From Corallococcus macrosporus (GTDB lineage: Bacteria; Myxococcota; Myxococcia; Myxococcales; Myxococcaceae), in contig NZ_JAFIMU010000004.1 in assembly GCF_017302985.1 (NCBI RefSeq), positions 496,001 to 560,000 of the forward strand: 64,000 nt of DNA. Direction: 5' to 3'. Positions 1 to 64,000 of the stretch are shown here, piece by piece (position 1 is the stretch's first letter; every line of letters begins with the position of its first letter). Below the pieces are notes generated by a model. That model was not told where the DNA came from, did not search any database, and worked only from the letters and a program-made list of their open reading frames with translations. Made by a program: the position numbers and the translations under genes.

Positions 1-2890
1 TGGAAGAGAGGGCTGCGGCTCAAGTCTCGCGAGGGCTGGAGGACTTCCACCAGCTTCTCGAAGGGGACGTGCTGGTGCTCGTAGGCCGCGAGGGTGGTGG
101 CCTTCACCTGGGAGAGCAGTTGACGGAACGAGTCCTCCGGGCGCACGTGGGCGCGCAACACCAACGTGTTGACGAAGAAGCCGATGAGGCTTTCGGCCTC
201 GGCGTGGGTGCGGCCGGCGATGGGAGAGCCGACGCTGATGTCGTCCTGGCCGGAGTAGCGAGAGAGCAGCAACTGGAAGGCGGAGAGCAGCAGCATGAAG
301 GGCGTCGCGCCCTCCCGCTGGGCGAGGCTTCGCAGCGAGTCCGTCAGCTCCGAGGGGAAGTGTACGGGCAGCGTGGCGCCACGACGCGACTGGACGGGCG
401 GACGAGGACGGTCCGTGGGCAACTCCAGCGCCGAGGGGGCCCCGGCCAGCTGCCGCTTCCAGTAACCGAGCTGCGACTCCAGCGTCTCGCCCTGCAGCCA
501 CTCGCGCTGCCAGAGGGCGAAGTCCGCGTACTGCACGGGCAGCGGCGGCAGTGACGGGGCCCGGCCGCTACTGAAGGCTTCGTAGAGGCTCGCCAGCTCG
601 CGGATGAGGACGCCCATGGACCAGCCGTCGGAGACGATGTGGTGCATCGTCACGAGGAGGACGTGGGAGTCCGCTGAAAGCTTGAGGAGCGCGGTTCGCA
701 GCAGCGGACCGTGAACGAGGTGGAAGGGCTGCCGGGCTTCCCGGGTGGCAAGCCGCACCGTCTCCGCTTCGCGCGCGAAATCGTCCAAGCCAGACAGGTC
801 CTCGACCGGAAGCGCCCACGCAGCCGGCGCATGGATGCGCTGGAAGGGCTGGCCTTCGTGCTCGAAGAAGGTGGTGCGCAGGGCTTCGTGGCGTGCCACC
901 AGTGCCTCGAAGGCACGGCGCAGGGCTTCGACGTCCAGATGCCCCTGGAGGCGGAGCGTGACGGGGAGGTTGTAGGACGCATCGTCCGGCGCCAACTGGT
1001 CGAGGAACCAGAGGCGCTGCTGGGCGAAGGAGAGCGGCTGGGGGCCCTCCGTGCGCGAGCGCGTCAGCGGCGGAAGCCGTGTGCCGGTAGAAGCCCGCTG
1101 CAACTTCTCCGCGAGGGAGGCGATGGTGGGGGCCTCGAAGAGGGCGCGGAGCGGCAACTCCACGTCGAGGGCGGAACGCACACGGGCCACCAGTTGGGTG
1201 GCGAGAAGCGAGTGGCCGCCCAATTCGAAGAAGTTGTCTGTGCGGCCCACGGTGGGCACGCGCAGCACTTCGCTCCAGAGCGCCGCGAGCTTCTCCTCCA
1301 GCGGCGTCACCGGCGCTTCGTAGGCGTGCGACGCACGAAGCAAGCTTGCGTCCGGGGCAGGCAGCGCCTTGCGGTCCACCTTGCCGTTGGACGTGAGCGG
1401 CAGCGTCTCCAAGGAGACGAAGGCGGCGGGCACCATGTACTCGGGCAGGTGCTGCTTGAGGTGGGCACGAAGGGCGGAGACATCGAGCGCTTCGCCCACG
1501 ACGTAGGCCACCAGCCGCCTGTCGCCTGGAGCGTCCTCACGGGCCAGCACCACGGCGTCCTTCACGGACGGGGCGGCACGCAGGGCGCTTTCGACTTCAC
1601 CCAACTCGATGCGGAAACCACGCACCTTCACCTGCGCGTCGATGCGCCCGACGAAGTCCAGTTGTCCATCCGCGCGCCAGCGCACCACGTCGCCCGTGCG
1701 ATAGAGGCGAGCGCCCTCTTCACCCGAGAAGTCGTCCGGCACGAAGCGCTCGGCGGTGAGGCCCGGACGCCCTGCGTATCCACGTGCGACACCCACGCCA
1801 CCGATGTGCAGTTCACCGCGCACGCCCACGGGCACTGGTTGCCCGTGCGGGTCGAGCACGTAGACACAGACGTTCGCCAACGGCTTGCCAATGGACGGGA
1901 CGTTCCCATCCGCGACCACCTCACCCAGCGTGGCGATGACGGTGGCCTCCGTCGGGCCGTAGGTGTTGAGCAACCTGCGCCCCGGAGCCCAGCGCGCGAC
2001 GACATCCGCGGGCAGGGCTTCACCGCCGGAGATGACGGTGCGCAGCTCGGGCAGCCTCTCGGAGGACGTGGCCGCGAGTGCCGCGGGCGTGAGGCTGACG
2101 ACGCTCAACTCCTGCTCGCGCAGCAGCACGGGCAAGGGTGCGCCCGGCATCAACTTCTCCAGCGGCGCGAGCACCAGCGTGGCGCCGTTGCATAGCGTGG
2201 TGAAGATCTCCTCCACCGACAGGTCGAAGCTGAGGCTCGCGAACTGGAGCACGCGGCTGCCGGGCCCGATGCCGTACGCCACTGCCTCGTGGGTGACGAG
2301 GTTGGCGACGCTGCGGTGCTCCACCGCCGTGCCCTTGGGTGTGCCCGTGCTGCCCGACGTGTAGAGCAGGTACGCCATGTTCGCGGGCGTCACGCCCGTG
2401 CTGGGCGCCTCCGTGGGCTCCTTGGCGAGAGCACCGCGCTCCGTGTCCAGGCAGAGCGCCCGGCCATGCAGTGCCACCGGGAAACGGTCCACCAGCGGCT
2501 GCTGCGTGACGAGCACCTGGGCGGCGCTGTCCTCCAGCATGAAGGCCAGCCGCTCACGGGGCAGCAGCGGATCCACGGGCACCCAGGCGCCACCGGCCTT
2601 CAGGATGCCGAGCAGGCCGATGACGATGTCGAGGGAACGCTCGACGCTGAGGGCTACGCGAACTTCCGGGCCAACGCCGCGACGGCGCAGCGCGTGGGCG
2701 AGCTGGTTGGCGCGTGCGTCCAGTTGCGCGTACGTCAGCCGCGTCCCCTCGAACACCGCGGCCACAGCCTCGGGCGTGGCCTGCGCCTGTGCCTCGAAGA
2801 GCGAGTGCATGCACGCTTCCGGGAACGGTGCCCGCGTGGCGTTCCACTCCACCAACACCTGCTCTCGCTCCTTCCCCGTGAGCAGCTGCA
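1..2890 (-). repeat. Segment nearly identical to giant NRPS modules 2-3 (about 26704-29590)
   Basis: Long collinear near-identity, read by eye, between the A-T-C part of the left NRPS and the A2-T2-C3 part of the giant gene. Only scattered substitutions are visible over most lines, for example in the first 550 bases compared with 26704-27250. The match ends in the C-A linker around 2890-2950. On the other side of that point the sequence matches giant C1 (about 32750-34168), more loosely than the A-T-C segment does. Confidence 0.85.
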
Positions 2891-4316
2891 GCGAAGATGC
2901 GTGATGATCAGGCTGCGCGACGGCTTGCTGCAGGAGCACGCGGAGGTGCTGGGCCATGCGGGCGGCGGTGGCAGGGGTGAAGAGGTCGGTGGTGTATTCG
3001 AGGTAGCCCTTGAGGCCCGCGTCCGTCTCCAGCACCTGGAGCGTCAGGTCGAACTTGGCGGAGAAGGTGTCCAGCTCCAGCGCTTCCAGCTTCACGCCTT
3101 CCACGGAGGCCGCGCCGCGGAAGGAGGCCTGGTAGGTGAGCATCACCTGGAAGAAGGGGGTGCGCCCCGGGATGCGCTCGGGCTTCAACTCCTCCACGAG
3201 ACGCTCGATGGGCAATTCCTGGTGCTCTTGCGCGCCCAGCACCGTCTCGCGCACCTGACGCAGCAGCGTGCGGAAGGAGTCGCGGCCCGTCACGCGGGTG
3301 CGAAGCACCTGGGCGTTGACGAAGAGGCCGATGAGGCCCTCCACCTCTCCGCGCGTGCGGCCGGCCATGGGCGAGCCGACGGTGACGTCCTCCTGGCCGG
3401 AGTAGCGGGCCATGAGCAACTGCCAGCCCGTCAGCAGCGCCATGTAGAGGGACGCGCCCTCCTGCTGCGCCAGCGCCTTCAGCGCGTCCGTCAACTCGCG
3501 GGGCAGCAGCACGTCATGCCGGGCGCCTCGGCCGTCGCGGAGGGCGGGACGCGGGAAGTCGGTGGGCAACTCCAGCGCGGAGGGCACTCCGGCCAGCTGC
3601 TGCTTCCAGTAGTCGAGCTGCTTCTCCAGGCGCGAGCCCTGCAGCCACTCGCGCTGCCAGACGCCGAAGTCCGCGTACTGCACGCTCAGCGGCGGCAGCG
3701 GTGCGGGCTGGCCTCGCGCGAAGGCGCCGTAGAGCAGCGCCACCTCGCGCACCAGCAGCGTCATGGACCAGCCGTCGGAGACGATGTGGTGCACCACCAC
3801 CACGAGCAGGTGCTCCTGGGGGGCGGATGTCAGCAGCAGTGCGCGCAGCAGTGGGCCTTGCGCGAGATTGAAGGGCCAGGCCGCGGCTTCACGCGCCAGT
3901 CGCCAGGCCTCGTCCGGCGAGGAGCCCGTGAGGTCCTTGCGCTCCAGGGTGAGCACCGGCTCGGGTGACACCACCTGCACGGGGCCCGAGGCGTCCTCGC
4001 GGAAGGTGGTGCGGAGCACCTCGTGACGGCGCACCACCTCTCGCAGCGCTCGCTCCAGCACGGCCACGTCCAGCGCGCCCTCCAGCCGCACCGCCATGGG
4101 CACGTTGTAGAGAGGGCTGCCGGGTTGCAGCTGATCAATGAACCAGAGGCGCTGCTGGGCGAACGACAGCGGCAGCGGGCGCGAGCGGTCCTGCACCGGG
4201 ATGAGGCCTTGAGTGGAGGTCCCCGCGGCGGCCTTCTGCGCCGCCACCTTCTTGAGCAACTCGGCGCGCTTCTCCGGTGAGAGGTTGGCGATCCGCTTCG
4301 ACAGCTCGTTGCTCAT
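1..4316 (-). CDS. Non-ribosomal peptide synthetase, 5' part (C-A-T-C..., runs off left edge)
   Basis: Multimodular NRPS whose 3' end lies outside the window; about 1438 codons are visible. The start ATG at 4316 is preceded by GGAG eight bases upstream, and an in-frame TGA lies 23 codons further up, so the start is firm. Domains in order: a basic/amphipathic leader (MSNELSKRIANL...), a condensation domain with the HHIVSDGWS active site near 3780, an adenylation domain (core A3 YTSGSTGTPKG near 2350, A10 NGKVDRKALP near 1380), a carrier domain with LGGHSLLATQ near 1215, and most of a second condensation domain (HHIVSDGWS near 630). The ten adenylation pocket residues read D-L-E-S-I-G-T-V-I-K, a code I cannot assign with confidence; Glu at position 239 is often seen with basic residues. 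The first C domain matches C1 of the giant neighbour, whereas everything from the A domain on matches its modules 2 and 3. Confidence 0.95.
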   Translation of the reverse strand, partial: MSNELSKRIANLSPEKRAELLKKVAAQKAAAGTSTQGLIPVQDRSRPLPLSFAQQRLWFIDQLQPGSPLYNVPMAVRLEGALDVAVLERALREVVRRHEVLRTTFREDASGPVQVVSPEPVLTLERKDLTGSSPDEAWRLAREAAAWPFNLAQGPLLRALLLTSAPQEHLLVVVVHHIVSDGWSMTLLVREVALLYGAFARGQPAPLPPLSVQYADFGVWQREWLQGSRLEKQLDYWKQQLAGVPSALELPTDFPRPALRDGRGARHDVLLPRELTDALKALAQQEGASLYMALLTGWQLLMARYSGQEDVTVGSPMAGRTRGEVEGLIGLFVNAQVLRTRVTGRDSFRTLLRQVRETVLGAQEHQELPIERLVEELKPERIPGRTPFFQVMLTYQASFRGAASVEGVKLEALELDTFSAKFDLTLQVLETDAGLKGYLEYTTDLFTPATAARMAQHLRVLLQQAVAQPDHHASSLQLLTGKEREQVLVEWNATRAPFPEACMHSLFEAQAQATPEAVAAVFEGTRLTYAQLDARANQLAHALRRRGVGPEVRVALSVERSLDIVIGLLGILKAGGAWVPVDPLLPRERLAFMLEDSAAQVLVTQQPLVDRFPVALHGRALCLDTERGALAKEPTEAPSTGVTPANMAYLLYTSGSTGTPKGTAVEHRSVANLVTHEAVAYGIGPGSRVLQFASLSFDLSVEEIFTTLCNGATLVLAPLEKLMPGAPLPVLLREQELSVVSLTPAALAATSSERLPELRTVISGGEALPADVVARWAPGRRLLNTYGPTEATVIATLGEVVADGNVPSIGKPLANVCVYVLDPHGQPVPVGVRGELHIGGVGVARGYAGRPGLTAERFVPDDFSGEEGARLYRTGDVVRWRADGQLDFVGRIDAQVKVRGFRIELGEVESALRAAPSVKDAVVLAREDAPGDRRLVAYVVGEALDVSALRAHLKQHLPEYMVPAAFVSLETLPLTSNGKVDRKALPAPDASLLRASHAYEAPVTPLEEKLAALWSEVLRVPTVGRTDNFFELGGHSLLATQLVARVRSALDVELPLRALFEAPTIASLAEKLQRASTGTRLPPLTRSRTEGPQPLSFAQQRLWFLDQLAPDDASYNLPVTLRLQGHLDVEALRRAFEALVARHEALRTTFFEHEGQPFQRIHAPAAWALPVEDLSGLDDFAREAETVRLATREARQPFHLVHGPLLRTALLKLSADSHVLLVTMHHIVSDGWSMGVLIRELASLYEAFSSGRAPSLPPLPVQYADFALWQREWLQGETLESQLGYWKRQLAGAPSALELPTDRPRPPVQSRRGATLPVHFPSELTDSLRSLAQREGATPFMLLLSAFQLLLSRYSGQDDISVGSPIAGRTHAEAESLIGFFVNTLVLRAHVRPEDSFRQLLSQVKATTLAAYEHQHVPFEKLVEVLQPSRDLSRSPLF

Positions 4317-4442
4317 CTTGTGTACTCCGCGCTCGGGGACGCCATCGCGAGCGCCACCCGGGGCGGTGACGTTCGCGAGAACTCAGACCTGCTGCTGATT
4401 CCGGATTGCCCCCTGCGCCGCTCTCCCGGGAGAAGCGCGAGG

Positions 4443-4539
4443 GTGGGTCAAATCCACGCGGATAAGATTATTCCGCCTACGAAGGTCCTGTCATGACCCC
4501 GGCGGAAAGGCGCCCGAATGAATTCAGGTATTTGCGGGA
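4443..4539 (-). promoter_or_regulatory. Promoter region of the left NRPS gene, paralogous to that at 34296-34392
   Basis: A sigma70-like pair reads ATGACA (4494-4489), an 18-base spacer, and TAATCT (4470-4465). Immediately downstream, near the expected +1, is a small dyad GTGG-N7-CCAC (4443-4457). About 27 bases above the -35 there is an imperfect dyad AATTC-AG-GTATT (4521-4532) inside the motif TCCCGCAAATAC (4539-4528, minus strand). All of these elements recur at the same spacing before the giant NRPS gene. Such conservation outside coding sequence supports function, but the binding proteins are unknown. Confidence 0.55.
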
Positions 4540-4731
4540 TTGCTCTGGCTCCCCGGGTTCAGGGAGGGAAGGACGTCCCATGTCCTCCGCAGTGAGACCT
4601 GCTCCTGGAGTCTCCTCCCTGAGGGCGGATGTATCACGCCCCAGACTTCGCCATTGAAACAGCCGCGAGCCACCGTTGAAACCCGATGGCTCATGCCTGG
4701 AAACATGTTTCAGGGGCGCTGCACGAACGGC

Positions 4732-4761
4732 CCCACCGTCGCGACGAGCCGCGACAGTGGG
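4732..4761 (-). terminator. Hairpin after the giant NRPS stop codon
   Basis: A 12-base stem (CCCACTGTCGCG against CGCGACGGTGGG, one U-G wobble) with a 6-base loop begins 25 bases after the TGA of the giant gene. It is a plausible transcription end or attenuation point separating the two NRPS transcription units. No U-run follows, so an intrinsic terminator of the classic type is not proven. Confidence 0.5.
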
Positions 4762-4786
4762 ATCTCACTTCACTTGAAGCTCGACG

Positions 4787-5660
4787 TCAGTGCCCTGTGG
4801 CCTGGCGGGGGGCGCTGCCCGAAACCTGCGTGAGCGCATCCCGCAGACGCTCGATGACAGGCCCGAGGTGCGGGTCCTGCATCAGGGCGTGGTGGCCCCC
4901 CGGGACGGTATGCACGTCCAGGCCGCCGCGGACGAGGGGCTCCCAGCCGCGATGTGCCGGGAGCGTGGCGGGGGCTTCGCCGGCGCTCAAGAGCAGGGCG
5001 GTGCCGTCGTACGGCCGGGGCACGTACTTCTCCTGGGCGAAGAGGTTGGCGCGGAAGACGTTGAAGAGGGCACTTAGCTGCGCAGGCCCGGAGTGCGCAT
5101 CGAGGATGCGCGCCCGGAGCCCTTCCTCCAGCAGGTGGCCCAACATCGTGTCGTCGTCGCCCGCCGCGAGGGCCTCGTCGGAGACGGAAAGCGCCTGACT
5201 GAAAGCCGTCGCGGTGGCGTGAGCGAAGGCGAGCCTTGCGCGGGCCTGGGCGTCGAGGTGCGAGATGCCCTGCGAGGGCTTCGTCAGGCCGGGGACGTGG
5301 GTGTCGATGAGGGCGAGCACATCCACGGCTTCGCCAGCTTCGCGCAACTGCTGGGCCATCTCGTAGGCGACGAGTCCACCCAGGGACCAGCCTCCGAGTT
5401 GGTAGGGCCCGTGAGGCTGCACGGTGCGGATGGCCTCGATGTAGAGGGTGGCCATCTCCTCGATGGACTCCGCGACGGGACGGCCGTCGAGGCCGCGCGA
5501 CTGGAGGCCGTAGACGGGCAACGAGGGCCCCAGGCGGCGCGCCAGCTCCGAGTAGGCGAGGACGTTGCCGCCGCCAGGGTGGACGAGGAAGAAGGGCCGG
5601 TGGCCGGGCTCGCCGCGCTCCATCGGGACGAGGGGCGTCCAGGCCTGCGAGTCCTCGCGG
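4787..5660 (-). other. Domain: terminal type I thioesterase of the giant NRPS
   Basis: Residues about 9500-9793. It opens with FFLVHPGGGNVLAY, contains the nucleophile elbow GGWSLGG near 5390, an acidic residue in LALIDTHVP and a catalytic-type histidine in GGHHALM near the end. It releases the finished chain from carrier 9 by hydrolysis or macrocyclisation; the sequence does not decide which. Confidence 0.9.
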
Positions 5661-8600
5661 AGCACCTGGGCGAGCTGCTCGACGGTGGGCTGCTGGAAGA
5701 GGACGGAGAGGGGGAGCGTCTGGCCCAGATGCTCGCGGACAGCGGCGACCATGCGCACGGCGAGCAGCGAGTGGCCGCCAAGTTCGAAGAAGCTGGTGCG
5801 GACGCCGACGGAGCGGACGCCGAGGACGTCCTGCCAGATGCGCGCGAGCTGCATCTCGAGGGTGTCACGGGGGGCGACGAAGTCCCGGGCCTCGACGGCG
5901 TGGGCGTCGGGTTCGGGCAGGGCCTTGCGGTCCACCTTGCCGTTGGCGTTGAGCGGCAGGACGTCGAGAACGAGGAGGGCGGAAGGCACCATGTACTCGG
6001 GCAGCCGCTGCTTGAGGTGGGCCTTGAGCGCGTCGGAGTCCACTGCGTGGCCTTCGCGAGCGGTGACGTAACCGATGAGGCGCTTGTCCGTGTCCGAGCC
6101 CTGGGCCACGACGACGGCCTCGTTGACGCCCGTGAATGCACGCAGTGCCGCTTCGATTTCACCCAGCTCGATGCGGAAGCCGCGCACCTTCACCTGGAAG
6201 TCGACGCGACCGAGGAAGTCGAGCGTGCCGTCCTCCCTCCAGCGGGCCTTGTCGCCCGTGCGGTAGAGGCGTTCGCCAGGACTGGTGGCAAAGGGGTGCG
6301 GAACGAAGCGCTCCGCGGTCAGGTCCGGGCGGTGGAGGTAGCCCCAGGCGAGACCCTGGCCACCGACGTACACCTCTCCCGCGACGCCTACCGGCACAGG
6401 GTGCAGGTGCGCGTCGAGCACGTAGACGGTGGAGTTGGAGAGCGGCCGACCAATGGGCACTGCGCCGTCCACCACCGAGTCGCGGTGCATGCTGAACGTC
6501 GCGGAGAAGGTGGTGTTCTCCGTGGGGCCGTAGCCGTTGATGAAGGTGGTGCCTTCGGGGATGCGCGAGAGGTGCTCCCGCACGCGAGCAGCGGGTAGCA
6601 CGTCGCCACCAGCAAGCGCCTGACGCACGCCTGCAAGGGCTTCGCCCTGGTGCAGTGCCATCTGCTCGAAGAGGGCCGCGGTGAGCCAGAGTGACGTCAC
6701 GCGGTGGTGACGCAGCTGCGCGGCCAGTTCCTCCAGCGAGAGGGCGTGAGGCGGAGCAAGGACGAGCTTCGCGCCATGCAGCAGTGCGCCCCAGATTTCG
6801 AGCGTGGAGGCGTCGAATGCAACCGGAGCCGCCTGGAGCCAGACCTCGTCGGGCCCGAAGCGCATGAACGAGTTGCCCAGCACCAGGCGGGTGATGCCCC
6901 GGTGGGGCACGGAGACGCCCTTGGGACGACCTGTGCTGCCCGAGGTGAACATGACGTAGGCCAGCGCCTCGCCGTCCACGCGGACATCCGGTGCATGCGT
7001 GGGCAGCGCGGCAATGACGTCCCGCTGCGCATCCAACAAGACGCGGGTGCCGGAGGCAGGCAGCAGTGACGCGAAGGGCTGGTGCGTCAGTGTCACGCTG
7101 ACGTCCGCATCTTCCAAGAGCGCAGCGATGCGCTCCACGGGGGCGTTGCGGTCCACGGGTACGAAGGCCGCGCCCACCTTGAGGATGGCGAGCAGCGCGG
7201 TCACCATTTCGAAGGAGCGCTCGACGGCGAGGCCGACGCGTGCGCCCGGGACGACGCCCAGCGAGCCCATGTGATGGGCCAGCTGGTTCGCGCGTGCGTC
7301 CAACTGCTCATACGTCAGCGTGTCATCTCCCAGCACCAGCGCGACGGCGTCAGGCGTGCGCAGGACCTGCCGGGCGAAGTGGACGTGGACGGGGAGGTCC
7401 GTCGGGCTGACGGCCACGGTGTCATTCCACTCCACGAGGATGCGCTGACGCTCTTCGTGGGAGAGGAGGGACAGTTCCGCCACGGACTGCTCAGGCTTCG
7501 CGGCGATGGCCTCCAGCAGCGTGCGCAAGTGGCTCGCCATCCGCTCGATGGTGCCCTGCTTGAAGAGGGCAGTGCTGTACTCCAGCGTGCCGCGCAGGCC
7601 TTCAGTGCCTTCGGTGAAGAAGACACTCACGTCGAACTTCGACGTGGAGTGGGTGGCCTCCAGGCCTCGCAGCCGGAGGTCCGGCAGGCGCACGTCCTCG
7701 GTGGGCACGTTCTGGAGCGCCAGCAGCGTCTGGAAGAGCGGCGTGTGGCTGAGGCTGCGGGTCGGCTGCAAAGCCTCCACCAGCTTCTCGAAGGGCACTT
7801 CCTGGTGCTCGTAAGCCTCCAGCACCGTGGCACGCACCTGCTTCAGCAGCGTCCTGAAGGACTGGCCCTCGTCCACCTTCGCGCGAAGGACGAGCGTGTT
7901 GACGAAGAAGCCGATGAGGCCTTCTGTCTCCGCACGGGTCCGGCCGGCGATGGGCGAACCCACGCTGACGTCGTCCTGGCCCGTGTAGCGCGCCATGAGT
8001 CCCTGCCAGGCGGCCAGTAGCACCATGAAGAGCGAGCCGCCTTCCCGGTGAGCCAGGCCGCGCAGGGCCTCCGTCAACTCACGCGACAGGGTGAAGCTGA
8101 AGGTGGCACCCGCGGTGCTCCGGATGGCCGGGCGGGGGAAGTCAGTCGGCAGCTCCAGCACAGCAGGCGCGCCGGAGAGCTTCGTTTCCCACCAGGCGAC
8201 TTCCTGCCGCAGCGTCTCACCCGAGAGGGTACGGCGCTGCCAGTCGGCGTAGTCCGCGTACTGTACGGGAAGGGCAGGAAGAGGCGACGGCTGTTCCGCG
8301 GAGAAGGCTGAGTAGAGGGCGGTGATTTCCCGCACCAGGACGCCCAGCGACCAGCCGTCTGAGACGATGTGGTGCATCGTGACGACAAGGACGTGCTCGG
8401 TTTCGCCCAGCTTGAAGAGCAGCGAGCGGAGGAGGGGACCCGTGCGCAGGTCGAAGGGCCGGCGCATCTCCACTTCCACTCGGGCCCGCGTCTCGGACTC
8501 GCGCTGCGCTTCAGGCACGTCCGAGAGGTCCACGATGGCCAGGGGCTGGTGGCCGTCAGGATGGATGATCTGGACCGGTGTCCCCTCCACCTGGGCGAAG

Positions 8601-11600
8601 GTGGTGCGCAGGGCGTCGTGGCGGCGCACGACTTCCTGCAGGGCACGCTCCAGCATGTCGGCGCGCAGGTGGCCCTCCAGCCGGACGGCGACGGGCACGT
8701 TGTAGAGCGAGCTGCCCGGCTCCAGTTGGTCGATGAGCCACAGCCGCTGCTGGGCGAAGGACAACGGCAGCGGGCCATCATGCGAGACGCGGGTGAGTTG
8801 CGGCGCGCTGGTGCGAGTGAGGCCCTTCAGGCGAATGGCGAGGGCCTCCACGGTGGGCGACTCGAAGAGGGCGCGCAGCGGGAGTTCCACGCTGAACTCG
8901 GCGCGCACGCGCGACACCACCTGGGTGGCGAGCAGCGAGTGGCCACCCAGCTCGAAGAAGGAGTCCTTCACGCCCACCTGGGGCAGACGAAGGACCTCCG
9001 CCCAGATGGATGCAAGCTTCGCCTCCGTCTCGGTGCGAGGCGCTTCGTAGGTGCTGCGCGACTGCGGGGCCTCCGGCTCGGGCAGGGCCTTGCGGTCGAC
9101 CTTGCCGTTGGCATTGAGGGGCAGGGCGTCCAGCACCACGAAGGTGGAGGGCACCATGTACTCAGGGAGCCCCTGGCGCAGATGGGCCTTGAGGGCTTCC
9201 ACCTCCAGCGAGGACTCCGCCTTGGGCGCGACGTAGGCAACGAGCCGCTTGCCGGCGGCTTCGCCCTTGGCGACGACGACGGCGTCCTTGAGACCGGGCA
9301 CACGGCGGAGTGCCGCTTCGATTTCGCCCAGCTCGATGCGGAAGCCGCGCACCTTCACCTGGAAGTCGATGCGGCCCAGGTACTCCAGCCGCCCGTCCGC
9401 GCGGTAACGGACGCGGTCGCCCGTGCGGTACATGCGGCCGCCAGGAGGACCGTAGGGCTCCGGGACGAAGCGCTCCGCGGTGAGCTCCGGGCGCAGCAGG
9501 TAGCCCCGCGCCTGGCCTTCACCCGCGAGGTACAGCTCACCGGCGACACCCACGGGCACCGGCTGCAACGAAGCGTCCAGCACGTAGGCGCGCGTCGCGG
9601 GCAGGGGCCTGCCGATGAGAGGCACCTCGTCACGACCGACGAGAGAGGCGGTGGAGTAGGTGGTGTCCTCGGAGGGGCCGTAGAGGTTGAAGAGCTTCTG
9701 CACCGTGGGGACGGCGTAGACCTGCTTGGCCAACGTCTCCGGCAGGGCCTCGCCCGCGAGGTTGATGACACGCACGGTGGGCGGTACCGCATTCAGGCGC
9801 AGCAACTGTGCCATGGCGGAGGGCACCGTGTTGACGAGGGTGACGTGCGAGGCAGTGGGCAGCTCCGCGAGGTGCAGTGCGTTGCGTGCCACGACCACCG
9901 CGCCGCCACTGGAGAGAGGCGCGAAGAGCTCGAAGACGGAGAGGTCGAAATTGAGGCTCGTCGCGGCAAGCGTGCCCTTCAACTCCTCCGGGGTGAACGT
10001 CGCGAGGGCCCAGTGGAGGAAGGAGACAGCGTTGCCATGGGAGATGGCGACGCCCTTGGGACGGCCGGTGCTGCCGGAGGTGTAGATGAGGTAGGCGAGG
10101 TGCCCGGGGTGGATGTCCACCTCGGGCGCCGTGGTGGGCTGCTTCGCCAAGTCCGCATCCGAGTCGAGGCACACGGCCGTGGCCGCTGTTTCAGGCAGCG
10201 CGGCGAGAAGGTGCGAGTGGGCGACGAGGGCAGGGCCCTGCGCGTCTTCCAGCAGCCAGCCCAGGCGCTCACGCGGGTAGCTGGGGTCCAGCGGCACGTA
10301 GGCGCCACCGGCCTTGAGGATGCCGAGGGCTCCGATGACGAGGTCCTCGGTGCGCTCCACGCAGAGGCCGACGCGGACTTCAGGCCCGACGCCCAGGCCA
10401 CGCAGACGGTGGGCGAGTTGGTTGGCCTTCGCGTCCACCTCGCGGTACGTCAGCTGGCGCTCGGACGTGATGACGGCCAGCGCGTCCGGCGTGCGGCGCA
10501 CCTGGGCCTCCACCATCGCGGGGATGCTCGGCTCGTACTGCGTCTGCGAGGCCGGCGGATTCCACTCGATGAGGAGCTGCTGCCGCTCGGACTGCGTGAG
10601 CAGGGGCAGGTCGCTCAGCCTGGTGTCTGGCTTCGCGACGATGGCCTCCAGCAACACGCCGAAGTGCCCGGCCATGCGCTGGATGGTCGCCGCGTCGAAC
10701 AGGTCCGTCGCGTACTCCAGCGTACCGGTGAATCCGTCCCGTCCCTCGCGCAGACCCAGGGAGAGGTCGAACTTGGCGAAGTGGGCCTCCAGCGGCAGGC
10801 CCTGGAACGACAGGCCCGGCAGACGCACTGCCTCGGTGGGCGTGTTCTGCAGGACGAACATCGCCTGGAAGAGGGGACTGCGGCTCAGGTCACGCGCGGG
10901 CTGCACCGCTTCGACAAGCTTTTCGAAGGGCAGGTGCTGGTGGTCGTAGGCCGCGAGCGTCGTGCCGCGCACCTGGGCCAACAGCTCACGGAACGTCGCG
11001 CGCGGGTTCAGCTGGGCGCGCAGGACCAGGGTATTGATGAAGAAGCCGATGAGGCCTTCGGTCTCCGCCTGGGTGCGGCCCGCGATGGGTGAACCGACGC
11101 TGATGTCATCCTGGGCGGAGTAGCGCGACAGGAGCACCTGGAAGGCCGCCAGCAGCGTCATGAAGGGCGTGGCGCCTTCACGCTGAGCCAGGGTCTTGAG
11201 GGCCTCCGCAACGTTGGCGGGGATCCGCACATCCACGGTGGCGCCACGGTGGGACTGCACGGGCGGACGCGGACGGTCCGTGGGCAGCTCCAGCGCCGCA
11301 GGCGCACCGGCCAACTGTCGCTTCCAGTAGGCAATCTGCGCGTCCAGGGTCTCACCCTGGAGCCAGTTGCGCTGCCACGTCGCGAAGTCCGCGTACTGCA
11401 CGGGCAGCGGCGCGAGGGCCGGCGTGCTTCCCCTGGTGAAGGCCTCGTAGAAGGCCACCATCTCGCGCACGAGGACGCCCATGGACCAGCCGTCGGAGAC
11501 GATGTGGTGCATCGTCACCAGCAGCAGGTGCGAGTCGTCCGTCAGACGCACCAGCGTGGTGCGCAGCAGCGGACCCCTGGCGAGGTCGAACGGCCGCCGC

Positions 11601-14600
11601 GCTTCCTCGTCGGCCATCCGCTGCGACGCTTGCTTCCGCTGGGACTCCGGCAGGGAAGAGAGATCCACCAGCGGCAGTGTCCAATCCACCGAAGCGTGGA
11701 TGCGCTGGATGGGTTGGTCCTGATGCTCGTGGAAGGTGGTGCGCAGGGCTTCGTGACGTTCAACGAGCGATTCGAAGGCGCGGCGCAGCGCTTCGACATC
11801 CAGGTGCCCGGAGAGCTGGATCGCCGTGGGGATGTTGTAGGACGCATCGCCGGGCTGAAGCTGATCCAACAGCCACAGCCGCTGCTGCGCGAAGGACAGG
11901 GGGCTCGGTCCGTCCGCGTGGGAGCGGGTGAGCGGAGGCCGGTGGACGTTCGGGGTGATCGCCTGGAGGCGCTCGGCGAGGGCGGCCACGGTGGGCGCTT
12001 CGAAGAGGGCCCGGAGCGGCAGCTCCACACGGAAGGCGGAGCGCACACGCGAGACGAGCTGGGTGGCCAGCAGCGAGTGGCCTCCGAGCGCGAAGAAGTC
12101 GTCGTGGATGCCCACGCGCTCCACGCGCAGCACCTGCGTGAAGAGTGCCGCGAGCCGCTCCTCCGCGGGGGTGCGCGGCGCGACGTAGGTGGAGGCGAGC
12201 GCGTTGCTCTGAGGCGCGGGCAGGGCCTTGCGGTCCACCTTGCCGTTGGTGTTGAGCGGCAGGGCTTCCAGCACGAGGAACGCGGAGGGCCGCATGTGCT
12301 CGGGCAGGAACTGCTTGAGCCAGTCCTTGAGGGCGTCGGGCGTGGGCGGGGAGTCCACTCCTTCCGGAGGCACCACGTAGGCCACGAGCCGCTTGTCACC
12401 GGGCACGTCCTCACGCGCCAGCACTACGGCGGCGTGCACCTGGGGATGCTTGAGGAGGGCGGCTTCGATTTCGCCCAGCTCGATGCGGAAGCCGCGGACC
12501 TTCACCTGGAAGTCGGCACGGCCCAGGTAGTCGAGCATCCCGTCCGCGCGCCAGCGCACCACGTCGCCGGTACGGTAGAGGCGGGCACCGGGCGTGGACG
12601 AGAAGGCGTCGGGGATGAAGCGGTCCGCCGTCAGCTCGGGGCGGTTGAGGTAGCCGCGAGCGACGCCCTCGCCGCCGATGAAGAGTTCACCCGCGACGCC
12701 CACGGGCACCGGGCGCAGCGTGCGGTCCAGGACGTAGACGCGCACGTTGGGCAGCGGCCGGCCGATGGTGGGCGTAGGCGAAGCGTCGAAGGCACAGGCG
12801 GTGGCGTCGACGGTGCACTCGGTGGGGCCGTAGACGTTGAAGACGCGCGGGCGCGGGACTTCTGCCAGGTGACTCCACGTGGCGGGGTCCACGGCTTCGC
12901 CGCCCACGAGGACGCGGCGGGGGATGGACTGGCTCTGCAGCAGGCCTTCATCCACCAGCAGGCGCAGGTGCGCGGGCGAGCAGTCCAGGACGTCCAGGGC
13001 GTCCTTGCCGATGCGGTGGACGAGTTCACGCACGTCGGCGCGGGCCTCGTCCGGGACGATGCAAAGGGTGTGGCCGTCGAGTACCTGGATGAGCTGCTTG
13101 ACGGAGGCATCGAAGGAGAGCGGCGCGTTGACGCTGACGCGCTCTCCGGGCTGAGCGCCCGCGTGCACGGTGGCGGCGAGAGCGACGCGCAGGTTCAGCA
13201 CGGAGCGGTGCTGAATCATCACGCCCTTGGGACGGCCGGTGCTGCCAGAGGTGTAGATGATGTACGCCAGGTGCTCCGGCGTAACCGACGTCACGGGAGC
13301 CTTCGCGGACTCAAGGGCGAGGTCCGCGGCGTCGGAGTCCAGGCAGATGTCTTGCGCGGTATGCGGGGGCAGCGAATCACGCAGGCGCTGCTGGGTGAGG
13401 ACCACCGGAGCTCCCGTGTCCAGGAGGACATGGGAGAGCCACTCGCGCGGATAGCTGGGGTCGATGGGGACGTAGGCGCCGCCAGCCTTGAGAATGCCGA
13501 GGATGCCGACGAGGGCTTCGACGGAGCGCTCCACGCAGAGCACCACGCGGACATCAGGGCCGACGCCCAGCTTCACCAGCCGGTGGGCGAGCTGATTGGC
13601 GCGCGTGTCCAGCTCACGGAAGGTGAGCTGCTCATCGCGGCAGATGACGGCCAGGGCCGCGGGCGTGCGAAGGGCCTGGGCGGCGAAGGCCTCATGGAGG
13701 CAGAGGTCACGGGGGAACTCAGCACTCGGGCCGTTCCAGTCGACAAGCAACTGCTGACGCTCCTGCGCGGTGAGCAGCGGCAGGCTCGCGAGCGTCGCGT
13801 CCGGCTTCGCGGCGATGGCCTCCAGCAACACGCCCAGGTGGCCCACCATGCGATGCACGGTGGACGCATCGAAGAGGTCCGTGGCGTACGTCAGTGCTCC
13901 GACGAAGCCCTGGGGCGACTCGACGAGGGTGAGCGTGAGATCGAACTTGGAGGAGCGGGTGTCCACCGGGACGGTCTGGAAGGACAGCCCGGCCAGACGA
14001 AGCGTTTCGGTGGGTGCGTTCTGCAGGGAGAACATCGCCTGGAAGAGCGCGCTGCGGCTCAGGTCGCGTACGGGCTGGAGGACCTCCACCAGCTTCTCGA
14101 ACGGGACGTGCTGGTGCTCGTAGGCCGCGAGCGTCGTGCCTCGCACCTGGGAGAGGAACTCGCGGAAGGTCGAATGCAACTGAACGTGGGCACGCAGCAC
14201 CAGCGTGTTGACGAAGAAGCCGATGAGGCCCTCGGTCTCCGCCTGCGTGCGGCCCGCGATGGGCGTGCCCACGCTGATGTCGTCCTGCGTGGAGTAGCGC
14301 GACAGCAACACCTGCCAGGCCGCGAGCAGCACCATGAAGGGCGTCGCGCCCTCGCGCTGGGCCAGCGCCTTGAGGGCGTGGGTAACATGCGATGGGACTC
14401 GCACGTCCACCGTGGCCCCCCGGCGTGACTGCACGGGCGGACGCGGGCGGTCCGTGGGCAGATCCAACGCGGACGGCGCCCCCGACAGCTGCTGCTTCCA
14501 GTATCCAAGCTGCGCGTCCAGGGCTTCACCCTGGAGCCAGCCTCGCTGCCACATGGCGAAGTCCGCGTACTGCACGGGCAGCGGCGGAAGGGCCGGAATG

Positions 14601-17600
14601 CTTCGCGAGCTGAAGGCTTCGTAGAAGGCCGCGACCTCGCGAACGAGGACGCCCATGGACCAGCCGTCGGAGACGATGTGGTGCATCGTCACCAGCAGCA
14701 GGTGCGAGTCCTGTCCCAGCCGTACCAGCGTGCTGCGCAGCAGCGGGCCCGTGGTGAGGTGGAAGGGACGACGGGCCTCCGTGGCCGCCGCGCGCTGGGC
14801 CTCTTCCTCGCGCTGTGACTCAGGGAGGGCGCTCAGGTCGATGAGGGGCAGCTCCCAGCCGGAGGACCCCTGGATGCACTGCGACGGTTCGTCGTGCTCG
14901 GCGGAGAGCGTGGTGCGCAGCGATTCGTGGCGCTCCACCAGCGCCTCGAAGGCGCAGCGCAGCGCTTCCAGGTCCACCGGGCCCGTCAGCCGCAGGGCAG
15001 TGGGGATGTTGTACGAGATGTCACCGGGCTGGAGCTGGTCCAACAGCCAGAGCCGCTGCTGGGCGAAGGACAGCGGAATGACGCCTTCGCGCGGCGAGGG
15101 CCGCAGCGGCGGAGCACGGAGCGCGGCGGACGGAGCTCCCGCGAGCTTTGGCGCGAGGCCTTCGACCGTCGGGGCTTCGAAGAGGGCCCGCAGCGGCAGT
15201 TCCACCGCGAACGTAGCCCGCACGCGCGAGACGAGCTGTGTGGCCAGCAGGGAGTGTCCGCCCAGGGCGAAGAAGTCGTCCTGCAAACCGACTCGCTCCA
15301 CGCGGAGGACTTCGGCGAAGAGGGCCGCGAGCTTTTCCTCGGTGGGCGTGCGAGGCGCAACGAAGGCGCGAGGCGCGTCCACGGGTTCCGGCAGTGCCTT
15401 GCGATCCACCTTGCCATTGGTGTTGAGCGGCAGTGTGTCGAGGACGACCAGCGCGGACGGCACCATGTACTCGGGCAGCCGCTGCTTGAGGTTTGCCTTG
15501 AGGGTGTCTGGATCCAGCGACTGGCCGTCGCGCGCGGTGACGTAGCCAATGAGGCGCTTGTCCGCGTTCGTGCCCCGAGCCACGACAATGGCCTCGTTGA
15601 CGCCAGGGGTGGAGCGCAGGGCCGCTTCGACTTCACCGAGTTCGATGCGGAAGCCACGCACCTTCACCTGGAAGTCGACGCGGCCGAGGAAGTCGATCGT
15701 GCCGTCCTCCCGCCAGCGGGCCTTGTCACCCGTGCGGTAGAGGCGCGCACCCGGCGTAGAGGCGAAGGCGTGGGGAACGAAGCGCTCCGCGGTCAGGTCC
15801 GGGCGATTGAGGTAGCCCCAGGCGAGGCCTTGGCCACCAACGTACGCCTCTCCCGCGACGCCTACGGGCACAGGATGCAGACGCGCATCCAGCACGTAGA
15901 CGGTGGAGTTGGAGAGCGGGCGGCCAATGGGCACCGCACCGTCCACCACCGAGTCACGGTGCATGGCGAAGGTGGCGGAGAAGGTGGTGTTCTCCGTGGG
16001 GCCGTAGCCGTTGATGAAGGTGGTGCCTTCGGGGATGCGGGCGAGGTGCTCGCGCACGCGGGCGGCGGGCAGTACGTCGCCACCGGCGAGGACCTGACGC
16101 ACGCCTGCGAGGGCCTCGCCCTGGTGCAGGGCCATCTGCTCGAAGAGAGCCGCGGTGAGCCACAGGGCCGTCACGCGGTGGTGGCGCAGCTGCGAGGCCA
16201 ACTCCTCTAGCGAGAGCGACTGGGGAGGCGCGAGGACGAGCTTCGCGCCGTGCAGCAGCGCGCCCCAGATTTCGAGCGTGGAGGCGTCGAAGGCAACCGG
16301 GGCGGCCTGGAGCCAGACCTCGTCGGGCCCGAAGCGCATGAAGGCGTTGCCGAGCACCAGGCGGGTGATGCCCCGGTGAGGCACGGAGACGCCCTTGGGG
16401 CGGCCCGTGGAGCCCGAGGTGAACATGACGTAGGCCAGCGCCTCGCCGTCCACGCGGACTTCCGGCGCATGCGTGGGCAGCGCGGCGATGACGTCGCGCT
16501 GCGCATCCAGCCAGACGCGAGTGCCAGAGGTGGGCAGCAGCGAGGCGAAGGGTTGGTGGGTGACGATGAAGTGGACGTCGGCGTCCTCCAGCAGGGTGGC
16601 GATGCGCTCCAAGGGTGCGTTGCGGTCCACGGGCACGAAGGCGGCGCCCACCTTGAGGATGGCGAGCAACGCCGTCACCAACTCGAAGGAACGCTCAACG
16701 GCGAGGCCGACGCGCGCGCCGGAAACGATGCCCAACGAGCTCAAGTGGTGGGCCAACTGGTTCGCGCGGGCATCCAGCTGGGCGTACGTCAGCGTGTCAT
16801 CCCCCAGCACCAGTGCGACAGCGTGAGGCGTGCGCAGGGCCTGCTGAGCGAAGTGGACGTGGGCAGGGACGTCAGTCGGACTGACGGCGGCCGTGTCATT
16901 CCACTCCACCAGGATGCGCTGGCGTTCCGCTCCCGTCAGCAGTTGCACCTCGGTGAGGCACTGCTCGGGCTTCGCGGCGACGGCCTCCAGCAGCGTGCGC
17001 AGGTGGCTCGCCATCCGTTCGATGGTGCTCCGCTTGAAGAGGGCAGTGCTGTACTCGAGCGTGCCACGCAGTCCCTCAGTGCCTTCGGTGAAGAAGACGC
17101 TCACGTCGAACTTCGACGTCGAGTGGGTGGCCTCCAGGCCTCGCAGCCGCAGTTCCGGCAGGCGCACGTCCTCGGTGGGCACGTTCTGGAGCGCCAGCAG
17201 CGTCTGGAAGACAGGCGTGTAGCTGAGGCTGCGCGCGGGCTGCAGGGCCTCCACCAGCTTCTCGAAGGGCACTTCCTGGTGCTCGTAGGCTTCCAGCACC
17301 GTGGTGCGCACCTGCTGGAGGAGCGTCCGGAAGGACTGGCCTTCCTCCACCTTCGCGCGAAGGACGAGCGTGTTGACGAAGAAGCCGATGAGGCCCTCCA
17401 TCTCCGCACGAGTACGGCCAGCGATGGGCGAGCCCACGCTGACGTCGTCCTGGCCCGTGTAGCGCGCAAGCAGCCCCTGCCAGGCGGCCAGCAGCACCAT
17501 GAAGAGCGAGCCACCTTCCCGGTGAGCCAGGCCGCGCAGGGCCTCCGTCAACGCGCGAGACAGCGCGAAGTTGAGAGTCGCGCCCGCGGTGCTCCGGACG

Positions 17601-20600
17601 GCCGGACGAGGGAAGTCAGTGGGCAACTCCAGCACTGCCGGAGCGCCGGAGAGCTTCGTCTCCCACCAGGCCATCTCCTTCCGCAGCGTCTCACCCGAAA
17701 GCGTGCGGCGCTGCCAATCGGCGTAGTCCGCGTACTGCACCGCCAGCTCGGGCAAGGGTGACGGCTGCCCCGCGGAGAATGCCGAGTAAAGGGCCGTGAT
17801 TTCCCGCACCAGCACGCCCAGCGACCAGCCGTCGGAGACGATGTGGTGCATCGTGACGACGAGGACGTGGTCGGTTTCGCCCAGCTTGAAGAGCAGCGAG
17901 CGGAGGAGGGGGCCCGTGCGCAGGTCGAAGGGCCGGCGCATCTCCGCTTCCATGCGGGCCCGCGTCTCGGACTCGCGCTGTGCTTCGGGCACGTCCGAGA
18001 GGTCCACGAGGTTCAGGGCCTGGTGGCTGTCAGGATGGATGATCTGGACAGGCGTCCCCTCCACCTGAGCGAAGGTGGTGCGCAGGGCATCGTGGCGGCG
18101 CACGACTTCCTGCAGGGCGCGCTCAAGTACATCGGCGCGCAAGTGGCCCTCCAATCGGACTGCGACGGGCACGTTGTAGAGGGAACTGCTCGGCTCAAGC
18201 TGATCGATGAGCCACAGCCGCTGCTGCGCGAAGGACAGCGGACGCGTGCCTTCATGCGAAACGTGGGTGAGGTGTGGGCTGCTGGTGCGGGTGAGGCTCG
18301 CGAGGCGCGCTGCAAGGGCCTCCACGGTGGGCGACTCGAAGAGGGCGCGCAGCGGGAGTTCCACGCTGAACTCAGCGCGCACTCGAGACACGACCTGGGT
18401 GGCGAGCAGGGAGTGACCACCCAGCTCGAAGAAGGAGTCCTTCACGCCCACCTGGGGCAGACGGAGGACCTCCGCCCAGATGGACACGAGCTTCGCCTCC
18501 GTCTCGGTGCGAGGCGCTTCGTAGGTGCTGCGCGACCGCGGGGCCTCCGGCTCCGGCAGGGCCTTGCGGTCCACCTTGCCGTTGGCGTTGAGCGGCAGGG
18601 CCTCCAGCACGAGGACCGCAGAGGGCACCATGTACTCGGGCAGCCGCTGCTTGAGGCTTGCCTTGAGGGCTTCGGAGTCCAGCGCGTGCCCTTCGCGAGT
18701 GGTGACGTAGCCAATGAGGCGCTTGTCCGCGTCCGTGCCCCGGGCCACGACGACCGCTTCGCTGACGCCGGTGACGGAGCGCAGGACCGATTCGATTTCA
18801 CCCAGCTCGATGCGGAAGCCACGCACCTTCACCTGGAAGTCGACGCGGCCGAGGAAGTCGATCGTGCCGTCCTCCCGCCAGCGGGCCTTGTCACCCGTGC
18901 GGTAGAGGCGCGCACCCGACGTAGAGGCGAAGGGGTGGGGAACGAAGCGCTCCGCAGTCAGGTCCGGGCGATTGAGGTAGCCCCAGGCGAGGCCTTGGCC
19001 ACCAACGTACGCCTCTCCCGCGACGCCTACGGGCACAGGATGCAGACGCGCATCCAGCACGTAGACGGTGGAGTTGGAGAGCGGGCGGCCAATGGGCACC
19101 GCACCGTCCACCACCGAGTCACGGTGCATGGCGAAGGTGGCGGAGAAGGTGGTGTTCTCCGTGGGGCCGTAGCCGTTGATGAAGGTGGTGCCTTCGGGGA
19201 TGCGGGCGAGGTGCTCGCGCACGCGGGCGGCGGGCAGTACGTCGCCACCGGCGAGGACCTGACGCACGCCTGCGAGGGCCTCGCCCTGGTGCAGGGCCAT
19301 CTGCTCGAAGAGAGCCGCGGTGAGCCACAGGGCCGTCACGCGGTGGTGGCGCAGCTGCGAGGCCAACTCCTCTAGCGAGAGCGACTGGGGAGGCGCGAGG
19401 ACGAGCTTCGCGCCGTGCAGCAGCGCGCCCCAGATTTCGAGCGTGGAGGCGTCGAAGGCAACCGGGGCGGCCTGGAGCCAGACCTCGTCGGGCCCGAAGC
19501 GCATGAAGGCGTTGCCGAGCACCAGGCGGGTGATGCCCCGGTGAGGCACGGAGACGCCCTTGGGGCGGCCCGTGGAGCCCGAGGTGAACATGACGTAGGC
19601 CAGCGCCTCGCCGTCCACTCGGACTTCCGGCGCATGCGTGGGCAGCGCGGCGATGACGTCGCGCTGCGCATCCAGCCAGACGCGGGTACCGGAGGCAGGC
19701 AGCAGCGAGGCGAAGGGTTGGTGGGTGACGATGAAGTGGACGTCGGCGTCCTCCAGCAGGGTGGCGATGCGCTCCAAGGGTGCGTTGCGGTCCACGGGCA
19801 CGAAGGCGGCGCCCACCTTGAGGATGGCGAGCAACGCCGTCACCAACTCGAAGGAACGCTCAACGGCGAGGCCGACGCGCGCGCCGGAAACGATGCCCAA
19901 CGAGCTCAAGTGGTGGGCCAGTTGGTTCGCGCGTGCGTCCAGCTGCGCGTACGTCAGCGTGTCATCCCCCAGCACCAGTGCGACAGCGTGAGGCGTACGC
20001 TGCGCCTGCTGAGCGAAGTGGACGTGGACGGGGATGTCCGTCGGGCTGACGGCGGCCGTGTCATTCCACTCCACGAGGATGCGCTGACGCTCTTCGCTGG
20101 AGAGGAGGGACAGCTCCGCCACGGGCCGCTCGGGCTTCGTGGCGACGGCCTCCAGCAGCGTGCGCAGGTGGGCCGCCATCCGCTCCACGGTGCTCCGCTC
20201 GAAGAGGGCGGTGCTGTACTCCAGCCAGCCGGTGAACCCCTGCGGTGAATCCTGGAGCGTCAACGTGAGGTCGAACTTGGCGGAGTGACCTTCGGCGGCG
20301 ACCTGCCGGAAGGTGAGGCCCGGGACGCGCAGCGCTTCGGCCGGAGCGTTCTGGAGGACGAACATCACCTGGAACAGCGGACTGCGGCTGGTGTCCCGGA
20401 CGGGCTGGAGGGCTTCCACCAGCTTTTCGAAAGGCACGTGCTGATGGTCGTACGCCGCGAGCGTCGCGCCGCGCACCTGGGCGAGCAGCTTGCGGAAGGA
20501 CTCCTCTGGAGTCACGCGCGAGCGGAGGACGAGCGTGTTGACGAAGAAGCCGATGAGGCCTTCGGCTTCCGCCTGCGTCCGGCCCGCGATGGGCGAGCCC

Positions 20601-23600
20601 ACGCTGATGTCTTCCTGCGCCGAGTAGCGAGACAGCAACACCTGCCAGGCCGCCAGCAGCACCATGAAGGGCGTAGCGCCTTCACGCTGGGCCAGGGCCT
20701 TGAGCGCGTCGGACGTCGGCTGGGGAATCCCCACGGCGAGGTTGGCGCCGGCGTGAGACTGGATGGCCGGACGCGGATGATCCGTGGGCAGCTCCAGCGT
20801 GGTCGAAGCCCCCGATAGCTGCTGCTTCCAGTAGCCGAGCTGCGCCTCCAGCGTCTCGCCCTGGAGCCAGGTGCGCTGCCACGCCGCGAAGTCCGCGTAC
20901 TGCACGGGCAGCGGGGCGAGCGCGGGAGTCTGTCCTGCGCTGAAGGCCTCGTAGAAGGCCACCAGCTCGCGCACGAGGACGCCCATGGACCAGCCGTCGG
21001 AGACGATGTGATGCATCGTCACCAGCAGCAGGTGCTCTTCGGCGGCCAGCCGCACGAGCGCGGTGCGCAGGAGCGGGCCATTCCGCAGGTCGAACGGCTG
21101 ACGTGCATCCGCTTCGACCTTGCGCTGGGCTTCGGCTTCGCGCTGCGCTTCAGGCAGCGACGACAGGTCCACGAGCGGCAACGTCCACGTGTCGGGCGTG
21201 TGGATGCGCTGGGTGGCCTGCCCCTGGTGCTCGCGGAAGGTGGTGCGCAGGGAGTCGTGGCGGGCGACCAGTGCTTCGAAGGCGCGGCGCAGTGACTCCA
21301 CGTCCACCTGCCCCGTCAGCCGGAGCGCCGTGGGGATGTTGTAGGACGCATCGCCCGGTGTGAGCTGATCGAGGAACCACAGCCGCTGCTGTGCGAACGA
21401 CAGGGGCTGAGGGCCTTCGACCTGGATCCGCGTGAGCGGAGGGAGGCGGAGGCTCGGCGTCTGGGTTTGGAGGCGCTCGGCGAGTGCGGCCACGGTGGGT
21501 GCTTCGAAGAGGGCCCGGAGCGGCAGTTCCGCGCGGAAGGTGGCGCGCACGCGTGAGACGAGCTGGGTGGCCAGCAGGGAGTGGCCACCCAGCGCGAAGA
21601 AGTCGTCGTGGATGCCCACGCGCTCCACGCGCAGCACCTGCGTGAAGAGGGCCGCGAGCTGTTCCTCCGCGGGGGTGCGCGGCGCGGCGTAGCTGGAGGC
21701 GAGCGCGTTGCTCTGGGGCGCGGGCAGGGCCTTGCGGTCCACCTTGCCGTTGGTGTTGAGCGGCAGGGCCTCCAGCACGAGGAGGGCGGAGGGCACCATG
21801 TACTCGGGCAGGTGTTGCTTGATCCAGGCCTTGAGATCATCCGCCGACGGCGCGGTCTCCACTTCGCCATCCGTGAGGACCACGTAGGCGACGAGCCGCT
21901 TGTCGCCGGGCACGTCCTCGCGCGCCAGCACCACGGCTTCATGGACCCCCGGGTGCTTGAGGAGGGCGGCTTCGATTTCACCCAGCTCGATGCGGAAGCC
22001 GCGCACCTTCACCTGGAAGTCGGCACGGCCCAGGTAGTCGATCATCCCGTCCGCGCGCCAGCGCACCACGTCGCCCGTGCGGTAGAGGCGGGCACCGGGC
22101 GTGGAGGAGAAGGCGTCGGGGATGAAGCGGTCTGCCGTCAACTCAGGGCGGTTGAGGTAGCCGCGAGCGACACCCTCGCCGCCGATGAAGAGCTCACCCG
22201 CGACGCCCACGGGCACCGGGCGCAGCGTGCGGTCCAGGACGTAGACGCGCACGTTGGGCAGGGGCCGGCCGATGGTGGGCGTGGGCGAGGCGTCGAAGGC
22301 GCAGGCGGTGGCGTCGACGGTGCACTCGGTGGGGCCGTAGACGTTGAAGACACGGGGACGCGGGACTTCGGCCAGATGCCGCCACGTGGCGGGGTCCACG
22401 GCTTCGCCGCCGACGAGGACGCGACGGGGGATGGACTGGCTTTGCAGCAGGCCTTCATCCACCAGCAGGCGCAGGTGCGCGGGCGAGCAGTCCAGGACGT
22501 CCAGCGCGTCCTGGCCAATCCGGTGGACGAGCTCACGCACGTCGGCGCGGGCCTCATCCGGGACGATGCAGAGGGTGTGGCCGTCGAGCACCTGGATGAG
22601 CTGCTTGACGGAGGCATCGAAGGAGAGCGGCGCGTTGACGCTGACGCGCTCTCCGGGCTGAGCGCCCGCGTGCACGGTGGCGGCGAGGGCGACGCGCAGG
22701 TTCAGCACGGAGCGGTGCTGAATCATCACGCCCTTGGGACGGCCGGTGCTGCCAGAGGTGTAGATGATGTACGCCAGGTGCTCCGGCGTGACCGACGTCA
22801 CCGGAGCCTTCGCGGACTCAAGAGCCAGGTCCGCGGCGTCTGAGTCCAGGCAGATGTCGTGCGCGGCATGCGGAGGCAGTGAGTCGCGCAGCCGCTGCTG
22901 GGTGAGGACGACAGGGGCACCCGTGTCTAGAAGGACATGGGAGAGCCACTCACGGGGATAGCTGGGGTCGATGGGGACGTAGGCGCCGCCGGCCTTGAGC
23001 GTGCCGAGGATGCCGACGAGGGCTTCGACGGAGCGCTCCACGCAGAGCACCACGCGGACGTCAGGGCCGACGCCCAGCTTCACCAGCCGGTGGGCCAGTT
23101 GATTGGCGCGCGTGTCCAGCTCACGGAAGGTGAGCTGCTCATCGCGGCAGATGACGGCCAGGGCTTCGGGCGTGCGAAGGGCCTGGGCGGCGAAGGCCTC
23201 ATGGAGGCAGAGGTCGCGAGGGAACTCCGCGCGGGGCCCGTTCCAGTCGACAAGCAACTGCTGGCGCTCCGGAGCGGTGAGCAGCGGCAGGCTTGAGAGC
23301 GTCGCGTCCGGCTTCGCGGCGATGGCCTCCAGCAACATGCCCAGGTGGCCCACCATGCGCTGCATGGTCGACGCGTCGAAGAGGTCGCTGCTGTACTCCA
23401 GGACGCCAACGAAGCCCTGGGGCGAGTCCTGCAACGTCAGCGTCAGGTCGAACTTCGCGGAGCCTGATTCGAGAGGAAGCTGCTCGAAGGACAAGCCCGG
23501 CACGCGCAGCGCTTCAAGGGGCGTGTTCTGCAGGGAGAACATCGCCTGGAAGAGCGCGCTGCGGCTCAGGTCGCGTACGGGCTGGAGGACTTCCACCAGC

Positions 23601-26600
23601 TTCTCGAAGGGCACGTGCTGGTGCTCGAAGGCCGCGAGCGTCGTGCCGCGCACCTGGGAGAGCAGCTCACGGAACGTCGCCCGCGGCTCCACGCGAGCGC
23701 GCAGGACCAGGGTGTTGATGAAGAAGCCGATGAGGCCTTCCGTCTCCGCCTGCGTGCGGCCCGCGATGGGCGTGCCCACGCTGATGTCGTCCTGGCCGGA
23801 GTAGCGGGACAGGAGCAGTTGCCAGGCCGCGAGCAGCAGCATGAAGGGCGTCGCGCCCTCACGCTGGGCCAGGGCCTTGAGGGACTGCGAGACCTCCGTC
23901 GCGAGGTGCACGTTCACCGACGCGCCCCGGTGCGACTGCACGGGCGGGCGCTGGCGATCCGTGGGCAAGTCCAACGCGGCGGGCGCGCCCGCGAGCTTCT
24001 CCTTCCAGTAGGAGAGCTGGGTCTCCAGCGTTTCGCCCTGGAGCCATTCCTGCTGCCAGACGGCGAAGTCCGCGTACTGCACGGGCAGCGGTGCGAGGGC
24101 GGGCACCTGTCCGGCGTGGAACGCCGCGTACATCGCGGTGAGCTCCCGGACGAGGACGCCCATGGACCAGCCGTCGGAGACGATGTGGTGCATCGTCACC
24201 AGCAGCAGGTGTTCCGCGTCCCCCAGGCGCACCAGGGACGTGCGCAGGAGCGGACCGGCCTCCAGGTCGAAGGACCGGCGGGCCTCCAGGTTCGCGAGGC
24301 GCCGTGCTTCTTCGTCCCGCTGCGCTTCCGGCAGTGAGGACACGTCGAGCAAGGGCAGCGTCCACTCGGCGGGCGCGTGGATGCGCTGCGCGGGCTGACC
24401 CTGGTGCTGGACGAGGGTGGTGCGCAGCGTCTCATGCCGGGCGACGAGGGCCTCGAAGGCGCGGCGCAGGGCTTCGACGTCCACCTGGCCCTTCAGGCGA
24501 AGGGCGGCGGGGATGTTGTACGCGGCACTGCCCGGCTGGAGTTGATCCAGGAGCCACAACCGCTGCTGCGCGAAGGACAGGGGCGGCGGGCCTGCGTGGG
24601 TGGCACGCGTGAGCGGAGGCAGCCGCGGGCTGGAGTTCGCGGTGCTCAGACGGTCCGCGAGGGCTGCGACGGTGGGCGCCTCGAAGAGGGCACGCAGGGG
24701 CAGCTCCGCGCCGAAGGCGGCACGGACTCGCGAGACGAGCTGGGTGGCCAGCAGGGAGTGGCCACCGAGCGAGAAGAAGTCGTCGTGGATGCCCACGCGC
24801 TCCACGCGCAGGACGTGGGCGAAGACTTCCGCCAGCTTCTCTTCCGTGGAGTTGCGCGGGGCAACGAAGTCCGCGAGGGGCGACGCGTCTGGGACAGGCA
24901 GGGCCTTGCGGTCCACCTTTCCGTTGGCGTTGAGGGGCAGGGCGTCCAGGACGAGGAAGGCGGAGGGCACCATGTACTCGGGCAGCCGCTCCTTGAGGAA
25001 GGCGCGCACCACGCTGGTGTCCACCTGCTGGCCCGAAGTGGGCACGAGGTACGCGACGAGACGCTTGTCGCCAGGGACGTCCTCATGGGCGAGGACAACG
25101 GCCTCGTGCACGGAGGCATGGGCGAGAAGGGAGGCTTCGATTTCCCCCGGCTCGATGCGGAAGCCACGCACCTTCACCTGGAAGTCTAGCCGCTGCAGGT
25201 AGTCCAGCTGGCCGTCGGCCCGCCAGCGCACGACGTCGCCGGTGCGGTAGAGACGCGCGCCCGGGGTTGAGGAGAAGGGGTGCGGGATGAAGCGCTCGGC
25301 GCTCAGGGCCGGCTGGCCGAGGTAGCCCCAGGCGAGGCCTTCACTGGCGAGGAAGAGCTCGCCAGGGACGCCAATGGGCACCGGCTGCAGGTGGGCGTCG
25401 AGGACGTAGGTGCGGGTGTTGGCGATGGGGCGGCCAATGGGAGGCCGTGTGCCGTCGTCGCGCGCGGAAGGCGGGACGGGCGTGAAGGTGGCGACGACGG
25501 TGCTCTCGGTGGGCCCGTAGTGGTTGAAGAGGGTGGCGGGGACGGAGGGAGGCGGGCCGTGGTGCAGGGCGTCGCCGCCCGTCAGCAGGGCACGTAGGGC
25601 CATGGAGCGGGGCCACTCCTCGCGCAGGACGGCCTCGGCCAGCGGCGTCGGCATGAAGCAGGTGGTGATGGCCTCGCGGGCCATCCACCGCAGCAGTTGA
25701 GAGGGCTCCGCGCGCACGGCGTCCGGCGGGATGACGAGGCTGGCGCCGGAGGCAAGAGAGGGCCACACCTCCCAGGTGGAGGCGTCGAAGGCGACGCCGG
25801 CGGTGAGGGCGGTGGAGTCGTCCGGCGACAGCGAATAGGTGCGCTGGTGCCAGGAGACGAGATTCATCAACGCGCGGTGGTGGACGGCGACGCCCTTGGG
25901 CCGGCCGGTGCTGCCGGAGGTGTAGATGACGTAGGCCAGGTCCTGCGGGCCCACGGCTGCCACGGGCAGCGGCTGCCGCGCTGCCGCACCCTCTTCCATC
26001 TCCAGGGAGAGGACGCGCGCGGAAAGCGCGGGCAGAGAGGGCCGTAGGTGCTGCTGGGTGAGGAGGACGGAGGCAGCGGAGTCCTCCAGCATGAAGGTGA
26101 GGCGCTCCGGCGGGACGCCAGGAGCGATGGGGACGTAGGCGGCGCCCACCTTGAGGACGGCCAGCAAGCCCGCCACCAATTCAGGCGAACGCTCGGCGAG
26201 GACGGCGACGCGGTCACCTCGGGAGACACCCGCCGCGTGCAACTGGACGGCGAGGCTGTGAGCCCAAGTGTCGAGGCCTGCGTAGGTGACGCTTCGCTCG
26301 CCCATGCGTACAGCAATGGCATCTGGCGCGCGGCGGGCCTGCTCGGCGATGACGTGGTGGATGCAGGTGTCGCGCGGGAAGGCGACGTCCGTCTCATTCC
26401 ACTCGATGAGAAGCTGCTGGCGCTCGGAAGCGGTGAGCATCTCCAGGGAGGAGACGCGGGCGTCGGGCTTGGCGGCGAGGGCGGAGAGGAGGACCGCGAA
26501 GTGGCCCATGAGACGCTGGACGGAGGCCGCGTCGAAGAGGTCGGTGCTGTACTCGAGGAAGCCGGTGAGGCCCTGGGGCACCTCGAAGAGGGTGAGGGCC

Positions 26601-29600
26601 AGGTCGAAGCGGGAGGAGTTGCCCTCCAGGGGGATGGGCTGGAAGGCCATGCCCGGGACGCGCAGTGCCTCGGCGGGGGCATTCTGCAGGACAAGCATCA
26701 CCTGGAAGAGCGGGCTGCGGCTCAAGTCTCGCGACGGCTGGAGGACTTCCACCAGCTTCTCGAAGGGGACGTGCTGGTGCTCGTAGGCCGCGAGGGTGGT
26801 GGACTTCACCTGGGAGAGCAGTTGACGGAACGAGTCCTCCGGGCGCACGTGGGCGCGCAACACCAACGTGTTGACGAAGAAGCCGATGAGGCTTTCGGCC
26901 TCGGCGTGGGTGCGGCCGGCGATGGGAGAGCCGACGCTGATGTCGTCCTGGCCGGAGTAGCGAGAGAGCAGCAACTGGAAGGCGGAGAGCAGCAGCATGA
27001 AGGGCGTCGCGCCCTCCCGCTGGGCGAGGCTTCGCAGCGAGTCCGTCAGCTCCGAGGGGAAATGCACGGGCAGCGTGGCGCCACGACGCGACTGGACGGG
27101 CGGACGAGGACGGTCCGTGGGCAACTCCAGCGCCGAGGGGGCCCCGGCCAGCTGCCGCTTCCAGTAGCCGAGCTGCGACTCCAGCGTCTCGCCCTGCAGC
27201 CACTCGCGCTGCCAGAGGGCGAAGTCCGCGTACTGCACCGGCAAAGGAGCAAGTGAAGGCTCACGGCCAGCGGTGAAGGCGGCGTAGCTCGTGGCCAGCT
27301 CCTTCACGAGGACACCCATGGACCAGCCGTCGGAGACGATGTGGTGCATCGTCACGAGGAGGACGTGTGTCTCCTCGGCCAGGCGCAGCAGCGCGGTGCG
27401 CAGCAGCGGACCGTGGACGAGGTGGAAGGGCTGCCGGGCCTCGCGAGTAGCAAGCCGCACCGTCTCCGCTTCGCGCGCGGAATCGTCCAAGCCAGACAGG
27501 TCCTCCACGGGGAGCGCCCACGCAGCCGGCGAATGGATGCGCTGGAAGGGCTGGCCTTCGTGCTCGAAGAACGTAGTGCGCAGGGCTTCGTGGCGCGCCA
27601 CCAGCGCCTCGAAAGCACGGCGCAGGGCTTCCACGTCCAGGCGTCCCAGGAGGCGCAGCGCGACGGGCAGGTTGTAGGACGCGTCGTCCGGCGCCAGTTG
27701 ATCGAGGAACCAGAGGCGCTGCTGGGCGAAGGAGAGCGGCTGGGGGCCTTCGGTGCGCGTGCGCGTCAGTGGCGGAAGCCGTGTGCCGGTAGACGCCCGC
27801 TGCAACTTCTCCGCGAGAGCCGAGATGGTGGGGGCCTCGAAGAGAGTGCGGAGCGGCAACTCCACGCCAAACGTGGCGCGCACACGGGCCACCAGCTGGG
27901 TGGCGAGCAGTGAGTGACCGCCCAATTCAAAGAAGTTGTCCGTGCGGCCCACGGTGGGCACGCGGAGCACTTCGCTCCAGAGCGCCGCGAGCTTCTCCTC
28001 CAGCGGCGTCGCCGGTGCTTCGTAGGCTTGCGAGGCGCGAAGCAGGCTCGCGTCCGGGGCAGGCAGCGCCTTGCGATCCACCTTGCCGTTGGACGTCAGC
28101 GGCAGCGTCTCCAGGGAGACGAAGGCGGCGGGCACCATGTACTCGGGCAGGTGCTGCTTGAGGTGGGCACGGAGGGCGGAGACATCGAGCGCTTCGCCCA
28201 CGACGTAGGCCACCAGCCGCCTGTCGCCTGGAGCGTCCTCACGGGCCAGCACCACGGCGTCCTTCACGGACGGGGCGGCACGCAGGGCGCTTTCGACTTC
28301 ACCCAACTCGATGCGGAAACCACGCACCTTCACCTGTGCGTCGATGCGCCCGACGAAGTCCAGTTGTCCATCCGCGCGCCAGCGCACCACGTCGCCCGTG
28401 CGATAGAGGCGAGCGCCCTCTTCCCCCGAGAATGCGTCCGGCACGAAGCGCTCGGCGGTGAGGCCCGGACGTCCCGCGTACCCACGCGCGACGCCCACGC
28501 CACCGATGTGCAGCTCACCGCGCACGCCCACGGGCACCGGCTGCCCTCGCGGATCGAGCACGTAGACGCGTACGTTCGCCAGCGGCTTGCCGATGGACGG
28601 AACGCCGTTGCCCGCAGCGACATCACCGAGCGTGGCGATGACGGTGGCCTCCGTGGGGCCGTAGGTGTTGATCAACCTGCGCCCCGGCGCCCAGCGGGCG
28701 ACGACGTCCGCGGGCAGCGCCTCACCGCCGGAGATGACGGTGCGCACCTCGGGCAGCCCTTCGGACGACGTGGCCGCCAGTGCCGCGGGCGTGAGGCTGA
28801 CGACGCTCAGCTCCTGCTCGCGCAGCAGCACGGGCAGGGGCGCGCCCGGCATCAACTTCTCCAGCGGCGCGAGCACCAGCGTGGCGCCGTTGCACAGCGT
28901 GGTGAAGATCTCCTCCACCGACAGGTCGAAGCTGAGGCTCGCGAACTGGAGCACGCGGCTGCCGGGCCCGATGCCGTAGGCCACCGCCTCGTGGGTGACG
29001 AGGTTGGCGACGCTGCGGTGTTCCACCGCCGTGCCCTTGGGCGTACCCGTGCTGCCCGACGTGTAGAGCAGGTACGCCATGTTCGCGGGCGTCACGCCCG
29101 TGCTGGGCGCCTCCGTGGACTCCTCGGCGAGAGCACCGCGCTCCGTGTCCAGGCAGAGCGCACGGCCATGCAGCGTCTCCGGGAAGCGGTCCACCAGCGG
29201 CTGCTGCGTGACGAGCACCTGGGCGGCGCTGTCCTCCAGCATGAAGGCCAGCCGCTCACGGGGCAGCAGCGGATCCACGGGCACCCAGGCGCCACCGGCC
29301 TTCAGGATGCCGAGCAGGCCGATGACGATGTCGAGCGAACGCTCGACGCTGAGCGCGACGCGGACCTCGGGCCAAACGCCGCGACGGCGCAGGGCGTGGG
29401 CGAGCTGGTTGGCGCGCGCGTCCAGTTGCGCGTACGTCAGCCGCGAGCCCTCGAATACCGCGGCTACTGCCTCGGGCGCACCGCGCACCTGTGCTTCGAA
29501 GAGCGAGTGCACGCACGCCTCCGGGAACGGCGCCCGCGTGGCGTTCCATGCCACAAGCACCTGCTCGCGCTCTTCTCCCGACAGCAGTTGCAGCGACGAC

Positions 29601-32600
29601 ACCCGCTGCTCCGGCTTCGCGACGAAGCCCTCCACGAGCAGCCGCAGGTGCCCCATCATCCGCGCGACGGTGGACCTGTCGAAGAGGTCGGTGTCGTACT
29701 CCAGCTCTCCCGTGAAGCCCTTCTCGGTGCGCGACAGCGAGAGCGTGAGGTCGAACTTCGCGGACGCGCCCGTGCGCTCCTCGACGTGCACCTTCACGCC
29801 CGCGAGCGAGAGGTCCACCTCCGGGATGTTCTGCATGAGGAACAGCACGTTGAACAACGGCGAATCGCGCAGGTTGCGCATCGGATGGAGCTCTTCGAAC
29901 GGCACGTACTGGTTCGCGAGCGCCCCCAGCGTGGTGGTGCGCACGCGGCCCAGCAGCTCCCGCACGGTGGGCTCGCCGCCCATCCGGGTGCGCAGCACGA
30001 GCGTGTTGATGAAGAACCCGAGCAGTCCCTCCAGTTGCGCGTCGTTGCGGCCCGCCACGGAGGAGCCAACGCTCACGTCGTCCTGTCCGGAGTAGCGGCC
30101 AATCAGCACCTGGAGCGCGCCGAGCAGGAACATGAAGGGCGTGATGCCCTCGCGCACGCAGAGGGCCTCCACGGCTTGCGTCAGCCCCAGGGGGAACGCG
30201 ACCTGCATCAGGGCGCCGGGATGCGCCTCGCGCGGGCCTCGCGGACGGTCCGTGGGCAGCTCCAGCACGGACGGCATTCCTTCCAGTTGCTGGCGCCACC
30301 AGCCGAGCTGCCGCTCCTTCTCCGCGCCCGACAGCCACTGGCGCTGCCACACCGCGAAGTCCGCGTACTGGAAGGGCAGCGCGGGCAGGACGGGTTGCGT
30401 CCCCGCCACCAGGGCCCGGTAGGCCTCCGACAGCTCCCGCATCAGGATGCTCATGGACCAGCCGTCGAAGACGGCGTGGTGGATCGTCAGCAGCACCAGG
30501 TGCTCCTGCGCGTCCAGCACCAGCGTCGACACGCGCAGCAGCGGTCCCTGCTCCAGGTTGAACGGGAGCCGCACCTCCAGCTCCGTGCGGCGCTTCACCT
30601 CCGCGTCGCGCTGCTCCGGCGACAGGGCGCGCAGGTCCACCACCGGCAGCACCAGCGGCTCGGGCGGCGCGATGACCTGCAGGGGCATGTCCGCGTCCGC
30701 GCGCAGGGTGGTGCGCAGCGACTCATGCCGGTGCACCACCAGCTCCAGGGCGCGGCGCAGGGCCTCCAGGTTCAGCGCCCCCGTCAGCCGCAGCGAGAAC
30801 GGCATGTTGTACGCGGCCGAGCCCGGGTCGAACTGCTCCAGCACCCAGAGGCGCTGCTGCGCGAAGGACGCAGGCAGCTTCCGCGTGCGCGGCACCGGCA
30901 CCACCGGGGGCGGGCCGGCGAAGCGCGGATCCCTCGCGGAGGACGCGATGCGCGCCGCCAGCTCCGCCACCGTGGGGGACTCGAACAATGCCTGCAGGGG
31001 CAGGTCCACCTGGTACGCCGTGCGCAGCCGCGACGTCAGCCGCGTGGCGAGCAGGGAGTGGCCGCCCAGCTCGAAGAAGCTGTCCGTCGCGCCCACCCGT
31101 TGCACGTTCAACAGCGACGCGTAGAGCTCCGCGACCTGGGCCTCCATCGGCGTGCGGGGCGCGACGAACTCGCGCGCGGCCTCCGTGGACACGTCCGGCG
31201 CGGGCAGGGCCTTGCGGTCCACCTTCCCGTTGGGCGTCAGCGGCATGGCGTCCAGCACGACCAGCGCGGACGGCACCATGTACTCGGGCAGCCGCTCCTT
31301 CAGGAGGGCCCGCAGGGCCGGGGATTCCAGCATCTGGCCGGGACGCGCCACCACGTAGCCCACGAGGCGCGCGTCGGCCGCGCTGCCGCGCACCACCACG
31401 GCGGCGTCGCGCACGCCGGGGGCCTGGCTCAGCACCGCTTCAATCTCACCCAGTTCGATGCGGTAGCCGCGCAGCTTCACCTGGTTGTCGACGCGGTTGA
31501 GGTACTCCAGCACGCCGTCCGCGGCCCACCGCACGCGGTCACCCGTGCGGTACACGCGCAGGCCCGGCACGCCGCCGTACGCGTCCGGGATGAAGCGCTC
31601 CGCCGTCTGGTCCGGCCGGTGGAGGTAGCCCCGGGTGACGCCCTCGCCACCGATGAACAGCTCGCCCGGCACGCCGCGCGGTACCGGGTTCAGCCCGCTG
31701 TCCAGCACGTACACCTGCGTGCCGGAGATGGGCCGCCCGATGGGCACGCTGCCCGTGCCCGACGCCACCGCGTGCGCGGTGGACCACACCGTCGTCTCCG
31801 TGGGGCCGTACACGTTCCACAGCGCGCGGCAGCGCTGGAGCAGCGACTCGGCCAGCTCGCGTGGCAGTGCCTCGCCGCCGGTGAGCGCCGTCAGCCCCGG
31901 GTCGCGCCAGTCCGTCTCCAGCAGGAGCCGCCAGGTGCTGGGGGTGGCCTGGAGCACCGTCGCGCCGCGCTCGCGCAGCAGGCCCGCCAGCCGCGAGCCG
32001 TCCACGGCGATGTCGCGCGACGCGATGACGACCTGCCCACCCACCGACAGCGGCAGGAACAGCTCCAGCACCGCGATGTCGAACGACAGCGTGGTGACGG
32101 CCACCAGCACGTCCCGGGCGGACATGCCCGTCGTCTCGCGCAGCGCGGCCAGGAAGCGCGCCACCGCGCCGTGCGGCACCTGCACGCCCTTGGGGCGGCC
32201 AGTGCTGCCGGAGGTGAAGAGCACGTACGCCACGGCCTCCGCCGGCACCGCGTCACGCAGCGGCGAGCCGTCCTCCGCCGCGATGGCCTCCGCGTCCCCG
32301 TCCAGCAGCACCACGCGCGCCGAGTGCGGCGGCAGGAGGGACTCCAGCGAGCGCTGCGACACCAGCACCGGCATCCCGCTGCTCTCCACCATGTACGCCA
32401 GGCGGTCCGTGGGGAACGCCGGGTCCAGCGGCACGTAGGTGCCCCCGGCCTTCAGCACGGCGAGCACCGCCACCAGCATGTCGAGCGAGCGCTCCACGCA
32501 CAGGCCCACGCGCACCTCGGTGCCCACGCCCAGCCGGCGCAGGTGACGCGCCAGCCGCGACGCGCGTGCCTCCAGTTGCGCGTACGTGAGCGACGCGTCG

Positions 32601-34168
32601 CCGAAGGTCGCGGCGATGGCGTCCGGCGTCAGGTCCGCCTGCGCCTCGAAGGCGCCGTGCTGCGACGTCCACGGCAGCGGGACGGGGCGGGGCGGCTGCC
32701 AGGCGCGCAGCACCTCGTGGCGCTCGGCGTCGGTGAGCAGCGGCAGCCGGCCCACGGCCTCTTGCGGACGGCGGACGGCGCCCTCCAGCAGCACGCGCAG
32801 GTGCTCCGCCATGCGCGCCATCGTGGACGCGGTGAAGAGGTCCGCGTCGTACTCCAGGAAGCCCTTGAGGCCGCCTTCCGTCTCCAGCACCTGGAGCATC
32901 AGGTCGAACTTCGACGTGTGCGTGTCCAGCTCCAGCGCCTCCAGCTTCACGCCCTCCACGGAGGCCGCGCCGCGCAGGGACGCCTGGAGCGTGAGCATCA
33001 CCTGGAAGAACGGCGTGCGCCCCTGGGTGCGCTCCGGCCGCAGTTCCTCCACCAGCCGCTCGAAGGGGAACTCCTGGTGCTCATGGGCCGCGAGCACCGT
33101 CTCGCGCACCTGGCGCAGCAGCGCGCGGAAGGACGCGGCGGGCTCCACCTGCGTGCGCAGCACCACCGTGTTGACGAACAGGCCGATGAGGCCCTGCACC
33201 TCGCCGCGGTCGCGCCCCGCCACCGGCGAGCCCACCGTCACGTCCTCCTGCCCCGCGTAGCGCGACAGCAGCATCTGCCAGCCCGTGAGCAGCACCATGA
33301 AGAGCGAGGCGCCCTCCTGCTGCGCCAGCGCTTTCAGCCCTTCCGTCAACTCGCGAGGCAGCAGCACGTCATGCCGGGCGCCCCGGCCGCTGCGGGCCGC
33401 GGGGCGGGGCAGGTCCGTGGGCAGCTCCAGCGCGGAGGGAACCCCGGCCAGCTGCCGCTTCCAGTAATCGAGTTGCTTCTCCAGCCGAGGGCCCCGCAGC
33501 CACTCGCGCTGCCAGACGCCGAAGTCCGCGTACTGCACGCCCATGGGCGGCAGCGGGGCGGGCTGGCCTCGCACGAAGGCGCCGTAGAGCAGCGCCACTT
33601 CGCGCACGAGCAGCGTCATGGACCAGCCGTCGGAGACGATGTGGTGCACCACCACCGCGAGCAGGTGCTCTCCCGGCGCCCACGTCAGCAGCAGTGTGCG
33701 CAGCAGCGGGCCGTTGGCGAGATCGAAGGGCCGCGCCGCCGCTTCACGCGCCAGGCGCCACGCTGTCTCCGCCGAGCCCACCGCGTGGTGGTGCTCCAGC
33801 GTGAGCACCGGCTCCGGCGACACCACCTGCACGGGCTGGCCCGAGGCGTCCTCGCGGAAGGTGGTGCGGAGCACCTCGTGGCGGCGCACCACCTCGCGCA
33901 GGGCGCGCTCCAGCACGGCCACGTCCAGCGCGCCCTCCAGCCGCACCGCCATGGGCACGTTGTAGAGAGGGCTGCCGGGCTGCAGCTGATCGATGAACCA
34001 CAGGCGCTGCTGGGCGAACGACAGCGGCAGCGGATGCGAGCGGTCCCGCACCGGGATGCCCTGCACGGTGTTGCCCGCGACGGCCTTCTGCGCGGCCATC
34101 TTCTTGAGCAGCTCGGCGCGCTTCTCCGGTGAGAGGTTGGCGATCCGCTTCGACAGCTCGTTGCTCAT
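4787..34168 (-). CDS. Giant nine-module non-ribosomal peptide synthetase with thioesterase
   Basis: Single 9793-residue polypeptide, about 1 MDa, organised as nine C-A-T modules of about 1055 residues followed by a type I thioesterase. Every C domain has HHxxxDG, every A domain has the SGSTGxPKG and NGKVDRKALP cores, and every carrier has LGGHSLLA with its phosphopantetheine serine. No epimerisation, methylation, cyclisation or oxidation insert is visible; module length leaves no room for one. The adenylation codes suggest Gly-X-Leu-Glu-Val-Val-Glu-Ala-Val. An N-terminal C domain suggests that the first amino acid is acylated by a fatty acyl donor, as in lipopeptide synthetases. An in-frame ATG 19 codons upstream (34225) exists, but the chosen ATG has GGAG nine bases upstream and aligns exactly with the start of the paralogue at 4316. 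The product is not identified. Confidence 0.95.
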   Translation of the reverse strand: MSNELSKRIANLSPEKRAELLKKMAAQKAVAGNTVQGIPVRDRSHPLPLSFAQQRLWFIDQLQPGSPLYNVPMAVRLEGALDVAVLERALREVVRRHEVLRTTFREDASGQPVQVVSPEPVLTLEHHHAVGSAETAWRLAREAAARPFDLANGPLLRTLLLTWAPGEHLLAVVVHHIVSDGWSMTLLVREVALLYGAFVRGQPAPLPPMGVQYADFGVWQREWLRGPRLEKQLDYWKRQLAGVPSALELPTDLPRPAARSGRGARHDVLLPRELTEGLKALAQQEGASLFMVLLTGWQMLLSRYAGQEDVTVGSPVAGRDRGEVQGLIGLFVNTVVLRTQVEPAASFRALLRQVRETVLAAHEHQEFPFERLVEELRPERTQGRTPFFQVMLTLQASLRGAASVEGVKLEALELDTHTSKFDLMLQVLETEGGLKGFLEYDADLFTASTMARMAEHLRVLLEGAVRRPQEAVGRLPLLTDAERHEVLRAWQPPRPVPLPWTSQHGAFEAQADLTPDAIAATFGDASLTYAQLEARASRLARHLRRLGVGTEVRVGLCVERSLDMLVAVLAVLKAGGTYVPLDPAFPTDRLAYMVESSGMPVLVSQRSLESLLPPHSARVVLLDGDAEAIAAEDGSPLRDAVPAEAVAYVLFTSGSTGRPKGVQVPHGAVARFLAALRETTGMSARDVLVAVTTLSFDIAVLELFLPLSVGGQVVIASRDIAVDGSRLAGLLRERGATVLQATPSTWRLLLETDWRDPGLTALTGGEALPRELAESLLQRCRALWNVYGPTETTVWSTAHAVASGTGSVPIGRPISGTQVYVLDSGLNPVPRGVPGELFIGGEGVTRGYLHRPDQTAERFIPDAYGGVPGLRVYRTGDRVRWAADGVLEYLNRVDNQVKLRGYRIELGEIEAVLSQAPGVRDAAVVVRGSAADARLVGYVVARPGQMLESPALRALLKERLPEYMVPSALVVLDAMPLTPNGKVDRKALPAPDVSTEAAREFVAPRTPMEAQVAELYASLLNVQRVGATDSFFELGGHSLLATRLTSRLRTAYQVDLPLQALFESPTVAELAARIASSARDPRFAGPPPVVPVPRTRKLPASFAQQRLWVLEQFDPGSAAYNMPFSLRLTGALNLEALRRALELVVHRHESLRTTLRADADMPLQVIAPPEPLVLPVVDLRALSPEQRDAEVKRRTELEVRLPFNLEQGPLLRVSTLVLDAQEHLVLLTIHHAVFDGWSMSILMRELSEAYRALVAGTQPVLPALPFQYADFAVWQRQWLSGAEKERQLGWWRQQLEGMPSVLELPTDRPRGPREAHPGALMQVAFPLGLTQAVEALCVREGITPFMFLLGALQVLIGRYSGQDDVSVGSSVAGRNDAQLEGLLGFFINTLVLRTRMGGEPTVRELLGRVRTTTLGALANQYVPFEELHPMRNLRDSPLFNVLFLMQNIPEVDLSLAGVKVHVEERTGASAKFDLTLSLSRTEKGFTGELEYDTDLFDRSTVARMMGHLRLLVEGFVAKPEQRVSSLQLLSGEEREQVLVAWNATRAPFPEACVHSLFEAQVRGAPEAVAAVFEGSRLTYAQLDARANQLAHALRRRGVWPEVRVALSVERSLDIVIGLLGILKAGGAWVPVDPLLPRERLAFMLEDSAAQVLVTQQPLVDRFPETLHGRALCLDTERGALAEESTEAPSTGVTPANMAYLLYTSGSTGTPKGTAVEHRSVANLVTHEAVAYGIGPGSRVLQFASLSFDLSVEEIFTTLCNGATLVLAPLEKLMPGAPLPVLLREQELSVVSLTPAALAATSSEGLPEVRTVISGGEALPADVVARWAPGRRLINTYGPTEATVIATLGDVAAGNGVPSIGKPLANVRVYVLDPRGQPVPVGVRGELHIGGVGVARGYAGRPGLTAERFVPDAFSGEEGARLYRTGDVVRWRADGQLDFVGRIDAQVKVRGFRIELGEVESALRAAPSVKDAVVLAREDAPGDRRLVAYVVGEALDVSALRAHLKQHLPEYMVPAAFVSLETLPLTSNGKVDRKALPAPDASLLRASQAYEAPATPLEEKLAALWSEVLRVPTVGRTDNFFELGGHSLLATQLVARVRATFGVELPLRTLFEAPTISALAEKLQRASTGTRLPPLTRTRTEGPQPLSFAQQRLWFLDQLAPDDASYNLPVALRLLGRLDVEALRRAFEALVARHEALRTTFFEHEGQPFQRIHSPAAWALPVEDLSGLDDSAREAETVRLATREARQPFHLVHGPLLRTALLRLAEETHVLLVTMHHIVSDGWSMGVLVKELATSYAAFTAGREPSLAPLPVQYADFALWQREWLQGETLESQLGYWKRQLAGAPSALELPTDRPRPPVQSRRGATLPVHFPSELTDSLRSLAQREGATPFMLLLSAFQLLLSRYSGQDDISVGSPIAGRTHAEAESLIGFFVNTLVLRAHVRPEDSFRQLLSQVKSTTLAAYEHQHVPFEKLVEVLQPSRDLSRSPLFQVMLVLQNAPAEALRVPGMAFQPIPLEGNSSRFDLALTLFEVPQGLTGFLEYSTDLFDAASVQRLMGHFAVLLSALAAKPDARVSSLEMLTASERQQLLIEWNETDVAFPRDTCIHHVIAEQARRAPDAIAVRMGERSVTYAGLDTWAHSLAVQLHAAGVSRGDRVAVLAERSPELVAGLLAVLKVGAAYVPIAPGVPPERLTFMLEDSAASVLLTQQHLRPSLPALSARVLSLEMEEGAAARQPLPVAAVGPQDLAYVIYTSGSTGRPKGVAVHHRALMNLVSWHQRTYSLSPDDSTALTAGVAFDASTWEVWPSLASGASLVIPPDAVRAEPSQLLRWMAREAITTCFMPTPLAEAVLREEWPRSMALRALLTGGDALHHGPPPSVPATLFNHYGPTESTVVATFTPVPPSARDDGTRPPIGRPIANTRTYVLDAHLQPVPIGVPGELFLASEGLAWGYLGQPALSAERFIPHPFSSTPGARLYRTGDVVRWRADGQLDYLQRLDFQVKVRGFRIEPGEIEASLLAHASVHEAVVLAHEDVPGDKRLVAYLVPTSGQQVDTSVVRAFLKERLPEYMVPSAFLVLDALPLNANGKVDRKALPVPDASPLADFVAPRNSTEEKLAEVFAHVLRVERVGIHDDFFSLGGHSLLATQLVSRVRAAFGAELPLRALFEAPTVAALADRLSTANSSPRLPPLTRATHAGPPPLSFAQQRLWLLDQLQPGSAAYNIPAALRLKGQVDVEALRRAFEALVARHETLRTTLVQHQGQPAQRIHAPAEWTLPLLDVSSLPEAQRDEEARRLANLEARRSFDLEAGPLLRTSLVRLGDAEHLLLVTMHHIVSDGWSMGVLVRELTAMYAAFHAGQVPALAPLPVQYADFAVWQQEWLQGETLETQLSYWKEKLAGAPAALDLPTDRQRPPVQSHRGASVNVHLATEVSQSLKALAQREGATPFMLLLAAWQLLLSRYSGQDDISVGTPIAGRTQAETEGLIGFFINTLVLRARVEPRATFRELLSQVRGTTLAAFEHQHVPFEKLVEVLQPVRDLSRSALFQAMFSLQNTPLEALRVPGLSFEQLPLESGSAKFDLTLTLQDSPQGFVGVLEYSSDLFDASTMQRMVGHLGMLLEAIAAKPDATLSSLPLLTAPERQQLLVDWNGPRAEFPRDLCLHEAFAAQALRTPEALAVICRDEQLTFRELDTRANQLAHRLVKLGVGPDVRVVLCVERSVEALVGILGTLKAGGAYVPIDPSYPREWLSHVLLDTGAPVVLTQQRLRDSLPPHAAHDICLDSDAADLALESAKAPVTSVTPEHLAYIIYTSGSTGRPKGVMIQHRSVLNLRVALAATVHAGAQPGERVSVNAPLSFDASVKQLIQVLDGHTLCIVPDEARADVRELVHRIGQDALDVLDCSPAHLRLLVDEGLLQSQSIPRRVLVGGEAVDPATWRHLAEVPRPRVFNVYGPTECTVDATACAFDASPTPTIGRPLPNVRVYVLDRTLRPVPVGVAGELFIGGEGVARGYLNRPELTADRFIPDAFSSTPGARLYRTGDVVRWRADGMIDYLGRADFQVKVRGFRIELGEIEAALLKHPGVHEAVVLAREDVPGDKRLVAYVVLTDGEVETAPSADDLKAWIKQHLPEYMVPSALLVLEALPLNTNGKVDRKALPAPQSNALASSYAAPRTPAEEQLAALFTQVLRVERVGIHDDFFALGGHSLLATQLVSRVRATFRAELPLRALFEAPTVAALAERLQTQTPSLRLPPLTRIQVEGPQPLSFAQQRLWFLDQLTPGDASYNIPTALRLTGQVDVESLRRAFEALVARHDSLRTTFREHQGQATQRIHTPDTWTLPLVDLSSLPEAQREAEAQRKVEADARQPFDLRNGPLLRTALVRLAAEEHLLLVTMHHIVSDGWSMGVLVRELVAFYEAFSAGQTPALAPLPVQYADFAAWQRTWLQGETLEAQLGYWKQQLSGASTTLELPTDHPRPAIQSHAGANLAVGIPQPTSDALKALAQREGATPFMVLLAAWQVLLSRYSAQEDISVGSPIAGRTQAEAEGLIGFFVNTLVLRSRVTPEESFRKLLAQVRGATLAAYDHQHVPFEKLVEALQPVRDTSRSPLFQVMFVLQNAPAEALRVPGLTFRQVAAEGHSAKFDLTLTLQDSPQGFTGWLEYSTALFERSTVERMAAHLRTLLEAVATKPERPVAELSLLSSEERQRILVEWNDTAAVSPTDIPVHVHFAQQAQRTPHAVALVLGDDTLTYAQLDARANQLAHHLSSLGIVSGARVGLAVERSFELVTALLAILKVGAAFVPVDRNAPLERIATLLEDADVHFIVTHQPFASLLPASGTRVWLDAQRDVIAALPTHAPEVRVDGEALAYVMFTSGSTGRPKGVSVPHRGITRLVLGNAFMRFGPDEVWLQAAPVAFDASTLEIWGALLHGAKLVLAPPQSLSLEELASQLRHHRVTALWLTAALFEQMALHQGEALAGVRQVLAGGDVLPAARVREHLARIPEGTTFINGYGPTENTTFSATFAMHRDSVVDGAVPIGRPLSNSTVYVLDARLHPVPVGVAGEAYVGGQGLAWGYLNRPDLTAERFVPHPFASTSGARLYRTGDKARWREDGTIDFLGRVDFQVKVRGFRIELGEIESVLRSVTGVSEAVVVARGTDADKRLIGYVTTREGHALDSEALKASLKQRLPEYMVPSAVLVLEALPLNANGKVDRKALPEPEAPRSRSTYEAPRTETEAKLVSIWAEVLRLPQVGVKDSFFELGGHSLLATQVVSRVRAEFSVELPLRALFESPTVEALAARLASLTRTSSPHLTHVSHEGTRPLSFAQQRLWLIDQLEPSSSLYNVPVAVRLEGHLRADVLERALQEVVRRHDALRTTFAQVEGTPVQIIHPDSHQALNLVDLSDVPEAQRESETRARMEAEMRRPFDLRTGPLLRSLLFKLGETDHVLVVTMHHIVSDGWSLGVLVREITALYSAFSAGQPSPLPELAVQYADYADWQRRTLSGETLRKEMAWWETKLSGAPAVLELPTDFPRPAVRSTAGATLNFALSRALTEALRGLAHREGGSLFMVLLAAWQGLLARYTGQDDVSVGSPIAGRTRAEMEGLIGFFVNTLVLRAKVEEGQSFRTLLQQVRTTVLEAYEHQEVPFEKLVEALQPARSLSYTPVFQTLLALQNVPTEDVRLPELRLRGLEATHSTSKFDVSVFFTEGTEGLRGTLEYSTALFKRSTIERMASHLRTLLEAVAAKPEQCLTEVQLLTGAERQRILVEWNDTAAVSPTDVPAHVHFAQQALRTPHAVALVLGDDTLTYAQLDARANQLAHHLSSLGIVSGARVGLAVERSFELVTALLAILKVGAAFVPVDRNAPLERIATLLEDADVHFIVTHQPFASLLPTSGTRVWLDAQRDVIAALPTHAPEVRVDGEALAYVMFTSGSTGRPKGVSVPHRGITRLVLGNAFMRFGPDEVWLQAAPVAFDASTLEIWGALLHGAKLVLAPPQSLSLEELASQLRHHRVTALWLTAALFEQMALHQGEALAGVRQVLAGGDVLPAARVREHLARIPEGTTFINGYGPTENTTFSATFAMHRDSVVDGAVPIGRPLSNSTVYVLDARLHPVPVGVAGEAYVGGQGLAWGYLNRPDLTAERFVPHAFASTPGARLYRTGDKARWREDGTIDFLGRVDFQVKVRGFRIELGEVEAALRSTPGVNEAIVVARGTNADKRLIGYVTARDGQSLDPDTLKANLKQRLPEYMVPSALVVLDTLPLNTNGKVDRKALPEPVDAPRAFVAPRTPTEEKLAALFAEVLRVERVGLQDDFFALGGHSLLATQLVSRVRATFAVELPLRALFEAPTVEGLAPKLAGAPSAALRAPPLRPSPREGVIPLSFAQQRLWLLDQLQPGDISYNIPTALRLTGPVDLEALRCAFEALVERHESLRTTLSAEHDEPSQCIQGSSGWELPLIDLSALPESQREEEAQRAAATEARRPFHLTTGPLLRSTLVRLGQDSHLLLVTMHHIVSDGWSMGVLVREVAAFYEAFSSRSIPALPPLPVQYADFAMWQRGWLQGEALDAQLGYWKQQLSGAPSALDLPTDRPRPPVQSRRGATVDVRVPSHVTHALKALAQREGATPFMVLLAAWQVLLSRYSTQDDISVGTPIAGRTQAETEGLIGFFVNTLVLRAHVQLHSTFREFLSQVRGTTLAAYEHQHVPFEKLVEVLQPVRDLSRSALFQAMFSLQNAPTETLRLAGLSFQTVPVDTRSSKFDLTLTLVESPQGFVGALTYATDLFDASTVHRMVGHLGVLLEAIAAKPDATLASLPLLTAQERQQLLVDWNGPSAEFPRDLCLHEAFAAQALRTPAALAVICRDEQLTFRELDTRANQLAHRLVKLGVGPDVRVVLCVERSVEALVGILGILKAGGAYVPIDPSYPREWLSHVLLDTGAPVVLTQQRLRDSLPPHTAQDICLDSDAADLALESAKAPVTSVTPEHLAYIIYTSGSTGRPKGVMIQHRSVLNLRVALAATVHAGAQPGERVSVNAPLSFDASVKQLIQVLDGHTLCIVPDEARADVRELVHRIGKDALDVLDCSPAHLRLLVDEGLLQSQSIPRRVLVGGEAVDPATWSHLAEVPRPRVFNVYGPTECTVDATACAFDASPTPTIGRPLPNVRVYVLDRTLRPVPVGVAGELFIGGEGVARGYLNRPELTADRFIPDAFSSTPGARLYRTGDVVRWRADGMLDYLGRADFQVKVRGFRIELGEIEAALLKHPQVHAAVVLAREDVPGDKRLVAYVVPPEGVDSPPTPDALKDWLKQFLPEHMRPSAFLVLEALPLNTNGKVDRKALPAPQSNALASTYVAPRTPAEERLAALFTQVLRVERVGIHDDFFALGGHSLLATQLVSRVRSAFRVELPLRALFEAPTVAALAERLQAITPNVHRPPLTRSHADGPSPLSFAQQRLWLLDQLQPGDASYNIPTAIQLSGHLDVEALRRAFESLVERHEALRTTFHEHQDQPIQRIHASVDWTLPLVDLSSLPESQRKQASQRMADEEARRPFDLARGPLLRTTLVRLTDDSHLLLVTMHHIVSDGWSMGVLVREMVAFYEAFTRGSTPALAPLPVQYADFATWQRNWLQGETLDAQIAYWKRQLAGAPAALELPTDRPRPPVQSHRGATVDVRIPANVAEALKTLAQREGATPFMTLLAAFQVLLSRYSAQDDISVGSPIAGRTQAETEGLIGFFINTLVLRAQLNPRATFRELLAQVRGTTLAAYDHQHLPFEKLVEAVQPARDLSRSPLFQAMFVLQNTPTEAVRLPGLSFQGLPLEAHFAKFDLSLGLREGRDGFTGTLEYATDLFDAATIQRMAGHFGVLLEAIVAKPDTRLSDLPLLTQSERQQLLIEWNPPASQTQYEPSIPAMVEAQVRRTPDALAVITSERQLTYREVDAKANQLAHRLRGLGVGPEVRVGLCVERTEDLVIGALGILKAGGAYVPLDPSYPRERLGWLLEDAQGPALVAHSHLLAALPETAATAVCLDSDADLAKQPTTAPEVDIHPGHLAYLIYTSGSTGRPKGVAISHGNAVSFLHWALATFTPEELKGTLAATSLNFDLSVFELFAPLSSGGAVVVARNALHLAELPTASHVTLVNTVPSAMAQLLRLNAVPPTVRVINLAGEALPETLAKQVYAVPTVQKLFNLYGPSEDTTYSTASLVGRDEVPLIGRPLPATRAYVLDASLQPVPVGVAGELYLAGEGQARGYLLRPELTAERFVPEPYGPPGGRMYRTGDRVRYRADGRLEYLGRIDFQVKVRGFRIELGEIEAALRRVPGLKDAVVVAKGEAAGKRLVAYVAPKAESSLEVEALKAHLRQGLPEYMVPSTFVVLDALPLNANGKVDRKALPEPEAPQSRSTYEAPRTETEAKLASIWAEVLRLPQVGVKDSFFELGGHSLLATQVVSRVRAEFSVELPLRALFESPTVEALAIRLKGLTRTSAPQLTRVSHDGPLPLSFAQQRLWLIDQLEPGSSLYNVPVAVRLEGHLRADMLERALQEVVRRHDALRTTFAQVEGTPVQIIHPDGHQPLAIVDLSDVPEAQRESETRARVEVEMRRPFDLRTGPLLRSLLFKLGETEHVLVVTMHHIVSDGWSLGVLVREITALYSAFSAEQPSPLPALPVQYADYADWQRRTLSGETLRQEVAWWETKLSGAPAVLELPTDFPRPAIRSTAGATFSFTLSRELTEALRGLAHREGGSLFMVLLAAWQGLMARYTGQDDVSVGSPIAGRTRAETEGLIGFFVNTLVLRAKVDEGQSFRTLLKQVRATVLEAYEHQEVPFEKLVEALQPTRSLSHTPLFQTLLALQNVPTEDVRLPDLRLRGLEATHSTSKFDVSVFFTEGTEGLRGTLEYSTALFKQGTIERMASHLRTLLEAIAAKPEQSVAELSLLSHEERQRILVEWNDTVAVSPTDLPVHVHFARQVLRTPDAVALVLGDDTLTYEQLDARANQLAHHMGSLGVVPGARVGLAVERSFEMVTALLAILKVGAAFVPVDRNAPVERIAALLEDADVSVTLTHQPFASLLPASGTRVLLDAQRDVIAALPTHAPDVRVDGEALAYVMFTSGSTGRPKGVSVPHRGITRLVLGNSFMRFGPDEVWLQAAPVAFDASTLEIWGALLHGAKLVLAPPHALSLEELAAQLRHHRVTSLWLTAALFEQMALHQGEALAGVRQALAGGDVLPAARVREHLSRIPEGTTFINGYGPTENTTFSATFSMHRDSVVDGAVPIGRPLSNSTVYVLDAHLHPVPVGVAGEVYVGGQGLAWGYLHRPDLTAERFVPHPFATSPGERLYRTGDKARWREDGTLDFLGRVDFQVKVRGFRIELGEIEAALRAFTGVNEAVVVAQGSDTDKRLIGYVTAREGHAVDSDALKAHLKQRLPEYMVPSALLVLDVLPLNANGKVDRKALPEPDAHAVEARDFVAPRDTLEMQLARIWQDVLGVRSVGVRTSFFELGGHSLLAVRMVAAVREHLGQTLPLSVLFQQPTVEQLAQVLREDSQAWTPLVPMERGEPGHRPFFLVHPGGGNVLAYSELARRLGPSLPVYGLQSRGLDGRPVAESIEEMATLYIEAIRTVQPHGPYQLGGWSLGGLVAYEMAQQLREAGEAVDVLALIDTHVPGLTKPSQGISHLDAQARARLAFAHATATAFSQALSVSDEALAAGDDDTMLGHLLEEGLRARILDAHSGPAQLSALFNVFRANLFAQEKYVPRPYDGTALLLSAGEAPATLPAHRGWEPLVRGGLDVHTVPGGHHALMQDPHLGPVIERLRDALTQVSGSAPRQATGH
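5661..8810 (-). other. Module 9 (C-A-T), predicted Val
   Basis: The pocket code reads D-A-L-W-L-G-G-T-F-K, a valine-type code (compare the classic DAFWIGGTFK/DALWIGGTFK valine set). The active sites HHIVSDGWS (near 8355), FTSGSTGRPKG (near 6930) and LGGHSLLAVRM (near 5775) are intact. The A domain is closely related to A5 and A6, and the C domain to C6. Confidence 0.8.
8811..11945 (-). other. Module 8 (C-A-T), predicted Ala
   Basis: The pocket code reads D-L-F-N-N-A-L-T-Y-K, a known alanine code. The A domain is clearly different from its neighbours: it has YGPSEDTTYS instead of YGPTE, and LAGEALP. The active-site motifs of C, A and T are intact (HHIVSDGWS near 11495, YTSGSTGRPKG near 10065, LGGHSLLATQV near 8940). 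Confidence 0.8.
11946..15120 (-). other. Module 7 (C-A-T), predicted Glu
   Basis: The pocket code reads D-A-K-D-L-G-V-V-D-K, identical to the classic glutamate code of the first surfactin synthetase module. The A domain is nearly identical to A4. HHIVSDGWS near 14665, YTSGSTGRPKG near 13235 and LGGHSLLATQL near 12085 are intact. Confidence 0.85.
12440..13860 (-). repeat. Glu adenylation segment (A7), near-identical to 21950-23365
   Basis: By-eye alignment at an offset of about 9507 bases shows only scattered substitutions over about 1.4 kb, covering the Glu adenylation domain and the C-A linker before it. This indicates recent duplication or conversion between non-adjacent modules 4 and 7. 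Confidence 0.75.
15121..18290 (-). other. Module 6 (C-A-T), predicted Val
   Basis: The pocket code is D-A-L-W-L-G-G-T-F-K (valine type). Its A domain shares a 662-base block, identical by direct line-by-line comparison, with A5. The C domain resembles C9 and C1 in its opening residues (LEGHL...ERALQEVVRRHDALRTTF). Confidence 0.8.
15792..16453 (-). repeat. 662-bp block of A6 identical to A5 (copy 1)
   Basis: Line-by-line comparison at an offset of 3165 bases shows no difference from 15792 to 16453 against 18957 to 19618. Flanking mismatches are G15791/A18956 and G16454/T19619. Near-identity continues to about 16850. Confidence 0.9.
18291..21450 (-). other. Module 5 (C-A-T), predicted Val
   Basis: The pocket code is D-A-L-W-L-G-G-T-F-K (valine type). 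HHIVSDGWS near 20995, FTSGSTGRPKG near 19560 and LGGHSLLATQV near 18410 are intact. The A domain is the partner of A6 in the conversion tract. Confidence 0.8.
18957..19618 (-). repeat. 662-bp block of A5 identical to A6 (copy 2)
   Basis: This is the second copy of the identical valine-adenylation tract, covering the pocket and the A4-A8 core region. Identity includes synonymous positions, so it reflects very recent conversion or unequal exchange and not protein-level selection. Confidence 0.9.
21451..24625 (-). other. Module 4 (C-A-T), predicted Glu
   Basis: The pocket code is D-A-K-D-L-G-V-V-D-K (glutamate). HHIVSDGWS near 24175, YTSGSTGRPKG near 22735 and LGGHSLLATQL near 21585 are present. 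It is the near-duplicate of the module 7 adenylation domain. Confidence 0.85.
21950..23365 (-). repeat. Glu adenylation segment (A4), near-identical to 12440-13860
   Basis: This is the partner copy of the module 7 Glu segment. Both encode the same ten pocket residues. The downstream T and C regions diverge more, so the exchanged unit is centred on the adenylation domain. Confidence 0.75.
24626..27785 (-). other. Module 3 (C-A-T), predicted Leu
   Basis: The pocket code reads D-A-W-F-L-G-H-V-V-K, one substitution (His for Asn at position 322) from the classic leucine code DAWFLGNVVK. HHIVSDGWS near 27325, YTSGSTGRPKG near 25900 and LGGHSLLATQL near 24760 are intact. Its C domain is the counterpart of the partial second C domain of the left NRPS. 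Confidence 0.75.
26704..29590 (-). repeat. A2-T2-C3 segment shared with the left NRPS (1-2890)
   Basis: The counterpart in the giant gene of the near-identical left NRPS segment. The two copies carry the same unassigned adenylation code and the same carrier motif context. Confidence 0.85.
27786..30920 (-). other. Module 2 (C-A-T), substrate unassigned
   Basis: The pocket code reads D-L-E-S-I-G-T-V-I-K, which I cannot match to a known amino acid. Glu at 239 weakly suggests a basic residue. The condensation active site is HHAVFDGWS near 30465, the only C domain here that departs from HHIVSDGWS. The same A code opens the left NRPS. Confidence 0.7.
30921..34168 (-). other. Module 1 (C-A-T), predicted Gly, N-terminal C domain
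   Basis: The pocket code reads D-I-L-Q-L-G-V-V-W-K, close to glycine codes such as DILQLGLIWK. Starting with a condensation domain (HHIVSDGWS near 33650) rather than A-T implies an acyl starter unit or an upstream donor. FTSGSTGRPKG lies near 32210 and LGGHSLLATRL near 31065. Confidence 0.75.
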
Positions 34169-34295
34169 CTCGATGGACTCCACGCTGGGGGACGCCAGCG
34201 CGAGCGTCACCCGGGGCGGTGACATTCGCGGGAACTCAGGCCTGCTGTTGATTCGGGATTGACGCCCTGCGCTGCTTTCCCAGGGAATGCGCGGG

Positions 34296-34392
34296 GTGGG
34301 TCAAATCCACACTCGCCATATTATTCTTGGGCGGGCGACCTGTCATGGGGACGGCTCGCTGGAACCCTGAGTGAATACGTGTATTTGCGGGA
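34296..34392 (-). promoter_or_regulatory. Promoter region of the giant NRPS gene
   Basis: ATGACA (34346-34341), a 17-base spacer and TAATAT (34323-34318) form a sigma70-like promoter, placing the start of transcription about 143 bases above the ATG. A GTGG-N7-CCAC dyad (34296-34310) follows the -10, and a perfect dyad AATAC-GT-GTATT (34374-34385) sits 28 bases above the -35, overlapping the conserved TCCCGCAAATAC. The arrangement is shared with 4443-4539. The two dyads are candidate operator and activator sites; this is inference. Confidence 0.6.
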
Positions 34393-34564
34393 AGAGTTGA
34401 GCTTCCAGAAGTCGTTTCAGGAAGAACCTCCAGCCTGCTCCAGAGAGGGACCCGCCCACGGGGTCGCCTCCCCGTCTGGAGGGGGAGCGGGATCAGGGCC
34501 TGCCGACCGTCTGGTGCGAGCGCGGTGGGGCCCTCCCAGATTCTGGCCAGCGAGGACTCCTCTC
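34393..34564. other. Spacer between the giant NRPS promoter and the peroxiredoxin gene
   Basis: With the NRPS leader this makes a 396-base divergent intergenic region (34169-34564). This part holds no convincing gene. A GC-rich hairpin (CTCCCC...GGGGGAG, about 34470-34491) lies in it. I could not pick a promoter for the plus-strand gene with confidence. Confidence 0.5.
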
Positions 34565-35080
34565 ATGGCCCCTTCCACGCCTGCCCCGTCGCGCCCGCTG
34601 CCCCCCGGTACGCCGGCCCCTCCGTTCCAGCTCGCGGTCACGCCCGACACGCGGGTGTCCCTGGCGGACTGCTCGGGCTCGCCCATGGTGCTCGTCTTCT
34701 ACCCCGCGGACTTCAGCCCGGTGTGCAGCGACGAGCTGGCCCTCTTCAACGAGCTGCTTCCGGAGTTCCATCGGCATGGCGCGCGGGTGTTCGGCGTGTC
34801 GGTGGACAGCGTGTGGTCACACCTCGCGTTCGCGAAGGAGCGCAAGCTGCGCTTCCCGCTGCTCGCGGACTTCCACCCCAAGGGTGAGATGTCGCGGCGC
34901 TACCACGCGTGGCGGGAGTCCGAAGGCGTCTGCGAGCGAGCCCTCTACGTGCTGGACGGCGACGGCGTCGTCGCCTGGTCGCACGTGTCGCCGCCCGGGG
35001 TGAACCCTGGCGTGGACGGCGTGCTGGAGGCGCTGGAGGACCTGTCCGCGCGCGCGGCACCGGAAGAGGCACGCCCGTGA
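34565..35080 (+). CDS. Peroxiredoxin (AhpC/TSA-type)
   Basis: 171-residue thioredoxin-fold peroxidase that reduces hydrogen peroxide or organic hydroperoxides in the cytoplasm. The peroxidatic cysteine lies in FYPADFSPVCSDEL (about residue 50), with the catalytic Thr of the usual PxxxT/SxxC replaced by Ser. A second cysteine in EGVCERALYVLD could be a resolving residue. The open frame extends upstream to 34259, but the ATG at 34565 has GAGG nine bases before it and gives the usual family length. The stop overlaps the GTG of the next gene (GTGA), so the two are translationally coupled and probably work together in thiol redox chemistry. Confidence 0.85.
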   Translation: MAPSTPAPSRPLPPGTPAPPFQLAVTPDTRVSLADCSGSPMVLVFYPADFSPVCSDELALFNELLPEFHRHGARVFGVSVDSVWSHLAFAKERKLRFPLLADFHPKGEMSRRYHAWRESEGVCERALYVLDGDGVVAWSHVSPPGVNPGVDGVLEALEDLSARAAPEEARP

Positions 35081-35610
35081 GCCGGCTGCGCAGACCCCTG
35101 GGCCCCGACGACCGCATCCAGGGACCGCGCGACGCGCCCGTCATCCTGGTGGAGTACGGCGACTACCAGTGCCCCTACTGCGGCGCGGCCTACGGGGAGG
35201 TGAAGCAGCTCCAGGCGCGCCTGGGCTCGCGGCTGGGGTTCGTGTTCCGCGACTTCCCGCTGACGCAGGCGCACCCGCAGGCCCTCCAGGCGGCGGAGGC
35301 TGCTTCCGCCGCGGATGCGCAGGGCTGCTTCTGGGAGATGCACGACCTGCTCTTCGAACACCAGGACATGCTGGAGCGGCCCGGGTTGCTGGAGCTCGCG
35401 AAGCTGCTGGCGCTGGACCTGGACCGCTTCCGCGCGGACCTGGACTCGCACCGGTTCGAGGAGCGCGTGCACCGGGACTTCATGGACGGCGTGCGCAGCG
35501 GCGTGAACGGCACGCCGACCTTCTTCGCCAACGGCCACCGGCACGATGGCGCCTTCGACGCTGCCTCGCTGCTGGAGGCACTGACGGGAGGCGTGGGCGC
35601 CTCCCGTTGA
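35077..35610 (+). CDS. DsbA-family thioredoxin-fold oxidoreductase
   Basis: 177 residues starting at a GTG that overlaps the peroxiredoxin stop by four bases. The CPYC redox centre (EYGDYQCPYCGAAYGEV, about residues 25-40) and the cis-proline loop GTPTFF (about 148) mark a DsbA/thioredoxin fold with its helical insertion. There is no signal peptide, so a cytoplasmic role is likely. The sequence resembles the thioredoxin-like domain sometimes fused to NhaA antiporters. It may recycle the coupled peroxiredoxin, which is inference from the overlap only. Confidence 0.85.
   Translation: MSRLRRPLGPDDRIQGPRDAPVILVEYGDYQCPYCGAAYGEVKQLQARLGSRLGFVFRDFPLTQAHPQALQAAEAASAADAQGCFWEMHDLLFEHQDMLERPGLLELAKLLALDLDRFRADLDSHRFEERVHRDFMDGVRSGVNGTPTFFANGHRHDGAFDAASLLEALTGGVGASR
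35584..35607. terminator. Hairpin between convergent genes
   Basis: A perfect 10-bp stem ACGGGAGGCG/CGCCTCCCGT with a TGGG loop overlaps the last codons of the DsbA-like gene and precedes the convergent MscS stop by 19 bases. It could act in both directions. There is no U-tract, so the call is tentative. Confidence 0.4.
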
Positions 35611-35626
35611 TGGCGCGTGTCTGGCT

Positions 35627-36457
35627 TCAGCCCGCCTTCGCGAGTGCCCGCGGCGAGGCCAGGGTGGCGGGCATGGGCACGGTGTAGCCCGCGATGAAGA
35701 GGGTCTCCGCGATCGCCTCACCGACGTTGGCCTGCGTGTCGCTGTACTCGGTGGGCTTGCAGAAGACACTCACCGTCAGGACCGGCCCCTGGAGCGTGAA
35801 CTCCTCGATCTCCACCTGGGGCGCGGGCCTCTCCTGGACGCCCTTCACCGAAGGCATGCGGTCCAGCAGCGCCTGCTGGAGCACCCGCACGTCCACGCCG
35901 TGCATCAGCGGCACCTTGACCGTCAGCTTGCGCTGCGAGTGGTGGCTGAAGTTGATGATGTTGTCGCTGAACATCTTGTTGTTGCCCACGGAGATCCGCA
36001 CGTTGTCCGCCGTGTCGAGCGTGGTGACGAACAGGCCGATCTCCTGGACGATGCCCGTGACGCCGCCAGCTTCAATCGCCTCGCCCACGCGGAAGGGCCG
36101 CAGCACCAGCAGGAAGACGCCCGCCGCGAAGTTGGCGAGCAGCCCGGACCAGGCGGCGCCGATGGCGATACCCGCGGCGGCGATCAGGGCGGCGAAGGAC
36201 GTCGTCTCCACGCCCATCACCCCCAGGATGCCGATGATCAGCATCAGGGTGAGCGTGCCGCTGAAGAGCGAGCCGACGTAGCGGATGAGCGTGGCGTCCA
36301 GCTGCCGCCGCTGCAGCCCCATGTCCAGCACCTTGCGGAAGCCGCCAATGACGGCCCGCCCGATGAACCAGATGAACAGCGCGCCAATGACCTTGAGCAG
36401 CAGCGGCAGTGCTTCGGTGAGGGCAAGTGACTTCAATTGAACGACGATTTCATCCAT
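35627..36457 (-). CDS. Small-conductance mechanosensitive channel, MscS family
   Basis: 276-residue inner-membrane channel that opens under membrane tension to release solutes in osmotic downshock. Three transmembrane segments lie in the first 120 residues. The pore helix is the Gly/Ala-rich stretch AALIAAAGIAIGAAWSGLL followed by NFAAGVFLLVLRPFRVGE, the family hallmark. A beta domain (VQEIGLFVTTLDTADN...) and an alpha/beta C-terminal region follow. Length is close to E. coli MscS (286). The ATG is preceded by AGGGAG. It stands alone, convergent with the DsbA-like gene. Confidence 0.9.
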   Translation of the reverse strand: MDEIVVQLKSLALTEALPLLLKVIGALFIWFIGRAVIGGFRKVLDMGLQRRQLDATLIRYVGSLFSGTLTLMLIIGILGVMGVETTSFAALIAAAGIAIGAAWSGLLANFAAGVFLLVLRPFRVGEAIEAGGVTGIVQEIGLFVTTLDTADNVRISVGNNKMFSDNIINFSHHSQRKLTVKVPLMHGVDVRVLQQALLDRMPSVKGVQERPAPQVEIEEFTLQGPVLTVSVFCKPTEYSDTQANVGEAIAETLFIAGYTVPMPATLASPRALAKAG

Positions 36458-36568
36458 GGCTCGAACTCCCTTGACCCGGGCCGGGCGTGCTCCGCGCCTT
36501 TTGCACGGGACAGGCCATGGGATGCAAGCCGGCCTGCCGGGAGTCCGCAGCTGTCCGGGAGGGCAGTC

Positions 36569-36621
36569 CTGACCCGTCAGTCCGGGACCTGACGCGCCGG
36601 AGTGGGCGGCTGACGCGTCAG
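36569..36621 (+). promoter_or_regulatory. Three phased CTGAC-N2-GTCAG dyads before the lipase gene
   Basis: Dyads CTGACCCGTCAG (36569-36580) and CTGACGCGTCAG (36610-36621, within a 14-base perfect palindrome) flank a third copy with a degenerate right half, CTGACGCGCCGG (36589-36600). The spacing of 20 and 21 bases puts them on one face of the helix, which suggests an array of operator sites. They lie 57 to 110 bases before the lipase start. Confidence 0.5.
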
Positions 36622-36678
36622 CGCCCGCGTCGCCAGGGAGCTTGCGTGGGAGGGGCGCCGGGGGAGAGGGTGCGCCGC

Positions 36679-37842
36679 ATGCGTCTGCTCCCGGTGCCGT
36701 TCCTGATGTTGCTGAGCGCCTGCACGGCCTCTCGCGTCGCCCTGCCTCCGCCCACGGGCGACGAGGTGACGGTCTTCATCCACGGCTACCGGGGATCGTT
36801 CCTGGCCACGGCGGACGCGGAGCGCGAGCGGGCGTGGGTGTCCGTGGGTGACCTGCTGACGCGCGGAGAGCGTTCGCTGGCGCTGCCGTTTCCCGGGCAG
36901 CGGCCGGCGCCGAACTTCGGCGCGCTGGAGGTGGACGGGCCGATGACGCGCTTCACGGTGCTGCCGTGGGTGGCGCGCTACGACATCTACAAGCGCTTCC
37001 AGGAGTTCGCGCGCGAGCGCCTGCCGGGCTTCATGGTCTTCGACTACGACTGGCGCCAGGACAACCGCGTGACGGCGAAGCGGCTGTGCGCGCTATTGGA
37101 GGAACTCGCGGCGTCGCGGGGCGGCCGGGTGAAGGTGAACCTGGTGGCGCACAGCATGGGCGGGCTCGTCACGCTGCACTGCCTGCGCTACGGCACCGGC
37201 GACGACACGGGCGAGCCCACGTGGGCGGGCGCGCGGCACGTGAAGCGTGTGGTGTTCCTGGGCACGCCGTTCCGGGGCGCGCCGGGCATGTTCGACGACT
37301 TCACCCTGGGCACGCCGGTGGGGCGCAACCGGGCGCTCCTGTCCCCGGAGGCGCTCTTCACCTTCGCGTCCGCGTTCCAGTTGCTGCCCGCGCAAAGCGA
37401 CTTCTTCGTGGACGCGAGCGGTCAGCCGGTGGCGTTCGACGCGTACCGGCCGGAGGCGTGGGTGGACGGCGGGTGGGGCGTGTTCCAGGACGCGGCCGTG
37501 CGCGAGCTGCCCGCGTATCGCCAGTGGCTGGAGCGCATGCTGGAGGCGCGCTCGGGCTTGTCGCGGGCCCTGTCCGAGCGCGAGGGGCCGCCGCCGCCCT
37601 TCCGCACGCTGGCGGTGGTGGGCGTGGGGCATCCGTTGATCAAGTCCTTCCGGGTCATCGACGGGAAGCCCACGTTCGAGGACCCGGTGCTCGCGGACGG
37701 CGACGGCTCCGTGCTCACGACGCGGGCCATGCCTCCGGTGCCGCTCCACGTGGACCGGCTGGAGACGAAGGCGGACCACGTCGCGATGGTGGGCGACGAG
37801 GAGGTCATGGAGGCCGTCGCGCGCTTCGTCACGGAGGACTGA
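36679..37842 (+). CDS. Secreted lipase/esterase-like lipoprotein (alpha/beta hydrolase)
   Basis: 387 residues. The ATG at 36679 follows GGAGAG and opens a lipoprotein signal peptide (MRLLPVPFLMLLSAC with the cysteine at residue 15). The frame is open further upstream, but the signal peptide marks this start. The mature part is an alpha/beta hydrolase: oxyanion-type HG in VFIHGYRG near residue 35 and nucleophile elbow VAHSMGGLV near residue 160, typical of lipases and LCAT-like acyltransferases. A late acidic residue and the His in ETKADHVAMV (about 370) could complete the triad. It probably hydrolyses ester lipids at the cell envelope. Control may involve the three dyads just upstream. Confidence 0.8.
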   Translation: MRLLPVPFLMLLSACTASRVALPPPTGDEVTVFIHGYRGSFLATADAERERAWVSVGDLLTRGERSLALPFPGQRPAPNFGALEVDGPMTRFTVLPWVARYDIYKRFQEFARERLPGFMVFDYDWRQDNRVTAKRLCALLEELAASRGGRVKVNLVAHSMGGLVTLHCLRYGTGDDTGEPTWAGARHVKRVVFLGTPFRGAPGMFDDFTLGTPVGRNRALLSPEALFTFASAFQLLPAQSDFFVDASGQPVAFDAYRPEAWVDGGWGVFQDAAVRELPAYRQWLERMLEARSGLSRALSEREGPPPPFRTLAVVGVGHPLIKSFRVIDGKPTFEDPVLADGDGSVLTTRAMPPVPLHVDRLETKADHVAMVGDEEVMEAVARFVTED

Positions 37843-37854
37843 AGCGGCGGGGGC

Positions 37855-38502
37855 TCAATCGCCCTGGATGGCGGCCTGCCAGTCGCCGTCCGCGGAGATG
37901 CCGACGCGCATGCCGATGTAGCTCTTCTCCTTGCGCATGTCGGTGATCATCTCGTCCGGGTAGATGCCCTTGAGCAGGGCGAAGTCCGCGTCGGTGGCGC
38001 CCTCGCGGAAGGCGGTGGGCCACCAGTAGAGATTGCCCTCCTGGTAGAAGGGCAGGTTGAGCACGTGGACCAGCCGCGCCAGCACGGGCTGCGGGCTGTC
38101 CTTCCACTCCTCCTGGATGCGCCAGGTGGTGGCCATGTCCTGGTCGGGGTCGTAGGAGAAGCGCACGCTCGGGCCCTTCTCGTCGCCCAGCTTCTGGAGG
38201 CCCGCGTAGTCGCACGCCACGGCGGCCTTGATGATGCGCTCGCGCATGGAGGCGACGGCCGGGGGCAGGGGCTTCGCGGTGGGCTTGGGGATGGGGCTCA
38301 GCCGGCTCGCCGAGCACGACGCCGCGGCCGGGGCGCGGGGCGCCTCGGGCTTGGATGCAGGTGGGGCAGGGGGCGGAGCGGGCTTGGGCGGGGTGGGCAT
38401 GGTCGGGCTCGGGGCGGAAGACGCCGCGGGCGTCGGGGGTGACTCCGTGCAGGCCAGGCAGGCGGCGAGGAGACAGGCGGATAGCAGGGGAGCGCGGTTC
38501 AT
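37855..38502 (-). CDS. Proline-rich lipoprotein of unknown function
   Basis: 215 residues. The N-terminus is a lipoprotein signal (MNRAPLLSACLLAACLAC, probable lipidated cysteine at 15 or 18), followed by a Pro/Ala-rich linker to about residue 75 and a compact C-terminal domain of about 130 residues with conserved-looking aromatic stretches (FSYDPDQDMATTWRIQEEW, NLYWWPTAF). It has the look of a surface-anchored domain on a stalk. I do not recognise the domain and assign no function. Convergent with the lipase gene, 12 bases apart. Confidence 0.75.
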   Translation of the reverse strand: MNRAPLLSACLLAACLACTESPPTPAASSAPSPTMPTPPKPAPPPAPPASKPEAPRAPAAASCSASRLSPIPKPTAKPLPPAVASMRERIIKAAVACDYAGLQKLGDEKGPSVRFSYDPDQDMATTWRIQEEWKDSPQPVLARLVHVLNLPFYQEGNLYWWPTAFREGATDADFALLKGIYPDEMITDMRKEKSYIGMRVGISADGDWQAAIQGD

Positions 38503-38598
38503 GTCCCCGGGTCTAGTCCATCACGCGGGGAGGACATGCGGGGCACGCGAGGCCTCTGTACAGGAGCCGTCACGCGCGGCCGGGTCAGGAAAGCGTGC

Positions 38599-38627
38599 TT
38601 GCGTCGTCTGGGGACTTCGGTTACTCC
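38599..38627 (+). promoter_or_regulatory. Probable promoter of tRNA-Arg
   Basis: TTGCGT (38599-38604), a 17-base spacer and TACTCC (38622-38627) end 22 bases before the mature tRNA. The position suits a tRNA promoter; the hexamers are only moderate matches. Confidence 0.4.
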
Positions 38628-38649
38628 TCCGGCACCGGAAAGCGGTTCT

Positions 38650-38723
<74 letters not shown>

Positions 38724-38730
38724 CAGATGT

Positions 38731-38775
38731 AAGGGCCCGGAATCACTGGGAAAATCCCAGGGATTCCGGGCCTTT
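38731..38775 (+). terminator. Long hairpin terminator after tRNA-Arg
   Basis: AAGGGCCCGGAATC ... GATTCCGGGCCTTT form a long outer stem and CTGGGA-AAA-TCCCAG the inner stem, together almost 20 base pairs. It is followed by TGCTTTTGG. It begins seven bases after the tRNA discriminator base and is the clearest intrinsic terminator in the window. Confidence 0.75.
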
Positions 38776-39178
38776 GCTTTTGGGGCCGGGCCTCTCGGCG
38801 GTATGCAGGCGGGGGATGGGCGTCCCAGGTGATGGCCTTGCCTCACCTCCTCGGGAGCCTGGCTCCATGAACCCTCGGAAGACGTCGTCGCCCCGAGCCG
38901 GCCCGGACAGGCGGACCCGCAGCTGGAATACCAACCGGATGTCATCCAGGGGGCGCGGCGCGTCTCGTCGGAACGGGACCGTGAGCTGGAGTGGCAACTG
39001 CTTCAGCGCCTGGAGCCGGAGCTCGCCCACTCCCTCGCGGCGAGGCCGCGCAGTCTGGTGTCACGCATTGACCCAGCCCGGAGGTGCACTGGGCGTCCGG
39101 TGTCTTCCTTATCTAGAACTACAGCTGTTGCTCGAATGGCTTGGCTGTTCTTCGTCTGTGCGGCTGGGGGATGCGCTC
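38776..39178 (+). other. Spacer between tRNA-Arg terminator and lectin-like gene
   Basis: About 400 bases without a complete gene. One plus-strand frame open from 38833 to 39186 has coding-like third positions but no good start; it is listed separately as a possible gene remnant. Confidence 0.5.
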
Positions 39179-39186
39179 ATGGCTGA
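38833..39186 (+). pseudogene. Possible remnant of a truncated gene
   Basis: This frame is open for 117 codons after a TGA and has G/C-rich third positions and a protein-like composition (for example LEYQPDVIQGARR, DRELEWQLLQRLEPELAH). It lacks ATG or TTG until near its end, and its only GTG would give about 42 residues. Its stop overlaps the start of the lectin-like gene by a few bases. I read it as a 5'-truncated coding remnant; chance openness in GC-rich DNA is the alternative. Confidence 0.25.
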
Positions 39187-39538
39187 GGTGAATCCGAACG
39201 AGATCCGCGGCTCGAAGGAGGTTCCGAACATCCCGGTGGGGGAGAGCAACCGGATTGTCGAGGCGGGTGGACTCACGATCCGCATGGGAACGATCTATGC
39301 CGCGAACCTCACCGCCGTGAATTCCCCCAAGGTCATCCCGGTGCGGTTCGGGAAGAGCTTCGCGTCCCCGCCTGCCGTGCATCTCTCTGTACTGTCCTTT
39401 GATATCAGCGGCAGTAGTCATCGCGTCGGGATGCACGTGACAGAGGTGTATAACGATTCCTGTGTCATCCAGGTTTATACGTGGGCCGACACGACGATTC
39501 ATGCGGTCTGGGCGAACTGGATGGCCATTGGCGGATGA
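39179..39538 (+). CDS. H-type lectin-like protein
   Basis: 119 residues with no signal peptide. From about residue 45 on it resembles the H-type lectin domain: VRFGKSFASPPAVHLSVLSFDI, a central strand pair, then IQVYTWADTTIHAVWANWMAIGG, where the W-A-x-G ending is typical. Such domains bind N-acetylgalactosamine-type sugars in eukaryotes and slime moulds, and occur sporadically in bacteria. The ATG has GGGGG eight bases before it. The gene uses more A/T third positions than its neighbours and lies just downstream of a tRNA gene, so horizontal acquisition is possible. Function here is not shown. Confidence 0.6.
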   Translation: MAEVNPNEIRGSKEVPNIPVGESNRIVEAGGLTIRMGTIYAANLTAVNSPKVIPVRFGKSFASPPAVHLSVLSFDISGSSHRVGMHVTEVYNDSCVIQVYTWADTTIHAVWANWMAIGG

Positions 39539-39557
39539 CAGCTGGATGGCTGCGGAA

Positions 39558-40403
39558 TCACCCGGTCGGTGCGGGCCAGTCCCAGGCCCGCCCGAAGCGG
39601 GCCACGCAGTGCCAGAGCTTCTTGAGCTGCTGTGGCTCCACGGACGGGTCTGAACGCGCCCTGCCGAGGATGAACGGCGTGAGCATGTCGTTGCCCGCGA
39701 CCCGCTCCGCGAGCCGGAGGATGTCGTCACCCCGGTAGCCCGCGTGGGGGCGCAGCGCCTCCACCGTGACGGCGTAGCCTGGATGCCACTCCAGGCCGAC
39801 GCCCAGCGCGCGGGCCTCCTCTTCGACGTGGGTCCCCCGGTAGCTGGGGTCCAGCACCAGCGCCTCGGCGTCGTCCGGGAGCCGCAGGTCACCATGGACG
39901 TGCGCTTCGACATACCCGTCCAGCGGATCCTCCAGCGGCGTGGCCTCCGCCAGCTCGATGAGCGCCATCCGCTCGGAGGTTCCGAAGGACGTGGGCTCGA
40001 AGACGCTGTCCGGGAAGCAGAAGCTGGTGCGGTCCAGGGGCTCCTCCGTCAGCCGGAAGTAGCTGGAGCCGAAACGCGGTGAGCCCCCGTAGGGATCCGC
40101 CCGGAAGTTCAGCGAGCCGTACTTGGGGCGCTCGTGGCCACCGCGCTGATCATAGAAGCCGTTGAAGAGCCGGCTCTCCCACCGCCAGCGGGCTCCCTCG
40201 GGAAAGGCCGTGAGCCCGCCGTTGCTCGTGCGCGTCTCGAACTGGGAGCGGTACCGGCCGTCACGCCGCATCGCCGCCAGGATGCCGCCGCCCTCGAAGA
40301 GGGCATCCGGATGGAAGTGCAGCGTGACGCGCAGCCGTCGATCCAGCGGGCCTCCCCGGGCCTGCTCGTGGACATGCGACAGGGCAGGGTGCGTGGAGGG
40401 CAT
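39558..40403 (-). CDS. DUF3626-like protein of unknown function
   Basis: 281 residues, soluble, no signal peptide. Features that fit my memory of the DUF3626 family are RVTLHFHPD near residue 25, RYRSQFETRTSNGGLTAFPEG near 50-70, ERPKYGSLNF near 90, GSPRFGSSYFRL near 105-118 and VLDPSYRGT near 180. The spacing of an Arg-led strand, RPxYG and FGSSYF recalls ADP-ribosyltransferase folds, but that is speculation. The gene starts seven bases after the stop of the glycosyltransferase gene upstream, so the two form an operon. Confidence 0.6.
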   Translation of the reverse strand: MPSTHPALSHVHEQARGGPLDRRLRVTLHFHPDALFEGGGILAAMRRDGRYRSQFETRTSNGGLTAFPEGARWRWESRLFNGFYDQRGGHERPKYGSLNFRADPYGGSPRFGSSYFRLTEEPLDRTSFCFPDSVFEPTSFGTSERMALIELAEATPLEDPLDGYVEAHVHGDLRLPDDAEALVLDPSYRGTHVEEEARALGVGLEWHPGYAVTVEALRPHAGYRGDDILRLAERVAGNDMLTPFILGRARSDPSVEPQQLKKLWHCVARFGRAWDWPAPTG

Positions 40404-40410
40404 GTCCCGC

Positions 40411-41508
40411 TCAGACGCCGGTCACGTGGCGGATGAACGCGACCATCCGCGAGCACGTCGTGTCCAGGTCCATGTGCGCCTCGGCCATGCGGCGGGCCTC
40501 GCGGCCCATGGCCTCCAGCGTGTCCGGGTGCCCCACCAGCGTGTCCAGCGTGTTCGCCAGCGCTCCATAGTCGCCCACCGGTACGATGCGCCCGTCCACG
40601 CCGTCGCGCACCAGCTCCCCCACGCCACCCGCGGGCGTGGACACCACCGCCAGGCCCGCGGCCTTCGCCTCCGCGATGGCCCACGACGACATGTCCGCCA
40701 TCGTCGGCAGCACGAAGAGGTCCGCCGCCTGCGCCAGGCCGATGAGCTCCGGCGAGTTCGGCTGCACGCCGACGTGCACGCGCACGCCCGGCGGTGCCTC
40801 GAAGGTTTCGGACGTCACCAGGTCCAGCTGCCAGTTCTTCCGCCGCGTCTCGCGCGCCCAGCGCAGCAGCAGCTTGCCGCCCTTGCGCCCCAGGTCGCCG
40901 CCCACGAAGAGCAGCCGCACCACGCCGTCCCGGGGCTTCTTCTCCGGCGCGGGGCGCCACAGCGTCGTGTCCACGCTGGGCCACACCACGTGCACGCTCG
41001 CGTCGGGCACGCCGTACTCCTCCACCAGGGAGCGCTTGGTGAACTCGGAGAAGGACAGCATCCCCTTCGCGATGGCGTACGTGCGCCGGTGCAGCGCGTT
41101 CTTCGCCCGGCCCACCCAGCCCGCGTGCTGCGTGGGCAGGCCGTAGTAGCGCAGGTAGTCCTCCAGCCCGCTCGGCGTCGCGTCCGTGGAGATGACGCTG
41201 GGCACGCGGCGCATGAAGTCGTGCGCCAGGTGCGCCATCCGCTGCGTGTGCACCACCGCGGCGCTCACCGGCTCCTTCGCGAAGGCCTGGTTCAGCGCGC
41301 TGCGTGTCCGCAGCCCTCCGCGCACCGACAGCCGCGAGCGCACCAGCGGCAGCTGCTCCCAGACGTCGTCCGCGTGCTCGTCGATGGGCAGCCACACCGG
41401 CGTGATGTCGTCGCGCCGCGCCAGGCCCCGCTTGAGGTTCTCCAGGAACACCGCGTTGCCGAGCGTCGTCTCGATGGCGAACGCGATGCGTGGGGGCGAT
41501 GACTGCAT
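40411..41508 (-). CDS. Glycosyltransferase, GT4 family
   Basis: 365-residue GT-B-fold glycosyltransferase. The donor-binding half has FVGGDLGRKGGKLLLRW (about residue 220), then LAQAADLFVLPTMADMSSWAIAEAKAAGLAVVSTPAGGVGELV (about 265-305), the standard GT4 signature in which the Glu of AIAEAKA contacts the nucleotide sugar. No membrane segments. It transfers a sugar from an NDP or other activated donor to an unknown acceptor. It shares an operon with the DUF3626-like gene and has its own promoter at 41550-41578. No polysaccharide cluster surrounds it. Confidence 0.85.
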   Translation of the reverse strand: MQSSPPRIAFAIETTLGNAVFLENLKRGLARRDDITPVWLPIDEHADDVWEQLPLVRSRLSVRGGLRTRSALNQAFAKEPVSAAVVHTQRMAHLAHDFMRRVPSVISTDATPSGLEDYLRYYGLPTQHAGWVGRAKNALHRRTYAIAKGMLSFSEFTKRSLVEEYGVPDASVHVVWPSVDTTLWRPAPEKKPRDGVVRLLFVGGDLGRKGGKLLLRWARETRRKNWQLDLVTSETFEAPPGVRVHVGVQPNSPELIGLAQAADLFVLPTMADMSSWAIAEAKAAGLAVVSTPAGGVGELVRDGVDGRIVPVGDYGALANTLDTLVGHPDTLEAMGREARRMAEAHMDLDTTCSRMVAFIRHVTGV

Positions 41509-41549
41509 CCGCTGCGTGAGCCTCCCGGGGCGAGGGCGTCCCTCCCGGG

Positions 41550-41578
41550 TTTATAACGACTCAGTGCGTCATCGCCAA
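41550..41578 (-). promoter_or_regulatory. Promoter of the GT4-DUF3626 operon
   Basis: TTGGCG (41578-41573), 17 bases, TATAAA (41555-41550). It would start transcription about 35 bases before the ATG. The A/T-rich -10 stands out in this GC-rich sequence. Confidence 0.55.
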
Positions 41579-41634
41579 CAGCTCAGTGGGTCCCCCGTCC
41601 GGATTCTCACGGAGGAGGTGGTCCCGCGAACGGG

Positions 41635-42945
41635 TCATGCCTCCGTTTGAACGGGAGTTTCCGGAAGATGGAAGCGCACCTCGCGCACGCGGCGCGGCGA
41701 CGCCTCCACCACCTCCAGCAGCGTGCCGTCCGGCAGTGACAGCCTCGCACCCTTCTCCGGGATGGCGCCCCCCGCCAGCGCGATGCACAGGCCCGCGACG
41801 GTGGAGTAGTCCTCGCTCTCCTCCAGCTCCAGCCCCAGCGCGCGGTTCACCTCGCGCAGGCTCGCCTCGCCCTGCACCACCGCGACGGTGGGGCCCTCGC
41901 GGCGCACCAGCTCCTCGGGCGTCTCGGACTCGCTGAGGATGTCTCCGACGAGCTCCTCCACCAGGTCCTCCACCGTCACCAGCCCCACCACGCCGCCGTG
42001 CTCGTCCACCACCACCGCCAGCTGCATGCGCCGGCGCTGCAGCTCCTTCATCGCCGCGATGGCGCGCATGGACTCCACCAGGAACAGCGGCGGGCGCAGC
42101 ACGTCCTCCAGGACGATGAGGTTCGCCTCCCAGGCCACGCCCAGCAGGTCCTTGGCCACGATGTAGCCCACCACGTTGTCGATGGTGCCCTCGTACACCG
42201 GCATGCGCGAGTGCCCGTGCTCCAGCAGCACCTGGCGGATCTCCTCCGTGCTCGCGTGGCGGCGCAGCGCGACGATGTGCTCGCGCGTCACCATCACCTC
42301 GCCCAGCGTCAGGTCCCCCAGCTCGAAGGCCCGGGAGGCAATCTCGCCCGCGCGCGGATCCAACGTGCCCTGCTTCGACGCCTCCTCCACCAGTTGCTGC
42401 AGCTCGTCCGGCGACAGGCGCGACTCGGAGAAGTTCGTCCGGTCCCCGAAGAGCTTCAGCACCACGTTGGAGCTCGCGGTGAGGAACCACACCAGCGGGC
42501 GCATCACCCACGCCAACGCCTTGAGCGGCCGGCCCAGCGTCAGCGCGTACTGTTCGGAGAAGCGCAGCGCCAGCGACTTGGGGACCAGCTCCCCCAGCAC
42601 CAGCGACAGGTACGACACCAGCGCGACCACCAGCGCGAACGACACCTGGCTCGCCGTGGCCTCCGGCACGCCCAGCCCCGCGAGCACCCCCGAAAGCCGC
42701 TGCGCGATGCTCGCGCCGCCGAAGGCCGCCGCCGTGGAGCCAATCACCGTGATGCCAATCTGCACCGTGGCCAGCAGCCGCTCCGGATCATCCCGCAGCG
42801 CCGACACCGCCTTCGCGGACTTGCTGCCCTGCTCCAGCAGCTCCTTCAGCCGCGTCTTGCGCACGGACAGCAGGCCCAGCTCGGCGCCGGCGAAGACGCC
42901 GTTGGCCAGCACCAGCAAGAGGATGATGACGAGCTCCGTGACGAT
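41635..42945 (-). CDS. CNNM/CorC-family membrane protein (DUF21, CBS pair, CorC_HlyC)
   Basis: 436 residues if translation begins at ATC 42945. Domains are an N-terminal DUF21 membrane region with about four helices (LANGVFAGAELGLLSVRK, QIGITVIGSTAAAFGG, VALVSYLSLVLGELVPKSLAL, VMRPLVWFLTASSNVVLKLF), a CBS pair (VMVTREHIVALRRHAS..., and LAVVVDEHGGVVGLVTVEDLVEELVGDI) and a CorC_HlyC C-terminal domain from about residue 345. The family is linked to magnesium and cobalt efflux or resistance. The first standard start codon is TTG 42918, which would cut into the first helix and has no Shine-Dalgarno. AGGAGG lies exactly six bases before the ATC, hence the start chosen here. Confidence 0.85.
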   Translation of the reverse strand: MVTELVIILLLVLANGVFAGAELGLLSVRKTRLKELLEQGSKSAKAVSALRDDPERLLATVQIGITVIGSTAAAFGGASIAQRLSGVLAGLGVPEATASQVSFALVVALVSYLSLVLGELVPKSLALRFSEQYALTLGRPLKALAWVMRPLVWFLTASSNVVLKLFGDRTNFSESRLSPDELQQLVEEASKQGTLDPRAGEIASRAFELGDLTLGEVMVTREHIVALRRHASTEEIRQVLLEHGHSRMPVYEGTIDNVVGYIVAKDLLGVAWEANLIVLEDVLRPPLFLVESMRAIAAMKELQRRRMQLAVVVDEHGGVVGLVTVEDLVEELVGDILSESETPEELVRREGPTVAVVQGEASLREVNRALGLELEESEDYSTVAGLCIALAGGAIPEKGARLSLPDGTLLEVVEASPRRVREVRFHLPETPVQTEA

Positions 42946-43005
42946 GGCGGACCTCCTGGCTGGACCCAGCCCGCCAGTGAGAGCTGGCGGGCAATGTCCC
43001 CTGTC

Positions 43006-43389
43006 CTACACCCCCAGCGATTGCAGGAGGAGCGACAATTGATCGCGGCTCGCTCCCTTGGGCAGGTAGTAGTGGGGACCTGACATGAGTGCGCTGCCCA
43101 CATCCTGGGCCGCCGCCGAGGTCAGGAAGACGATGCGCGGGTTGGTGGACACCCGCGGCAGCTTCTCCACGACCTCCAGGCCGCTCATGCCCGGCATGTT
43201 CAGGTCCAGCAGCATGACCCCGAAGCGCTCCCCCCGCTTGAGCGAGTCCAGCGCCTCCTGGCCGTCCGCAGCCTCGGTGGTCTCATAGCCAAGGTCCTCC
43301 AGACTGACGCGGAGGAATTCCCGCCAGTCCGCGTCGTCGTCCACGACCAGGACCTTCCGAGCACCGTCATCCACCGCGAGTCGCCCCAA
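43006..43389 (-). CDS. Stand-alone response-regulator receiver protein
   Basis: 127 residues from TTG 43389, which has AGGAGG four bases upstream; an in-frame ATG at 43443 and a GTG at 43374 are alternatives. It is a single receiver domain with no output domain: acidic triad VLVVDDDADW, phospho-acceptor Asp in MLLDLNMPG, Ser/Thr in FLTSAAA and Lys in YLPKGAS. Single-domain receivers act by protein-protein contact or in phosphorelays, which are abundant in myxobacteria. No kinase gene is adjacent, so the partner is unknown. Confidence 0.85.
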   Translation of the reverse strand: MGRLAVDDGARKVLVVDDDADWREFLRVSLEDLGYETTEAADGQEALDSLKRGERFGVMLLDLNMPGMSGLEVVEKLPRVSTNPRIVFLTSAAAQDVGSALMSGPHYYLPKGASRDQLSLLLQSLGV

Positions 43390-43484
43390 GCATCCTCCTG
43401 ACCTGGGGAGAACCTTCCGGGGCCCCGCTGGCATTCGCGACACCTGCGTGAAGCCCTGCCATCCAGCAGGCAGTCAGCCAGGCG

Positions 43485-44336
43485 CTAGAAGAGCGCCATG
43501 CCCAGCTGGCCCACCAGGTACTGGAGGGCGGGCCTGACGTTGTGCACGGCCGTGCGCGGCTTCGCCGGCTCCGACGCCTGGGCCCACTCGGGCGGGCCCA
43601 CCAGCTGGCCGCCCATGTGGCTGAAGACGCGGAAGCGGCCCAGGTCCGTGCTGCTGCCGGAGTTGTAGACGCGCAGCGCGCGCTCACCCGGGCTGCCCAG
43701 GTCCGCCTCGTTGGGGATGTGCCGGTGGCCGTGCAGCACCAGGTCACACCGGCCGCCCACGCGCTCCAGCAGTCGGCTTCCCAACGCCAGCTCCGACGCG
43801 TGGGGCAGGCCGAACTTCGTGGCGATCCACTCCGGGAAGCTCTCCAGCGGCAGCGGCATCACGTGGTGGTGCAGCAGCACCGCGACCAGCGTGTCCTTCG
43901 GCGCGGCATCCAGCGCGCGGTCCACTTCGTCCACGACGCCTTCCGTCAGTTCGCCATGGCTGTGGAAATAGTTGCGGTTGTGCTCACCGGTGGAGTCCAC
44001 GCACACCAGGAAGAGTCCCGCCTTCTCCACCGTGTGGACCTTGCGTCCCTCCATGAACCCGCTGCCGACATCCTCGCCGGGCCGGTCATGGTTGCCGGGG
44101 ATGAAGGTGAGGCGTCCGGTCTCCATCCAGGGCGAGAAGTGTTCACGGAAGCGCTGGAACTCCGCGTGGGAACCGCGGTGCGTGAGGTCTCCCGTCACCA
44201 CCACGTGATCCACGTCCTGCGCGGCCAGGGCCTTCACCAGTGAGGACGCCGCGGCATCGCTCTCGCGGCTCATGTCCAGATGAAGATCCGAAAGATGCGC
44301 CAGCTTCAGGGAAGGCATGCTGAAGGAGATAGGCAT
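43485..44336 (-). CDS. Metallophosphoesterase (CpdA/Icc-like)
   Basis: 283-residue calcineurin-like phosphoesterase. The metal ligands are all present: DLHLD (DxH), VVTGDLTHRG (GD), IPGNHDRPG (GNHD), AVLLHHHVMP and VLHGHRHIPN (GHxH). The arrangement resembles cyclic-nucleotide phosphodiesterases of the CpdA/Icc group, which hydrolyse 3',5'-cAMP, but substrate cannot be decided from motifs. No signal peptide, so cytoplasmic. A second in-frame ATG at 44318 could be the start. Confidence 0.85.
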   Translation of the reverse strand: MPISFSMPSLKLAHLSDLHLDMSRESDAAASSLVKALAAQDVDHVVVTGDLTHRGSHAEFQRFREHFSPWMETGRLTFIPGNHDRPGEDVGSGFMEGRKVHTVEKAGLFLVCVDSTGEHNRNYFHSHGELTEGVVDEVDRALDAAPKDTLVAVLLHHHVMPLPLESFPEWIATKFGLPHASELALGSRLLERVGGRCDLVLHGHRHIPNEADLGSPGERALRVYNSGSSTDLGRFRVFSHMGGQLVGPPEWAQASEPAKPRTAVHNVRPALQYLVGQLGMALF

Positions 44337-44397
44337 CGGGTGAGCGGGCGGCGAGGGTTGCTGTACGAAGGATCGTCAAAAGTTGGGCCCGCGTCGT

Positions 44398-45585
44398 TCA
44401 ACCCACCCCGTTGCTGGGGATCCACTCCGCCGCGGGAGTGCCGCGCGCACGCATCGGCACCAGGCGCGTGCCTGACACCACGCGCAAGCGCGTGCCGCGC
44501 CAGTCCACCGTGCGCCGGAACGCGCCATGCCACCATGCGGCGAAGAGCAGCGCGTCCTTCACCAGCACCGCGGGCGCCGCGAGCAGCCCCACCGGCTGGG
44601 GCCGCAGCGCGCGGAAGACCGCCACGTCCACCCAGACCTTGCCCAGCGCCACCGCCAGCGCCGCCAGGCCCGTGAGGGCGGACGGGTGGATCAACGCGCC
44701 CAGCACCGCGAGTGGAACCGGGTTGAGCAGCGCCTGCGCCAGGTACGTCGAGGGCGATACCGCTGTGCGGTGGATGACGCTCCAGCGCAGGTAGCGCTGG
44801 AAGAAGGCGTCCACGCTCTTGCGCAGGGACACGTTGAACACGGGTGCGTGCGCCAGCACCACGCGCTTGCCCAGCTTGCGCGTCACCCACCGGCCAATGA
44901 CGTAGTCCTCCGCCAGCACGTCCTTCACGGAGAAGAAGCCGCCCAGCGCCTCCACGTCCTCGCGGCGCAGCGCCATGGACTTGCCCACCACGATGTCGCG
45001 GTCCGCCACGTGCTTCGCGGCGATCATCCCCGCCGCCGCGCTGGAGGACAGGTGCAGGTTGTCCAGGAGCGAACCGAAGGTCCGCTCACCCAGGCCCGCC
45101 ACCGGGTGCGTCACGCAGCCCACCGTGGGGTCCTCGAAGGCGGCGGCGATCTCCTCCAGGTAGCCCTCGCCCACGCGGGTGTTGCTGTCGCTCACCACCC
45201 ACAAGTCATGGCGGGCCTCCGACGACAGCGTCACCAGCTGGTTCACCTTGGGGTTCAGGCCGGGCTCGCCCTCCTGGAGCACCACACGCATGACGTGGGG
45301 CCACCTCGCCTCCGCGGCGCGGGCCACGGCGAAGGCCGGGTCGCGCGCGTCCTTCACGCCCAGCAGCACCTCGTAGTGGGGGTAGGGCAGCCGCGCGAAC
45401 TGGGCGAGGTTCGCCTCCAGGTCGTCATCCACGCCGCACAGGGGCTTGAGGATGGACAGGCCGGGCTGGTGCGTGGGGCCAGCGGGGACGGTGCGGCGGT
45501 GGCGGCGCACGAACAGCGCCTGGAGGAGGAGGGCCACAAGGCCCACTGCGGACGCGGCCAGGAGGAGGCTGGAGGCGATGAGCAT
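44398..45585 (-). CDS. Ceramide glucosyltransferase-like GT21 glycosyltransferase
   Basis: 395 residues with an N-terminal membrane helix (residues 2-25), a cytoplasmic GT-A catalytic domain and two to three C-terminal hydrophobic segments. Motifs follow the GT21 pattern: SILKPLCGVDDDLEANL, VVSDSNTRV (metal-binding Asp), DVLAEDYVIGRW and FQRYLRW matching (Q/R)xxRW. Relatives glucosylate ceramide or act on hopanoid-type lipids (HpnI). In myxobacteria, which contain sphingolipids, a lipid glycosylation role is plausible. It lies 87 bases beyond the phoU stop in the same direction but upstream in neither operon. Confidence 0.8.
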   Translation of the reverse strand: MLIASSLLLAASAVGLVALLLQALFVRRHRRTVPAGPTHQPGLSILKPLCGVDDDLEANLAQFARLPYPHYEVLLGVKDARDPAFAVARAAEARWPHVMRVVLQEGEPGLNPKVNQLVTLSSEARHDLWVVSDSNTRVGEGYLEEIAAAFEDPTVGCVTHPVAGLGERTFGSLLDNLHLSSSAAAGMIAAKHVADRDIVVGKSMALRREDVEALGGFFSVKDVLAEDYVIGRWVTRKLGKRVVLAHAPVFNVSLRKSVDAFFQRYLRWSVIHRTAVSPSTYLAQALLNPVPLAVLGALIHPSALTGLAALAVALGKVWVDVAVFRALRPQPVGLLAAPAVLVKDALLFAAWWHGAFRRTVDWRGTRLRVVSGTRLVPMRARGTPAAEWIPSNGVG

Positions 45586-45664
45586 GTCGCCACCCTAGAA
45601 GCCCCACAAGGCGGGACCGGGGCGGCGGGGCGGCGGGACGGCCAACTCGCCGTGACACGCGGGT

Positions 45665-45692
45665 GAAGCCGCCTACTCGAGGTCGCGGCTTC
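45665..45692 (-). terminator. Hairpin spanning the phoU stop codon
   Basis: A perfect 8-bp stem GAAGCCGC/GCGGCTTC with a 12-base loop surrounds the last codons and stop of phoU, the end of the pst operon. It is a possible operon end; no U-tract follows. Confidence 0.35.
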
Positions 45693-46356
45693 GCGGGTGG
45701 CGCACGTCCTTGCCGCGCACCATGTAGATGACCATCTCCGCCACGTTGAGCGCGTGGTCACCAATGCGCTCCAGGTGCTTCGCGATGAACATCAGCGCCG
45801 TGGCCCGGCGGATGTTGCGCGAGTCCTCCATCATGTAGGCCAGCAGCTCGTTGAAGATTTTGAGGAAGAGGGCATCCAGCAGGTCGTCCCCCTTGAGGAC
45901 GTCCTCCGCCTTGGCCGCGTCCCCGGACACGAATGCGTCCAGTGCCTTCTTCACCTGCTGCTGCGCCAGCTCCGCCAGCTTCGGCGTGTCCACGTAGGGG
46001 GCCAGCGGCGGGACCTGGTTCAGGTCCATGGCGCGCTCGGCGATGTTCACCGCCAGGTCGCCGATGCGCTCCAGGTCGGTGACGATCTTCAGCGCCGTGG
46101 TGATGAGGCGCAGGTCGGACGCGGCCGGCTGGCGCAGCGCGAGGATGCGGCGGCACAGGTCGTCGATGTCGACCTCCAGCCGGTTCACCTCGCGGTCCGC
46201 GCCCACCACCTGCTCCGCCAGCGCCGAGTCGCGCTCGGTGAGGGCGCGGGTGCTGTGCGCGATGAGGGTCTCCACCTTGGCCCCCATGGCGAGCAGCTTC
46301 TCGCGCAGGTTGCGCAGGTCCTGCTCGAATGCCTTGTCGGTGTGCGTGGCCGCCAT
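45673..46356 (-). CDS. phoU: Phosphate-signalling regulator PhoU
   Basis: 227 residues, all-helical, made of two PhoU repeats. Each has the metal-binding signature: DLERIGDLAVNIAE near residue 95 and KHLERIGDHALNVAEMV near residue 200. PhoU damps PhoR signalling when phosphate is plentiful and protects against Pst over-activity. It is the last gene of the porin-pst operon, 23 bases after pstB. The frame is open for a long way upstream on the pstB strand, but the ATG at 46356 (MAATHTDKAF) gives the normal family length. Confidence 0.95.
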   Translation of the reverse strand: MAATHTDKAFEQDLRNLREKLLAMGAKVETLIAHSTRALTERDSALAEQVVGADREVNRLEVDIDDLCRRILALRQPAASDLRLITTALKIVTDLERIGDLAVNIAERAMDLNQVPPLAPYVDTPKLAELAQQQVKKALDAFVSGDAAKAEDVLKGDDLLDALFLKIFNELLAYMMEDSRNIRRATALMFIAKHLERIGDHALNVAEMVIYMVRGKDVRHPRSRDLE

Positions 46357-46379
46357 GTCGTGTTCCGTCGCGTGGGGGT

Positions 46380-47156
46380 TCAGCCGAACTTCCCGGTGAC
46401 GTAGTCCTCCGTGCGCTTCTCGTGGGGGTTGGTGAAGATCTGTTCCGTGGGACCGCACTCCACCAACTCGCCCATGTAGAAGAAAGCCGTCCGGTCGCTC
46501 ACGCGCGCGGCCTGCTGCATGTTGTGGGTCACGATGGCGATGGTGTACGTGGACTTGAGCTCGTGGATGAGCTCTTCGATCTTCGCCGTCGCGATGGGGT
46601 CCAACGCGGACGCGGGCTCGTCCATGAGCAGCACCTCCGGCTCCACCGCGAGCGCCCGCGCGATGCACAGGCGCTGCTGCTGGCCGCCGGACAGGCCCAG
46701 GGCGCTCTCGTCCAGCCGGTCCTTCACCTCGTCCCACAGCGCGGCGCCGCGCAGGGACTTCTCCACGCGCGCGGAGAGCTTCGCCTTGTCCTTGAGGCCG
46801 CCCACGCGCAGGCCGTAGGCGACGTTCTCGAAGATGGACTTGGGGAAGGGGTTGGACTTCTGGAACACCATGCCCACGCGCCGGCGCAGATCCACCACGT
46901 CCAGCGAACGGTCGTGGATGCTGCGGCCGTCCAGGAACACGCTGCCGTCGTGGCTGGCGCCCGGAATCAGGTCGTTCATCCGGTTGAGCGAGCGCAGGAA
47001 CGTGGACTTGCCGCAGCCGGACGGGCCGATGAGCGCCGTCACCTTGTTCTCTGGGATGGCCAGGCTCACCTGCTTGATGGCCACCTTGCTGCCGTAGCGC
47101 AGGGTGAGCTCGCGGGCTTCCATCTTGTTGCGCGGCGTGGCGGAGGAGAGGGGCAT
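46380..47156 (-). CDS. pstB: Phosphate ABC transporter ATP-binding protein PstB
   Basis: 258 residues. Walker A is GPSGCGKST (about residue 45), the Q-loop lies in [15 protein letters not shown], the signature motif is LSGGQQQRL, Walker B is [12 protein letters not shown] and the switch histidine is in [19 protein letters not shown] is characteristic of PstB. It powers high-affinity phosphate uptake through PstA and PstC. It starts 24 bases after the pstA stop. Confidence 0.97.
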
Positions 47157-47180
47157 GGGCGGAAAAAGGAGAGACGAGCG

Positions 47181-48092
47181 TCAGTGGCCGGCCGCGGCCT
47201 TGCGGCGCGTGCGCGTGCGGATGAGGACCGCGACCAGGTTCAGGGCGAAGGTGAGCAAGAGCAGCACCAGCACCGTCGCGTACAAGAGCGGGCGGGTGGC
47301 CTCCACGTCCGGCGACTGCGTGGCCAGCACGTACGTGTGGTAGCCCAGGTGCATGAACTGCGAGTTCAGGCTCGTGGGCAGGTCCGGCAGGAAGTAGGCG
47401 GCGCCGGTGAAGAGGATGGGGGCCACTTCGCCCGCGCCGCGGGAGATGGCCAGCACCGCGCCGGTGAGGATGCCCGGCAGCGCGCCCGGCAGCACCACCC
47501 GCGCCAGCGTCTGCGACTGGGTGGCGCCCAGCGCGAGGCTCGCGGTGCGGTGGTCCTGCGGCACGGCGCGCAGCGCCTCTTCCGTGGACACGATGACGAC
47601 GGGCAGGGTGAGCACCGCGAGCGTCAGCGACGCCCAGAGGATGCCCGGCTGGGCCCAGTGCAGCTCCTCGTAGCCCAGCGCGTGGTCCAGCCCCCGGCCC
47701 ACGAAGAGGATGAAGAAGCCCAGGCCGAAGAGGCCGAACACGATGGAGGGCACGCCGGCCAGGTTCGCCACGGCCACGCGCACCGCGCGGGCGAGCAGGC
47801 TGGAGGGCGGCGCGTACTCGTGCAGGTACACCGCCGTGAGCACGCCCACCGGCATCACGGCCAGGGTCATCAGGAGCGTGAGCGCCGCGGTGCCGAAGAG
47901 GGCGGGGAAGATGCCGCCGCCCATCATCCCGTCCGAGGGCGCCTGGGAGAGGAACTGCCAGGACACGTGGCTCCAGCCGCCCCGGACGACGTCCAGGAGG
48001 ATGAGGGCCAGCATCGCGACCATGACGAACGCGGCCAGCCCCGTGAGCGACACGAGCGACAGGCCCACGACCTTGCGCGTGGTGTGCTTCAC
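47181..48092 (-). CDS. pstA: Phosphate ABC transporter permease PstA
   Basis: 303 residues from a GTG that overlaps the pstC stop (GTGA), so translation is coupled. It has six membrane segments; the ABC-permease loop EEALRAVPQDHRTASLALGATQSQTL (EAA motif) contacts PstB. It forms the inner-membrane channel with PstC. The open frame continues upstream over pstC but that part is out of register with any gene. Confidence 0.95.
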   Translation of the reverse strand: MKHTTRKVVGLSLVSLTGLAAFVMVAMLALILLDVVRGGWSHVSWQFLSQAPSDGMMGGGIFPALFGTAALTLLMTLAVMPVGVLTAVYLHEYAPPSSLLARAVRVAVANLAGVPSIVFGLFGLGFFILFVGRGLDHALGYEELHWAQPGILWASLTLAVLTLPVVIVSTEEALRAVPQDHRTASLALGATQSQTLARVVLPGALPGILTGAVLAISRGAGEVAPILFTGAAYFLPDLPTSLNSQFMHLGYHTYVLATQSPDVEATRPLLYATVLVLLLLTFALNLVAVLIRTRTRRKAAAGH

Positions 48093-49105
48093 CCCGCACC
48101 TCCCTTGAGCCGCTGGATGACCTTCTTCGTCCACACGCCCGCGAGCATGTTGAGGATGAAGGTGAACAGGAACAGCTCCACGCCAATGAAGAAGAGCAGC
48201 GCGTAGTGCGGGCTGCCCACCACCACCTCGCCCATCTCCGCGGCGATGGTGGCGGACAGCGAGCGCACGGAGTCGCCCAGGTTGGCGGACACGATGGCCG
48301 CGTTGCCGGAGGCCATGAGGACGATCATCGTCTCGCCGATGGCGCGCCCGAAGCCCAGCACGCACGCGGCGAGGATGCCGGGGGCCGCCGCCGGAAGCAC
48401 CACCTTCCACGCCGTCTCCCAGGGCGTGGCGCCCAGCGCCAGCGACGCCTCGCGGTAGCTGCGCGGCACGGCGGTGAGCGCGTCCTCCGTCACCGTGAAG
48501 ATGACCGGCACGATGGCCAGCGCCAGGCCCAGGCCCGCCACCACCGCGTTGAGGCGCGAGGTGAAGCCGAAGGTGTCCTGGAGGAACGACGCCATCACCA
48601 TCAGCGCGAAGAAGCCCAGCACCACGGACGGGATGCCGGCGAGCAGTTCGATGGTGGGCTTGAGCACCTCCCGCAGGCGGCGGGGCGCGAACTCCGCGGC
48701 GAACAGCGCGCCGAAGATGCCCAGGGGCACGGCCACCAGCATGGACACGGCCGTCGTCTTCAGCGTGCCGATGAAGAGCGGAATCATGCTGACCTTGGGC
48801 ACGCCGGAGACGGGCTGCCACACGTAGGCCAGGGGCTTTCCCTTCCGGACCAGCTGCGGGAGGAACATCTTGGAGAAGCTGGCCTCCTCGCGCGCCGCCG
48901 CGTCGGTGACGAGCGACAGCGCCTCCTTCGCCACGAAGACGAGGATGAGCACCAGCGCCGCGATGCCCGTGAAGGCCACCGCGGTGATGAGCGCCGCGAT
49001 GGCCTTTTCCTTCAGTTGCCGCCGCCGGGCCGCGGGCGACAGCGTGGGCAGCGCCACCGGGGGCGCGAGGTCCTGCTCCTGCATGACGGCCTGTCTATCC
49101 AACAT
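48089..49105 (-). CDS. pstC: Phosphate ABC transporter permease PstC
   Basis: 338 residues with a first helix at about 35-58, a long periplasmic loop with KPLAYVWQPVSGVPKVSMIPLF, and five further helices. The EAA loop is EDALTAVPRSYREASLALGATPWETAW. It partners PstA. The gap to pstS is 37 bases and contains a Pho-box-like repeat. Confidence 0.95.
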   Translation of the reverse strand: MLDRQAVMQEQDLAPPVALPTLSPAARRRQLKEKAIAALITAVAFTGIAALVLILVFVAKEALSLVTDAAAREEASFSKMFLPQLVRKGKPLAYVWQPVSGVPKVSMIPLFIGTLKTTAVSMLVAVPLGIFGALFAAEFAPRRLREVLKPTIELLAGIPSVVLGFFALMVMASFLQDTFGFTSRLNAVVAGLGLALAIVPVIFTVTEDALTAVPRSYREASLALGATPWETAWKVVLPAAAPGILAACVLGFGRAIGETMIVLMASGNAAIVSANLGDSVRSLSATIAAEMGEVVVGSPHYALLFFIGVELFLFTFILNMLAGVWTKKVIQRLKGGAG

Positions 49106-49121
49106 GGGACCCCCGCGCCGG

Positions 49122-49139
49122 GTGACAATCGTGTGACGG
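49122..49139 (-). promoter_or_regulatory. Pho-box-like repeat between pstS and pstC
   Basis: Read on the minus strand: CCGTCAC-ACGA-TTGTCAC, a 7-4-7 direct repeat matching the E. coli PhoB box (CTGTCAY-N4-CTGTCAY) at nearly every informative base. It lies only 16 bases before the pstC ATG, too close for a normal promoter of pstC. Confidence 0.5.
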
Positions 49140-49142
49140 CCA

Positions 49143-49967
49143 CTACTTCACAGGGAAGTAGCCGACCTGGGTGACGATGGCCTGACCCTCCGCGGACAGC
49201 GCGAAGTCGATGAAGGCCTTGGCCTCACCGGAGGGCTTGTTGCGCAGGTAGAAGAACAGGTCGCGCGACAGCGGGTACTTGCCGCTCTTCACGTTCTCCG
49301 CGGTGGGAGCGAAGGCCTCGTTGCCCTTCTTCACCTTCAGCTCCTTGATGCCCTTGGCGTACGCGGCGCCGCCGTAGCCGATGCCGTTCTTCTCCTTGGA
49401 CACGGCGTTGACGACGGCGGCGGTGCCCGGGAGCGTCTGCGCGGCGGCGGCGAAGTCGTCCCCGCCCAGCACGGTGTCCTTCACGAACACGTAGGTGCCG
49501 GAGGAGTTCTCACGCGAGTACAGGACGATGGGGGCGTCCGCGCCGCCCACGGCCTTCCACGACGTGGTGTCGCCCAGGTAGATGTCCTTGAGCTGCTCCA
49601 CCGTGAGCGCGTCCAGCTTGTTGGACGCGTTGACGTAGAAGGTGACGCCATCCTTGGCCACGGACACCGCGGTGGGCGGCGTGTTGTAGCGGGTGCGGAG
49701 CTTCTCCTCCTCCGCCTCCTTGATTTCACGGCTGGACATGGCGATGTCGGTGGTGCCGTTCTGCAGCGCCGCCAGGCCCGTGCCGGAGCCGCCGCCCGTC
49801 ACCTGGATCTTGGTGGCGGGGTTCTTCTTCATGAACGCCTCCGCCCAGCGCTGGGCGAGGATGACCATGGTGTCCGAGCCCTTCACCGTCACCGTGCCTG
49901 CCTGGGCGGAGAGCGGGAGGACGGCGAGCCCGAAGGCGACGAAGCTTGAGAGCAGAGTCTTCTTCAT
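49143..49967 (-). CDS. pstS: Periplasmic phosphate-binding protein PstS
   Basis: 274 residues with a cleavable signal peptide (MKKTLLSSFVAFGLAVLPLSAQA). The phosphate-binding loops are visible as TVKGSDTMV, GGGSGTGLAAL (about 60) and SRENSSGTYVFV (about 153). It delivers phosphate to PstCA. The start has GAGGAGA upstream. It follows the porin gene by 12 bases, so the outer-membrane and periplasmic steps share an mRNA. Confidence 0.95.
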   Translation of the reverse strand: MKKTLLSSFVAFGLAVLPLSAQAGTVTVKGSDTMVILAQRWAEAFMKKNPATKIQVTGGGSGTGLAALQNGTTDIAMSSREIKEAEEEKLRTRYNTPPTAVSVAKDGVTFYVNASNKLDALTVEQLKDIYLGDTTSWKAVGGADAPIVLYSRENSSGTYVFVKDTVLGGDDFAAAAQTLPGTAAVVNAVSKEKNGIGYGGAAYAKGIKELKVKKGNEAFAPTAENVKSGKYPLSRDLFFYLRNKPSGEAKAFIDFALSAEGQAIVTQVGYFPVK

Positions 49968-49979
49968 GAGGTGTCTCCT

Positions 49980-51260
49980 CTAGAAACGGGCCTGCATCTG
50001 CAGGGTGAACAGGTTGTCGTGCGGGTCCAATGCCTGGGCCACGGCGTGCGTCGTGGGGATTTCGTAGGTGGCGGACATCTTCAGGTTCTCCCCGAAGTGG
50101 TGCTGGACGACGAAGCCCACGGTGTCGACGGCGTTGTCCGCGCCGGGCAGCTCTCCCGCGGCGAGGTCCGCCTGGCCGTTGTGCGGGTCGAAGGTGTCGT
50201 AGCGGACGGCCACCGCGTCGTTGAGGCCGATGTTCTGCACCAGCAGCAGGTACCAGCCGTGCGCGGGCACATCGAGGTGGGCAGCGTTGTTGGCGGCGCC
50301 GTAGGTGCGGCCCGCGATGAACTCGCCCTTGAGGGAGGTGCCGCCCAGGGGCACCACGTCGAAGTAGGCCTGGAGGTCCGCGCCGATGCGGCTGCGGTCG
50401 TACGCATGGCGGAACGTGTCCGAGGGAAGCCGGCCCAGCGCGTGGCCGTACCAGCCGGAGACGCCGCCCGCGAGCCACTTCAGGTCGAAGCCCAGGTGGG
50501 CGATGACGTCCTTCTCCTTGTCGTTGTCCTGGGTGGTGCCGCTGTCGATGCCGGCGCCGTCGAAGACGCCCACGGCCAGCCGCAGGAACTTGTAGCGGGC
50601 GTTCACCTTGGCCCCGCGGTCGCGCTCGCTGGGGAGCATGTTGCGCACCACGCGGCTGCGCTCGGGGAACTCGCGGTCGCTGGAGGACTGGGGGCCTTCG
50701 TAGCCGAAGGGCCACTTCATCTGGCCCAGCGTGACGGACAGCTGCTGCTTCGTGCCGGGGACGAAGAGGGTGGCCTCCGCGTCGCGCAGCGCCACGCCCG
50801 TGGGCACCGCGTCGATTTGAAGCATGAACTGCGTCAGGTCGGTGGTGTACGTGGCCTTCAAGCGGCCCCGGCGGATGCCGAAGCGGCTGTAGCCGCCCGC
50901 GCCGCTGTCATCCAGGTCCTGCTGGTACTGGTAGCGGCCCTGGACGTAGCCGGAGAAGCGCAGCTTCTTGAGCGCGGACAGGTCGTTCTTCGTCTCCGTG
51001 TTCTGCTCCTCCAGCGCCTCCACGCGGTGCTCGTCCGCCGTCAGCCGCTCGTCGATGGAGGGGGACGCTTCCGGCACGGTGGGCGCGTTGGCGCGCGGAG
51101 GCTGCGGCGCGGCGGGCTGCTGCGGGGCCGTGGCGGAAGGCTCCACGGCCTCGCGCGGCTCGGAGGCCGGCGGCGTGGGGAGGGCTTCCTGGGAGGTGGC
51201 GGCCTGGGCCATGGCGGCGCTGGAGGTCAGCAGGGAGAAGGCGACGAGGAGTGGGCGCAT
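49980..51260 (-). CDS. Phosphate-selective porin (OprO/OprP type)
   Basis: 426 residues: a signal peptide (MRPLLVAFSLLTSSAAMAQA), a Pro/Ala-rich linker to about residue 65, a short coiled coil (HRVEALEEQNTETKNDLSALKKL), then an outer-membrane beta-barrel beginning LRFSGYVQGRYQYQQD and ending in phenylalanine (LQMQARF), as barrel proteins do. Motifs such as FGIRRGRLKATY, GQMKWPFGYE and ERSRVVRNMLPSERDRG are typical of the porin O/P family. It presumably admits phosphate or polyphosphate and heads the pst operon. The coiled coil suggests trimerisation at the periplasmic face. Confidence 0.88.
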   Translation of the reverse strand: MRPLLVAFSLLTSSAAMAQAATSQEALPTPPASEPREAVEPSATAPQQPAAPQPPRANAPTVPEASPSIDERLTADEHRVEALEEQNTETKNDLSALKKLRFSGYVQGRYQYQQDLDDSGAGGYSRFGIRRGRLKATYTTDLTQFMLQIDAVPTGVALRDAEATLFVPGTKQQLSVTLGQMKWPFGYEGPQSSSDREFPERSRVVRNMLPSERDRGAKVNARYKFLRLAVGVFDGAGIDSGTTQDNDKEKDVIAHLGFDLKWLAGGVSGWYGHALGRLPSDTFRHAYDRSRIGADLQAYFDVVPLGGTSLKGEFIAGRTYGAANNAAHLDVPAHGWYLLLVQNIGLNDAVAVRYDTFDPHNGQADLAAGELPGADNAVDTVGFVVQHHFGENLKMSATYEIPTTHAVAQALDPHDNLFTLQMQARF

Positions 51261-51340
51261 AGAAGGTCGGCGGGTGTCTCGGGGGTGTCGAGAACGGGTG
51301 ACGATCTATGGGGCGGATGTGGCTGTTTGACGGCCCTTGC

Positions 51341-51358
51341 GTGACAAATGGGTAACGG
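51341..51358 (-). promoter_or_regulatory. Pho box upstream of the porin-pst operon
   Basis: Read on the minus strand: CCGTTAC-CCAT-TTGTCAC, a 7-4-7 direct repeat with one clear deviation from the PhoB consensus. It lies 81 bases before the porin ATG and just after the phoB-like stop, in the right place to drive porin-pstSCAB-phoU under phosphate limitation. Confidence 0.55.
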
Positions 51359-51374
51359 AGGGAACGGCGCCTGC

Positions 51375-52064
51375 CTACCCGGCCGCCGGGTCCACGATGC
51401 GGTAGCCCACGCCGCGCACCGTCTCCAGCAGGGCGCGCGCGGGGCCCAGCTTGTCGCGCAGGCGCATGACGTGCGTGTCGATGGTGCGCGTCTCCAGCGC
51501 GCTGGACAGGCCCCAGACCTGCTCCAGCAGTTGCTCGCGCGTCTGCACCCGGCCCAGCCGGGCCATGAGGTACTCCAGCAGGCGGAACTCCAGCGCGGTG
51601 AGGGGCGTCTCCTTCTCCTCCACGAAGAAGCGGTGCTGGGTGACGTCCAGGCGCAGGGGGCCCAGCGCCAGGGGCGGCGTGCCCTCCTGGGGCGAGGCCG
51701 AGCGCCGGAGGATGGCCTTGAGCCGCAGCACCAGCTCGCGCACGGAGAAGGGTTTGACGACGTAGTCGTCCGCGCCGACCTCGAAGCCGCGGATGCGGTC
51801 CGCCTCCTCGCTCTTCGCGGTGAGCATGACGATGAGCACGTCACGCAGGCGGGGGTTGGCGCGCAGGTGGCGGCAGACCTCGATGCCGGACAGGTCCGGC
51901 AGCATCAGGTCCAGCAGCACCACGTCCGGGGACTGCTCGCGCGCGGCGGTGAGCGCCGCCTCCCCGGTGAAGGCCACGCGGGTGGTGAAGCCCGCGCCGC
52001 GAAGGTTGAAGTCGATGAGCTCCGCGAGGTCGCGCTCGTCGTCGACGATGAGTACGTGGGACAT
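51375..52064 (-). CDS. PhoB-family response regulator (copy next to pst)
   Basis: 229 residues: an N-terminal receiver (IVDDERD, phospho-Asp in LLDLMLPD, Thr in MLTAKS, Lys in VVKPFS) and a C-terminal winged-helix OmpR/PhoB DNA-binding domain (LTALEFRLLEYLMAR, DTHVMRLRDKLG, TVRGVGYRI). The start ATG 52064 begins directly at the receiver. It lies upstream of the porin-pst operon with no kinase gene of its own. It is similar to the PhoB of the phoB-phoR operon at 60297-60977, so it may share PhoR or answer another kinase. A Pho-box-like repeat 50 bases upstream suggests autoregulation. Confidence 0.9.
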   Translation of the reverse strand: MSHVLIVDDERDLAELIDFNLRGAGFTTRVAFTGEAALTAAREQSPDVVLLDLMLPDLSGIEVCRHLRANPRLRDVLIVMLTAKSEEADRIRGFEVGADDYVVKPFSVRELVLRLKAILRRSASPQEGTPPLALGPLRLDVTQHRFFVEEKETPLTALEFRLLEYLMARLGRVQTREQLLEQVWGLSSALETRTIDTHVMRLRDKLGPARALLETVRGVGYRIVDPAAG

Positions 52065-52113
52065 GGCGGGCACGTACTGTGCGCGCATCGCTTCGCGCGT
52101 ACGTGACGCGCCG

Positions 52114-52131
52114 GCAACAAGTGCGTTACGG
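52114..52131 (-). promoter_or_regulatory. Pho-box-like repeat upstream of the pst-linked phoB copy
   Basis: Read on the minus strand: CCGTAAC-GCAC-TTGTTGC. Same 7-4-7 spacing and first half as the boxes at 51341 and 49122, with two changes in the second half. It overlaps the end of the sixA-like gene. Confidence 0.35.
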
Positions 52132-52605
52132 GCGCCGCAGGGAGCGCCCCGGGGCCGCCATCCACTGCAGGGCGAACTCGCGTCCCTCCTGCCGCAGGGC
52201 GACGGCGCAGCCCTTGCGCAGCTTGTCCGGCAGGGCATGGCCCAGCGCGAGCGCGGCGGCGCGCTCCAGGGAGGGGTTGTGTCCCACCAGCGCCCAGCCC
52301 GGCCCCACGTCGCGCGCCAGCTTCAGCACGTGGCGGGCCGCGCCCTTCATGGGGACGAGCGCGGGGTGCACCTCCACATGGGACAGCCCGAGCGCGTCCG
52401 CGAGCAGCTCCGCGGTCTGCACCGCGCGCACCAGGGGGCTGGTGATGATGCCCATGAGGGGCGTCAGGCGCGTGAGCTTCTTCGCGTGCTGACGGAAGGC
52501 GGCGCGGCCCTGGGGCGTGAGGGCGCGGGCCTCGTCGCCCAGGGCGTTGGAGTCCTCGGCCACGGCGTGGCGCACGAGGAGGAGGGGCAGGTCGCGGTCG
52601 GCCAT
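52126..52605 (-). CDS. sixA: SixA-type phosphohistidine phosphatase
   Basis: 159-residue histidine phosphatase. The catalytic RHG-type motif appears as LLVRHAVAED (residues 9-18); a second Arg lies in SPLVRAVQTA, and the late His in LVGHNPSLE completes the pocket. SixA proteins dephosphorylate histidine-phosphotransfer domains or the PTS phosphotransfer protein NPr. Placement just before a PhoB-type regulator hints at a signalling role, but this is only context. Confidence 0.85.
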   Translation of the reverse strand: MADRDLPLLLVRHAVAEDSNALGDEARALTPQGRAAFRQHAKKLTRLTPLMGIITSPLVRAVQTAELLADALGLSHVEVHPALVPMKGAARHVLKLARDVGPGWALVGHNPSLERAAALALGHALPDKLRKGCAVALRQEGREFALQWMAAPGRSLRRP

Positions 52606-52670
52606 GGGCGGGCGTTGTAGTGCGTTTCGCGCCCGCGTGGATGTGACGAACCGGTGGACTGCCGTGTGGC

Positions 52671-53117
52671 TTACTCCACGCCGCCCAGGAGGAAGGCGAG
52701 CAGCAGCAGCGCGAGCACGCTGGTGGTGATGGCCGCGAAGGTGCGGTCCTTCTGCGCGCGGAAGATGCCCAGCGACAGGGCCACGCGCAGCACGGGCACG
52801 GTGATCATCACCAGCAGGCCCGCCATCACGAAGGACTGGCCGCGCACGGCCAGGACGCCCTCGAAGACGTCCGGCAGCCGGTGCGGCGCGGAGTCCGGTG
52901 CGGTGAGGCGCTGGAGCGCGTCCGGCGAAGAGAAGTAGTCCGGGTGGCGGAAGAACGTCATCACCATGCCGCAGGTGACCAGCGACAGGCTCAGCAGCAC
53001 GCCCCCGCGCAGGAGCTGGCTGATGAGCAGCTCCGGCGTGAGTGGGATCACCTCCGGGGTCGCGGTGGTGGCGGCGGTCTCCCCGGGAGACGGAGGTTCG
53101 GAGGACTCTGTGCTCAT
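52671..53117 (-). CDS. DUF1634-like membrane protein
   Basis: 148 residues with a Ser/Pro/Thr-rich N-terminus and three membrane helices (about 35-57, 90-112, 122-144). It is translationally coupled to the TauE/SafE gene (ATGA overlap). DUF1634 proteins are regularly encoded beside TauE/SafE exporters, so it is probably an accessory subunit. The frame extends far upstream over the exporter gene, but the ATG at 53117 is the one in the overlap. Confidence 0.8.
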   Translation of the reverse strand: MSTESSEPPSPGETAATTATPEVIPLTPELLISQLLRGGVLLSLSLVTCGMVMTFFRHPDYFSSPDALQRLTAPDSAPHRLPDVFEGVLAVRGQSFVMAGLLVMITVPVLRVALSLGIFRAQKDRTFAAITTSVLALLLLAFLLGGVE

Positions 53118-53977
53118 CCGTGGATCCCCTTCGACAGCATCTCGTACGACACCCAGAGCAGGACGGCGACGAAGAGCCTGCGCAGCGAACCGCTCTTGAG
53201 CTTCGTCAGGTAGCGCGAGCCCGCGAACGCGCCCAGCGTGACGCCCACGCAGACGGGGCCGGCGATGAACGGGTCGATGTCGCCTCTCGCGAAGTAGATG
53301 CCCGCGCTGGCCGCCGCCGTGACGCCAATCATGAAGTTGCTGGTGGCGGTGGAAACCTTGATGGGCAGCCCCATCGCCAGGTCCATGGCCGGCACCTTCA
53401 GCGCGCCGGAGCCGATGCCCAGGAGGCCGCTCACCGTGCCCGCGATGTACATGAGCCCCAGGCCCACGAGCGGACGGTGCACGCGGTACGTCACCTCGCC
53501 GCCGGTGGACACGTCGTAGTAGCTGCCGTGCAGGCCCAGCCGGTCCGCGAGCGCGTCCGGCGGCGGCTCCTTCCGGGGGCTGTCGTCCTCGCGCAGCTTG
53601 CGCAGCATCGCGAGCGCCGAGTAGGCCATCACCGCGCCGAAGAGGAAGTACAGCGCGCGGCCTCCCACCATGCCCGCGAGCATCGCGCCCGTGACGGCGC
53701 CCGCCACGGTGGCCACCTCCAGGAACATGGCGACGCGCATGTTGGCCAGGCCGTCGCGCACGTATGCCGCCGCCGCGCCGCTGGACGTGGCGATGACGGA
53801 CACGATGGAGGCCCCCACCGCGTAGCGGATGTCCACCTTGAGCACGAGCGTGAGGACGGGGATGAGGATGAGGCCACCGCCCAGGCCCAGCAGTGAGCCC
53901 AGCAGGCCCGCACCGATGGAGACGCACAGCACGATGGCGACGAAGTTGAACGGAGTGGCGTCCAAGACGGCGGCCAT
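53114..53977 (-). CDS. TauE/SafE-family anion exporter
   Basis: 287 residues, eight predicted membrane segments in two repeats. The first has GLLGSLLGLGGGLILIPVL, the second GTVSGLLGIGSGALKVPAM, the paired Gly-rich motifs of the TauE/SafE family. A cytoplasmic loop of about 50 residues (MLRKLREDDSPRKE...) separates the halves. Members export sulfite, sulfoacetate or related organosulfur anions. The substrate here is unknown; the coupled DUF1634-like gene is its likely partner. Confidence 0.9.
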   Translation of the reverse strand: MAAVLDATPFNFVAIVLCVSIGAGLLGSLLGLGGGLILIPVLTLVLKVDIRYAVGASIVSVIATSSGAAAAYVRDGLANMRVAMFLEVATVAGAVTGAMLAGMVGGRALYFLFGAVMAYSALAMLRKLREDDSPRKEPPPDALADRLGLHGSYYDVSTGGEVTYRVHRPLVGLGLMYIAGTVSGLLGIGSGALKVPAMDLAMGLPIKVSTATSNFMIGVTAAASAGIYFARGDIDPFIAGPVCVGVTLGAFAGSRYLTKLKSGSLRRLFVAVLLWVSYEMLSKGIHG

Positions 53978-54073
53978 CTTCCTCCCCGTACTCCCGCATG
54001 CAAGCGCTTCACGCGGAGCCCGTCTGGTTGCACGCCCCAGCCCATTCCCGGAGTGTGACGCGCCGGTGGACCC

Positions 54074-54310
54074 CTAGCGTTGCCGGGGCGTGTCGGAGGG
54101 CTGCGTGTCAGGGGGTTGGGGCATGGGCCAACCCTGGAAGAGCGGCCAACCCCGGTACGGATTGCCCCGGGAGGGCTCCTCGGCGGGTTCGGGTGTCTCC
54201 GAAGGCCGGCCGGGGTGCGGTGGCGTGCGCAGCAGCACCCACGTCAGCACGAGGCACAGCAGGCTCATCGCGACGATGCTCCACGCGCGCGTGCGGGGCT
54301 CCAGCTCCAT
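54074..54310 (-). CDS. Small single-span membrane protein
   Basis: 78 residues with one hydrophobic helix (WSIVAMSLLCLVLTWVLL, about residues 10-27) and a Pro-rich polar tail with two GW dipeptides. Its ATG directly abuts the TAG stop of the ClC gene (TAGATG), implying translational coupling. No family is recognised. It may be an accessory peptide of the channel. Confidence 0.6.
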   Translation of the reverse strand: MELEPRTRAWSIVAMSLLCLVLTWVLLRTPPHPGRPSETPEPAEEPSRGNPYRGWPLFQGWPMPQPPDTQPSDTPRQR

Positions 54311-56086
54311 CTAGAAGCGCCCCCGCTTGAGCAGCTCCCCCTTGGAGAGGGACCCCAGCAGTTGCCGGCGTCCGTCCACCACGGGCAGCCGCTCCAGCGA
54401 CGTGTGACCGAACCGCGCGGCCACCTCCGCCAGCGACAGGTCCGGGGTGATGGGCTGCACGCCGGTGTCCATCACGTCCGCGGCCACGGTGGCCTTGAGC
54501 AGCGAGTGGTCCGGCAGGTGGCCCTTGAGTGCTTCCAGGGTGATGACGCCCAGCAGGCGCCCCTCCGCGTCGGTGACATAGAGGTCCGCGCCCGCGGGCT
54601 GCTCCAGGAGGAGCACCACCACCTCATCGAAGGTGGCGGAGGGCGGCACCCGCTGCGTCGCGGGGGACAGCAGCGAGCGCACGCCTTCCTCCCGCAGCCA
54701 GTGCGGCACGGAAGCCGGCACGCGCACGTCGCGCTTCACGAGCACGGACGTGTAGAGCGACTCCGGCTCCAGCCGGCGGCTGACGACGGCGGCCACCACC
54801 GCGGCGAGCATCAGCGGGAGGATGAGGTCGTAGTCGCCGGTCATCTCGAAGATCATCAGCACCGCGGACACGGACGCATGCGTGGTGCCCGCCAGCACCG
54901 CGCCCATGCCGAGCAGCGCGTACGCGCCGCTGGGCGCCGCGCCGCCCGGAAGCGCCCGCTCCACCAGCATCCCGAACGCGCCGCCCAGCAGCGCGCCGAA
55001 GAACAGGGACGGGGTGAAGAGCCCGCCCGGCACTCCCGCGCCCGCGCACAGCGACGTCACCGCCAGCTTGGCCAGGGGCAGGATGAGCAGCAGCGCGAGG
55101 GGCAGCGTCCCGTGCAGCGCCATGTTCACGGAGTCGTAGCCGTTGCCCATGAGGTACGGCCCGGCGATGGCGGTGAGGCCCACCACGGTCATCGCGACCA
55201 GCGGCATGAACGGCGTGAGCCACGACGGCAGCTTGTCCAGCAGGTCCGAGGTGAGGTTGATGCCGCGCACGTAGAGCGCGGAGGCGCCGCCCACGAGCAC
55301 GCCCAGGAGGAGCGCAAGCACCAGCTCCCGCGGGTGGGTGAGGGCGTAGTGAGGGATGACGTAGCTGGGGTGGTCCGCGATGAGCGTGCGCGACACGAGC
55401 GTCGCCACCACGCACGACACGACGATGGGGCCGAAGAGCTCCAGCGCGAAGCTGCCCAGCAGCACCTCCAGTCCGAAGAGGGCCGCGCCGATGGGGACGT
55501 TGTACGCGGACGCGATGCCCGCTGAAGCGCCACACGCCACCAGCACGCGCGCCTGTCCCGGCCCCAGCCGCAGCCACCCGGACAGCGCGGAGCCACTGGC
55601 CGCGCCCGTCTGGAGGAGCGCGCCTTCGCGGCCCAGCGGTGCGCCCAGCGCCACCGCGAGGATGGACACGAAGCCGCGCAGCAGCGCGCGAGGGAAGGGC
55701 AGCCGGCCGGACTTCACCCAGATGGACTCGATGATGCCCGCGGTACCGTGGCCGCGCAGGGGCTGGCCCACGACCAGTGACACCAGCGTCACCAGCGCGC
55801 CGCCGAGCACTGGCACGAGGAACCGGCGCCAGCCCGGCGACGCGAGCGCGCCCTCCAGGAAGTGCTCCGTGTTGGTCTGCCAGAACAGGTGCTGGGTGAA
55901 GCGCAGCACGGCGAGCAGCGCCACCGCGCCCAACCCCGAGATGAGCCCCACGCCCACCACCAGCACCCAGAACCGCCGCTCCTGTCCCAGCAGGCCCCGC
56001 AGGATTCTCCGCAACCAGGGCGAGGGCTCCCCCGTCCTCAGGTCGGGGTGGACTGCGCCGGCTGCGGGTTCGGGCATGGCCTCCAC
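54311..56086 (-). CDS. ClC-family chloride channel/transporter with C-terminal CBS pair
   Basis: 591 residues: a ClC membrane domain (about 30-440) and two CBS domains (about 465-585; VLLLEQPAGADLYVTDAEGRLLGVITLE and MDTGVQPITPDLSLAEVA...). The gating glutamate is present in LGREGALLQTG, and GGLFTPSLFFGA matches the GxFxP motif. Two hallmark motifs deviate: GHGTAGI replaces GSGIPE, and GREGA replaces GREGP. Whether it is a channel or a proton-coupled exchanger cannot be told. It is followed without a gap by the small membrane protein gene. Confidence 0.88.
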   Translation of the reverse strand: MEAMPEPAAGAVHPDLRTGEPSPWLRRILRGLLGQERRFWVLVVGVGLISGLGAVALLAVLRFTQHLFWQTNTEHFLEGALASPGWRRFLVPVLGGALVTLVSLVVGQPLRGHGTAGIIESIWVKSGRLPFPRALLRGFVSILAVALGAPLGREGALLQTGAASGSALSGWLRLGPGQARVLVACGASAGIASAYNVPIGAALFGLEVLLGSFALELFGPIVVSCVVATLVSRTLIADHPSYVIPHYALTHPRELVLALLLGVLVGGASALYVRGINLTSDLLDKLPSWLTPFMPLVAMTVVGLTAIAGPYLMGNGYDSVNMALHGTLPLALLLILPLAKLAVTSLCAGAGVPGGLFTPSLFFGALLGGAFGMLVERALPGGAAPSGAYALLGMGAVLAGTTHASVSAVLMIFEMTGDYDLILPLMLAAVVAAVVSRRLEPESLYTSVLVKRDVRVPASVPHWLREEGVRSLLSPATQRVPPSATFDEVVVLLLEQPAGADLYVTDAEGRLLGVITLEALKGHLPDHSLLKATVAADVMDTGVQPITPDLSLAEVAARFGHTSLERLPVVDGRRQLLGSLSKGELLKRGRF

Positions 56087-56178
56087 ACCTGTCCAATGTA
56101 CGGAGCCGGGAAGGGCCTTCCCGCGACCGCACGCTATTTCCCCAAGGTGCCCGCTCGGCCGCCTGCCCTTCAGCCGGG

Positions 56179-57774
56179 CTACTTGCCTGCTGGAGTCCTG
56201 GTCTCCTTCCCCTGCGTGCTCTTCGCGGGCTGGCGCACGCCGGAATCACGGGGTGGGGTGTTCACGGGAGCCTGGCCCGCGGGTTCACCCGTGAGGCCCA
56301 GGTGGATGCCGGGCGGTGGAGGGTTCTTCAGCACGGACTCCGTCCGGGTCGCGGGCTCGGTGGCTCCAGGCGCGAAGCGGTCCGCCAGCTCGGCCGCGGC
56401 GTCGCTCAGGTCGCGGTGCGCGACGATGGTGCGCTCCAGCGTCTTGCCCAGCCGGGCGGACGTGTCGAAGGTCTGCCGGGAGTCATCCGAGCCCGGCAGC
56501 GAGTCCTGGTACGAGAACGCGAGCGTCGCGTCCCGTCGCAGCGCATCCAGCAGCCGGGCCAACTGCTGTTGCAGCTCCGCGTCCTGCTCCGCGCGCGGGC
56601 GCTCCAGGAGGCCGCGCTCACCCCCGAACCAGACGCGCCCCACCTTCCCGAAGCCCTCGTCCGTGGAAGGGGCGGGCAAATCCTCCATCACGATGAGCGG
56701 GTGCACGCGGCGCGGGAAGTCCTGTTCATACAGCGCGAAGAGCAGGGTGCCGTCCGCGCGCGGGAACACCGCCGCGGTGCGCGAGCCGAAGGGGAAGAAG
56801 GGCGTGGCGGACACCTCCGCGCGCTTCGCCACGCGGGCCCGGGCCAGCGCGTCCAGCGGCGTCGTGCCCTCCATCGGGCGCTTGGGCGTGCGGCGCAGGT
56901 TGTTCATCAGGTCGCGCGCCTGATCAATGCCCACCACCACGTTGAGCGCGCTGCCTCGCGAGTAGCCCGCGTGGTAGACGCCCACCAGCTCGAACTCGCC
57001 CGTCTTGCAGGAGATGGCGAGCACGGGCGACCCCGAGTTGCCCTGCGACAGGAGCGCGTCGATGACGAAGTCGTCGTGGTACCAGTCCTTGTACTCGTCG
57101 CGGTCATAGGCGGAGATGACCTTGCCCATGTTGGTGGCGTTGAAGACGCCCAGCGGGAAGCCGCGCACGTCCACCACGTCGCGCTCGCGCACGGCGGCGC
57201 TCTTGCCCACCTTCCACGGCATCATCGTCAGCGGCGCCTTCGACTTGATGACGGCCAGGTCCAGCTGCGGATCCACCACCGCCGTGGACAGCGGGATGTC
57301 GTCGCGGTCGTACTGATCCGCCTCGTTCTCCACGATGCTCAGGCCGTCCTTCACGCGCTTGCAGCCGGAGGGCACGCTGTCCACCGGGTGCGCGTCGCTG
57401 GTGACGTCCGGCCAGTCCACCACGTGCTCGTTGGTGAGCAGCAGCGTCTCCCCGGCCTGCTGCCGGTACGCGAACGCGGTGCCGTGCGCGGACACCGGCG
57501 TGCGCGTGCGGCGCACGTTGCCCTCCGCGCCATAGGACAGGCACTCGTACACGGCGGTGCTGCGCACGCAGTACGTGTACTTCTTCTGCATCGCCTGCTC
57601 GAAGGCCCGCGCCTTGGGGGACAGCGCGCTGTAGCTGTCCGCGTACTCGCCCTCGCAGTAGGGCGCGGCCGGCGGAGCCTCCACCGCAGGAGGTGGAGGA
57701 GCGGGAGGCGTCTCTGCTCCGGAAGCGGTGAGGGACACCGCCACCACCGACAGTCCGACCATCCACCCGACCAT
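56179..57774 (-). CDS. Secreted trypsin-like serine protease with C-terminal extension
   Basis: 531 residues from ATG 57774, which has GGGAGG five bases upstream and begins a signal peptide (MVGWMVGLSVVAVSLTASGA). The protease domain (about 60-310) has the His of LLTNEHVVD, the Asp of PQLDLAVIKS and the nucleophile in LSQGNSGSPVL, a chymotrypsin/DegP-like triad. A C-terminal part of about 200 residues has no recognised domain and ends in a Pro-rich tail. There is no PDZ domain, unlike DegP. Cysteine pairs suggest disulfides in an exported enzyme. A longer frame up to 57903 is open but lacks this leader context. Confidence 0.85.
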   Translation of the reverse strand: MVGWMVGLSVVAVSLTASGAETPPAPPPPAVEAPPAAPYCEGEYADSYSALSPKARAFEQAMQKKYTYCVRSTAVYECLSYGAEGNVRRTRTPVSAHGTAFAYRQQAGETLLLTNEHVVDWPDVTSDAHPVDSVPSGCKRVKDGLSIVENEADQYDRDDIPLSTAVVDPQLDLAVIKSKAPLTMMPWKVGKSAAVRERDVVDVRGFPLGVFNATNMGKVISAYDRDEYKDWYHDDFVIDALLSQGNSGSPVLAISCKTGEFELVGVYHAGYSRGSALNVVVGIDQARDLMNNLRRTPKRPMEGTTPLDALARARVAKRAEVSATPFFPFGSRTAAVFPRADGTLLFALYEQDFPRRVHPLIVMEDLPAPSTDEGFGKVGRVWFGGERGLLERPRAEQDAELQQQLARLLDALRRDATLAFSYQDSLPGSDDSRQTFDTSARLGKTLERTIVAHRDLSDAAAELADRFAPGATEPATRTESVLKNPPPPGIHLGLTGEPAGQAPVNTPPRDSGVRQPAKSTQGKETRTPAGK

Positions 57775-57884
57775 GGTCCCTCCCGCGTTGTCGCCGCCTG
57801 AGGTGTTGCTAAGGCCCGTCGCGCCCTCGTGCATCCGTGCACACGGGAGGGCAGGCGGATTTCGCGGTGCGAAAAGCCCGCTGT

Positions 57885-57900
57885 CCGTCAGAAGTGACGG
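57885..57900. terminator. Short perfect hairpin in the protease-phosphoesterase gap
   Basis: CCGTCA-GAAG-TGACGG, a 6-bp stem with a GNRA-like tetraloop, lies 61 bases after the phosphoesterase stop in the 186-base gap before the protease gene. It is a weak terminator candidate. Confidence 0.3.
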
Positions 57901-57960
57901 CATGCCTGTCCATTCCCGGACGGGCCTCCCCCACGCGCACGCACCCGGTGGGCGTTCGCC

Positions 57961-58914
57961 TCACCCGTCCAGGTCGTTGAGCGCGTCGGGCGGCAGCGGC
58001 GAGGCGCCCGTCACCGTGCCGTCCATGTCCAGCGGCAGCGTGGACGGGTCGATTTCCGGAGGCGGGTTGTTCTCGAAGGGCGCGGCGAGCGTGGGCCGCG
58101 AGCCCCCCGAGGCCCCCGGAGGCGGACGCAGCACGGGCCCCGGAGGTGGAAGCCCCGAGTGCCGCCGCGCGGCCTCCATCAGGGCGTTGTGGTGGCGGTA
58201 TCTCGCCTCCACGAGCTTGTGGATGAGCAGCGGCCCCCCGGGCACGCGGCGCGCGGTGAGGGCCTGGGTGGCCTTGCGCACCGGGTAGCGCACGCGGCGG
58301 ATCTGCACGCGCCAGCCCTTGGGGGTGAAGGTGAAGACGCCGTAGGCGGGGCGCAGGTCGCCGTCGCGAGGAATCCCCGCGCTGGCCACGTCCGCGATGA
58401 GCATCCGGCCCACGCGCCGCCGGTAGGGGAAGTGCAGGTGCCCGAAGGCGCACGCGGCCGCGTCCAGGTGCGTGAAGAAGCGGCGGATGGCGTGGTCGTC
58501 CAGCGTGGGGTCCAGCGACTCTTCCAGGTTGCGAGGGTTCGCGTGGCAGATGAACAGGTCCTGCCCCTTGCGCGGCGTGTAGCGCAGCGAGAAGGGCATC
58601 TGTCCCAGCTGGTGCAACAGCGCGTCGCCCAGCTGGTCGCGCGTCCAGCGCAGCAGCTCCGTCTTCCAGTGGTCCCGCTCGCGGTACGCACCGCCCAGGT
58701 AGTTGCCGGCGAGGTACGCGTCCGTGTTGCCCATGATGAGCGCGTGGCACTTGCTGAAGAGCAGCTCCACCGTCTCGCGCGGGTGGGCACCGCGCAGCGC
58801 CAGGTCTCCGGCCGCGACGATGTAATCCGGCGCCACCGATTTGGTGATGTCGTCCAGCACGGCCTCGCAGGCCGGAAGGTTTCCGTGAATGTCCGCGAGG
58901 ATGGCGACCCGCAT
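57961..58914 (-). CDS. Metallophosphoesterase of the phoB-phoR operon
   Basis: 317 residues from ATG 58914 (an ATG four codons earlier, 58926, is possible). The calcineurin-like core occupies about residues 1-175: ILADIHGNL (DxH), VAAGDLALRG (GD), IMGNTDAYL (GNxD variant), FICHANPRN and FGHLHFPY (GHxH variant). A basic region and a Pro/Gly-rich C-terminal tail follow. It resembles YfcE/ApaH-like phosphodiesterases. It starts 13 bases after phoR, so it is expressed with the phosphate sensor and may scavenge phosphate from an intracellular ester. Confidence 0.85.
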   Translation of the reverse strand: MRVAILADIHGNLPACEAVLDDITKSVAPDYIVAAGDLALRGAHPRETVELLFSKCHALIMGNTDAYLAGNYLGGAYRERDHWKTELLRWTRDQLGDALLHQLGQMPFSLRYTPRKGQDLFICHANPRNLEESLDPTLDDHAIRRFFTHLDAAACAFGHLHFPYRRRVGRMLIADVASAGIPRDGDLRPAYGVFTFTPKGWRVQIRRVRYPVRKATQALTARRVPGGPLLIHKLVEARYRHHNALMEAARRHSGLPPPGPVLRPPPGASGGSRPTLAAPFENNPPPEIDPSTLPLDMDGTVTGASPLPPDALNDLDG

Positions 58915-58927
58915 GGCCGCCCCCATC

Positions 58928-60289
58928 CTAGCCCGTCGCCGCCGTCGGGCCAGCCGCCGAGGGTAGAAAAATGACGAAGGTACTGCCCGCGTTCGGCTGG
59001 CTCTCCACCTTCACCTCGCCGTCCATCGCCCCCATCAGATGCTTCACGATGGAAAGGCCCAGTCCCGTCCCACCCATGTCCCGGCTGCGACCCTTGTCCA
59101 CCCGGTAGAATCGCTCGAAAATCCGGGAAAGATGCTTGGGCTCGATTCCCACGCCTGTGTCGCGCACGCGCACGACGCAGCGGCCGCCCTCATACGCTCC
59201 GTCCACGTCCACCCGGCCGCCCGCGGGCGTGTACTTCACCGCGTTGTCGAGCAGGTTGAGCAGGACCTGCTCGATGGCCCGTCTATCCCCCAGCGCCACC
59301 AGCTCCGGGGGCACGTGCAACCCGATTTGCTGGTTCTTGCCCTCGGCCTTGGGGCGCACGCCTTCGGCGGCCCGTGAGACGGCCAGGGCCAGGGGGACCT
59401 CCGTGCGCTGGAAGGTCATCTCGCGGGCCTCCAGGCGGGAGAGCTCCAGCAGGTCCTCCACCAGCTCGGAGAGACGCTCGGACTGGCGGTGGATGATCTC
59501 CACCATCTTGGGGGCCACCTGGGTGTCCTGGAGCGCGCCGCCCTGGAGCGTCTCCGCGTAGCCCCGGATGGCGGTGATGGGCGTGCGCAGCTCGTGGGAG
59601 ACGTTGGCCACGAAGTCCTTGCGCACCTTTTCCAACCGGCGGAGCTCCGTGACGTCGTGGAAGACGGCGGCGCTGCCGGGCAGGTCGCGCCCCACGGGCG
59701 TCACACGCACGGCGAGCGTGCGGGAGAACAACCCCTCGAGCGTCAGCTCCAGCCGCGTGGAGGCGCCCTCATGGCAGGCGCGGGCCACCGCGTCATTGAG
59801 GGCCTCGTTGCGGATGAGCGCGAGCGGCCGCTGACCCACGATGGCGCCGTGCGCGGGCCGGAGCATCTCCGCGAGCGCGTCGTTGTGGCGCACCACGGTG
59901 CCCTCCGCGTCCGTCACCCAGAGCCCCTCCGCCATGCCGTCCAGCACGGCGGTGAGGATGCGGGCCTCCTGGTTGAGCGCGGCGGCGCGCATGGACAGCT
60001 GGTCGTCCAGCGTGTCGATGGCGTCCTCCAGCTGCGCCAGGTCGTCAGTGCGCTCCAGGCCCGCGGGCGGCGCCACGTCCACGCCCGCGGCCAGCGACTG
60101 CGTCTTCTGGGTCAGCGCGCGAAGCTGGCGCTCCATGGCCACGCGGCTGGTGCCCAGCGCCAGCGCGGAGCCCGCCAGCGTGACGAGCCCCGCGGCGAGC
60201 GCGCCGGCCGGGTGGCCGAAGAGCACGAGCAGCGTCGCGACCAGGAGGGGAGGGACGAGCAGCGCCAGGAGCGTGAAGCGCAGGGGCAT
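58928..60289 (-). CDS. phoR: PhoR-type sensor histidine kinase
   Basis: 453 residues. Two closely spaced membrane helices in the first 50 residues leave almost no periplasmic loop, as in PhoR, which senses through PstSCAB-PhoU. A PAS domain follows (about 105-220; LDGMAEGLWVTDAEGTVVRHND), then HisKA with the phospho-His in VSHELRTPITAIRGY, and a HATPase_c domain (LLNLLDNAVKYTP, DTGVGIE, GGTGLGLSIVKHL). It phosphorylates the PhoB encoded seven bases upstream. Confidence 0.93.
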   Translation of the reverse strand: MPLRFTLLALLVPPLLVATLLVLFGHPAGALAAGLVTLAGSALALGTSRVAMERQLRALTQKTQSLAAGVDVAPPAGLERTDDLAQLEDAIDTLDDQLSMRAAALNQEARILTAVLDGMAEGLWVTDAEGTVVRHNDALAEMLRPAHGAIVGQRPLALIRNEALNDAVARACHEGASTRLELTLEGLFSRTLAVRVTPVGRDLPGSAAVFHDVTELRRLEKVRKDFVANVSHELRTPITAIRGYAETLQGGALQDTQVAPKMVEIIHRQSERLSELVEDLLELSRLEAREMTFQRTEVPLALAVSRAAEGVRPKAEGKNQQIGLHVPPELVALGDRRAIEQVLLNLLDNAVKYTPAGGRVDVDGAYEGGRCVVRVRDTGVGIEPKHLSRIFERFYRVDKGRSRDMGGTGLGLSIVKHLMGAMDGEVKVESQPNAGSTFVIFLPSAAGPTAATG

Positions 60290-60296
60290 GACGGCC

Positions 60297-60977
60297 TCAC
60301 GGAGGGCTGAGCTTGTAGCCCACGCCGCGCACGGTCTCGATGATGTCGCCCGCGGGACCCAGCTTCTCGCGCAGGCGCTTGATGTGCGTGTCCACGGTGC
60401 GCGTATGGATTTCGGCCTGGATGCCCCAGACGTCGGACAGCAGCACCTCGCGCGTCTGCACGCGGTCGCTGCGCTCCAGGAGCGTGCGCAGCAGGCGGAA
60501 CTCCAGCGCGGTGAGGATGATCTCCTCGCCCTTCACCCGCACCTGGTGGCGGGACGTGTCCAGGCTGATGTCGCCCGCGGCCAGCACCGCGGCGGGGCCT
60601 TCCTCGGCGTCCGCGCGGCGCAGCACGGCCTTCACGCGCAGGAGCAGCTCGCGCACGGAGAAGGGCTTCACCACGTAGTCGTCCGCGCCCAGCTCCAGGC
60701 CCTGGATGCGGTCGGCCTCCTGGCCCTTGGCGCTGACGATGACGACCGCGGCCTTCTTCAGCTCCGGGTCGCTCTTGAGCATGCGCAGGACTTCACCGCC
60801 GGCCACGTCGGGCAGCATCAGGTCCAGCAGCACCAGGTCCGGAGGGTGGGCCCGGGCCCGGGCAAGCCCGCCCGCTCCGGTGTTCGCCGTGTCCGTCTCG
60901 AAGCCCGCCGCGCGGAGGTTGTAGTCGACGAGTCCGGCCAGGTCCTGCTCGTCCTCGATGATGAGGATGCGCGCCAT
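60297..60977 (-). CDS. phoB: PhoB phosphate-regulon response regulator
   Basis: 226 residues from ATG 60977 (the longer frame upstream is a shadow). Receiver: IIEDEQD, phospho-Asp in LLDLMLPD, Ser in IVSAKG, Lys in VVKPFS. C-terminal OmpR/PhoB winged helix: LTALEFRLLRTLLER, DTHIKRLREKLG, TVRGVGYKL. First gene of phoB-phoR-phosphoesterase. A Pho box 66 bases upstream supports autoregulation. A close paralogue sits beside the pst operon. Confidence 0.93.
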   Translation of the reverse strand: MARILIIEDEQDLAGLVDYNLRAAGFETDTANTGAGGLARARAHPPDLVLLDLMLPDVAGGEVLRMLKSDPELKKAAVVIVSAKGQEADRIQGLELGADDYVVKPFSVRELLLRVKAVLRRADAEEGPAAVLAAGDISLDTSRHQVRVKGEEIILTALEFRLLRTLLERSDRVQTREVLLSDVWGIQAEIHTRTVDTHIKRLREKLGPAGDIIETVRGVGYKLSPP

Positions 60978-61042
60978 GAAGGGTGCTCCCGCGAAGGGAT
61001 GGAATGCGTGGCGTCCCGTAACAGATTCGTTCCGCCGCGCTC

Positions 61043-61060
61043 GGGACAACCATGTGACAT
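61043..61060 (-). promoter_or_regulatory. Pho box upstream of phoB-phoR
   Basis: Read on the minus strand: ATGTCAC-ATGG-TTGTCCC, a 7-4-7 direct repeat close to the PhoB consensus. Located 66 bases before the phoB ATG in the 137-base gap after the lipoprotein gene. Confidence 0.5.
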
Positions 61061-61114
61061 CCGCGCGCCATGCCCGCCCGCCTCCCCAGCGGGGCGCCGG
61101 TGCCTGCCCGGGCT

Positions 61115-61603
61115 TCAGCGCGGAAACACCGGGTCGCAGACCTGGGAGGTCAGCTCGATGGGGGCCGCCACCAGGGTCGCGTTGGTGCCGGAGTTCACCT
61201 CGCGCAGGTAGTTGCAGGAGCTGCCCAGGAAGCGCGTCGGCGTGTCGGCCGTCAGCGCCTCGATGACGAGCGCGTAGTCGCGGCCCACCGGCACGTCCAC
61301 CGCGAGCCCCATGGCCGCGCCACCGGGAGCGGAGGGGAAGCGCAGCGTGCGCCCCGTGTTGCCGTCCGCGTCCTTGAGCTCCAGCAGGTCGCCGGGGTCC
61401 ACCTGCGAGGCCAGGCAGGTGCGCTGCAGCTCCGTGCAGTTGCGCTTCGCGCCGTCCTTCAGCACCACCACCTGGTAGGCGCCCACCTGGCTCGCGACGG
61501 CGCGGCTGAGCGTGACCTCCAGCCCCAGGGGCAGGGCCTCCGGCGCCGCGTCCGGCCCGCAGCCACAGAGGAGGGCCAGCATCGACAGGACCGTGCGTCT
61601 CAT
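61115..61603 (-). CDS. Hypothetical lipoprotein
   Basis: 162 residues with a lipoprotein signal (MRRTVLSMLALLCGC, lipidated cysteine at 13 or 15). The mature part is beta-rich by appearance, with several cysteines (NCTELQRTC, SSCNYL, QVCDPV) that may pair. It resembles a small fibronectin-like or PEGA-like periplasmic domain, but no family is firm. Its ATG overlaps the stop of the TPR protein gene (ATGA), so both proteins are likely made together. Confidence 0.7.
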   Translation of the reverse strand: MRRTVLSMLALLCGCGPDAAPEALPLGLEVTLSRAVASQVGAYQVVVLKDGAKRNCTELQRTCLASQVDPGDLLELKDADGNTGRTLRFPSAPGGAAMGLAVDVPVGRDYALVIEALTADTPTRFLGSSCNYLREVNSGTNATLVAAPIELTSQVCDPVFPR

Positions 61604-62529
61604 GGTGCGGCGTCCTCCACGCGGATGGTGATGGGCACCCGGCCGCGCTCCTCTGACGACGACAGGGCCACCACGCCGGCCGTGCCGCCAATGGCCACCG
61701 CGCCCACGGCCACCCAGAGCCAGGGGCTCTTGTACCAGGGGCGGCTCGTTCCTTCCGTCAGGGCCGTGGCGGGCGCGGTCCGCGACGCCACCTGGAAGAG
61801 GAGGGGATGGAACGGGTCGCCACGGCCGGCGAGACGCCGCTCGGCCGCGTCCACGACCTCGAAGTAGTACTCCACTTCATAGGGCGTGCTCTCCACGGGC
61901 AGCTCGTACGCGGGCAGCACGGCGGTGTAGTGCTCCGGCCGGGCGCGGTCGCGCACGAAGTCCACCGAGGAGAAGCCCTGGGCCCCCGCGCGCCGGTAGA
62001 ACAGCCGGGCCCGCGCGCCCAGCGCCATGTCCCGGACGGTGGCGTCCACCTCGACGCGCTCGCCCGGCGCCGGGTCCGGGATGGGGTCCACCTGCAGGGT
62101 GACGGGGTGGACGCGGCGGTGGCGCAGGTCCTCCTTCAGCTTCGCGAAGAGGTCGCGGACCTTCGGCGGCGCGGAGCGGGGCAGCTCGAAGTCCGGCCGG
62201 GCCTGGAGCAGCTTCTCGTACGCGCCGCGCGCCAGGGCCTCGTCCCCCAGGTAGAGCGCGGTGAGCCCCTGGAGGCGGTAGAGCTCCACCAGCTCGTCGT
62301 CCGTGACGTCGGGCGCGTCCAGCCCGCCCCGCACCACGTCCAGGGCCTCCTGGAAGCGGCCGGCCTCCAGCAGCGCCTTCGCCGAGTCGATGGCGGGGCT
62401 CGTCGGGCCGAGCTGGAAGAGGAGGGCGGACGGGGGAAGGGGCGCACGGGCCTGCGCCGGCAGGGCGAGCATCAGCCCGAGCCCCCAGACCCAGAGTGCG
62501 CCCCGCGAACGTCGAGCGGGGGAGCGCAT
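61600..62529 (-). CDS. Signal-peptide protein with TPR-like repeats and C-terminal membrane helix
   Basis: 309 residues from ATG 62529: signal peptide (MRSPARRSRGALWVWGLGLMLALPAQA), helical TPR-like repeats at about 45-130 (DSAKALLEAGRFQEALDVVRGGL; LYLGDEALARGAYEKLLQARPDF), a beta domain (about 140-250), and a C-terminal transmembrane helix (WLWVAVGAVAIGGTAGVVAL, about 275-295). This layout is common in myxobacterial envelope proteins of unknown job. Translationally coupled to the lipoprotein gene downstream. Divergent from the DUF177 gene. Confidence 0.75.
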   Translation of the reverse strand: MRSPARRSRGALWVWGLGLMLALPAQARAPLPPSALLFQLGPTSPAIDSAKALLEAGRFQEALDVVRGGLDAPDVTDDELVELYRLQGLTALYLGDEALARGAYEKLLQARPDFELPRSAPPKVRDLFAKLKEDLRHRRVHPVTLQVDPIPDPAPGERVEVDATVRDMALGARARLFYRRAGAQGFSSVDFVRDRARPEHYTAVLPAYELPVESTPYEVEYYFEVVDAAERRLAGRGDPFHPLLFQVASRTAPATALTEGTSRPWYKSPWLWVAVGAVAIGGTAGVVALSSSEERGRVPITIRVEDAAP

Positions 62530-62601
62530 CAGATGGAAAGCTACCAGAGCGATGTTACGAGTGGATCCTCGTGGCGCGGCTCGGTAGTCCAACCCGGCGT
62601 G

Positions 62602-62630
62602 TTGACTGACGGGGGGAGTCCCTCTATGTT
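62602..62630 (+). promoter_or_regulatory. Promoter of the DUF177-rpmF-plsX operon
   Basis: TTGACT (62602-62607), a 17-base spacer and TATGTT (62625-62630) make a strong sigma70-like promoter. It would start transcription about 23 bases before the DUF177 ATG, in the 130-base divergent gap. Confidence 0.7.
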
Positions 62631-62659
62631 GCGCGCCCTTTTGCCGGGAAGCCTTGTAG

Positions 62660-63259
62660 ATGGTCGTAAAGATTGAACAAATCAAAGACGCGGGGCTGAA
62701 GCTCGACGAGCCCATCGCTCCCGGGGTCCTCAAGGAGGCCCTGGAAGGTCAGGAGTCCGGCGAGGGCACTGGCTTCCAGGCGACCGCTCCGTCGACGCTC
62801 CAGGCCACCCTGCGCAAGGTCAGTGGCGGCGTGCTGCTGACCGGCGGCTTCACGGTCCATGTGGGCGCGCCCTGCAAGCGCTGCCTCACGGACGTGAAGC
62901 TGGACCTTCCCGTGTCCTTCACCATCAACCTGGTGCCGGAGTCCCTGGCCCGGGGCGATGACTTCAAGGACGACGACGAGAAGGCCATGGAGAAGAAGGA
63001 ACGCACCCAGGGTGAATCCGGGGGCACCTTCGACCTGGGCGAGGCGGACGAGCAGGTTTTCGATGGGAAGACGATCGATCTGGATCCGATCATCCGGGAA
63101 CAGGTATTGCTCGCCCTCCCGATGAGCGCGGTCTGTCGGGAAGACTGCCAGGGGCTCTGCTCGCAGTGCGGCCAGAACCTCAATGAGAAGAAGTGCGGTT
63201 GCGAGACGAAGGTCGTGGACCCTCGCCTGTCGCCGCTGAAGAACATCAAGTTGAACTGA
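62660..63259 (+). CDS. DUF177 / YceD-family protein
   Basis: 199 residues. Cys motifs CKRCL (about residue 73) and CREDCQGLCSQCGQ near the end, plus a C-terminal CGC, suggest zinc binding. DUF177 (YceD) proteins are encoded directly before rpmF in most bacteria and are tied to 23S rRNA accumulation. An acidic/lysine-rich insert lies at about 105-120 (DDFKDDDEKAMEKKERTQ). First gene of the operon with rpmF and plsX. Confidence 0.9.
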   Translation: MVVKIEQIKDAGLKLDEPIAPGVLKEALEGQESGEGTGFQATAPSTLQATLRKVSGGVLLTGGFTVHVGAPCKRCLTDVKLDLPVSFTINLVPESLARGDDFKDDDEKAMEKKERTQGESGGTFDLGEADEQVFDGKTIDLDPIIREQVLLALPMSAVCREDCQGLCSQCGQNLNEKKCGCETKVVDPRLSPLKNIKLN

Positions 63260-63317
63260 CGGTCCCTATGCCCCTCGCAGGTCGCGAGGGGGGACGGGTC
63301 CGATGCCGAGGTGAGCC

Positions 63318-63506
63318 GTGGGAGTTCCCAAGAAGCGGACGTCGAAGATGCGCCGGGACCGTCGTCGGGCCGGCAACAACAACCTGCGGACCCCCGTGCA
63401 GGTCATCAAGTGCTCCAAGTGCAAGGAGCCCGTGATGCCGCACCGCGCCTGCGCGGCCTGTGGCAACTACGGTGGCCGTGAGGTCATCGCGACCGCCGCG
63501 GAGTAG
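63318..63506 (+). CDS. rpmF: 50S ribosomal protein L32
   Basis: 62 residues from a GTG. The family opening GVPKKRTSKMRRDRRRA is present, followed by a four-cysteine zinc ribbon (CSKCKEPVMPHRACAACG). Length fits L32. GAGGTGA just upstream serves as ribosome binding site. It sits between DUF177 and plsX, the usual arrangement. Confidence 0.97.
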   Translation: MGVPKKRTSKMRRDRRRAGNNNLRTPVQVIKCSKCKEPVMPHRACAACGNYGGREVIATAAE

Positions 63507-63526
63507 TTGAAAGCGGAAGGCTGCCG

Positions 63527-64000
63527 GTGCGGCTCGTCCTCGACGCGATGGGTGGCGACCACGCCCCCGACGCCGTCGTGGACGGGGGCGTGCTGTTCGC
63601 GCGAGCGTATCCCGGGCACGAACTCGTGCTGGTCGGGGACGCCACGCGTGTGCGCCCAGTCCTGGAGCGCGCCGGTGCGCCCGCCAACGTGCATCTCCAC
63701 CACGCGTCCGAAGTGGTGGAGATGGACGACCCCGCCACCGCTGCGTTCCGGCGCAAGCGGGACTCCTCCATCCGGGTGGGCTTCGAGCTCGTCCGGCAAG
63801 GGGAGGCGTCCGCCCTGGTGTCGGCTGGCAACTCCGGCGCGGTGATGGCCGGTGGCATGTGGACGCTCGGCCGGATTCCCGGCGTGGAGCGACCCGCCAT
63901 CGCGGCCCTGTTCCCGGCCCTCAAGGGCGAAGGCCGCTGCCTGCTGCTGGACGCGGGCGCCAACGTGGACTGCCGTCCCTCGCACCTGGCCCAGTTCGCC
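63527..64000 (+). CDS. plsX: Phosphate acyltransferase PlsX, 5' part
   Basis: 158 codons are visible and the gene continues past the window. The GTG at 63527 has GGAAGG six bases upstream. The N-terminus VRLVLDAMGGDHAPDAVVDG and the later RVGFELVRQGEASALVSAGNSGAVMAG are diagnostic of PlsX, which makes acyl-phosphate from acyl-ACP for phospholipid synthesis. It follows rpmF by 20 bases; fabH and other fatty-acid genes usually come next. Confidence 0.95.
   Translation, partial: MRLVLDAMGGDHAPDAVVDGGVLFARAYPGHELVLVGDATRVRPVLERAGAPANVHLHHASEVVEMDDPATAAFRRKRDSSIRVGFELVRQGEASALVSAGNSGAVMAGGMWTLGRIPGVERPAIAALFPALKGEGRCLLLDAGANVDCRPSHLAQFA

What the first reader, a model, noticed from the sequence alone, without database searches (positions are those of the whole stretch)
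1..4316. Second NRPS made by natural exchange at the C-A linker: C1 joined directly to the module 2 adenylation domain
Seen: the left NRPS starts like giant module 1 (leader, C1) but from about base 2890 leftward matches giant A2-T2-C3. The A1-T1-C2 block (Gly loading) is missing. The junction falls in the C-A linker, the same point used as fusion site in exchange-unit engineering. Inference: evolution has either deleted or inserted one A-T-C unit, producing sister peptides that differ by one N-terminal residue.
Basis: partly seen in the sequence, partly recalled or inferred. Interest (0 to 1): 0.72.

Follow-up and report, generated by a model that had tools for sequence, protein, structure and literature searches.

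The report
Peptide synthetase lacking one A-T-C unit
Next to a nine-module peptide-making enzyme in a Corallococcus bacterium sits a related six-module enzyme whose starter domain is joined directly to what is the second unit of its neighbour, a natural one-unit deletion at the same kind of linker that engineers cut, found in several related species.

Summary
Confirmed, enlarged and partly corrected. The window (genus Corallococcus) holds part of an array of three tandem, intact NRPS genes: N1 (9 modules, 4787-34225), N2 (6 modules plus TE; only its first 1438 aa lie in the window, 3-4316) and N3 (9 modules, outside). N2 starts with N1's leader and C1 (83% aa) joined to A2-T2-C3 (95/90/95%). 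The breakpoint maps to window 2913-2924, at the end of C1 where the C-A linker begins. N3 lacks the same A-T-C unit but breaks about 22 aa further on, at WNATR. Three complete related genomes carry the same array, always with Gly first in N1 and no Gly in N2/N3. A rooted C1 tree and an outgroup genus with C1-Gly favour loss of A1-T1-C2 in the N2/N3 lineage over insertion into N1. Later gene conversion homogenised segments within each genome. The claim that the peptides differ by one residue fails: 9 against 6 modules, with only two specificities shared in line. The two natural junctions coincide with two engineered cut sites (Calcott 2020; exchange-unit WNATE). Natural A-T-C deletion and concerted evolution are already described, so this is a well-resolved new example, not a new kind.

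The parts
3..4316 (-). N2 (left NRPS), first 1438 aa: leader-C1-A1-T1-C2 (part); the gene continues outside the window to contig position 480433 (6 modules + TE)
2919..4316 (-). N2 leader + C1, homologous to N1 leader + C1 (C1 82.8% aa) and nearly identical to N3 C1 (97.7%)
2913..2924 (-). N2 breakpoint (95% interval): upstream sequence N1 module-1-like (352/423 informative sites), downstream N1 module-2-like (513/540)
2820..2918 (-). C-A linker of N2 module 1 (AQPDHHASSLQLLTGKEREQVLVEWNATRAPFP), of the type found at N1's C2-A2 junction; approximate bounds
1362..2819 (-). N2 A1, code DLESIGTVI (substrate unassigned), 95.3% to N1 A2, 97.3% to N3 A1; approximate bounds
1092..1319 (-). N2 T1, 90% to N1 T2; approximate bounds
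3..1034 (-). N2 C2 (part within window), 95.1% to N1 C3 over the whole domain; approximate bounds
4787..34225 (-). N1 (giant): 9 x C-A-T + TE, 9812 aa
29621..32773 (-). N1 A1(Gly)-T1-C2 unit (about 1051 aa, between the two homologous breakpoints) that is absent from N2 and N3
   Evidence: A1 code DIL..GVVW read as Gly
4317..4786 (-). N1-N2 intergenic region (about 470 nt); genes are tandem on the same strand

Best explanation
N2 is a paralogue of the neighbouring giant NRPS N1 in a three-gene tandem array (N1-N2-N3) that several Corallococcus species share. An ancestor of N2 and N3 had N1's start, C1-A(Gly)-T-C2-A(X). Recombination between the C1-A1 and C2-A2 linker regions, within one copy or between tandem copies, removed one A-T-C unit and joined C1 directly to A(X). 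Afterwards gene conversion among the three tandem genes homogenised segments within each genome, with tract ends at the linker. Hence two junctions coexist: the beta type at the end of C1 (N2) and the alpha type at WNATR (N3). By colinearity N2 should present X, not Gly, to C1 and make a six-residue peptide without the N-terminal Gly. Shown: architecture, breakpoints, conservation of the array, concerted clustering. Supported with moderate statistics: direction of change (loss). Inferred: mechanism of the first event, products, C1 acting on the first residue.
For: Architecture and identities; nucleotide breakpoints. Same array in three single-contig genomes (modules 8/7/9, 8/7/9, 7/6/9 against 9/6/9 here) with flanks 88-93% identical over most of their length. 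All 13 N1 orthologues begin C1-Gly; all nine N2/N3 orthologues begin C1-X. Outgroup genus (G014, G015) has C1-Gly with a homologous C1-A linker, and its A1 is 70% identical to N1 A1 against at most 49% to any other A domain compared. In the C1 tree the non-Gly C1s nest inside the Gly type (fork 86/97; wider fork 96/92*); AU test rejects grouping all Gly-type C1s, p 0.021. Per-genome clustering: C1 of N2+N3 in 4/4 genomes, A(X) of N1+N2+N3 in 4/4, TE of N1+N3 in 4/4, while N2 TEs form one orthologous clade (100/98*). 83/94 A domains and 50/94 C domains have their nearest relative in the same genome. A 245-nt run identical between N2 and N3 ends at the breakpoint. C1 and A1 between species: dN/dS 0.07-0.14.
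Against: The fork that makes the non-Gly C1s one clade is not starred (86/97), and p 0.021 is modest; gene conversion of C1 in the basal species could mimic the nesting. Because conversion is rampant, the present breakpoints may be ends of later conversion tracts and not the original deletion points. Whether alpha and beta junctions are two fusions, or one fusion plus a conversion from N1, is unresolved. No product or expression is known.
Confidence: 0.74

Rival explanations
1. Insertion: N2/N3 keep the ancestral start (C1-A(X)) and N1 gained an A(Gly)-T-C unit.
For: N1 A1, T1 and C2 are outliers in the array (at most 61% to any other domain), as a foreign insert would be; without an outgroup the three genes alone do not decide.
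Against: Outgroup genus already has C1-Gly with a homologous linker and A(Gly) 70% identical; non-Gly C1s nest within Gly-type C1s, AU p 0.021 for the alternative; N1's C2 is present in all N1 orthologues read that far, at 79-94% identity, so there is no sign of a recent insert.
Confidence: 0.15
2. The N2 junction is a later gene-conversion product (compatible with the loss in the main explanation): the first fusion was of alpha type (at WNATR, as in N3 and in the basal species G022, G026, G023), and N2 acquired N1's C2-A2 linker and A(X) by conversion from the adjacent N1 gene, with the tract ending at the end of C1.
For: Alpha junctions in the basal species and in N3 of two genomes; A(X) of N1, N2 and N3 cluster by genome; N2 also shares the Leu module with N1 in this genome (95-98%).
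Against: N2's beta linkers in several species share residues that N1 of the same genome lacks (PD[AH][HQ]), suggesting an older, inherited N2 junction; the linker is too short for a tree.
Confidence: 0.45
3. Assembly artefact: collapsed or chimeric repeats between near-identical NRPS modules.
For: Long near-identical stretches in a draft assembly (17 contigs).
Against: The same array, with the same Gly/no-Gly pattern, is present in three single-contig genomes with syntenic flanks; reading frames are intact; C1 and A1 evolve under purifying constraint.
Confidence: 0.02

Closest known systems
Natural A-T-C module deletion in nostopeptolide/minutumamide synthetases (PMC12184294)
   Same: Putative natural module deletions that follow A-T-C rather than C-A-T boundaries
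   Different: There between pathways of cyanobacteria, tied to PKS/NRPS borders; here between tandem paralogues within one genome, at the first module, with nucleotide-level breakpoints
Exchange units, XU (Bozhuyuk 2018, as described in PMC7242659 and PMC11546977)
   Same: A-T-C as the unit; cut in the C-A linker at WNATE. N3's junction (2-5 aa before W of WNATR) falls next to it
   Different: Engineered, not natural; N2's junction is about 24 aa further upstream
Linker + A domain substitution boundary (Calcott 2020, PMC7486941)
   Different: Engineered single A-domain swap in PvdD; here a whole A-T-C unit is lost
Nodularin synthetase, by deletion of two modules of the microcystin synthetase (cited in PMC8097286)
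   Same: Module deletion makes a shorter sister peptide
   Different: Different organisms hold the long and short forms; here both persist side by side in one genome
Wollamide/desotamide bifurcation (PMC9205934)
   Same: Duplicated NRPS genes in one cluster diverge by intragenomic recombination, giving parallel products
   Different: There an A-domain change in a duplicated bimodular gene; here whole multimodular genes with loss of a unit
Concerted evolution of NRPS A and C domains (Medema 2014, PMC4256081)
   Same: Domains cluster by gene cluster rather than by position
   Different: Here between three separate tandem synthetases, with different segments shared by different pairs

Membership tests
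Natural A-T-C unit deletion between NRPS paralogues | Flanking domains collinear and closely related, exactly one A-T-C unit absent | tested here: met
   C1 82.8%, then A2/T2/C3/A3 at 95/90/95/98%; A1-T1-C2 absent
Natural A-T-C unit deletion between NRPS paralogues | Long form ancestral (deletion, not insertion) | tested here: inconclusive
   Favoured by outgroup and rooted C1 tree, AU p 0.021, but key fork 86/97 only
XU-type junction (W|NATE in the C-A linker) | Breakpoint at or next to the WNAT motif | tested here: not met
   For N2: -24 aa from W, interval -26..-23. Met for N3 of this genome (interval -3..-2)
[quoted passage not shown]
   N2 switches at QQAV|AQPD; linker is of N1 C2-A2 type
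Concertedly evolving NRPS array | Paralogous segments cluster by genome although the genes predate the species | tested here: met
   C1, A(X), TE trees; synteny; N2 TEs one orthologous clade
Lipopeptide synthetase with starter C domain | C1 N-acylates the first residue | not tested
   C1 is N-terminal by position; nearest solved relatives Txo1/Txo2 do not settle its subtype

The most novel reading that the evidence does not exclude
The C1/A boundary of this three-gene array is a recurrent natural recombination point: the same C domain has been fused to the same A domain at two different places in the C-A linker (end of C1, and WNATR), and in other species C1 is followed by yet another A domain, so that one genus holds natural replicates of the two main engineering designs, kept side by side in one genome.
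Probability: 0.35. Interest if true: 0.6.

Novelty: new member of a known kind. Interest (0 to 1): 0.43.

Why it matters
Natural NRPS junctions are used as guides for engineering, and a survey found that nature mostly keeps the native C-A linker and swaps only the A core (PMC8097286). Here the same C domain is joined to the same A domain at two natural sites, one keeping C1's linker (alpha) and one taking the A domain's linker (beta), in intact and constrained paralogues of one genome. Comparing N2 and N3 products and C1 kinetics would test directly which linker matters and whether C1 gates its acceptor (Gly against X).

Tried and rejected
NCBIfam gave only general NRPS models. Flanking genes (DsbA-like, MscS, glycosyltransferases, UbiA/FAD/SDR) show no obvious tailoring or export genes dedicated to the array, so they did not help to name a product. 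The A(X) code DLESIGTVI and the DAW?LGHVV code were not found in the main text of a survey of signature sequences; I left X unassigned (Lys-like is only a recollection), and 'Leu' is tentative. Solved structures did not settle the subtype of C1. No paper found that describes this array; the library holds open-licence papers only. Whether local similarity alone fixed the breakpoint was looked at: N1 modules 1 and 2 are 75% identical just before the beta site (85th percentile) with shared exact runs of only 8-9 nt, and unremarkable at the alpha site, so homology may have helped at beta but does not explain alpha.

Full report
What was checked. The left reading frame (window 3-4316, minus strand) and the giant (4787-34225, minus) were translated. 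A search of the window's own genome showed that the window is part of a 1.09-Mb contig and that NRPS domains continue to its left. Fetching the left flank revealed three tandem genes on one strand: N1 = the giant, 9 modules (C-A-T) plus TE; N2 = the left NRPS, 6 modules plus TE, complete; N3 = a further 9-module gene plus TE. Every module of N1-N3 has the C-domain HHxxxDG and the T-domain GGHS motif.

The observation. Domain by domain, N2 C1 is 82.8% identical to N1 C1 and 97.7% to N3 C1, and at most 53.6% to anything else in the array. N2 A1, T1, C2 and A2 are 95.3, 90.0, 95.1 and 98.3% identical to N1 A2, T2, C3 and A3. N1's A1, T1 and C2 have no counterpart above 61%. So exactly one A-T-C unit (window 29621-32773, about 1051 aa) is absent from N2. 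Beyond its second A domain N2 is related to N1 and N3 but is a mosaic and not collinear with either.

The breakpoint. Using only sites where N1 modules 1 and 2 differ, a change-point scan places N2's switch 24 aa before the W of WNATR (95% interval 26 to 23), i.e. window 2913-2924, with 352/423 module-1-like sites upstream and 513/540 module-2-like sites downstream. By eye the DNA agrees. N3 of the same genome switches 2-3 aa before the W. N2 and N3 are identical over 245 nt up to N2's breakpoint, then only 55% identical over about 20 codons, then 91%: N3 keeps the linker type of N1's C1-A1 (alpha), N2 carries that of N1's C2-A2 (beta).

Other genomes. Sixteen of the 96 genomes searched in the family, the window's own among them, have a close C1. 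Three single-contig genomes carry the same three-gene array (modules 8/7/9, 8/7/9, 7/6/9), and both flanks match the window's flanks at 88-93% over most of their length. All 13 N1 orthologues start C1-Gly; all nine N2/N3 orthologues start C1-X. Beta junctions occur in N2 of G000, G018, G027, G028 and G019 and in N3 of G027 and G028; alpha junctions in N3 of G000 and G018 and in single genes of G022, G026 and G023 (the G028 breaks are placed at -16 with interval -23 to -16, and the G023 interval is wide).

Direction of change. Rooted on a more distant paralogue, the C1 tree places the outgroup genus (C1-Gly) outside Corallococcus, and the non-Gly C1s nest inside the Gly type. The fork holding all non-Gly C1s has support 86/97; forcing all Gly-type C1s together is rejected with p 0.021, all N1 C1s together with p 0.027. 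The outgroup's A1 is 70% identical to N1 A1 and at most 49% to the other A domains compared, and its C1-A linker is recognisably the same. Loss in the N2/N3 line is therefore favoured, with moderate support.

Concerted evolution. N2 TEs form one clade across species (100/98*), so N2 is old; N1 and N3 TEs pair by genome in 4/4. C1 of N2 and N3 pair by genome in 4/4. A(X) of all three genes cluster by genome in 4/4. Overall 83 of 94 A domains but only 50 of 94 C domains have their nearest relative in the same genome. Gene conversion between tandem copies is the simplest reading; repeated re-duplication of whole genes in each species does not fit the shared N2 TE clade. This also means that present breakpoints may be conversion-tract ends.

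Constraint. dN/dS between species is 0.12-0.14 for C1 and 0.07-0.12 for A1, so the fused module is maintained.

Products. From active-site residues read with anchors (assignments from general knowledge of the specificity code): N1 Gly-X-(Leu?)-Glu-Val-Val-Glu-Ala-Val; N2 X-(Leu?)-Ala-(Val-like)-Ala-Ala; N3 X-Glu-like-Val-Ala-Val-Glu-Ala-Ala-Val. They do not differ by a single residue.

Comparison with what is known. Natural A-T-C deletions, module deletion in nodularin, bifurcated NRPS genes and concerted evolution of NRPS domains are described. [quoted passage not shown] N2's junction matches the 'linker + A' engineering boundary, N3's the WNATE exchange-unit site. The finding is a new, well-resolved member of a known kind.

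Noticed in passing
contig C4:450693-480194 (left of the window; L001-L003): N3, a third tandem NRPS (9 modules + TE) that also lacks the Gly unit but with a different junction
   Followed up: yes
L129 (G025) and L134 (G021): In two basal Corallococcus genomes the same C1 with its own linker is followed by another, different A domain (WNDTDVALPAELGV...), suggesting repeated exchange at this boundary
   Followed up: partly
window 4787-34225, and N2, N3: A domains are homogenised within each genome far more than C domains (83/94 against 50/94 nearest relatives in the same genome)
   Followed up: yes
G000:C4:157670-183862 (L137-L138): A further 8-module NRPS in the same genome whose C1 is 66% identical to N2's C1 and which carries a DLESIGSVI A domain internally (module 6)
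   Followed up: partly
L112-L115 (G028): Some A domains of G028 (N3 modules 4 and 9, N2 module 4) give codes with E in place of the usual G (DALWLEGTF, DALLLEATF), read by a simple anchor method and possibly a reading error
   Followed up: no
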